DNA of 33,585 bases from Chloroflexota bacterium (GCA_030550675.1 JAUQOW010000020.1:1-33585); one strand, 5' to 3'. Numbered from the stretch's first letter, positions 1-33,585 are shown. A program made the numbers and translations. The notes: generated by a model not told the origin, from the sequence alone.

Positions 1-283
1 CGACCGAGGTGAATTCGTTGAGGAACAGGCTTTCGCCGGAGATGGCGCGCTTGAACATCCCGCCGAGCCCGCCGCCGCGGGTGTTGGTCGCCATCTGGAT
101 ATTGCCCGACATCCACGACATCGCGCCTGACTCGGAGTAGACCGTCTCGCCGGGGTCGAGTTCGAGGATCACAGCCTGCATAGTGGTTCCGATGATCTGG
201 TACTCCATCCCGGTCACGCCGCGCCCGCGCGCCGTTACGACAGGATCGGGAAGGTGCAGGCGATTGCTGCCATAATCAACCAT
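1..283 (-). CDS. AIM24 (DUF124/TIGR00266) family protein, 3'-truncated by the window edge
   Basis: This gene is missing from the ORF track because its stop lies outside the window. Reverse translation from the ATG at 283 gives [14 protein letters not shown], then [21 protein letters not shown], then [20 protein letters not shown], and continues to the edge for 94 residues. The pattern of a short query-like first strand, a GE.vysE.GaMsWM motif and a glycine-rich turn is characteristic of the AIM24/TIGR00266 family, a beta-helical fold of unknown biochemical role related to yeast mitochondrial Aim24. An AAAGGAG Shine-Dalgarno sits about 12 nt upstream of the ATG, supporting this start. An alternative start is the internal Met26 (MEYQII), where most family members begin, so the first 25 residues may be an extension or untranslated. 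It follows the membrane fusion protein gene on the same strand after 157 bp. Confidence 0.85.
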
Positions 284-329
284 GAGGGAAGCGCTCCTTT
301 CCTGATATTGCGAGGTGCCGCGGCATACG

Positions 330-335
330 CTTATA
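330..335 (-). promoter_or_regulatory. Possible -10 box for the AIM24-family gene
   Basis: The minus strand carries TATAAG about 50 nt upstream of the AIM24 start. The best -35 (CATACA at an 18-bp spacer) is weak, so this is only a candidate promoter. Confidence 0.25.
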
Positions 336-440
336 GCCCTCGACAGGGTACAGTGTATGCCAGGATGTAGTGGTGCGTCAAGAGGCTTTTTCAGAGCGTC
401 CTCCCCTGCAGATGGCGTTTCTATCTCCGCATCGCTGTCG

Positions 441-2306
441 TCACCTCGACCGGGGCGGTCCGGTGAAGAAGGTGAAGCGCTGATCGACGCCTTCGACATA
501 GACGCAGGCTTGCAGATCAAGACCGCTGAGGATTTCAATCACCTGGTCGTTGCTCAATCCGACGGTCACTTCCCGCGGTTCGAGGTCGGGACGCGCCGGA
601 CGCTGCTCCGGCGGCGCCGCGCACAACCCCGGATCGCGCACGACATCGACGATCAGGCGACCACGTTCGTTGCGCACGGCTCGGCGCGGCACAAGCAGCG
701 CATTCTCGCGCTCCGCCACCACGATGTCCGCCCCAACCGACATCCCGGCGCGAACCCGCGGGTCGGTGTTGGAAATGCCAATTCGCACCTGGTACGATGT
801 GACCGCCGCCTGCGGCAGCGCCAGCGGGCTGATCGTCTCGACCGTCGCCGCCAGCGTGATCTCCGGCAGCGCATCGAGCGTCAGCGTCACCGGCTGACCG
901 ACGCGCACCCGCGTGATATCGATTTCATCAACCGTGACATCAACATAGAAACGCTCAAGGTTGGCGATCACAATCGCGGGACGCCCCGGCGTCGGCGTTT
1001 CGCCGATTTTCAGGTTCACCTCGGCAACGACGCCGCTGAAGGGCGCTTTGAGCACTGCTTCGTCGAGGGCTAGCCGCGCCAGATCGCGCGCGGCGCGCGC
1101 CCCGTCCACCTGCGCGCGGGCTGCCGCCAGGTCTGCCGGGCGTGGATCGGCGCGCAGACGTTCCAGGTTCGCCCTTGCCGCTTCGTAGGCGGCGCGCGCC
1201 GCTTCGAGCTGCCCGCCGCGCTGATCGCCGCGCATCCGGTCGAGCGCAGCGCGGGCGCTTGCGACCTGTGCGCGCGCCGCAGCCAGCACATCCGGTTCAG
1301 GAGTGGCAAAAAGGAGATCGCGGTTGGCGCGCGCGACTGCCAGTTGTCCCTCGGCGAGTTCAACGCCGGTCGCCTCTGCCTGGCGTGCATTGTCGTAGTT
1401 CACCTGCGCCTGAGCGACTGCGTTTTCAGCGCTGCGCAACGCCGCTTCCGCCTGAACGAAGGCGTCGTAGTACTGCTGGCGCTGCGAGTCGTTCAGAATG
1501 TTCGGGCGAGTCTGCCCTGGACGGTTCGGGTCAGCCACCGTGCGCACGATCGGATCAGCGCCGGTTTCACGCACATACTCCCAGTTCTGTTTCGCCGTCG
1601 AGTAGCGCGATTGCGCCTGGGTCAACTGGTTGACCGCCTGCTCCAGTTGGATCTGCGCATTGGTTTTGGCGGCGGAGAGTTGGGCGCGCTGGCGTTCCAG
1701 GTTCAGTTCCGCCTCGCGGACGCGCGCTTCGGCGGTCTGCACATCCGATTCGCGCGGACCCCTGAGCAACTGATTGAGGCGCGCCTCCGCCTGTCGCAGT
1801 TGCTCCTCGGCAGCGCGCATATCCGCTGTGGTGACGCTCCCTTCCACCTGCCGCAGCTGACCGGCGGCCTGCGCCAGTTGCGCTTCAGCAGCGGCGATCT
1901 CGGCAGGCGACGGACCGGCAAGCAGTCGGTCGAGGTTCGCCTGCGCCTGCGCCAGCTGCGCTTCCGCCTGTGCGAGACGCAGCTCCAGTTCGCGGGTGTC
2001 GAGTCGCGCCAGCGGCTGACCCTTTTCCACTGCATCTCCGGGGCGCACCAGCACCTCAGCCACCCGTCCGGTCACGGCAAAACTGAGATTGACCGTCTGA
2101 ACGGGGGCGATCTGCCCGGTGGCGTTGACGGTGGCAATCAGGGTATCAATGCGCGGGTTGACCAGCCCATAACTGCGCGCTGGCGCCTGTTGCCCGCCGC
2201 GAAAGAAAAAGACTCCCGCAGCGCACGCCGCTACGATGAGCACCAGCCCGACAGCAGTGATCAACGCGCGTCGACCGGGCCAGCGACGCGCAGACGTTGT
2301 TGACAT
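441..2306 (-). CDS. HlyD/RND-type membrane fusion (periplasmic adaptor) protein with a very long helical hairpin
   Basis: The 621-residue product is an adaptor subunit of an efflux or secretion pump. Residues 14-36 form an N-terminal membrane anchor. The LIVAAC stretch resembles a lipobox, but the residues after the Cys stay hydrophobic, so a plain anchor is more likely. A first lipoyl half (about 64-105, containing [13 protein letters not shown] and [14 protein letters not shown]) is followed by roughly 300 residues of Ala/Gln/Arg-rich heptads ([14 protein letters not shown]) that should form an extended coiled-coil hairpin. The second lipoyl half (about 412-450, [17 protein letters not shown]) and a beta-barrel/membrane-proximal region (about 450-610) complete the family order. 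The ATG at 2306 has AGAGGAAGG upstream. The gene lies 9 bp after ferrochelatase, suggesting co-transcription. No ABC or RND partner gene is in the window, so the substrate is unknown. Confidence 0.9.
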
Positions 2307-2315
2307 GACCTTCCT

Positions 2316-3266
2316 CTATCCAGCAGTGTCGAAGACAGCCGTCGCATCGGCGACAAGCGTCGCAAGATCGGCGATGAGCGCGGGAGCGGCGTTGGGGATG
2401 GCAGAACGAGCGTACTTCAATCCAAGCGCCGCCGCTCGTTCCGCCATACGCACGTCGAGTTCGTAACAGACCTCGACATTATCGTAGACACTATTGATCG
2501 GAACCGCCAGCACATGTCCGAACCCTGCACGGGCAATCTCTTCCAGCGCAACCAGCACATCGGGACCAAGCCACTGCCCCGGACCTTCGGCGCTGTAGTA
2601 TGCCAGATATCCGCCAGCACAGCCAAGCGCGGCAACCAGGCGCTGCATCATCCGGCGCAACCGCCACTGATAGTCGGTTTCGGGCTTGCGCGCGCTTTCA
2701 GCAACGCTGTGCGCAATCGCAAGCAATGCCACCCAATGGCGCTCACTGCCTGCAAGACGCTCCAGCGTGATCGCCGCGTTCGTCGTCAACGCCGATACGT
2801 ACCCCGGCAGTTCGGGCCATTCAGGAATCAGGTGCACGCGCACCGGCTGATCCAGGCTCGCATGGGCGCGGTCGAGCGTTTCCTGATAACTGCGCAGACT
2901 CATGTGCGAAGCAACAGGGCTGAGCGGCAACACGACGACCTGCTGCACGCCCATCCGAACGAGATGGGCAAGCGCATCGGCGACGCTCGGATGCCAGCGG
3001 CGCGCGCCGAGCGCAACCTGGAAGCGGTTCCCGTAGCGGTGCATCAATTCGTCAGCGAGCGCCGCCGCCAGGCGCCTGGCGGCGGAACTCCCGCCGTCGC
3101 CGCTCCATACACGCAGGCAACGCTCCCGCATAAACGCAATATCTTCCGGCGACGGCGGATGCCCGTGGTAGTGAGCAGTCAGGTATGGAACGATTTCGGC
3201 GAGCGTCGTCGGTTCGCCATATTCCATCACGAGCACGCCGATCTGTGACGATGTTTCAGGCGTCAT
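2316..3266 (-). CDS. hemH: Ferrochelatase (protoporphyrin or coproporphyrin type)
   Basis: The enzyme inserts ferrous iron into a porphyrin, the last or penultimate step of haem synthesis. With the start used here it is 316 residues, a normal length for compact bacterial members. IAHSVAES supplies the expected metal-site His (H186), and YDNVEVCYE supplies the conserved Glu (E265); these match the His/Glu pair of the Bacillus enzyme in position. The segments LPLSPVASHMSLRSY and EGPGQWLGP occupy the usual porphyrin-binding strands but diverge from the common LPLYPQ.S.TT and SQ.G..PWL forms. I prefer Met10 of the ORF-track entry (ATG at 3266). It has a GAGGT ribosome site 5-6 nt upstream, whereas the ATG at 3293 has none and lies inside a TATAAT box. 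Which porphyrin is used cannot be told from sequence alone. Confidence 0.87.
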   Translation of the reverse strand: MTPETSSQIGVLVMEYGEPTTLAEIVPYLTAHYHGHPPSPEDIAFMRERCLRVWSGDGGSSAARRLAAALADELMHRYGNRFQVALGARRWHPSVADALAHLVRMGVQQVVVLPLSPVASHMSLRSYQETLDRAHASLDQPVRVHLIPEWPELPGYVSALTTNAAITLERLAGSERHWVALLAIAHSVAESARKPETDYQWRLRRMMQRLVAALGCAGGYLAYYSAEGPGQWLGPDVLVALEEIARAGFGHVLAVPINSVYDNVEVCYELDVRMAERAAALGLKYARSAIPNAAPALIADLATLVADATAVFDTAG

Positions 3267-3291
3267 TGTTGACCTCGTTGTTTCCGAGGTC

Positions 3292-3300
3292 ATTATAACA
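3292..3300 (-). promoter_or_regulatory. Extended -10 promoter candidate in the glmS-hemH gap
   Basis: The minus strand reads TGTTATAAT, a perfect TATAAT preceded by the TGN extended -10 motif, about 26 nt before the preferred hemH start. No good -35 is visible at 16-18 bp, which fits an extended -10 promoter. If used, it makes the upstream ATG at 3293 untranscribed in its 5' part and supports the start at 3266. Confidence 0.45.
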
Positions 3301-3318
3301 GGTTTGCGACAGAAATCA

Positions 3319-5163
<1,845 letters not shown>

Positions 5164-5478
5164 GAGCGCTTCCTTTCTGAAGGTTTCCTGAAAAAACTGA
5201 CGCAACGGCGCAAAAAAGACGCAAGGGAGCGTTGGATTGATTGCGAGGATCTGCGCTTTTGCGCCTTCTTGCCAGCCCGTTCGAACGAACACCGAGAAAT
5301 ACAACCGGCATATTGTCGTTGCCAGACCGGCCGTCCGCACTGGTTCAGGACGCGCAAGCCCCGCTGGAGCTCGCACAAGCCAGTGCTGATGAAGGCACAG
5401 ACGTACATCAGCAGAACAGCGCCGCCGGGGTGCTCGCTCGCCAGGTGCGGACCAGTAATTGAATCCGGCAGACCCATG

Positions 5479-5625
5479 CTGCCAGGTCGCGCGGTCTTTG
5501 GGCGGCGGGCTAATGAACCAGGACTGCCAGGTTGCGCGCTCCCTGCACTATGGACTAATGAAGATCAGGAATCAGGTAAACTCATGCTGCCAGGTCGCAT
5601 GATCTTTGGGCGACGGGCTAAAGCC
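5479..5625 (+). repeat. Three spaced copies of a 39-bp degenerate repeat
   Basis: Copies begin at 5479, 5524 and 5587, each opening with CTGCCAGGTYGC. The first and third share CTTTGGGCGRCGGGCTAA. The second has the same 39-bp length and the same ...CTAATGAA end as the first, but a diverged middle. Start-to-start distances are 45 and 63 bp, so this is neither a regular tandem array nor a CRISPR. Confidence 0.7.
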
Positions 5626-5685
5626 CTGGCTGAGTACATTGAAGCCCCTTCGGGGCTTTCCCGATCTCAGCCAGAGCTTCAGCCC
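5615..5685. repeat. Nested palindromic element
   Basis: The outer arms GGGCTAAAGCCCTGGCTGAG (5615-5634) and CTCAGCCAGAGCTTCAGCCC (5666-5685) are complementary at 18 of 20 positions. They enclose an inner hairpin with AAGCCCC and GGGGCTT arms around TTC (5642-5658). As RNA it would fold into a long two-part stem. It overlaps the third 39-bp repeat. No T-tract follows, so it looks like a REP-type intergenic element rather than a simple terminator. Confidence 0.65.
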
Positions 5686-6073
5686 GCAGCGCCCCGGCAG
5701 CACCGCACTATCTCTCTAATCTTCACTCAGCCCTCGCTCAGGACACGGAAGCTCAGCAGGGGCTAGCCCAATCTCTGCCGGGGCTTCAACCTGCGGCGTT
5801 CTTAATGCTTGAAAACGCCAGGAAACGCCACAAGGCATGCCCTGCTGACAGGCGACCCGGTCGCCCCCGACTGGCGCAATCCGCTGTGCTGATTGGAACG
5901 ACACCTGGCTGCGTGGGGCATACGCAGCGCTACGTGCCGAATAGGAAGACGCTCGCTGCGCTCCATTTGTGCCACCCGTCGCCGGATGGTTTTGGTGGAG
6001 CGCTCACAGGCGGCGGCGCGCCTGGGAGGCATCCGCTGATCTCTCGATGTTCCGCCGATCGTATCGGCGTTAG

Positions 6074-6091
6074 CCCTGTCGCGCGACAGGG
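6074..6091. repeat. Perfect 18-bp palindrome
   Basis: CCCTGTCGCGCGACAGGG is exactly self-complementary. It lies in gene-free sequence, with no gene start next to it. Confidence 0.6.
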
Positions 6092-6107
6092 AACCTCCGC
6101 CTCGTCA

Positions 6108-6131
6108 ACTGCGGGAGATTTATCCCGCAGT
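6108..6131. repeat. Inverted repeat, 9-bp arms
   Basis: ACTGCGGGA and TCCCGCAGT flank a 6-bp AT-rich loop (GATTTA), 17 bp from the 18-bp palindrome. It could be a hairpin remnant or a protein site. Confidence 0.55.
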
Positions 6132-6192
6132 CCATGCGCTTCTCAATGACCTTTGAGCTGCTCATCACCTCCTGAAGCCCCTGAACGACGTC

Positions 6193-6241
6193 CCTGCCGG
6201 AAGCATACTTCAGACTGCGCCTCACGTCAAGATCCGGCAGG
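6193..6241 (-). terminator. Inverted repeat directly after the mntA stop, possible terminator or element boundary
   Basis: Perfect 9-bp arms CCTGCCGGA and TCCGGCAGG flank 31 bp and begin one base after the stop codon of the minus-strand nucleotidyltransferase gene. The loop is long and no T-tract follows, so a canonical intrinsic terminator is unlikely. Confidence 0.35.
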
Positions 6242-6242
6242 A

Positions 6243-6572
6243 TTACACTTCTTTCAACTTCAGGTCATCACAACGTTCATACAACACCACGCCCGTGCGT
6301 TCGATCTCCTCTCGAACCTCTGGATCGCTAATCATGTTAAAAAGCGACAGATCGAACGTGTACGGCAGCAACAGATCATCGAGTTCATCCATGATGTTTC
6401 CCAAAATGGAAAGGTCCAGATCATCGCCGATCAGAGTCAGGTCAATATCAGAGCCAATCTTGTAGTTTCCACGTGCGCGTGAACCATAGAGGACCGCTTT
6501 CTTCACCCATGGATGACGAGAAAGCACACGGCAAATTTGCTCAACGGTTGAGTTTTTCAGTCCGTGTTTCAT
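6243..6572 (-). CDS. mntA: MNT-type minimal nucleotidyltransferase, likely MntA antitoxin
   Basis: The 109-residue protein is a minimal DNA-polymerase-beta-fold nucleotidyltransferase. It carries the signature GSRARGNYKIGSDIDL (residues 30-45), giving metal-binding Asp42 and Asp44, and the third acidic residue in YTFDLSLF (Asp74). In characterised MntA/HepT systems this protein AMPylates a tyrosine of the HepT partner and so neutralises its RNase activity. That role is inferred here from the pairing. The start codon overlaps the last bases of the upstream hepT-like gene by 4 bp, so the two are translationally coupled. It has no link to the housekeeping genes on either side and sits beside the repeat-rich block, as mobile toxin-antitoxin pairs often do. 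Confidence 0.85.
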   Translation of the reverse strand: MKHGLKNSTVEQICRVLSRHPWVKKAVLYGSRARGNYKIGSDIDLTLIGDDLDLSILGNIMDELDDLLLPYTFDLSLFNMISDPEVREEIERTGVVLYERCDDLKLKEV

Positions 6573-6991
6573 GGCGTCCTGGCGAGGAGCTGTTCCATTT
6601 TGTCGGAAAGCGCAACGAACTGAGGATAATACTGCTGGATGATCGATCTGGCGATTAATACAGCCGTTTCTTCATTATACGTGTGTGATGTCAGATTGCG
6701 ATCCCGAATCATATCCATCCAAAGATCGCCCTGATCCAGCAAACCGCGCTTGAACGCTTCACGAGTCGTGTCTGTTGAGCCGTACAACGGCGCCACGCCT
6801 TGAAGTTCCAGGAAATCCTTGAGCATATTCCACGCTAGTTCGTGGGTGAATTCGAATGCCTGGATCAGCCCCTGCTCTTCGAGCCTGGACAGAGGACGTT
6901 CGGCGGCAAGATCCACCGCTTCGCGCAAGCGCGATAACGCTTTCCTGAAACGACTCAGCCGCTGCCGCAGACGAGCATCTGGCTCACCCAT
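6569..6991 (-). CDS. hepT: HepT-like / HI0074-family substrate-binding subunit, likely toxin
   Basis: The 140-residue all-helical protein belongs to the HI0074/HEPN-type partner family of minimal nucleotidyltransferases. It has the motif R98-NLTS-H103-T-Y105, which is the R-x4-H-x-Y element: the Arg and His form the HEPN ribonuclease site, and the Tyr is the residue AMPylated by MntA in studied systems. The ORF-track entry starts 20 codons earlier. I chose the ATG at 6991 because an AGGG ribosome site sits about 8 nt upstream, and the preceding residues (MVLCQRCRSQVFTYPVQGIV) do not resemble the family. The intact motif suggests an active toxin. The only partner seen is the overlapping mntA gene. 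Confidence 0.82.
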   Translation of the reverse strand: MGEPDARLRQRLSRFRKALSRLREAVDLAAERPLSRLEEQGLIQAFEFTHELAWNMLKDFLELQGVAPLYGSTDTTREAFKRGLLDQGDLWMDMIRDRNLTSHTYNEETAVLIARSIIQQYYPQFVALSDKMEQLLARTP

Positions 6992-7103
6992 AACAATACC
7001 CTGAACCGGATACGTAAAAACTTGCGACCTGCATCGCTGGCATAGTACCATACCGGACGCTGCGTTTCAATCCGCTCGATAACGTTCCCTTACCAGCAGA
7101 TTC

Positions 7104-7135
7104 GCGCGAATCCGTGGCATCTGCGCGAATCCGTG
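7104..7135. repeat. Short direct repeat with overlapping palindrome
   Basis: GCGCGAATCCGTG occurs at 7104-7116 and again at 7123-7135, a 19-bp period. The first copy overlaps the 12-bp palindrome ATTCGCGCGAAT (7100-7111). It lies between the hepT gene and the divergent aminotransferase gene. Confidence 0.5.
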
Positions 7136-7156
7136 TCTACTTCATAGAGCCGCCTC

Positions 7157-7184
7157 TTCACATGCACCCCAGGTATGGTACGAT
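7157..7184 (+). promoter_or_regulatory. Candidate promoter for the aminotransferase gene
   Basis: TTCACA (7157-7162) and TACGAT (7179-7184) are separated by 16 bp, about 50 nt before the start codon. Confidence 0.4.
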
Positions 7185-7235
7185 ACTCCATAGAAAAACC
7201 ACACCACATCACGTCTGAACTCAGGGAGCGAACAC

Positions 7236-8423
7236 ATGTCCGGCAGGCTTGCCCGCCGTGTGGCAGGGTTCGGCACAACGATCTTCACCGAGATGAGCGC
7301 GCTGGCGCTGGAGCGCGGCGCGATCAACCTGGGACAGGGATTCCCCGATTTTCCGGGTCCGGCTTTTGTGAAAGAAGCGGCAGCCGCCGCCATCCACGCC
7401 GACATCAACCAGTACGCGCCGATGCCTGGTCTGCCCCGCCTGCGACAGGCAGTTGCCGCACAGTGGGAACGCGACTACGGACGCGCGGTGGACTGGCAGC
7501 GCGAGGTGACGATCACCAGCGGCGCAACCGAGGCGCTCTGCGACGCGATGCTGGCGCTCGTCAACCCTGGAGACAGGGTGGTGATCTTTGAGCCAGCGTA
7601 TGACGCTTATGCGCCCGACATCACCCTGGCAGGCGGCGCGCCGCTGCCGGTGCGTCTCTATCCGCCAGACGACGGACACGCGGCATGGTGGTTCGATCCA
7701 GCAGAACTGCAAGCCGCCTTTGCGCACAAACCAGCGCTCATCATCATCAACACGCCGCACAACCCAACCGGCAAAGTCTTCACGCGCGCCGAACTGGAAC
7801 TCATCGCCGGTCTCTGCCAGGATTACAACACCATCGCCGTCACCGACGAGGTATACGACCGGCTGGTGTTCGACGGCGCGGCGCATGTGCCGCTGGCGAC
7901 GCTTCCTGGCATGTGGGAGCGCACATTGACGCTCAACAGCGCCGGGAAGACCTTCAGCGTCACCGGATGGAAGATCGGCTACGCCGTAGGACCGGCGCAC
8001 CTGAACCACGCGCTGCGGCAGGCGCACCAGTGGGTGACCTTCGCCACCTCCTCGCCGCTGCAAGAGGCGATTGCCATCGCGATCGAGCAGGCGGCGGTCA
8101 ATGGCTACTACCACGAACTGCTGCGCGACTACCGCGAACGGCGAGCGCGCCTGGAACGGGCGCTCAAAACCGCAGGACTGCCCACACTGCCGGTAGAGGG
8201 CGCCTATTTCATCTCCGCCGACATCAGCGCCGTCGGCTGGACCGACGATCGCGCTTTCTGCCGCTGGCTCACGACCGACATCGGCGTAGCGGCAATCCCC
8301 ACGTCGGCGTTCTACAGCGATCCGGCGGGCGCGCCGCGCCTGGCGCGCTTCTGCTTCGCCAAGCGTCTGGAGACTATCGATGCGGCTGCGGAGCGTCTGG
8401 CTGCGTTGCGCAGTCGCGTGTAA
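7236..8423 (+). CDS. PLP-dependent class I/II aminotransferase (methionine/kynurenine aminotransferase-like)
   Basis: This 395-residue fold-type I aminotransferase most resembles the YbdL/kynurenine aminotransferase/CCBL branch, as shown by the N-terminal INLGQGFPDFPGP (30-42). It has the PLP phosphate-binding SGATEA (95-100), the NTPHNPTGK loop (172-180, Asn176), TDEVYDRL (Asp204 and Tyr207 contacting the cofactor) and the Schiff-base lysine Lys238 in NSAGKTFSVTGWKIGYA. The C-terminal RLARFCFAK provides the substrate-carboxylate Arg. It probably transaminates methionine, glutamine or aromatic amino acids with 2-oxo acids in the cytosol, but the exact substrate cannot be read from sequence. 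The ATG at 7236 has CAGGGAG upstream. The gene is on the plus strand and 153 bp upstream of the glycosyltransferase gene, with no clear operon link. Confidence 0.9.
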   Translation: MSGRLARRVAGFGTTIFTEMSALALERGAINLGQGFPDFPGPAFVKEAAAAAIHADINQYAPMPGLPRLRQAVAAQWERDYGRAVDWQREVTITSGATEALCDAMLALVNPGDRVVIFEPAYDAYAPDITLAGGAPLPVRLYPPDDGHAAWWFDPAELQAAFAHKPALIIINTPHNPTGKVFTRAELELIAGLCQDYNTIAVTDEVYDRLVFDGAAHVPLATLPGMWERTLTLNSAGKTFSVTGWKIGYAVGPAHLNHALRQAHQWVTFATSSPLQEAIAIAIEQAAVNGYYHELLRDYRERRARLERALKTAGLPTLPVEGAYFISADISAVGWTDDRAFCRWLTTDIGVAAIPTSAFYSDPAGAPRLARFCFAKRLETIDAAAERLAALRSRV

Positions 8424-8511
8424 CGGCGTTTGAGAAAATAATCCAGTATTGCCAGTTCTGTCTCGTGTACGCGAGATTCACAACGGCGCCATGCGGCTTC
8501 AACCGCCAGGC

Positions 8512-8536
8512 TGATTGTGAAACAGTAAAACAATCA
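8512..8536. repeat. Inverted repeat upstream of the glycosyltransferase gene
   Basis: TGATTGT and ACAATCA are perfect 7-bp arms with an 11-bp loop, about 40 bp before the next start codon. This may be an operator or a hairpin. No confident promoter was seen in this gap. Confidence 0.35.
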
Positions 8537-8576
8537 TGAACGTCTAACCAACTGTCAGGAACACACAGGAGGGGAG

Positions 8577-9773
8577 ATGCTTATGCGCGTCGTGCGCATT
8601 CTGATATTGACGACTGACGCGGGGAGCGGACACCGCAGCGCCGCGCAGGCGCTCGAGGCGGCGCTGTTGCACACTTATCGTCAACATATTCAGGTTGCGA
8701 TCGCCAATCCGCTGCACGAACCATCAAGTCCATCACTGCTCCGGCGCGCAGAAGCATTTTACCTTTCAACCATGCAGCATGCGCCTGAGCGGTATGATCG
8801 AGCGCACACCCTGACCGATGCAGCGGCGTATGCCGCGTTATTGCGCGGCGCGATGCGCCTGGCAATCGGTGACGCGCTACACCGCCTGCTGGTGCGCCAT
8901 GCGCCGGATGTCGTCATCAGCGTCTATCCACTCTTCACGGCGCTGGTCGCCGACGCCTATCGCAACGCACGCGGACGTCCCGGACTGGTGACGGTCGTCA
9001 CCGATCTGGGGCATGTCCATCACACATGGTTCTCTCCAGAGGATGATCTGTGCATCGTACCGAATGCGCAGGTGCGCACCCGAGCGCTGAGTTGCGGACT
9101 GAAGCCGCAGCAGGTGCACATTGTCGGCATTCCAGTCCATCCCCGATTTGCTGCGCAGCGCGGCGAGCCCGAAGCGGTGCGGCGCGATCTTGGCTGGCGC
9201 ACCGATCTGGTCACCGTGCTGATCTCTGGCGGCGGCGCGGGCGTGGGTCCGCTGGCGGAACTGGCGATCGCCGCCGATGAAGCGTGTCAGAACCTTCAGA
9301 TCGCAGTTGTTGCCGGTCGCAACAGCGATCTTGCGACAAAATTGCGCGCGCGCGACTGGAAGAATCCCGTGCACGTCTACGGCTTTGTTCCGCTGGCGGA
9401 TATGATGTACGCATCAGACATCATTGCCACCAAGGCGGGCGGGTTAAGCGTCAGCGAAGCGCTGGCAGTCGGGCGTCCGCTTCTGATCTACGGCGCGGCG
9501 CCGGGGCAGGAAGCCGGCAATCTGGAGTATGTCGTGCGGCGCGGCGCAGCGCAGTACACGCCGGACGCCCGGCAGTTCGTCGCTGCGCTGCAACGCTGGA
9601 TTGAACGACCGGAAGCGCGACAGGCGGCAGCAGACGCAGCGCGCGCGGCTGGTCGTCCACTGGCGGCGTTCGAGATCGCCGATATGGTGTGGGACCTTGC
9701 AACATCGCGCGCCGCCGCGCCGCGCCTGGCGCCGCGCCTGTCGCTGAGCGAGTGGTTGAGCTCGTGGCGGTAA
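8577..9773 (+). CDS. GT28/MGDG-synthase-like glycosyltransferase (diacylglycerol glycosyltransferase family)
   Basis: The 398-residue protein has the two-domain GT-B layout of monogalactosyldiacylglycerol synthases and processive diacylglycerol glucosyltransferases. The N-terminal LILTTDAGSGHRSAAQAL (9-26) is the MGDG_synth motif, with TDLGHVHHTWF in the acceptor domain. The C-terminal donor domain has SGGGAG, YGFVPLADMMYASDIIATKAGGLSVSEALAVGRPLL and PGQEAGN, the UDP-sugar site. It probably adds galactose or glucose to diacylglycerol at the cytoplasmic membrane face, making glycolipids. In a Chloroflexus-type phototroph that could serve photosynthetic membranes, but no neighbour proves this. 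The start is ambiguous: AGGAGGGG lies 4 nt before the ATG at 8577 and 10 nt before the ATG at 8583. Confidence 0.85.
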   Translation: MLMRVVRILILTTDAGSGHRSAAQALEAALLHTYRQHIQVAIANPLHEPSSPSLLRRAEAFYLSTMQHAPERYDRAHTLTDAAAYAALLRGAMRLAIGDALHRLLVRHAPDVVISVYPLFTALVADAYRNARGRPGLVTVVTDLGHVHHTWFSPEDDLCIVPNAQVRTRALSCGLKPQQVHIVGIPVHPRFAAQRGEPEAVRRDLGWRTDLVTVLISGGGAGVGPLAELAIAADEACQNLQIAVVAGRNSDLATKLRARDWKNPVHVYGFVPLADMMYASDIIATKAGGLSVSEALAVGRPLLIYGAAPGQEAGNLEYVVRRGAAQYTPDARQFVAALQRWIERPEARQAAADAARAAGRPLAAFEIADMVWDLATSRAAAPRLAPRLSLSEWLSSWR

Positions 9774-9779
9774 ACAAAT

Positions 9780-9808
9780 GTGGAGGCGTTGCGGTGCAAC
9801 GCCTCCAC
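9780..9808. terminator. Strong palindromic hairpin between convergent genes
   Basis: GTGGAGGCGTTGC and GCAACGCCTCCAC form perfect 13-bp arms around GGT, starting 6 bp after the glycosyltransferase stop. Lying between convergent genes, it can terminate both. It lacks a proper T-tract. Confidence 0.55.
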
Positions 9809-9834
9809 GAAATGTTACACTGCAACGTCTCTGC

Positions 9835-9857
9835 GAGGCATTGCGGTGCAACGCCTC
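9835..9857. repeat. Second, degenerate copy of the hairpin element
   Basis: GAGGCATTGCGGTGCAACGCCTC repeats the core of the 9780 hairpin with one arm mismatch. A half copy (TGCAACGTCTCTG) lies between them, so this is a small cluster of a GCAACGCCTC-type repeat. It ends 19 bp before the groL stop. Confidence 0.55.
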
Positions 9858-9876
9858 TACCCGGGGAACCGACCTC

Positions 9877-11508
9877 TTAGAAGTCCATCCCGCCGCCTGG
9901 CGTCGGCGTCGCTGGCTTCTCCTCCGGAATATCGGCGATGAGCGCCTCGGTGGTCAGCAGCAACCCCGCGATCGAGACGGCGTTCTGCACCGCCGAGCGG
10001 GTCACCTTCACCGGGTCAATAATGCCCATCTCAATCATGTTGCCGAATTCGCCGGTCAACACGTTGTAGCCGATATTCTTGTCGTTCTTCTCCTTCTGCA
10101 GGCGGCGCACCGTATCGATAATCACCGCGCCGTCCTCACCGGCGTTGCGCGCCAACTGGCGCATTGGCTCCTCAAGCGCGCGGCGCAGAATCTGCACGCC
10201 GTACTTCTCGTCCTCATACGTCACCTGGACGCGGTCAAGCGCCGGGATGGCGTTGAGCAGCGCCACGCCGCCGCCGGGCACAATGCCTTCTTCAACCGCC
10301 GAGCGCGCCGTCGAGAGCGCATCCTCAACGCGGTGCTTCTTCTCCTTCAGCTCCGGCTCGGTCGCAGCGCCGACCTTCAGCACCGCCACGCCGCCCGCCA
10401 GCTTCGCCAGGCGCTCCTGCAACTTCTCACGGTCGAAGTCGCTGGTCGTGGTCTCGATCTGCGCACGGATCTGCTCAATGCGAGCGCGGATGGCGCGCTC
10501 ATCGCCGCGACCCTCAATGATCGTCGTGTTGTCCTTGTCCGACACAACACGGCGCGCGCGACCCAGGTCCTCGACCGTCGCGCTGTCGAGCTTGCGACCA
10601 ATCTCCTCCGAAATGAGCGTACCACCGGTCAGGATAGCGATATCCTGCAGCATCGCCTTGCGGCGATCACCGAAGCCGGGCGCCTTCACCGCCAGCGCAT
10701 TGATCGTGCCGCGCAGCTTGTTGACCACCAGGGTCGCCAGCGCCTCGCCGTCAACGTCTTCGGCGATGATCACCAGATTCTTGGTGACCTGCAACGCACG
10801 CTCGAGCACCGGCAGAATATCCTGGATGCTGCTGATCTTCTTATCGGTGATCAGAATGTAGGGGTCCTCGATCTCAGCCTCCATCCGCTCGGGGTTGGTG
10901 ACGAAATAGGGCGAGATGTAGCCGCGATCGAACTGCATGCCTTCAGTGTATTCCTTCTCGAAGGCGATGCCCTTGCTCTCCTCGACCGTGATCACGCCAT
11001 CTTTGCCGACCTTCTCCATCACCTCGGCGATCAGCTCACCGATCTCGGTATCGGCGGCGGAGATGGCTGCGACGTGCGCAATATCGGCGCGGTCGCGCAC
11101 TGGAGTTGCAGCGCTCTTCAACTCAGCGACCACTGCTTCGACCGCCTTGTCGAGACCGCGCTTGATCAGCATTGGGTTGGCGCCGGCAGCCACCATCTTC
11201 AAGCCTTCATTGACAATCGACTGCGCCAGAACGGTGGCTGTGGTCGTCCCGTCGCCAACGACGTCATTCGTCTTGGTGGCGACTTCGACCAACAGGCGCG
11301 CGCCCATATTCTCGAAGGGGTCCTTCAGTTCAATCTCCTTGGCGACGGTGACGCCGTCGTGAGTCACAGTCGGCGCGCCAAACTTCTTATCGATCGAAAC
11401 ATTGCGCCCACGAGGTCCGAGCGTCGTCTTGACAGCGTCGGCGACAATATCAACGCCACGCTTGAGGGCGCGGCGCGCCTCTTCATGGAAGTACAACTGC
11501 TTTGGCAT
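9877..11508 (-). CDS. groL: 60 kDa chaperonin GroEL
   Basis: The 543-residue chaperonin has all hallmark segments. These are the equatorial [10 protein letters not shown] and [16 protein letters not shown]-binding motifs, the apical region with [19 protein letters not shown], the conserved [32 protein letters not shown] run, and the flexible GGGMDF C-terminus. As a double-ring ATPase it folds proteins with GroES in the cytosol. It follows groS after 62 bp and shares the CIRCE-controlled promoter. Upstream of the ATG at 11508 are AGGAGG (about 13 nt away) and AGGAC (about 5 nt away). A 594-residue open frame on the opposite strand is an artefact of codon bias. Confidence 0.98.
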
Positions 11509-11570
11509 AGGAGTCCTGTCCTCCTGATCAGACAGAATTACAGCCTGACGACTTTACGATAGCAACGCCA

Positions 11571-11876
11571 CTACTCCTGGATAATGCCCAGGATATCCTT
11601 CTCGGAGAGAATGAGATACTCAACGTCGTCGATCTTGAACTCGGTGCCGCTGTATTTGGCGAAGATAACGCGATCACCGGGCTTGACGGACATCGGAATG
11701 CGCTTGCCGTTGTCATCGAGGCGCCCTTCGCCAACCGCCAAAACCGTGCCTTCCATCGGGCGCTCTTTGCTCGCCGTATCCGGCAGATAGATGCCGCTCT
11801 TGGTCTTCTCCTCGCGCTCGACCGGCTTGACGACAACGCGATCAGCGAGCGGTCGGATGCGGAAATCCGTGCTCAT
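11571..11876 (-). CDS. groS: 10 kDa co-chaperonin GroES
   Basis: The 101-residue co-chaperonin begins [20 protein letters not shown] and carries the mobile-loop region [11 protein letters not shown] that contacts GroEL, the roof segment and the C-terminal [15 protein letters not shown]. The ORF-track version adds 19 residues. The ATG at 11876 is chosen because GGAGG lies just upstream and the extra residues would read through the leader next to the CIRCE operator. The gene is first in the groS-groL operon. Confidence 0.97.
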
Positions 11877-11921
11877 ATCGATGAAACCTCCTTCGATACC
11901 GTGCACTGTGCAGAGAACTGA

Positions 11922-11958
11922 AGCGGTTAGCACTCTCGACGGAAGAGTGCTAACCGCT
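11922..11958 (-). promoter_or_regulatory. CIRCE operator 1 (HrcA binding site), extended arms
   Basis: The canonical TTAGCACTC-N9-GAGTGCTAA is perfect at 11927-11953. Complementarity extends to 14 bp per arm (AGCGGTTAGCACTC/GAGTGCTAACCGCT). It lies just downstream of the -10 box and in the groS leader, where HrcA blocks transcription in other bacteria. Confidence 0.95.
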
Positions 11959-11962
11959 CTCT

Positions 11963-11991
11963 ATACTAACGAAATCGGTTGTTTTTGTCAA
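11963..11991 (-). promoter_or_regulatory. Sigma-70-type promoter of groS-groL
   Basis: On the minus strand, TTGACA (11986-11991) and TAGTAT (11963-11968) are separated by exactly 17 bp, between the two CIRCE elements. Transcription would start within or next to CIRCE 1. Confidence 0.85.
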
Positions 11992-11999
11992 GTCCCATT

Positions 12000-12026
12000 T
12001 TAGCACTCAGCGGACGAGAGTGCCAG
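12000..12026 (-). promoter_or_regulatory. CIRCE operator 2, slightly degenerate
   Basis: TTAGCACTC-N9-GAGTGCCAG matches the CIRCE consensus with two changes in the second arm. It lies 73 bp upstream of CIRCE 1, so the promoter is bracketed by two HrcA-type sites. It is also 133 bp from the glpX start. Confidence 0.85.
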
Positions 12027-12068
12027 TAGACATAATGAGACAACGAACGCACTGCGTCAACAGCATTC

Positions 12069-12097
12069 TAGGCAGACTGCCACAGTCATGCTACAAT
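12069..12097 (+). promoter_or_regulatory. Promoter of glpX
   Basis: TAGGCA (12069-12074) and TACAAT (12092-12097) are separated by 17 bp. TG at -15/-14 makes it an extended -10 promoter. Confidence 0.6.
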
Positions 12098-12158
12098 CGT
12101 AGCCAACCCTGTTTCGACATGCGCGGTAACGCGGAAGTTCGTGTGAAGGAGGCTGCGG

Positions 12159-13148
12159 ATGCGTCTCGAACGAAACCTGGGAATGGACCTGGTGCGCTGC
12201 ACTGAAGCGGCGGCGTTACGCGCCGCCCGCCTCATGGGTCGTGGCGACAAGAACGCCGCCGATCAGGCGGCGGTCGATGCCATGCGCTTTGCGCTCGACG
12301 CTGTTCCCATGAACGGGGTAGTGGTGATCGGTGAAGGAGAAAAGGACGAAGCGCCCATGCTCTATATCGGTGAAAAGGTGGGCACCGGCGATCCGCCAGA
12401 GGTTGACATCGCCGTCGATCCGATCGAGGGCACGACATTGCTGGCTGAGGGTATGCCGGGCGCAATTGCTGTCGTGGCGATCGCCGAACGCGGTTCCCTC
12501 TATCACTGGTCAGGCATCGCCTACATGGACAAACTGGCGGTCGGACCGCAGGCGCGCGGTGCGATTGACATCAATGCGCCAGTCGCCGAAAACATCCGCA
12601 ATGTCGCTCGGGCGCTCAAGAAGGAAGTTGAAGATATTACGGTCGTGGTGCTCGACCGACCGCGCCATAAGGAATTGATCCGTCAGATCCGCGAAACCGG
12701 GGCGCGCATTAAGCTCATTCTGCACGGCGACGTGTCCGCAGGCATTATGACCGCTATCGAGGATCCGCCCGCCGACATCCTCATGGGCATCGGCGGCGCT
12801 CCTGAAGCAGTCATCACAGCATGCGCCATGAAATGTCTGGGCGGCGAAATCCAATGCAAACTCTGGCCCAGGAATGACGATGAGCGCGCCCTTGCCGCCG
12901 CGAATGGCATCGACCTTGATCGCGTGTACCGCACATCTGACCTTGTGCGCGGCGAGAACGTGTTCTTTGCCGCCACCGGCATCACCGACGGCGAATTCCT
13001 GCGCGGGGTGCGCTATTTCAGCGGCGGCGCCCGCACCTATTCAGTCGTGATGCGTGCGGCGTCAGGCACCGTGCGCTACATCGAGTCGCGCCACGACTGG
13101 ACAAAACTTATGCGCATTTCCGACGTGGATTACATCCATGTCGCATAA
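12159..13148 (+). CDS. glpX: Class II fructose-1,6-bisphosphatase
   Basis: The 329-residue GlpX-type phosphatase hydrolyses fructose-1,6-bisphosphate (some members also sedoheptulose-1,7-bisphosphate) in gluconeogenesis or a carbon-fixation cycle. It has the metal-binding motifs VVIGEGEKDEAP (55-66) and DIAVDPIEGTT (83-93), the phosphate-binding region HGDVSAGI, and GGAPEAV. An AAGGAGG ribosome site precedes the ATG. It stands alone between the divergent groS-groL operon and the convergent thymidylyltransferase gene. In Chloroflexota this is usually the only fructose bisphosphatase class, though dual specificity cannot be judged here. Confidence 0.95.
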   Translation: MRLERNLGMDLVRCTEAAALRAARLMGRGDKNAADQAAVDAMRFALDAVPMNGVVVIGEGEKDEAPMLYIGEKVGTGDPPEVDIAVDPIEGTTLLAEGMPGAIAVVAIAERGSLYHWSGIAYMDKLAVGPQARGAIDINAPVAENIRNVARALKKEVEDITVVVLDRPRHKELIRQIRETGARIKLILHGDVSAGIMTAIEDPPADILMGIGGAPEAVITACAMKCLGGEIQCKLWPRNDDERALAAANGIDLDRVYRTSDLVRGENVFFAATGITDGEFLRGVRYFSGGARTYSVVMRAASGTVRYIESRHDWTKLMRISDVDYIHVA

Positions 13149-13179
13149 CGCGGGCTGATGGCTGAACATTCAACCCGCG
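13149..13179. terminator. Hairpin between convergent genes
   Basis: CGCGGGCTGA and TCAACCCGCG pair with one mismatch around an 11-bp loop, immediately after the glpX stop and before the convergent gene's stop. There is no T-tract. Confidence 0.4.
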
Positions 13180-13180
13180 C

Positions 13181-14248
13181 TCACAATACGCCTACATTGG
13201 AGTGATCTCCCAGCACCAGGCGGTATGCCTTTGGTTTGCGCGGCGAGCGTGTCACCTCGACATACCGCCCGATCAGGCTATCCTCCAGGCGGTGCGGGAG
13301 ATCACGAATGACGCAGTGCTCCAGCACAATTGAATGCTCGATCTCAGCGCTCTCAATGACGCAATGGTGATAGATCGACGTAAAGGGTCCAATGTAGGCG
13401 TTGATAATGCGCGTATGTTCACCAATGATCGCCGGACCGCGGATGGTGCTGTTGATGATCTCCGCCCCCTTCTCGATGATCACCTTGCCAATCAGGTGCG
13501 AGTCGCGATCTACGAACCCCTCGACCGACGCTGACATTTCTTCCAGGATCAGACGATTCGCCTCCAGCATATCGTCCTTTTTCCCAGTATCGATCCACCA
13601 GCCGTGGTGGATGTAGGGAAAGACGCGCCGTCCATGCTCCACCAGCCACTGGATCGCATCGGTAATTTCCAGTTCGCCGCGCCACGAGGGACGGATCGCT
13701 TCGACCGCCTCCCAGATGCTGTTGTCGAACATATAAATGCCGACCAGCGCCAGATTCGACGGCGGCTGGCGTGGTTTTTCGATCAGGCGCACGATCTGTC
13801 CTCGCTCGTCGAGCACCGCCACGCCGTATTGCTCTGGCGTGGCAACCTGCTTGAGAACAATTTGCGCATTGTAGTCGCTCGCGCCAAACTGCTGGAGCAG
13901 CGGCGCAATCCCTCCCTGAATGCAGTTATCACCCAGAAACATGACAAACCGGTCATCCCCCAGAAAGTCGCGCGAGATCTTGACGGCATGCGCCAGACCG
14001 AGCGGCTCGTCCTGTTCGATATAGGTAATCCGCACGCCCCAGCGACTGCCATCGCCGACGGCGGCGCGCACTTCGGGTCCGGTGCTGCCGATCACGACGC
14101 CAATGTCTTCGACGCCAGCATCGCGGATCGTTTCAATGACGCGGAAGAGCACCGGCTTGTTGGCGACCGGCACCAGTTGCTTGGCGCTGGTATAGGTGAT
14201 GGGACGCAAGCGAGTGCCTTTGCCGCCGCTGAGAACCAGTCCTTTCAT
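13181..14248 (-). CDS. rmlA: Glucose-1-phosphate thymidylyltransferase, long form
   Basis: The enzyme makes dTDP-glucose from glucose-1-phosphate and dTTP for deoxysugar synthesis. The 355-residue product starts MKGLVLSGGKGTRLRPITYTSAKQLVPV, the nucleotidyltransferase signature (residues 1-28). EQDEPLGLAHAV and FLGDNCIQGG are typical of RmlA-type enzymes. A C-terminal left-handed beta-helix (about 250-345, with GKVIIEKGAEIINSTIRGPAIIG) marks the long StrD-like form. The start at 14248 replaces the ORF-track start 33 codons upstream because GAGGAAGGG sits directly before it. No RmlB/C/D genes are adjacent, so the sugar made is unknown. A TACAAT box at 14291-14296 on the minus strand is a weak promoter candidate. 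Confidence 0.9.
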   Translation of the reverse strand: MKGLVLSGGKGTRLRPITYTSAKQLVPVANKPVLFRVIETIRDAGVEDIGVVIGSTGPEVRAAVGDGSRWGVRITYIEQDEPLGLAHAVKISRDFLGDDRFVMFLGDNCIQGGIAPLLQQFGASDYNAQIVLKQVATPEQYGVAVLDERGQIVRLIEKPRQPPSNLALVGIYMFDNSIWEAVEAIRPSWRGELEITDAIQWLVEHGRRVFPYIHHGWWIDTGKKDDMLEANRLILEEMSASVEGFVDRDSHLIGKVIIEKGAEIINSTIRGPAIIGEHTRIINAYIGPFTSIYHHCVIESAEIEHSIVLEHCVIRDLPHRLEDSLIGRYVEVTRSPRKPKAYRLVLGDHSNVGVL

Positions 14249-14351
14249 AAACCCTTCCTCACGTAAGTGGATTCTATGAGCGCCTTCCACATTGTAATGG
14301 CGCCAGATGATCGATGGATAACAGTCACAGCGCCGCCCCCCACACACAGAT

Positions 14352-14378
14352 ACGCCCGTGCCTGTCCAGCACGGGCGT
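14352..14378 (-). terminator. Hairpin after the cell-wall peptidase gene
   Basis: ACGCCCGTGC and GCACGGGCGT are perfect 10-bp arms with a 7-bp loop, 25 bp after the peptidase stop on the minus strand. No U-tract follows, so termination efficiency is uncertain. Confidence 0.5.
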
Positions 14379-14403
14379 GTGCGACGACGATGGGAAAAGC
14401 GTT

Positions 14404-16002
14404 TTACCGGCGCACTCGGATAGCGCCATAATAGCGCGACGTCCAGTACGATCCCCAGATGCTGGACACCTGCACGCCGTAGCGCGGCGTCATCGCGTGA
14501 ACGATACGACCGCCGCCGATGTAAATAGCCACATGGCTGATTCCGCGCCGTCCGCCGGTGTTGCGGAAGAACACCAGATCGCCCGGCGCCAGATTCTCCA
14601 TGGAGCCGACCGACGCGCCATACGCGGTATTGAACTGCGCAGCGGCGCTGCGCGGCAGGTTAACGCCAAACTGGCGATACACATAACTGGTGAACCCGCT
14701 GCAATCGAACCCGGTCGCCGGGCTTGCGCCGCCCCAGCGATAGCGTGAACCGACAAGCTGAACGGCAAAACTGGCGACATCGCCGCTGGCGGGGATATTC
14801 GCCAGACCGGCGCTCGCGCCGGGGCGACCGCCGCTCATCGGCAACGCCGGGAAGTCGCGGCTGACCGGCACGCGCCGCAGCACGTGCGCCGTCGTGCTGA
14901 TCAAATCGCGGAACACCCACGCCTTGGTCCCGTCCGGCAATCGCACTCGCAACCAGTCCTTGTACTTGCCAATCAGATCAACCTGCACACCCGCATCGAT
15001 CCGACCAATGCGATCATAGCGCGAGTCGGGACCTTTACGCAGATTCACGCTGTTCTCAGCGATCACGCCCACCAGCGCCGGATTCGGATCAGGAATGGTC
15101 TCTGCGACCAGCAGGCGTTTGACGACCGAGGGATCAACATTCAAGAACTCGGCTTTCACCCACCCATCAAGACCGCCGGGAGCGCCAACGTGGAACCAGT
15201 CCTGATAGATTTCATACAGTTCCAGCTGCATATTCTGCTTCAGGGTCGTGATCGGCACGTAATGCGTACCGGGACCGTCCCGCAGTTGCAGACCGCTTTC
15301 GCGCACAGTTGCAATCTTCGGCGGCGGCGGGGGCGGGATGGCGCTCTCCTGCACCTCAAACAGCGTATACGACGCCGCTTCCGAGATATTGAGCACTTCC
15401 CCCGAAATCCAGTAGACCGGACCATCGACCCGCTCACGAACCTGGAACCAGTCGCCGTAGCGACCGATCACCTGCACCGGCATATCGCCGGAAATGCGCC
15501 CGACCGCATCATATTCAGTGCCGGGACCATTCCGCAGATAGGCGCGTTCCACAGCAATCGTCGCCGGCACCACGATGGGCGCGAGCGCCTCACTGCGCGA
15601 AATGAGCGAAAGCGGCACCGGCAGATCGGCAGTCTCTTCCAGCGGCGCATCGCCAATGGCGGCATCAAGATCGATGGGCGCCAGCGGCACGGTAAACTCA
15701 CTCCCTTCCTGCGGAACAACCGGCGACGGAACGGCTGGGGTCAATACTCCCGGACGAAGCTGTGACAGAAGCATGGCTACAGGGAGGAGCAGAGCAACCA
15801 GCGCATGAAGGATGACGCGAGCCGGAAGACGGGCAAGCAGATCAGAGGGGGAGCCGAACCGGGCGGACCGAACCGTTTGCCATCGAGTTGCGAGAGCGCG
15901 AGTGAGCGATGTTTGTTGTCGCCTTCGGGCAAGTGCGCGGCGCTGCAGCGACTCAAGGCTGTACGGGTCCGACGTCATACCCCGATGACTTTGCTCGATC
16001 AT
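14404..16002 (-). CDS. Membrane-anchored SH3b-NlpC/P60 cell-wall peptidase
   Basis: The 532-residue product is predicted to cleave peptidoglycan stem peptides outside the membrane. A basic cytoplasmic N-terminus is followed by one membrane segment (about 61-80). Three bacterial SH3 repeats follow, each opening with an L-R-x-GP motif (YLRNGPGTEY, LQLRDGPGTHY, VNLRKGPDSRY), and should bind cell wall. The C-terminal NlpC/P60 domain has Cys434 in TGFDCSGF, His490 in ISHVAIYIG and His502 in RIVHAM, the complete catalytic triad. The start at 16002 is preferred because AGGAG lies 7 nt before it. The longer ORF-track start has no ribosome site. A further in-frame ATG at 15978 is possible. It is the only gene between its promoter and the hairpin at 14352, so it is probably monocistronic. 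Confidence 0.9.
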   Translation of the reverse strand: MIEQSHRGMTSDPYSLESLQRRALARRRQQTSLTRALATRWQTVRSARFGSPSDLLARLPARVILHALVALLLPVAMLLSQLRPGVLTPAVPSPVVPQEGSEFTVPLAPIDLDAAIGDAPLEETADLPVPLSLISRSEALAPIVVPATIAVERAYLRNGPGTEYDAVGRISGDMPVQVIGRYGDWFQVRERVDGPVYWISGEVLNISEAASYTLFEVQESAIPPPPPPKIATVRESGLQLRDGPGTHYVPITTLKQNMQLELYEIYQDWFHVGAPGGLDGWVKAEFLNVDPSVVKRLLVAETIPDPNPALVGVIAENSVNLRKGPDSRYDRIGRIDAGVQVDLIGKYKDWLRVRLPDGTKAWVFRDLISTTAHVLRRVPVSRDFPALPMSGGRPGASAGLANIPASGDVASFAVQLVGSRYRWGGASPATGFDCSGFTSYVYRQFGVNLPRSAAAQFNTAYGASVGSMENLAPGDLVFFRNTGGRRGISHVAIYIGGGRIVHAMTPRYGVQVSSIWGSYWTSRYYGAIRVRR

Positions 16003-16118
16003 GGAGCATCTCCTGGCGGTATACCCTGCGACATGCACCACAAAGAGTCCGGTTCTGCAAAACCGAACCGATGTGCGGTGAAGCAGGGCATATCGTTAAC
16101 GGATGACACGATGAGGCG

Positions 16119-16147
16119 AGTGTACCATAAGGTGTTAAAAATTGCAA
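16119..16147 (-). promoter_or_regulatory. Promoter of the NlpC/P60 gene
   Basis: On the minus strand, TTGCAA (16142-16147) and TACACT (16119-16124) are 17 bp apart with a TGN extended -10. The roughly 110-nt leader contains a CGGTTC/GAACCG hairpin (16050-16070). Confidence 0.55.
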
Positions 16148-16197
16148 ACGAATGATGCGACATCGGTTATTACAGCGTTGCAGATGCGACGAATCCA

Positions 16198-16215
16198 GGC
16201 AGGCGAACGCCTGCC
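16198..16215 (-). terminator. Hairpin after the phosphodiesterase gene
   Basis: GGCAGGCG-AA-CGCCTGCC is a perfect 8-bp-arm hairpin, 28 bp beyond the phosphodiesterase stop. No T-tract follows, so it could instead be an intergenic repeat. Confidence 0.4.
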
Positions 16216-16243
16216 GTTGACCGAATATAAACCATGATCGTCA

Positions 16244-16966
16244 TTACGTCAAGTTTTTGACAATCATCCGTCGCAGCACGTCCGGGACATCGGTAATGAT
16301 GCCATCCACGCCGAGCCTCAGGAACCGCTGCATCTCATCGGGATCGTTGACCGTCCAGACATGCACGCGATACCCGGCGCGGCGCACAATCGGCAGCACG
16401 TGGTCGAGCAGAGGGATCTGCCAGGCAGGATGCCAGGCGACCGCGCCCACCCGCTTAAGATCCAGAAAGGGCCAGCTTTCGCGCAGTCGCACATCGGGGC
16501 GAAACGTGGGAATGCCCATCAGAAGGGCGCGCGGCAGATCGGGCGCAACCGTGGCCACCTCTGCCAGCGCTTCGTCCCAGAAAGAGGAAATCAGCACTTG
16601 ATCAATCACCTGTTCGCTGCGCAACAGGCGCACCACATCGGCGCCGATGCCGCGCTCTTTCAGTTCGATGTTCAACTGCATCCCGCGCTCGCGGGCGAAG
16701 GCGCAGACCTCGACCAGGGTCGCAACACGTTCGCCGCCAATATCGAGTTGACGCAGATCGGCGAGCGTACAGCGCGCCACGGGTCGTCCTCGCGCTTCCC
16801 AGCGCGCCGTTGTATCATCGTGGAACACAACCAGGACGCCATCGGCGGTGCGCTGCACATCGAGTTCGCACATATCGGCGCCCTGCCGGGCGGCAAGTTC
16901 AAACGCGCGCAACGTGTTCTCCGGCGCATAGGCTGAAGCGCCGCGATGGGCGATCACCAGAGTCAT
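16244..16966 (-). CDS. Glycerophosphodiester phosphodiesterase
   Basis: The 240-residue GDPD-family TIM barrel hydrolyses glycerophosphodiesters from deacylated phospholipids to glycerol-3-phosphate and an alcohol. The active-site pattern is complete: His7-Arg8 in IAHRGAS, PENTL (15-19), Glu34 and Asp36 in CELDVQ, and His49-Asp50 in VFHDD. NIELKE, WTVNDPDEM and GVDGIITDVPDVL are also family-typical. There is no signal peptide, so it acts in the cytosol like UgpQ rather than the periplasmic GlpQ. A GAGGA ribosome site lies about 10 nt upstream of the ATG. It lies directly downstream of the terminator of the SWIM-like gene, so it may depend on readthrough or an unseen promoter. Confidence 0.93.
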   Translation of the reverse strand: MTLVIAHRGASAYAPENTLRAFELAARQGADMCELDVQRTADGVLVVFHDDTTARWEARGRPVARCTLADLRQLDIGGERVATLVEVCAFARERGMQLNIELKERGIGADVVRLLRSEQVIDQVLISSFWDEALAEVATVAPDLPRALLMGIPTFRPDVRLRESWPFLDLKRVGAVAWHPAWQIPLLDHVLPIVRRAGYRVHVWTVNDPDEMQRFLRLGVDGIITDVPDVLRRMIVKNLT

Positions 16967-16985
16967 AGCACACCGTTCCTCGTGA

Positions 16986-17020
16986 CAACAAAATCCCCGC
17001 TCCTGGCGGCGGAGCGGGGA
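16986..17020 (-). terminator. Rho-independent terminator of the SWIM-like gene
   Basis: On the minus strand, CCCCGCTCC and GGAGCGGGG form 9-bp GC-rich arms (stem 16995-17019), followed by ATTTTGTTGT. This is a good intrinsic terminator, 21 bp after the stop codon. Confidence 0.8.
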
Positions 17021-17040
17021 GCGGCGGTCGCCATAGGGGG

Positions 17041-17583
17041 TTAACTCAACGCGCTGACAAAATGCTCCTCGACGGCGATTTTGCCCGGCTCACGGGCGAT
17101 AGCGGGCAACATCGGCGCCAGAATGCGCTGCAACGCCATCACGTGCGCGCAGGTATTCCACACGCGGAATGTCGAGCAATCGCACGACCATCCGGTTTCG
17201 GTCAGCGCCAGAACGTGGTCGTTGTTATTGCCGTGGAAGCGCGCTCGCAGCGCCTGGATTTCGATCCGATCCAATTCGTGCACGTAGCGGCGCGACTTCT
17301 CAATCATGCTGATCAATTCGGAATGGATAATGATCGGACCCGGCTCGCGCGCTTCCGCCGACAGCATCGGCGCCAGCGCCTTCTGCAGCGTCATGACATG
17401 CGCACACACGCCGCGCAAATGGAACACTTCGCAATCGCATGCCCAACGACCGTGGACGAGTTGAACGCTGTGATCATTATTGCCGCCGTGGAAACGAACC
17501 GCGATCTCGTCGAGAGCGATGCGCTCCGGTTCCTCCGCATAGCGCCGGGCTTTTTCGATCTTCCCGATCAAATCCGAGTGCAT
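17041..17583 (-). CDS. Protein of two tandem SWIM-like zinc-finger modules
   Basis: I do not recognise a named family for the whole 180-residue protein. It is an internal duplication with a period of about 85 residues. Each half has a helix (SDLIGKIEKARRY / SELISMIEKSRRY), a RFHGnNnDH.v.l strand pair, a zinc motif CxC-x8-CxH (C49, C51, C60, H62 and C134, C136, C145, H147) followed by VMxLQxxLAPML, and then AREPG. The CxCx(n)CxH pattern fits the SWIM zinc finger, which binds DNA or proteins. The start at 17583 is chosen because AGGAGG sits 6 nt upstream, whereas the ORF-track ATG 15 bp earlier has no ribosome site and itself contains that AGGAGG. It has a strong terminator of its own. No partner ATPase is adjacent, so its role is unknown. 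Confidence 0.8.
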   Translation of the reverse strand: MHSDLIGKIEKARRYAEEPERIALDEIAVRFHGGNNDHSVQLVHGRWACDCEVFHLRGVCAHVMTLQKALAPMLSAEAREPGPIIIHSELISMIEKSRRYVHELDRIEIQALRARFHGNNNDHVLALTETGWSCDCSTFRVWNTCAHVMALQRILAPMLPAIAREPGKIAVEEHFVSALS

Positions 17584-17658
17584 ATCCCGCCTCCTCATCT
17601 AGTGCTTGCAGGCAAGCCCTTGCGGCTTCGCCCGTCTTCCGCGCCTTGGCGCAAAACC

Positions 17659-17694
17659 GAAGCGGCACAGACTGATACACGTCTGTGCCGCTTC
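17659..17694 (-). terminator. Long perfect hairpin between tRNA-Leu and the SWIM-like gene
   Basis: GAAGCGGCACAGAC and GTCTGTGCCGCTTC are perfect 14-bp arms with an 8-bp loop. Read on the minus strand the stem is followed by GGTTTTG, a weak T-tract. It is about 247 bp past the tRNA and 76 bp before the SWIM-like start, so it could end the tRNA transcript or act as a leader structure. Confidence 0.5.
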
Positions 17695-17940
17695 ATGCTG
17701 TTCCGTATTCAACTGGCGCTTCACTTCGCATGGCCAGCATTCCCTGCCAGAGACTGCGCCATAATTCACAATCTTAATCGGTCGTTAGCATTATAGAGGC
17801 GCCGCACACGTGAGTCAAGCCTGAGTCAGCGCCGGGCGCAACTGTCGATTTGCGCGTCCCAATGCCTGAAAAGGTGACGATTTCGCAAGATCGCCGCCGC
17901 TGCGACGGGGGCAAGTTGTTGAATCTCAACTCGAAGCGGA

Positions 17941-18025
17941 TGGTGGGGACGGAGGGACTCGAACCCTCACGGATTGCTCCACAAGTTCCTAAGACTTGCG
18001 CGTCTGCCAGTTCCGCCACATCCCC
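17941..18025 (-). tRNA. tRNA-Leu (anticodon UAG)
   Basis: The minus strand folds as an 85-nt class II tRNA with encoded CCA. The acceptor stem is GGGGATG/CGTCCCC with A as discriminator. The anticodon arm CAAGT-CTTAGGA-ACTTG places TAG at positions 34-36. A short variable arm precedes the T arm GAGGG-TTCGAGT-CCCTC. It reads CUA and probably other CUN leucine codons. Confidence 0.96.
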
Positions 18026-18033
18026 ACACGTCA

Positions 18034-18062
18034 ATTGTAGCAATTCTTGAGGCAGGATGCAA
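18034..18062 (-). promoter_or_regulatory. Promoter of tRNA-Leu
   Basis: On the minus strand, TTGCAT (18057-18062) and TACAAT (18034-18039) are 17 bp apart with a TGC extended -10. The start point falls a few bases before the tRNA 5' end. Confidence 0.65.
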
Positions 18063-18130
18063 ACGGCGGCAGCGCCGACGACCACGAATCATACGACATA
18101 ACCTCATACGAAGAAACCTCGTGCATGCTG

Positions 18131-18159
18131 TTGACGATCCCGATCCCTTCGTGTACAAT
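18131..18159 (+). promoter_or_regulatory. Promoter of the V4R gene
   Basis: TTGACG (18131-18136) and TACAAT (18154-18159) are separated by 17 bp, about 70 nt before the V4R start codon. It is a near-consensus sigma-70 promoter, back-to-back with the tRNA promoter. Confidence 0.75.
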
Positions 18160-18229
18160 GATGCAAGCCATCCACCGATGGCGCGTTCTAACTAATCCTT
18201 TACTCCTGAGACCCTTAAGGAGCCGGGCA

Positions 18230-18877
18230 ATGCCTGACGAGCGTGGCAGCGCAGATGAACTTGAGGTGCGATACTACCCTAACCTGATCGGCCGCCTGTA
18301 TCTTATCAGCCTCGAGGACGTCATGGGGCGAAATGGCGTCAATGCGCTGTTGAACCTGGCCGGAACCCGGCATCTGGTCAATAACTACCCGCCGAACAAC
18401 CTCAAGCGAGAATTTCCGTTCTCGGATTTGTCGGCGATCTCCAAAGCGACGGAGACGATGTACGGGCCACGCGGCGCGCGCGGCATGGAACTGCGCGCCG
18501 GACGCTATGCGTTCAACCTGGGGCTGAAAGAATTCGGTCCGCTCCTCGGTATGGCTGACCTTGCGCTGAAACTTATGCCGATGACGATGAAGATGAAGAT
18601 CGTCCTCAACGCCACGGCGCAGACGTTTGATCGCTTCAGCGATCAGCCATCCCATGTTGAGGAGCGTAAAGGTCAATTCCTCTACATTATTGAAAAATGC
18701 CCGATCTGCTGGGGGCGCAAGTCAGATCGCCCCGTCGGGCATCTGGCGCAGGGCATTCTCGAAGAAGCGCTCACCTGGGTAACTGGCGGTCACTCGTTCC
18801 GTATCGAGCAGACGGAGTGCCAGGGCATGGGGTGCGAACGCTGCATCTTCGCCATTGACAAAGACCCGATCGATTAG
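18230..18877 (+). CDS. V4R (4-vinyl reductase) domain protein
   Basis: The 215-residue protein ends in a V4R domain, the module of BchJ and of several small-molecule sensors. The evidence is the C-terminal pattern YIIEKCPICWGR ... VGHLAQGILEEALTWVTGG ... IEQTECQGMGCERCIFAIDK. Five cysteines (C157, C160, C197, C202, C205) could bind a metal or Fe-S cluster. The N-terminal 120 residues (YYPNLIGRLYLISLEDVMGRNGVNALLNLAG) resemble the helical lead-in of other V4R proteins rather than a DNA-binding domain. The start at 18230 is chosen for its AAGGAG ribosome site at 8 nt and because the promoter lies between it and the ORF-track start. In phototrophs V4R is linked to bacteriochlorophyll intermediates or hydrocarbon sensing, but nothing here proves a ligand. 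It lies upstream of the signalling run on the same strand. Confidence 0.8.
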   Translation: MPDERGSADELEVRYYPNLIGRLYLISLEDVMGRNGVNALLNLAGTRHLVNNYPPNNLKREFPFSDLSAISKATETMYGPRGARGMELRAGRYAFNLGLKEFGPLLGMADLALKLMPMTMKMKIVLNATAQTFDRFSDQPSHVEERKGQFLYIIEKCPICWGRKSDRPVGHLAQGILEEALTWVTGGHSFRIEQTECQGMGCERCIFAIDKDPID

Positions 18878-18897
18878 TCGTCGCACTGTAACCGTTG

Positions 18898-18951
18898 TTT
18901 TGGAGGTGCAAACGTCTTGCACAACGCCGACAGGACGGGCACGCTCCAAAA
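18898..18951. repeat. Nested inverted repeat after the V4R gene
   Basis: TTTTGGAG (18898-18905) and CTCCAAAA (18944-18951) are perfect arms. They enclose GTGCAA-ACGTC-TTGCAC (18906-18922), another perfect hairpin. It starts 20 bp after the V4R stop. It may be a terminator, but there is no T-tract on the plus side. The rest of the 18878-19200 gap holds a T-rich stretch (19012-19026) and the next promoter. Confidence 0.55.
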
Positions 18952-19100
18952 GATGACGCACAAACGCACGTTCGATAGTCCGGCTCTGTCTGTCGGGCTA
19001 GGCGCTACGTGTGTTTTTGTGTTTTCGGAAGCTGAAAAGAACGCCGTCTCCGATACGCTTTGTTGACCCCGGTGCGTAATTCGACTGTAATCTCATGCCC

Positions 19101-19130
19101 TTGAAGGGTCGCTTCCCTATTCTGTATAGT
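19101..19130 (+). promoter_or_regulatory. Promoter of the beta-helix/signalling gene run
   Basis: TTGAAG (19101-19106) and TATAGT (19125-19130) are 18 bp apart, about 65 nt before the start codon. The -10 is embedded in a palindrome, described separately. Confidence 0.6.
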
Positions 19131-19136
19131 ACAGAA
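19120..19136. promoter_or_regulatory. Candidate operator overlapping the -10 box
   Basis: TTCTGTA-TAG-TACAGAA has perfect 7-bp arms and covers the whole -10 hexamer. A dimeric repressor here would block initiation. The regulator is not known. Confidence 0.45.
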
Positions 19137-19200
19137 CAGAGCCTGGAAGGAGGTTCTGTCTCTCCTTCAATTCCGGCTATCGTTGCGGGGAGTCGCATCT

Positions 19201-20601
19201 ATGAAACGCATCATCATCCGTGAGCGCACGCTCATCCCCCCGTTCGGCGAGCCGGCGCGCGATCTGCGCGTGCTGAATAAACCGCTCTGGCTGTTGCAAC
19301 GTGATCTGCTCGCTCCCTATTGTCGCGGCGCATTGGAAGTCGACTCGCTTGAGGAGGTGCCGCCGGTCAATGAAGAACTGCTCGTCTACCGCGATAATCT
19401 GTTCTTCAATGAGTATCTGATCGACGCCTTCATCCGCGAAGCGCGCAGGACCGGGCGCGCCTGCCGCATCGCCTTTGCACGCGACGATGCGGCTATCGTC
19501 ACGCATGCCCTGCATCTCCAGGAAGGCATCCGCCTCGATGAACGCCATGGCGTATATGTCGCCGACCTGTTCTACTATCCGCGCGGTCCCGATGCGGACC
19601 CGGAGCCGCTGGTGATCGATACGCTGCCGCGCGAAATGGGGTACTACCATATCCCCAGTTACATGGCGCGCCATGGCGACCTGGTGTTTCAGGTGCCCAT
19701 GCGCGCGTTCCTTTCCATCGAAAATTGGGTGCATGTCTTTCTGGCGAATTCGCCATTCGGCGTCTTCTCGTGGGGACGGATCCACGAGCAACTGGTCGAG
19801 GAAAGCTGGAAAGAGAAAATTGCAGTATCATTGACGACGCTGGCAGAACGCCTCAACCCGTTCGCTCCGCCCTGGCGCAACCATTTCCTGGCATGCTCGC
19901 GCCTGGTGAAGGTCGGCAAAAATTGTTCGATCGATCCGACGGCGATTATTCACGGACCAACGGTCATCGGCAATAATGTCTATATCGGCGCTGGCGTTGT
20001 GATCACCAACAGTTTGATCGGCGACAACGTCAACATCATGCAGGGGTCGCAGATTATGTTGAGCGTGGTGAGCGACCGCTGCTACCTGCCATTCAACGCC
20101 GGGCTGTTTATGACGACGCTGATGGAAAACTCGATGGTCGCCCAGCTGAGTTGTCTGCAGTTATGCGTGGTTGGTCGGAACACGTTCATCGGCGCCGGGA
20201 ATATTTTTACGGACTTCCATCTGCTGAATCGCCCAATTCGCACCTTCCACCGCTGGAAGGGCGCCGAAAAACCGGAATTGGTCGAGGTGGGATTGCCGGT
20301 GCTGGGATCCGCCGTCGGTCATAATGTGAAGATCGGCAGCGGTTTTGTCGTGTACCCGGCACGTATGATAGAATCAAATACCGTGCTGCTCTACTCGGCG
20401 CCGGATACCGTCATCGGGCACAACGTGGTTCATCTGGCAGGCGACGATGAGAGCGATGCCGATGAGCACGGCGACCTGCGCCGCACGATCTACCGCTGGC
20501 CTCAGCGGTACGACCCCGCTACGCACAACGGCGACGATGAGCCGCACGGTCCGATACTGGTATCGATGTCGCTTGCGCAATCCGTTCCTGCGCGACGCTA
20601 G
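19201..20601 (+). CDS. Left-handed beta-helix (hexapeptide repeat) protein with GlmU-like architecture
   Basis: The 466-residue protein has an N-terminal region of about 230 residues, without the GGxGTRL nucleotidyltransferase signature, and a C-terminal left-handed beta-helix (about 233-410). The helix repeats include KVGKNCSIDPTAIIHGPTVIGNNVYIGAGVVITNSLIGDNV and VVGRNTFIGAGNIFTDF. The layout recalls sugar-nucleotide pyrophosphorylase/acyltransferase fusions, but the missing signature means no pyrophosphorylase activity can be claimed. The N-terminus (LIPPFGEPARDLRVLNKPLWLLQRD) is not one I can assign. The tail (about 425-466) is rich in Asp, Glu and His. ATG 19201 is chosen over the TTG at 19183 used in the ORF track because GCGGGGAG lies 8 nt upstream. 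The next gene starts 11 bp after its stop, implying an operon with the response regulator. Confidence 0.65.
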   Translation: MKRIIIRERTLIPPFGEPARDLRVLNKPLWLLQRDLLAPYCRGALEVDSLEEVPPVNEELLVYRDNLFFNEYLIDAFIREARRTGRACRIAFARDDAAIVTHALHLQEGIRLDERHGVYVADLFYYPRGPDADPEPLVIDTLPREMGYYHIPSYMARHGDLVFQVPMRAFLSIENWVHVFLANSPFGVFSWGRIHEQLVEESWKEKIAVSLTTLAERLNPFAPPWRNHFLACSRLVKVGKNCSIDPTAIIHGPTVIGNNVYIGAGVVITNSLIGDNVNIMQGSQIMLSVVSDRCYLPFNAGLFMTTLMENSMVAQLSCLQLCVVGRNTFIGAGNIFTDFHLLNRPIRTFHRWKGAEKPELVEVGLPVLGSAVGHNVKIGSGFVVYPARMIESNTVLLYSAPDTVIGHNVVHLAGDDESDADEHGDLRRTIYRWPQRYDPATHNGDDEPHGPILVSMSLAQSVPARR

Positions 20602-20612
20602 GAGGCTGTTTC

Positions 20613-21557
20613 GTGAGCAAAGAGAAAATCCTGGTCGTCGAAGACGCCCCTGATATTGCCAGTCTGCTCAAGATTTATTTTACGTCGCAGGGGTATGAAG
20701 TCATGACCGCGATGCGCGGTCAAACCGCCCTCGAAATCTGCCGGAAGACGCCGCCCAACCTGGCATTGCTCGATGTCAATTTGCCCGACATGGAAGGGTA
20801 TGAAATCGGCAAGGCGCTGCGCCAGAGCGCACGAACCCGCCATATTCCGATCATCTTCCTGACGGCGCGCGGCGAAAAGCAGGATCGGCTCAAAGGTCTC
20901 GGCGAGGTTCAGGCGGAGTATTACATTGTCAAGCCCTTCGACATTGAAGAGGTGCATACGATCGTCAAGGGCGCCCTTGATCGGGCGCGCCAGAAGAACC
21001 TGACCCATCCGGTCACGAACCTGCCGACCGCCGAGTTGATCAATGAGCAGTACCGCACCCTGCTCGCCAGCAGCGGTTGGGCGCTGGCGCTGGTGCATAT
21101 CAACGGCTTTGATGCGTTTACCCAGTCCTATGGCGCAATGGTCGGCGAAGAGGTGCTGAAATTCACCGCCCTGCTGATCAGCGAGGCGATCAACGATCTG
21201 GGGCGCCCCGAAGATTTCGCCGGGCAGATGATTGTTGGTCCGTCGTTCGTGATTACGTCGACGCCTCAAGCCATTCAGGCGATCTGTCAGCGATTGTGCG
21301 ACCGGTTCGATGCTGATATTGGGCTGCACTACGACTATAAGGATCGTCGCAACGGGTATATCACGGTCCAGAGCGAAGACGGCAGCGTGCGCCAATTGCC
21401 GTTGATGTCGCTCTCGATCGGCGTTCTGACCAGTGATGACGGTCCGTTCTACGATATTCGCGAGCTCAGCGAAAGCGTCGAGGAGGTTCGCCAGCGCGCC
21501 GTTGTTGAAGCGCGTGAGCAGGGGCGGAAAAGCCACATGGTCATCGGGCGGGCATGA
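20613..21557 (+). CDS. Response regulator: receiver domain plus degenerate GGDEF-like domain
   Basis: The 314-residue protein starts at a GTG with GGAGG upstream. Its receiver domain (1 to about 120) is complete: acidic pair E10/D11, phospho-acceptor D54 in ALLDVNLPD, T84 and K107 in YIVKPFD. After a short linker, residues about 125-310 follow the outline of a GGDEF domain, from HPVTNLPTAELINEQ (compare DPLTGLPNR) to the strand near MSLSIGVLTSD. The place of the GGDEF motif reads GQMIVGPSFVI, so the catalytic Gly-Gly-Asp/Glu-Glu is gone and diguanylate synthesis is not expected. The domain probably works by protein contact or ligand binding. It sits between the beta-helix gene (11 bp) and the histidine kinase gene (54 bp), so the kinase is the likely phosphodonor. 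Confidence 0.88.
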   Translation: MSKEKILVVEDAPDIASLLKIYFTSQGYEVMTAMRGQTALEICRKTPPNLALLDVNLPDMEGYEIGKALRQSARTRHIPIIFLTARGEKQDRLKGLGEVQAEYYIVKPFDIEEVHTIVKGALDRARQKNLTHPVTNLPTAELINEQYRTLLASSGWALALVHINGFDAFTQSYGAMVGEEVLKFTALLISEAINDLGRPEDFAGQMIVGPSFVITSTPQAIQAICQRLCDRFDADIGLHYDYKDRRNGYITVQSEDGSVRQLPLMSLSIGVLTSDDGPFYDIRELSESVEEVRQRAVVEAREQGRKSHMVIGRA

Positions 21558-21611
21558 AAGGTCGGCGGTCTGGCTGTACGCCGTCGCTGGCATGACGACA
21601 GGTCCCTGTCA

Positions 21612-24600
21612 ATGGACGCCACAACTGTTACGTCACCACACGTTCGAGCATGGGAACTTCTCACAGGACTGGCGGAGTACGGCCGATCCATCAGCGGCGA
21701 TGCGCAGTCCCTGGTGCAACGTGTCGCCGAACTGGCGCAGGATCATCTGCCCTGTCCGTGGGGCGTGATCATGGTGCAGGTCGGAGGGGCGCCGGTCAGC
21801 GCCGGTTGGGGCGTCAGCCCAGAGTGGCGTCAGCGCCTGATTGAACGCGCCATTCCTGTTCCAGCCCAAACGATCGAAGCGCCCCTCTACTATCGTGATG
21901 AACCTGCTGGCATGTTGTGGCTTGGCATGCCAGCCGCTCATCATGAACAACTCGCCCCTGGCTTTCTGACAACCCTGCGGCATCAGATCGAACTGCTCGT
22001 CGCGCTGCTGCACCACGACTCTGGACCGACCGTTGAAACGCCGGACGAGTCGCGCCAGCGCCAGTACGCCAGTGAGATGGATACGCTGCGCGCGTTGAGC
22101 GCGCATCTGGGGTCTGGTCTTGCGCTGGAAGAACTCTCGCCTGCGGTGGTCCGGTGGGCGCAGCAACTCATTCCGTGCGCCGCCGCCGCCCTCAGCCTGA
22201 TCAACCCGGATACAGGCCTGCTCGAACCGGCGGCGACCATCGGCGCTCCGTTCGCATCGCCGGCGTCCGTCCCGGAGGACAACCGTCAGGCGCTGAATGA
22301 ATGGGTCGCCCGTCATCGGCGGACGATTCGCCTCTCCGATATGCGCTACGCTCCGGTGCCTCCGGCACTCGACGCCTTCGCCGATGGGCGCCCCATTCGT
22401 GCATATATGGCGATCCCGTTGCAGGTGGGGAATCAGGTGGTCGGCGTTCTCGAGTTGCTGGACGTTCAGCCCGACCGTTTCGGCGAACACGAAGAACGCC
22501 TGATCGCCATTCTGGCGGCGCAGGCGGCGCAGGCTGTCGCCAGCGCGCAACGCTACGCTGAGGACGACGAACATCTCCAGAGTCGCCTGCTGCAACTGCG
22601 CTCGTTGCAACGCATCAGCCGTGAACTGACCTCCACGCTCTATCTGCACAATATTCTCGACTTTGCGCTGAAAGAGGCGTTGCGAGCCACTCACGCCACC
22701 CAGGGGTACGTTGCACTGCGCGGCTATGCGGTGGAGCGCGAAGCGTTTGAGATGGAGCAATCCGATGCCTTTGGCGTAGCGGTTTCACCGCAAACGTATG
22801 TCGCGCTGCGATCCGTCGGCGAGAATGGACCGGTGCGCCTGATCGTCGCTGAAGGATATGCGCCTGGCGATCACGACCGCCTGATCAATGCGACGCTGGA
22901 TGGCGCCAACGTCATCGCTGCCAGCGTGATGGCGCGCGGCGAGGCGCGGATTGTCGAGAAACTGACCGATGACGATCGCCTGGCGGCGATCGGACCGGCG
23001 CCAGCATCGACGCTGGCAGCGCCGATCTATTATGAAGAACAGGTCATCGGCGTCATCAATCTGCACAGTACGCGGGCGCGCGCTTTTAATCGCGATGCGC
23101 TCGATTTCATTCGCGCCGTCGCTGATCAGATCGCGCTGGCGATTGGCAACGAAGAACGATACCATGAACAGCGCCGCCAGCGCGACCTGCTGGCGCAACG
23201 CGCAACGACGCTCAATGAGGTGCTGCGCATTGGGCAGGAAATGCGCGCCGACCGGTCGCTCGATGACGTGCTTGAACAGATCGCCTTCAGCGTCGCCGAG
23301 ACTGCGCGTTTCCGGTCGGTTGCGTTTTACCTGATCGATAACGATAACGATAACGATGAGAGCGCAACCGTCTCGCTCGTCGCCGCCGCCGGGCTGCCGC
23401 TCGCCGAAATTGAGCGCCTGCGTCGCCGTCATCTGCCGGTATCCGTGATCGAACAACTGCTCGATCCGCACTATCGTATCGGTCGGAGCTTTTTTGTGCC
23501 CGGTCAGCGCATACGGGAACTGGTCGACGGCGCGGATCTGCGCTTGCTCTCGCCCCTGGAGACAGAAGGAACGCGCACGCCGGATGAGTGGCAGATCGAT
23601 GATGTCCTGATCGTCCCGCTCTACCGAAGCAAGTCGCGGTTGGTGGGGATTATGGTGGTCGATGAGCCGTATGACCGTCAACTCCCCACCCCTCGCTCTG
23701 TCGAGACGCTCGAGATTTTCGCCGATCAGGCGGCGATCGCCATCGAAAACGCCATGCTGCTGCGCGAAGCGCGGTCCCAGGCGAAGCAGATGGCGTCTCT
23801 CTACCGCGCCAGCGCTGCAATGGTCTCTTCGCTCGATCTCGACAGTTTGCTCGACCGGATTTATGCCGAGATCGAGGCGCACGTCGGAACGCCGTCGTTC
23901 TGCTTTGTGGCATCGTACAATCCGTTCCGTGATGAACTCTGCTTCGAGATGTTCAAGCGAGAAGGCGCCACGGCAGCGCATCTGCACAAGCGCATCATTC
24001 CGCGCAGCGGGTTGAGCGGTTGGGTGATCGAGCACCGGAAAATGCTCTACATCGAGGATTTTTCGGAAGAACAGGATCGCCTGCCGGTCACGCCGGTCAA
24101 CCTGGGAGAGCCGATTCGATCGTGGGTGGGCATTCCGCTCATGCGCCAGAACCAGCCCATCGGCGTGCTCTCGGTGCAGAGCTTTGAGCCGCGTGCGTTC
24201 AGCGCACGCGACGTGCAGTGGCTGTCGACTGTCGCCAATCAACTTGCGGTTGCGCTGTCGAATGCGCAACTCTTCGCAGAGCGCGGGCAGCGCATCAACG
24301 AACTGAACCTGATCAATCACATTGGTCACATCACCAGTTCGACGTTTGATATTGAGCAGATGTTCGCTGGCGTCTACGAGGCGCTGGCTGGCTTCCTTCC
24401 CATCGATGGATTCGCTGCCTGCGTCTATGATGCCAACAGCGATCAAATAGGTCAGACCTTCGTTGCCAGCGCCGGAAAGCGCCTGTATCGGCGCATGAAC
24501 CGCGCGCCTTCCCCCAATGGTCTGATCCGGCGCGTGGTCGATGCGCAGCAACCGATCCGACTGGACGATCGGCGGGATGCGGCGGTGGATGCCTGCCTGG

Positions 24601-27600
24601 ACGCCGCGCTTTCGGGAGAAACGGATTGTGTGTTCGCCTCGTGCGTCGGCGTGCCCCTCGTCGTCGGCGAGCGCGAGGTTGTCGGCGTGCTGGTGCTGCA
24701 AAGCGGCATGCCGCGCGCGTATGGCGATCGCGAGCTTGCGTTCCTGAATACCGTCGCAGTGCAGGTGGCGCTCGGCGTGCAGAATATTCGGCTGTTCACC
24801 GAAGCGCGCGACAGCGCAATGGCGTTACAGCGCAAGGTCAGCGAACTATCGGCGCTGCTGCGGGCTGCACAGGTCCTCAGTTCTTCGCTCAAACCGGACG
24901 ACGTGTTGCAATCGCTCATGGCGATTGTTGCCGAACAGTTGCAGGTCGATACCGTCGCGCTCTGGAAGATCGATGCCGACGGATTCCTGACGCCAGCCGC
25001 CATGCAGGGCATCCCGATCGATATGGCGCGGGTGCTGCGCGTGCCAATCGGCAGAGGATTGACGGGGCGCGTCGCTGCCAGCGGTCAGCCGCTGGTGGTG
25101 GCAAATGTTGAGGAAGATGGCACGTCGCTCTATCCGCAGTTCAACCGTGAGCATCAATACACCTCATTTATGGGCGTTCCGGTTGTCTACCGTGAACAGA
25201 CCATCGGCGTCCTCAGCGTGATGACCGTGCCGCAGCGCGCGTTCAGCGCCGACGAGGTCACGTTGCTGGCAGGCATCGCCGATCAGGCGGCGATTGCGCT
25301 CGAAAATGCGCGATTGTTTGCCGAACGCGAGCGCCGGATCGCTGAGTTGACGGCGTTAAACCATATCAGTCAGGCGATCAATGTTTCGCTCAGCACCGAG
25401 GAGATTCTGGAGGCGCTCCACCGCGGCATGAGCGAAGTGCTCGACACGTCCCAATCGTTTATTGCCCTGTACGACGCTAAAACGCGCCGCCTGACATTCC
25501 CGCTGGTCTATGAAGATGGCCGTCGTGCGCCTGAGAGAGAAACGGAGGTTATTGTTCTCGACGATCTGGCGGGCGGCTTGACGCCTACGGTGATTCTCGA
25601 GCGTCGTCCGCTCCTGTTGCGCACCCAGCAGGAGGTTGACGCCGTGGCGCTGCACCCCGCCGATCTCAACAAGCCGCCGATCTGTTCCTGGCTGGGTGCG
25701 CCGATCATTCAGGGCGATGAGGTCCTTGGCGTCCTCAATGTCCAGAGTTATGAGCCAGGACGGTTCGACGAGGATGCACAGCGCTTCTTAATGACGGTCG
25801 CCAATCAGGCGGCTATCGCGTTGAGCAATGTTCGCCTGTTCCAGAGCGAACAGGAGCGCCGCCGGGTGGCGGATACGCTGCGCGAAGTCGCGCAGATGAT
25901 GACCGGCGTGCTGGCGCTCGACGATATTTTTGGCATGATCCTCGACCAGTTGGCGCGGATCGTTCCCTATGACACGGCTTCGCTCATGCTGCGCGAAGGG
26001 GACATGTTGCGCATCGTGGCGGCGCGCGGCTTTGACGAGTCGATCCGCGAGCGCGTTGAACATCTCCAACTGCGCGTCGATGATGATCCGTCGCTGGCGC
26101 GGGTGCTGCACACTCGCCGTCCCTACGTTCTGATTGATGCGCGCGAGGCGCCGCCATCCAGCGTCGATGATGGCACGGAACACATCCGCGGCTGGATCGG
26201 CGCCCCGCTGCTGCTCGGCGATGACGTCATCGGCATTCTCAACGTCGACAGCACAACCGTCGGCGCCTACGACGAAGAGGATGCACAACTCGCATTCGCG
26301 CTGGCAAGCCAGGCGGCGCAGGCGATCCGCAACGCGCGCCTGTTTGATGAGGTGCGGCGCTTTAACGCAGAACTTGAGCAACTGGTCAGTGAACGCACAG
26401 CGGCGCTCCAGGAAGCCAACGCCCGCCTCGCCGCCGAACGCGACCGGCTACAGGCGGTGCACAGGATTACATTGGAACTGACTGCCAGCCTTGACTTGCA
26501 AACGACCCTGAACCGCACCCTGGCGCTCGCGTCTGAAGCGGTCGGCGCACGGCGCGGCTCGATTATGCTCAAGGACCTCCAGAGCGGACAGCTCATCTGC
26601 CGGGCTGTGCTCAACATTGATGGAACCGTTGAGTCGAAGCATATACCGATCACTTTTGAGAAGGGATTGGGACTTTCGGGATGGGTCATGCACCATCAGG
26701 AAGCGGTCTGTATCGCCGATGTGCGCAACGATGCGCGCTGGCTGCGCGAAGAAGGACGCGCTGAGGAAGTGCGGTCGGTCATCGCTGCGCCGTTAATGAC
26801 CCAGGACGGACCGCAGGGAGTGTTGATTCTGACCAGCCCGCAAGTCAACTTCTTTGGTCAGGATCAACTGCAACTTCTGGCGACTATTGCCAATGAAGTG
26901 GCGATCGTCATCCATAACGCCATGCTCTACACGATTATCAATGAAATCGCCACAGAGCGCGGCGAGTTGTGGTCACAGCAGCGCGAAGAGAATAGCAAGA
27001 ACCAGGCGATCCTCCAGAGCCTAGGCGAAGGGGTCATTGTCGTTGACGAAGATCAGAACATCGTGCTCTACAATGCAGCCGCCGAACAGATCCTGGGCAT
27101 TCCAGCCCGGTTTGTCGCCAATAAGCCGCTGGCGCGGATCGCCGAGTACTGTGAGGACGACCAGGGCGCCGAACGCGCTCGACGCATCTACGAAGGGCTG
27201 CGTCAGGGGTTGCAGGCGCTTGCTGAAGCGCAAAAGAACCATAACCGGGTGCTGGAGCTGCCAGAACCAACGCAATCGATTGTCTTGAATTTCGCACCCT
27301 GGGTAGGACCGCGCAATGCGATCTACGGCAGCGTGGTCGTGCTCCACGATATTACCCGCGAAGTCGAAGCCGACCGCGCAAAACGCGAGTTTATTTCCAA
27401 CGTCTCGCACGAGTTGCGCACCCCGCTGACATCAATCAAGGGATATGTCGATCTCCTCATGCTCGGCGCCAGCGGACCGCTCAATGAAAGTCAGACGTCG
27501 TTCCTGAACGTGGTCAAGAGCAACACGCACCGCCTCATGAACCTGATCAACGATATTCTGGAGATCGGACGGATTGACGACAACAAGGTCAAGCTGAACT

Positions 27601-28109
27601 TTGAGAGCGTCTTCATCGGCGATATCTTTGAGGAAGTCAGGAAGATGCTGCGCGCCGAGATTGAACGCAAGCGCCTGTCGTTCAGCATTGAGGTTGCTGA
27701 ACAGACGCCGCCAGTGATGGCTGATGAGACGCGCCTGACCCAGGTGGTGCTGAACCTGGCGTCGAATGCAGTGAAGTACACCTACCCTGAAGGCATCGTC
27801 AAGCTGCGCGCCGGACTGAACCCCGCCGGATTGCTCCAGGTTGATGTTATCGACAATGGCGTCGGCATTTCACCCGAACAGCAGCAACATCTCTTCCGTC
27901 GCTTCTACCGCGCCGACAACCCGCTCCGCGATGAAGCCGGCGGCACCGGTCTCGGGTTGTCGATCGCCAAGTCGTATGTCGAAATGCACGGCGGTCAGAT
28001 GTGGGTAGAAAGTGAACCGGGCAAAGGCAGCACCTTCAGTTTTATTATCCCGCTGACCCAGCCAGCGTCAGAGTCCGAAACGGAAGCGACGAAGCAGAGT
28101 CGATCATGA
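21612..28109 (+). CDS. Giant soluble multi-GAF PAS sensor histidine kinase
   Basis: The 2165-residue kinase has no membrane segment or signal peptide. By alignment of the recurring blocks (..IGVLxvqs..aF...d...l..vAnQaAiAleNArLF), I count ten GAF units at about 20-140 (weak), 156-320, 327-525, 530-720, 724-890, 894-1068, 1073-1238, 1242-1425, 1428-1580 and 1614-1775. A coiled coil (about 1580-1614) separates the last two. A PAS domain follows (about 1797-1920, QSLGEGVIVVDEDQNIVLYNAAAEQILG). Next come HisKA with His1933 in FISNVSHELRTPLTSIKGY and a complete HATPase_c with N-box NLASNAVKY (from N2048), DNGVGIS and GGTGLGLSIAK. No bilin Cys-containing phytochrome signature was found. The ATG at 21612 has only a weak ribosome site (ACAGG). 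The stop overlaps the next start by ATGA. Confidence 0.95.
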   Translation: MDATTVTSPHVRAWELLTGLAEYGRSISGDAQSLVQRVAELAQDHLPCPWGVIMVQVGGAPVSAGWGVSPEWRQRLIERAIPVPAQTIEAPLYYRDEPAGMLWLGMPAAHHEQLAPGFLTTLRHQIELLVALLHHDSGPTVETPDESRQRQYASEMDTLRALSAHLGSGLALEELSPAVVRWAQQLIPCAAAALSLINPDTGLLEPAATIGAPFASPASVPEDNRQALNEWVARHRRTIRLSDMRYAPVPPALDAFADGRPIRAYMAIPLQVGNQVVGVLELLDVQPDRFGEHEERLIAILAAQAAQAVASAQRYAEDDEHLQSRLLQLRSLQRISRELTSTLYLHNILDFALKEALRATHATQGYVALRGYAVEREAFEMEQSDAFGVAVSPQTYVALRSVGENGPVRLIVAEGYAPGDHDRLINATLDGANVIAASVMARGEARIVEKLTDDDRLAAIGPAPASTLAAPIYYEEQVIGVINLHSTRARAFNRDALDFIRAVADQIALAIGNEERYHEQRRQRDLLAQRATTLNEVLRIGQEMRADRSLDDVLEQIAFSVAETARFRSVAFYLIDNDNDNDESATVSLVAAAGLPLAEIERLRRRHLPVSVIEQLLDPHYRIGRSFFVPGQRIRELVDGADLRLLSPLETEGTRTPDEWQIDDVLIVPLYRSKSRLVGIMVVDEPYDRQLPTPRSVETLEIFADQAAIAIENAMLLREARSQAKQMASLYRASAAMVSSLDLDSLLDRIYAEIEAHVGTPSFCFVASYNPFRDELCFEMFKREGATAAHLHKRIIPRSGLSGWVIEHRKMLYIEDFSEEQDRLPVTPVNLGEPIRSWVGIPLMRQNQPIGVLSVQSFEPRAFSARDVQWLSTVANQLAVALSNAQLFAERGQRINELNLINHIGHITSSTFDIEQMFAGVYEALAGFLPIDGFAACVYDANSDQIGQTFVASAGKRLYRRMNRAPSPNGLIRRVVDAQQPIRLDDRRDAAVDACLDAALSGETDCVFASCVGVPLVVGEREVVGVLVLQSGMPRAYGDRELAFLNTVAVQVALGVQNIRLFTEARDSAMALQRKVSELSALLRAAQVLSSSLKPDDVLQSLMAIVAEQLQVDTVALWKIDADGFLTPAAMQGIPIDMARVLRVPIGRGLTGRVAASGQPLVVANVEEDGTSLYPQFNREHQYTSFMGVPVVYREQTIGVLSVMTVPQRAFSADEVTLLAGIADQAAIALENARLFAERERRIAELTALNHISQAINVSLSTEEILEALHRGMSEVLDTSQSFIALYDAKTRRLTFPLVYEDGRRAPERETEVIVLDDLAGGLTPTVILERRPLLLRTQQEVDAVALHPADLNKPPICSWLGAPIIQGDEVLGVLNVQSYEPGRFDEDAQRFLMTVANQAAIALSNVRLFQSEQERRRVADTLREVAQMMTGVLALDDIFGMILDQLARIVPYDTASLMLREGDMLRIVAARGFDESIRERVEHLQLRVDDDPSLARVLHTRRPYVLIDAREAPPSSVDDGTEHIRGWIGAPLLLGDDVIGILNVDSTTVGAYDEEDAQLAFALASQAAQAIRNARLFDEVRRFNAELEQLVSERTAALQEANARLAAERDRLQAVHRITLELTASLDLQTTLNRTLALASEAVGARRGSIMLKDLQSGQLICRAVLNIDGTVESKHIPITFEKGLGLSGWVMHHQEAVCIADVRNDARWLREEGRAEEVRSVIAAPLMTQDGPQGVLILTSPQVNFFGQDQLQLLATIANEVAIVIHNAMLYTIINEIATERGELWSQQREENSKNQAILQSLGEGVIVVDEDQNIVLYNAAAEQILGIPARFVANKPLARIAEYCEDDQGAERARRIYEGLRQGLQALAEAQKNHNRVLELPEPTQSIVLNFAPWVGPRNAIYGSVVVLHDITREVEADRAKREFISNVSHELRTPLTSIKGYVDLLMLGASGPLNESQTSFLNVVKSNTHRLMNLINDILEIGRIDDNKVKLNFESVFIGDIFEEVRKMLRAEIERKRLSFSIEVAEQTPPVMADETRLTQVVLNLASNAVKYTYPEGIVKLRAGLNPAGLLQVDVIDNGVGISPEQQQHLFRRFYRADNPLRDEAGGTGLGLSIAKSYVEMHGGQMWVESEPGKGSTFSFIIPLTQPASESETEATKQSRS

Positions 28110-28945
28110 GCGCGATCCATATCGACAACCGATTAGTGCACTATGAGGTCGTCGGTCGCCGCGGCGCGCCGGTGATCTTCCTGCACAGCTGGCTTGGATC
28201 GTGGCGCTACTGGTTGCCGACGATGGAGCACGCCGCCGAACGGTATCGCACGTTCGCCATCGATTTCTGGGGGTTTGGCGAGTCGGACCGACGCGACGGC
28301 GCATTTTCCATTGCGGAGTACGTCGATCTGGTCATGCGCTTCATGAACCAGCTCGGCATTGCGAGAGCCAGCGTCGTCGGGCACGGATTGGGCGGAATGG
28401 TTGCGCTCCGCGCCGCCAGCCAGCATCCGGACCGCTTCACCCGCCTCATGATCGTCAGCACCCCAATCCAGGGATCACAGATTCAAAACCATATTCGTCC
28501 CAGCGCCCTGTCGCGCCTTTTCAATCGCGTCGCGCCCGGCAATGTCTGGACGCGCCTGATGCGGCAGCTCAATGTCGATTATCCGCAGATTTTGAACGAA
28601 ATTATCGAGGATACCGATAGCCTTTCTGAAACAGTGGTGCAACGTGTGATCGCGTCAGTCGCCGAGACCGATCTGCGCGGAGACCTGGAACGCCTGGAAA
28701 CGCCGCTGCTGGCGGTCTTCGGCGAAAAGGACGCGATTGTGTCGCCTGACCAGGCGCGTTTTCTGCACGATGACCACGCTTCAATGCAACAGGTCATCAA
28801 ACTGCCGCGATCAAACCATTTCCCCTTTCTCGACCAACCCAACGTTTTCAACCGCCTGCTGATGGATTTTCAAGAGAGCAAGGGCACGCAGGTAGAGATC
28901 AAGACCGAGTGGCGACGACGGGTGAGCCAACTGGAGTATATCTGA
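28106..28945 (+). CDS. Alpha/beta-hydrolase-fold protein lacking the nucleophile Ser (putative pseudo-hydrolase)
   Basis: The 279-residue protein has the alpha/beta-hydrolase fold: VIFLHSWLGSW (oxyanion region, 23-33), FAIDFWGFGESDR (50-62), the elbow VVGHGLGGMVAL (90-101), FGEKDAIVSP (Asp209) and RSNHFPFLDQP (His238). In active relatives the elbow is GHSxGG. Here the codon is GGA, giving Gly94 in the nucleophile position, while Asp and His remain. Classical esterase or hydrolase catalysis is therefore not expected. The start codon overlaps the kinase stop (ATGA), so translation is coupled and both should be made together. By analogy with RsbQ, an alpha/beta hydrolase that works with a PAS-domain phosphatase, it may bind a small ligand and act on the kinase. 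That is inference. A sequencing error is possible, though the frame is otherwise intact. Confidence 0.85.
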   Translation: MSAIHIDNRLVHYEVVGRRGAPVIFLHSWLGSWRYWLPTMEHAAERYRTFAIDFWGFGESDRRDGAFSIAEYVDLVMRFMNQLGIARASVVGHGLGGMVALRAASQHPDRFTRLMIVSTPIQGSQIQNHIRPSALSRLFNRVAPGNVWTRLMRQLNVDYPQILNEIIEDTDSLSETVVQRVIASVAETDLRGDLERLETPLLAVFGEKDAIVSPDQARFLHDDHASMQQVIKLPRSNHFPFLDQPNVFNRLLMDFQESKGTQVEIKTEWRRRVSQLEYI

Positions 28946-29069
28946 GGCGCGAAGCGCAGGGTGCGGGGTGTGAGGTGCAAGGGCGGCGGTTCCGCAGTCG
29001 CATGAGGGCGTCTTGCGTCCTCTGTGTCTGGATGCTTTAACGAGCAGTGCGACAATACAGGTGAAAGGG

Positions 29070-30110
29070 ATGCACGACAATACAATGGAAGCGCTGGTCT
29101 GGCTGGGACCGCGCAAGATGGAAGTGCGGCGCGAACCCGTGCCTCAGCCGAGACCGGGTGAGGTGCTGGTCGAAGTTGCAGCGGTTGGAATCTGCGGGTC
29201 GGAACTGAGCGGATATCTGGGAGAGAATAGCCTGCGCAAGCCGCCGCTGATCATGGGGCACGAAGCCGCGGGACGGATCGCCTTCGACAGCGATGCACTG
29301 CTGAGCGACGGCTCGCCTGCACGGGCTGGCACGCGAGTGACGTTCAACCCCCTCGTCACATGCGGCGCATGCGATCTCTGTCGAGCGGGGAAGAACAACC
29401 TGTGCCGCAACCGACAGTTGATCAGCGCGCATCGTCCAGGCGCATTCGCCGGGTATGTCGCAGTGCCCGCGCACCTCTGCGTTCCCCTGCCGGATCACGT
29501 GTCGCTGACCCTGGGTTCGCTCACCGAGCCGCTGGCGTGCAGCGTGCGCGCCGTGGCGCACGCTGGCGCACCGCAAAGCCTCGTGATTCTGGGCGCCGGA
29601 CCGATTGGACTGCTCTGTTTAATCGCGGCGCGCGCCGCTGGCGTGGATCAGATACTGATCAGCGATGTTTCCGAGCGCCGCCTGGCGGTTGCGCGCGCCT
29701 GGGGCGCAACCGCGACTGTGAATGCACGCGATGATGTGCTCGCGGCAGTGCAGGCGTTGGCGCCAGGCGGCGCGGATGCTGCGATCGATGCAGTGGGGCT
29801 GACCATCACCCGCGAGCAGGCGGTGCGCGCCATTGCGCCGGGCGGGCGGGCGGTTTACATCGGATTGCACGAGGAACAGTCGATGTTCGCCGCCAATTAC
29901 GTCGTTCGCCAGGAGATCACGGTCGTGGGCAGTTTCACCTACAGCGATGCCGATTTCAGGCGCGCGCTCGATCTTCTGGCGGCGGGATGGGTGTCGCTCG
30001 ACGGCGACTGGCTCGAAGAACGTCCGCTGGCGGCGGGGCCGGCGGCATTCGCAGAGTTGATCGCTGGCGCGACGCGCGCAACCAAGATTGTGCTGCGCGT
30101 CGCAGCATAG
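29070..30110 (+). CDS. Zinc-dependent medium-chain alcohol/polyol dehydrogenase
   Basis: The 346-residue MDR dehydrogenase has catalytic-zinc residues Cys42 (VGICGSE), His64-Glu65 (MGHEAAG) and Glu153 (LTEPLACSV). The structural zinc site is C98-G-A-C101-D-L-C104-x7-C112. The Rossmann motif is GAGPIG (175-180), with Asp199 at the end of the second strand, which favours NAD over NADP. This arrangement is shared by sorbitol, threonine and L-idonate dehydrogenases; the substrate cannot be named. The start is uncertain. ATG 29070 is used because AGGTG lies about 7 nt upstream. GTG 29061 and ATG 29085 are alternatives, and the ORF-track start at 29013 has no ribosome site. It follows the pseudo-hydrolase gene after 124 bp, where no convincing promoter was seen. 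Confidence 0.9.
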   Translation: MHDNTMEALVWLGPRKMEVRREPVPQPRPGEVLVEVAAVGICGSELSGYLGENSLRKPPLIMGHEAAGRIAFDSDALLSDGSPARAGTRVTFNPLVTCGACDLCRAGKNNLCRNRQLISAHRPGAFAGYVAVPAHLCVPLPDHVSLTLGSLTEPLACSVRAVAHAGAPQSLVILGAGPIGLLCLIAARAAGVDQILISDVSERRLAVARAWGATATVNARDDVLAAVQALAPGGADAAIDAVGLTITREQAVRAIAPGGRAVYIGLHEEQSMFAANYVVRQEITVVGSFTYSDADFRRALDLLAAGWVSLDGDWLEERPLAAGPAAFAELIAGATRATKIVLRVAA

Positions 30111-30321
30111 CAGGGCGGTGTAGGGCATGCTGCATACATCAATCAAGAAAAGGGAAACCGGTGCGACATAACGCACAGCGTGTTGATCGACGAACAGCGA
30201 CTATGCTCGCGCAGGCGACTTCGTCGTTATGCAAAAAAAGAGGTTCGGGCGATGAAAGAAGCGCTTTCATTAGAACAACGTTAGATATCTGTTAGAAAAA
30301 TGCAAGATCTGGCATATCTGG

Positions 30322-30346
30322 AGAGATGCAAGCCTTGCAATCTCTT
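30322..30346. promoter_or_regulatory. Near-perfect palindrome over the -35 box (possible operator)
   Basis: AGAGATGCAAG and CTTGCAATCTCT are complementary except for one missing T, and they cover the TTGCAA -35 hexamer. Confidence 0.4.
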
Positions 30347-30363
30347 AGGAGGCGTGATATACT
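30335..30363 (+). promoter_or_regulatory. Strong promoter of the small membrane-peptide gene
   Basis: TTGCAA (30335-30340) and TATACT (30358-30363) are 17 bp apart with TGA before the -10 (extended -10). Transcription would begin near 30370, about 75 nt before the small ORF. Confidence 0.75.
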
Positions 30364-30443
30364 GAAAACAGAAAAAAGTTGATGGAATATCGATATTCAC
30401 ATCATGAGACGCTGCTTTCAAACCTGACGAAAGGAGGTTGGCC

Positions 30444-30542
30444 ATGACGCCGTTTGTGGTTGGCTTCTTCATCATCGTGTTTATCGTCGCAGCGTTGTTC
30501 TTCCTGTCGATGATCATGTCGGGCAAGCCGGAAGCCCGGTAG
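30444..30542 (+). CDS. 32-residue single-pass membrane peptide
   Basis: This small ORF is below the ORF-track cut-off. It is supported by an AAAGGAGG ribosome site 7 nt before the ATG, a strong promoter upstream and a textbook terminator 30 bp downstream, so it is a complete transcription unit. The product has a two-residue polar start and about 24 hydrophobic residues forming one membrane helix (VVGFFIIVFIVAALFFLSMIM). It ends with a short basic tail, SGKPEAR, that should face the cytoplasm. I do not recognise the family. Small accessory subunits of respiratory or photosynthetic membrane complexes look like this, and the next gene encodes a membrane redox protein, but no functional link is shown. 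Confidence 0.8.
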   Translation: MTPFVVGFFIIVFIVAALFFLSMIMSGKPEAR

Positions 30543-30571
30543 TGGGACAGTGATGCCGCTATCAGGCACAG

Positions 30572-30611
30572 ACAGGGGGCAGGCGCTGATGCCTGCCCCC
30601 TGTGTGTTTTT
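30572..30611 (+). terminator. Strong Rho-independent terminator
   Basis: ACAGGGGGCAGGC and GCCTGCCCCCTGT are perfect 13-bp arms with a 6-bp loop, followed by GTGTTTTT. It ends the small-peptide transcript. The remainder of the gap to 30936 holds the next promoter and a short TGTAC/GTACA inverted repeat near 30735. Confidence 0.92.
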
Positions 30612-30765
30612 GGACCCTTCCCCCTGCGGTTACGAACCTTTAACCTCCTGACACCTCCTCTTCTCTCTGCGTCCCGTGGCGGTATGTTAGGATTGTGACA
30701 GGCCACGCAGCATATCAGCGCAATGTAAAGCATTTGTACGCGCTCTGTACATCTTATGCGCGATT

Positions 30766-30794
30766 TTGACGCAGTACATTAATCATGATATGCT
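30766..30794 (+). promoter_or_regulatory. Promoter of the Fe-S oxidoreductase gene
   Basis: TTGACG (30766-30771) and TATGCT (30789-30794) are 17 bp apart with TGA before the -10. This leaves a leader of about 135 nt. A second TTGACA lies just downstream but lacks a matching -10. Confidence 0.6.
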
Positions 30795-30936
30795 ACGGAA
30801 GCATTGACACATCTGCTATTGTTCATGAGCATCGCGCAGTGATGCGCCCCGCCTGAGTTACGCCCGTCCCTCGCTGCGGCGGATACCTGGATGCACGCCA
30901 TTATAGTTCTGGCCCTGAGGCCCTGGGGAGCTCCGT

Positions 30937-33120
30937 ATGACCGAAGCCTTCCGTCAAATCTATTGGAATGTCGGCGAGACGCTTGGTTCACTGACCGTGT
31001 ATGGCTCTTCCCTTATCGTTCTGGCTGTTCTGACGTGGGGTGTGCTGCGCGATGTCAACCGCTGGCGCAAGGGGCGTCCCGATGCGCGGATCCAAAACCT
31101 CGGCGCGCGCGCCGTCGAGTTCCTGGTGCAGGTCTTCGGGCAGAAGAAAACCCTCAAAGACCGACGCCCCGGCGTGATGCACGCGCTGGTCTTTTTCGGG
31201 TTTCTGGCGTTGTTCATTGGCACCGATATTATCGCGGTCGAGGAGGACTTTACCATCCCGCTGATGGGTGAGAATGCCGGGAAAATCCTGGTCGGCGAGT
31301 TCTACAAGAACTATGAGCTGATCATGGATTTTATGGGTCTGGTATTTCTTGCTGGCATCATCTGGATGGCATACCGCCGCTATACGAAGCATCCTGATCG
31401 GCTGCACAATCGACGAACCGACCTGTGGGCGCTGGTTGTGCTCGGATACATCGGAATCAGCGGCTACTTCATCGAAGGGTTGCGCCTGGCGAATCAGACC
31501 ATTGGCGGCATCCCGGTCTTCACGCAAGACTGGGCGCCGCGCGCGTTTGTCGGCTACGGACTGGCGACTGTCTTCCGGAATGTCGGACTGGGAGATGGCA
31601 GTCCGGTCGGATTGGGGCTGCACCTGTTCTTCTGGTTCAGCCATACGCTGGCTACCGCTGCATTCCTGGCATCGATCCCGTTCTCAAAACTTCAGCATAT
31701 CATCTACACGCCGCTGAACACCTTCTTCCGCGATCTGGAGCCGAAAGGGGCGCTAACGCCTATTCCGAATCTGGAAGCCGAGATCGAGAAGGACGAACCG
31801 CGTCTTGGCGTTGCGACGCTGGCGGATTTCACCTGGAAGCAGCGGCTCGATTTTGATGCCTGCATGCAGTGCGGGCGCTGCCAGTCGAAATGTCCGGCAT
31901 ATGCATCGGGTTCGCAACTCTCGCCCAAGTTCCTGATCACCAAGATGGCGAATCTGCAGCGCGGCGAGCCGGTGCTGCTCCACGACGGCAGCCTGGGACG
32001 CGCGCACACAGTGCTGACGACCGACCAGTACAATGAGGCGCCCAAGCCGGTCGCAGAGCGCCAGTTTGTCTATGCAAAGATCGATGGCGACCGCGAGACG
32101 CTGCCGTTGATCGAGCATGAAATCTACACTGAGAACGAAATCTGGTCCTGCACCACGTGCCGCGCCTGTATGGAAGAGTGCCCGGCGATGATCGAGCACG
32201 TCGATCTGATTGTGGACGTGCGCCGCAACCTGACGATGATCCGCAGCGAGGTGCCGTCGAATGTCAAGCGAGTGCTGGAAGGCATTGAGCGCGCCGGCAA
32301 TCCGTGGCGTCTGCCAGCGCGCGAGCGCACCGCCTGGACTGACGGGCTGGACGTGCCGACCATGGCGGAAAAGGAGAGCGCCGAGGTGCTCTACTGGGTC
32401 GGCTGCGCGCCCGCCTACGATGAACGCTCAAAGCGTGTCGCACGCGCCATGGTGCAACTGCTGACACGCGCTGGCGTCGATTTCGCGATCCTCGGCGAGG
32501 AGGAGAGTTGCACCGGCGACCCGGCGCGGCGTATGGGCGAGGAGCTGCTGTTCCAGGCGCAGGCGCAGGCAAATATCGAGACCATGCACCAGTATAAGTT
32601 CAAGAAGATCGTGACGACATGCGCGCACTGCTTCAACACGCTCAAGAATGAGTATCCACAGTTCGGCGGGCGCGCCGGCATCGATTACGAGGTCATTCAC
32701 CACACCGACCTGCTGGCGCAACTGGTGCGGGAAGGCAAACTGACGCCGAAGCGACCGATCAATCAGAAGGTCGTTTACCACGACCCCTGCTACATTGGAC
32801 GCTACAACGACATTTACGACGCGCCGCGCAATGTGCTGCGCGCCATCCCTGGCGTGCAACTCGTCGAAGCGCCCGATTGGAACCGCGAACGCGCGATGTG
32901 CTGCGGCGGCGGCGGCGGCAATGTCTGGATGGAGGGGTGGGGCAAGCGCGGCGTCAATGCCATCCGCCTCGAGCAGTTGATGCAGGAGAAGCCGGAAACC
33001 CTGGCGCTCGCCTGCCCCTTCTGCATGGTCATGTTCGAGGACGCCGCCAAGAACGCTGGCGTCGATGAGCAACTGGCGCGCAAGGATATGGCGGAACTGC
33101 TGCTCGAGTCGCTGGAGTAG
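30937..33120 (+). CDS. Membrane-anchored (Fe-S) oxidoreductase, HdrD-like, probable ETF:menaquinone oxidoreductase
   Basis: The 727-residue protein has a cytochrome b/nitrate-reductase-gamma-like membrane half (1 to about 250), with several hydrophobic helices carrying candidate haem His residues (GVMHALVFFGFLALF, LHLFFWFSHTLATAAFL). A soluble half follows, with two 4Fe-4S motifs, C309-MQC-GRC-QSKCP and C405-TTC-RAC-MEECP. Two CCG (heterodisulfide-reductase) cysteine domains come last: one spans GCAPAYDE (Cys490) to TTCAHCF, the other runs from HDPCYIGRY through C655-CGGGGG to ACPFC. This domain order is that of the HdrDE-like proteins described in anaerobes as ETF:(methyl)menaquinone oxidoreductases. 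The exact partner here is inferred, and no etfAB genes are in the window. A GGGGAG ribosome site precedes the ATG. It has its own promoter. Confidence 0.87.
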   Translation: MTEAFRQIYWNVGETLGSLTVYGSSLIVLAVLTWGVLRDVNRWRKGRPDARIQNLGARAVEFLVQVFGQKKTLKDRRPGVMHALVFFGFLALFIGTDIIAVEEDFTIPLMGENAGKILVGEFYKNYELIMDFMGLVFLAGIIWMAYRRYTKHPDRLHNRRTDLWALVVLGYIGISGYFIEGLRLANQTIGGIPVFTQDWAPRAFVGYGLATVFRNVGLGDGSPVGLGLHLFFWFSHTLATAAFLASIPFSKLQHIIYTPLNTFFRDLEPKGALTPIPNLEAEIEKDEPRLGVATLADFTWKQRLDFDACMQCGRCQSKCPAYASGSQLSPKFLITKMANLQRGEPVLLHDGSLGRAHTVLTTDQYNEAPKPVAERQFVYAKIDGDRETLPLIEHEIYTENEIWSCTTCRACMEECPAMIEHVDLIVDVRRNLTMIRSEVPSNVKRVLEGIERAGNPWRLPARERTAWTDGLDVPTMAEKESAEVLYWVGCAPAYDERSKRVARAMVQLLTRAGVDFAILGEEESCTGDPARRMGEELLFQAQAQANIETMHQYKFKKIVTTCAHCFNTLKNEYPQFGGRAGIDYEVIHHTDLLAQLVREGKLTPKRPINQKVVYHDPCYIGRYNDIYDAPRNVLRAIPGVQLVEAPDWNRERAMCCGGGGGNVWMEGWGKRGVNAIRLEQLMQEKPETLALACPFCMVMFEDAAKNAGVDEQLARKDMAELLLESLE

Positions 33121-33121
33121 A

Positions 33122-33150
33122 GGTTAGAGGTTAAGGGTTAGGGGTTAGGA
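33122..33150 (+). repeat. GGTTAG-type short tandem repeat
   Basis: Four consecutive 6-8 bp units of the form GGTTAG/GGTTAA begin just after the Fe-S gene stop. It is simple-sequence DNA, and no function is evident. Confidence 0.65.
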
Positions 33151-33186
33151 AAACCCAGAAGGAACCATTGACCAGGTTAGGATGTA

Positions 33187-33365
33187 GAGGCAGGTCCCCG
33201 CGCCTGCCTGCCCCAGTTGATCTGCGTCACGTAGGGGCAGGCCCCTGTGTCTGCCCCGCGTCGATCTGCGCCACGGAGGGGCAGGACCCTGCGCCTGTCC
33301 CGCGTCGATCTGCGCCACGGAGGGGCAGGACCCTGCGCCTGCCCTGCAGCGGGCGCCCACAGGGG
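33187..33365 (+). repeat. Tandem 44-47 bp GC-rich repeats
   Basis: Units beginning GGGGCAGG and ending CACGKA lie at 33187 (47-bp variant), 33234 and 33278 (44 bp each), then a partial one at 33322. The middle of each unit is TGCCCCGCGTCGATCTGCGC-like. The last unit diverges into GCAGCGGGCGCCCACAGGGG. The array has no unique spacers, so it is not CRISPR. Confidence 0.75.
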
Positions 33366-33585
33366 GGCGCCCCTACAGTGGCGACCTCACGGGCGCGCCA
33401 ATGCCGAACGCCCCCGCCAGTGTAGGGGCAGGTCCCTGTGCATGCCTGCCCTGCTTCCGCCCTGCGTCGATCCGCGCCACGCAGGGTCAGGTCCCCGCGC
33501 ATGCCCCGCAGCGGGCGTCCACAGGGGGGGCGTCTCAGGAGTAGAGTTTTCAGGGTGCGAGGGGTGTTTTCCGCATCCTGACGCC
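33366..33585 (+). repeat. Diverged continuation of the same repeat family
   Basis: GGGGCAGGTCCCTG (33425) and CAGGGTCAGGTCCCCG (33483) again open units with GTCGATCCGCGCCACG, and GCAGCGGGCGTCCACAGGGG recurs at 33508. No gene was seen up to the window edge. Confidence 0.5.

Follow-up and report, generated by a model that had tools for sequence, protein, structure and literature searches.

The plant receptors D14 and KAI2 use the alpha/beta hydrolase (ABH) fold for perception and retain its Ser-His-Asp triad. Closer to the locus described here are the bacterial RsbQ-PAS modules, in which an ABH protein makes contact with a PAS domain that is itself fused to a phosphatase, a kinase or a cyclase, as in RsbQ-RsbP of Bacillus subtilis and in the RsbQ-PAS-histidine kinase systems of Gram-negatives (PMC3183031). 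Two models were put forward for RsbQ, one in which catalysis makes the signal and one in which the receptor need only be occupied, without catalysis; the triad is required (PMC3183031). A third group, comprising NDRG2/3, the neuroligins and the ChEL domain of thyroglobulin, has substituted the nucleophile and uses the retained fold in regulation or in contacts between proteins (PMC7022630, PMC5943944).

We analysed a stretch of DNA of 33,585 nucleotides from a Chloroflexota bacterium (GCA_030550675.1 JAUQOW010000020.1:1-33585), here called the window, with positions counted from its first letter. It contains a module read in one direction, in the order V4R, hexapeptide protein, response regulator, kinase and ABH, the last of these without the elbow Ser. 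Judged from sequence comparison, this Ser-less ABH and the kinase would make up a bipartite hydrolase-fold/kinase sensor whose hydrolase has lost its nucleophile in all of the family sampled. Searches of the open-licence literature for an ABH with a histidine kinase in Chloroflexi, or for V4R with a GTPase, found nothing. The genes of the module, and the sites in the ABH gene to which we refer, are as follows.

18230..18877, plus strand: V4R-domain protein of about 215 aa, likely starting at ATG 18230 in a frame open from 18047 (Pfam V4R, E 1e-10)
19201..20601, plus strand: hexapeptide (left-handed beta-helix, LbH) protein, 466 aa from its ATG (Pfam Hexapep, E 1.2e-13)
20613..21557, plus strand: response regulator with a degenerate GGDEF-like domain, 314 aa (Pfam Response_reg, E 1.8e-26)
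21612..28109, plus strand: giant GAF-array histidine kinase, 2165 aa (Pfam)
28106..28945, plus strand: Ser-less ABH-fold protein, 279 aa, last gene of the module (ORF, translation, Pfam)
28187..28189, plus strand: codon 28, Ser, in the oxyanion-loop motif LHSW (alignments)
28385..28387, plus strand: codon 94, GGA (Gly), at the nucleophile-elbow position (sequence)
28730..28732, plus strand: codon 209, Asp, at the acid position, GEKDAIV (alignments)
28817..28819, plus strand: codon 238, His, the triad histidine, SNHFPFLD (alignments)
28895..28942, plus strand: C-terminal tail EIKTEWRRRVSQLEYI, residues 264-279 (alignments, AlphaFold)

The product of the last gene, which begins with ATG, has the canonical ABH fold as judged both by Pfam (Abhydrolase_1, E 8.9e-27) and by an AlphaFold (AF2) model (pLDDT 81, pTM 0.84). 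Its elbow reads V-V-G92-H93-G94-L95-G96-G97 (GHGLGG), with Gly94 standing where serine hydrolase enzymes have a Ser, Cys or Asp nucleophile; the acid and the histidine of the triad are found in the translation as Asp209 and His238. The first-pass annotation had proposed a Ser-to-Gly change at the elbow and retention of the remainder of the triad, and was right on each count. Its description of the locus as an ABH with a kinase also stands, and is extended here by features that it lacked, namely the V4R, hexapeptide and response regulator module, the C-terminal tail, a Ser-bearing paralogue, and relatives with Ala, Asp, Asn or Thr at the elbow.

The partner gene encodes about nine GAF domains, one PAS domain, HisKA and HATPase_c (Pfam), and its H, N, G1 and G2 boxes (SHELRTP, NLASNAVKYT, DNGVGI and GTGLGL) are intact, with no obvious defect, as in a histidine kinase. 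The PAS domain occupies residues 1798-1914, beside HisKA, and is followed by HDIT. The kinase stop and the ABH start share ATGA in the window, an overlap from which stoichiometric synthesis of the two proteins had been proposed at the outset; the overlap is not universal, being found at 42 of 92 assessable junctions in the family, with a short gap or another overlap at 10 and a gap the size of a response regulator at 40.

The arrangement resembles an RsbQ-PAS module in that an ABH gene lies beside the gene for a PAS-containing signalling protein, which in RsbQ-PAS modules too may be a histidine kinase, and in that the fold is the same. RsbQ, however, keeps and needs its catalytic triad, whereas the Ser-less ABH is without the elbow Ser; the RsbQ gene lies immediately upstream of that for the PAS protein, whereas the Ser-less ABH gene is downstream in all assessable loci; and the PAS domain of RsbP is N-terminal and without DIT, whereas that of the kinase here is internal with HDIT. 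The Chloroflexota pair differs further in the GAF array of its kinase and in the C-terminal tail by which the ABH family is marked. On this comparison the Ser-less ABH family lacks the defining features of RsbQ, yet its construction is the one to be expected under the occupancy model. D14 (Z about 27.5-27.6 against the AF2 model) and KAI2-like proteins (Z 27.3) are alike in using the hydrolase fold for perception, and differ from the Ser-less ABH in keeping the triad, in having other partners and in sharing only about 20% identity with it. NDRG, neuroligin and thyroglobulin differ in being eukaryotic and in having no histidine kinase encoded alongside them; in NDRG3, moreover, the triad is wholly lost and the pocket blocked.

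A search at the family level placed this gene in 11 genomes, the window's own among them; each copy has GHGLGG and is preceded by the GAF kinase. At the order level an orthologue was present in most Chloroflexales genomes, separated by a score gap from a Ser paralogue, and the named relatives with the Ser-less form include Chloroflexus, Oscillochloris, Chloroploca, Viridilinea, Kouleothrix and Herpetosiphon. Phylum-wide searches and inspection of gene neighbourhoods added Ser-less relatives from Anaerolineae and Thermoflexia, where the gene comes last after a kinase and a response regulator and the elbows read GHGLGA, GHDLGA, GHALGG, GHNLGA or GHTLGA. In a single scan of genome contigs that also reached outside Chloroflexota, the best 80 loci were all from Chloroflexota except one contig labelled Candidatus Gracilibacteria (L092, JAAUTF010000072.1); that contig carries a typical Chloroflexaceae kinase-ABH pair and is probably mis-binned.

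Among 146 distinct homologues the elbow residue is other than Ser in 94 (Gly in 83, Asp in 6, Ala in 2, Thr in 2 and Asn in 1) and is Ser, as GHSxGG, in the remaining 52; none of the 94 has Ser or Cys. A histidine kinase is encoded upstream, directly or one response regulator away, in 92 of 92 Ser-less members with enough upstream DNA (the other two begin at contig ends), and the C-terminal tail ..K.EW[KR]RR[V].. is present in 92 of 92 with an intact C-terminus (the other two are cut by contig ends); among the Ser homologues the tail and the adjacent kinase are each found in 0 of 52. Class was assigned after the loci had been collected, so the residue did not select them, and they were picked by score, so that divergent or tail-less Ser-less homologues could be under-sampled. 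These are not independent counts, as on the tree Ser need have been lost no more than once or twice. Neither of the findings on orthologues that the first-pass annotation named as grounds for refutation turned up: the kinase neighbour is constant at every assessable locus if an intervening response regulator is allowed for, and no Ser orthologue occurs at the same locus among the 94 proteins. As to its question whether Gly is conserved, 83 members have Gly and the other 11 have Ala, Asp, Asn or Thr.

The loss of Ser is real. Where residue 94 is Gly, each of the four possible codons occurs (GGC 39, GGG 19, GGA 13 and GGT 12), ten different non-Ser codons are found at this position among the 94 distinct proteins, and the NG86 dN/dS of the Ser-less ABH in five Roseiflexus-type genomes is 0.04-0.08, similar to that of the Ser form. 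The use of all four Gly codons together with strong purifying selection indicates that the Ser-less state is maintained. We found nothing in favour of a sequencing error, the alternative raised in the first-pass annotation, or of a decaying pseudogene, and in view of the proteins, codons and dN/dS values just given we regard the chance of either as practically nil. In a tree of 72 rows, built with the trait columns left out, one branch separates all Ser-less proteins from the others, so that a single change would suffice, and the Asp and Asn elbow variants are nested among Gly forms within the Anaerolineae branch; because the separating branch has weak support (SH-aLRT 34), it is possible that Ser was lost either once or twice.

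The genomes recovered at the family level encode a second hydrolase, with the elbow GHSMGG, that is about 42-48% identical to the Ser-less ABH in Roseiflexaceae and has neither a kinase neighbour nor the tail; the Anaerolineae Ser form is 37% identical to the window protein. The two forms share the pocket signature LH[GS]W.GSW and HFP[FM]L[DE], and differ in the Ser nucleophile, the tail and the adjacent kinase. They generally co-occur in the same genomes. In most Anaerolineae examined both lie within one cluster, where the Ser form adjoins genes for a GTPase and a DUF4388 protein, whereas in Chloroflexales the Ser form is elsewhere on the chromosome and the Ser-less form is tied to the kinase gene. 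A duplication of the Ser-bearing paralogue found in the same Anaerolineae cluster is the probable origin of the Ser-less ABH, and that paralogue is the natural candidate for the enzyme that would produce or remove a ligand of the kind proposed below for the Ser-less form.

An alignment of both forms gives 34 common positions, including LH[GS]W.GSW..W, H93 and H238, with a common pocket signature of H27-W29-G31-S32-W33-W36, H93 and H238-F239. Outside the tail, few columns are strongly specific to the Ser-less form, among them the elbow, R34, Y35, L95 and R250; within the tail such columns are K266, W269, R271, R272 and V273. Tail residues 267-279 have pLDDT under 50 and are predicted to be disordered, and the tail motif was found nowhere else in the window; a tail that is conserved and yet predicted to be disordered is what a docking peptide might be expected to look like. 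His238 is invariant across the Ser-less family wherever sequences align there, and position 209, mostly Asp elsewhere, has changed to Asn or Ser in several members from Anaerolineae, a pattern that would suit binding better than a charge relay. That Ser28 of the oxyanion loop has taken over as nucleophile is rejected as a general explanation, because column 28 is mostly Gly in Anaerolineae Ser-less members, as it is in Ser-form paralogues; some enol-lactonases, moreover, have Ser at the same place. The best structural match to the AF2 model is 2xua (Z 30.1, rmsd 2.3 over 244 residues), with esterases and enol-lactonases ranking first, and RsbQ (1wom; Z 27.3, 17% identity), like D14, lies within a crowd of esterases. 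Because the best matches are ordinary catalytic ABHs, the fold carries no weight for a receptor function.

The surrounding module is shared widely. Synteny of V4R-LbH-RR-HK-(RR)-ABH spans Roseiflexus to Anaerolineae, and the module recurs in Chloroflexales, Anaerolineae and Thermoflexia; the window's V4R protein, hexapeptide protein and response regulator are 42%, 50% and 43% identical, respectively, to the corresponding Anaerolineae cluster proteins. Across 400 genomes of the phylum, the 70 that have the hexapeptide protein are exactly the 70 that have the ABH family. The Ser-less type of ABH is present in 68 of these 70, and 61 of the 68 have the hexapeptide gene upstream of it on the same strand, at a distance of 6-12 kb. 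A Ras-like GTPase, which in Chloroflexales is located elsewhere, is found in 69 of the 70 and in four other genomes. The GGDEF match of the window response regulator falls below its cut-off (E 1.6e-4) and the signature is replaced by ..QMIVGPSF..; the protein is probably not a cyclase in Roseiflexus. Response regulators of Thermoflexia (L126, L128) have GGDDF at the place of QMIVGPSF in the window.

In Anaerolineae the cluster covers about 13-15 kb (L170-L185; for example L176, from genome G086, 798-15676) and encodes DUF4388, a Ras-like GTPase, a Ser-form ABH, V4R, the hexapeptide protein, an acyl-ACP-reductase-like protein (TIGR04058/PigE N-terminal-like), an RR-GGDEF protein, a GAF kinase, a response regulator and the Ser-less ABH. 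We found no published description of this cluster or of the co-inherited gene set in the open-licence literature. The acyl-ACP-reductase-like gene was considered as a constant part of the module and rejected, as in the window's family it occurs only within large open frames elsewhere; in the window's own genome, away from the window, such domains lie in frames of about 700-830 aa (G000:C389:10228-11304 and G000:C27:14263-15348). In two genera of that family (G002, G003 and G015-G025) both hydrolases and the Ras-like GTPase are missing together, which suggests that the whole system was lost, or is absent, at once. Promoter-like matches lie at 19101-19130, upstream of the hexapeptide gene, and at 18131-18159, upstream of the V4R gene; the region 17700-30400 contains 14 such matches, compared with 3.9 expected in shuffles.

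We think it reasonably likely that the Ser-less ABH is a non-hydrolytic regulatory subunit of the giant, cytosolic GAF kinase encoded upstream, one that probably binds a ligand and docks through its tail. The ABH would be made from the kinase mRNA, co-translation being suggested by the overlap or close linkage that we observe. The flexible tail (K.EW[KR]RRV) and nearby Ser-less-specific residues such as Arg250 would then dock on the kinase or on its response regulator, since the tail is conserved, predicted to be disordered and strictly co-inherited with the kinase. The retained pocket (His238, LH[SG]W.GSWRYW and usually Asp209) would bind a small molecule without cleaving it, and occupancy of the pocket would shift the kinase/phosphatase balance via PAS-HisKA, with the phosphoryl group passing to the response regulator or regulators of the module. 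Linkage suggests that the protein binds the kinase, and the loss of the nucleophile suggests that it lacks hydrolase activity. The proposal of the first-pass annotation that the ABH is a pure binding sensor is plausible and consistent with the family data.

The same features might instead describe a pure scaffold or adaptor, the fold being kept only as a protein-protein module for the kinase and response regulator, with no small ligand. Few conserved features set the Ser-less ABH apart as clearly as its tail and R250, and ABHs that are not enzymes and work by protein contacts are known in NDRG3, neuroligin and thyroglobulin (PMC7022630, PMC5943944); the pocket here could be closed, as in NDRG3. 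What makes this reading unlikely in our judgement is that the active-site floor (oxyanion loop and His238) is conserved as in the Ser paralogues, with His238 invariant, whereas in NDRG3 all three triad residues have been replaced and the pocket is obstructed.

That same conservation of His238, with Asp209 mostly kept, could point to an enzyme that does without Ser. Alpha/beta hydrolase-fold proteins with non-hydrolase chemistries exist, and Asp at the elbow is the nucleophile in epoxide hydrolases and dehalogenases. A His-Asp general base might accordingly support hydration, lyase or oxygenase-like chemistry, or Asp might act as nucleophile in the GHDLGA branch, which comprises six Anaerolineae members (L176 14888-15676, L179, L198-L200 and L203). 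We consider this quite improbable, however, as the residue at position 94 has drifted and may be Gly, Ala, Asp, Asn or Thr, which suggests no specific chemistry, and as the acid position in the six Asp-elbow members is Asn in four and Ser in one. The presence of both hydrolase forms in the same genomes, and in most Anaerolineae in one cluster, would also fit a dead subunit that regulates the Ser-bearing paralogue, or the V4R or LbH proteins, instead of pairing with the kinase; the separation of the two genes in Chloroflexales, where the Ser-less one stays with the kinase gene and often overlaps it by four bases, makes this very unlikely.

If the Ser-less ABH is indeed a ligand-binding subunit of the kinase, a wider and more tentative possibility, on balance doubtful, is that the two hydrolases serve intracellular chemical signalling, with the Ser form making or clearing a small, perhaps acyl-derived molecule and the Ser-less form acting as the receptor that reports to the GAF kinase via its tail. 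Were this so, bacteria would have their own counterpart to hydrolase-type hormone perception, here without hydrolysis and tied to V4R, the hexapeptide protein and the Ras-like GTPase. More immediately, the tail K.EW[KR]RRV together with a non-Ser elbow provides a motif by which the 'hydrolase' annotation of these proteins can be corrected, and the locus gives a signalling context to a co-inherited Chloroflexota gene set. For RsbQ-type sensors it is unsettled whether the hydrolase acts by catalysis or by occupancy (PMC3183031); a family that has lost Ser, has five replacement residues in its place and has kept its tie to a kinase represents a natural experiment for the occupancy model.
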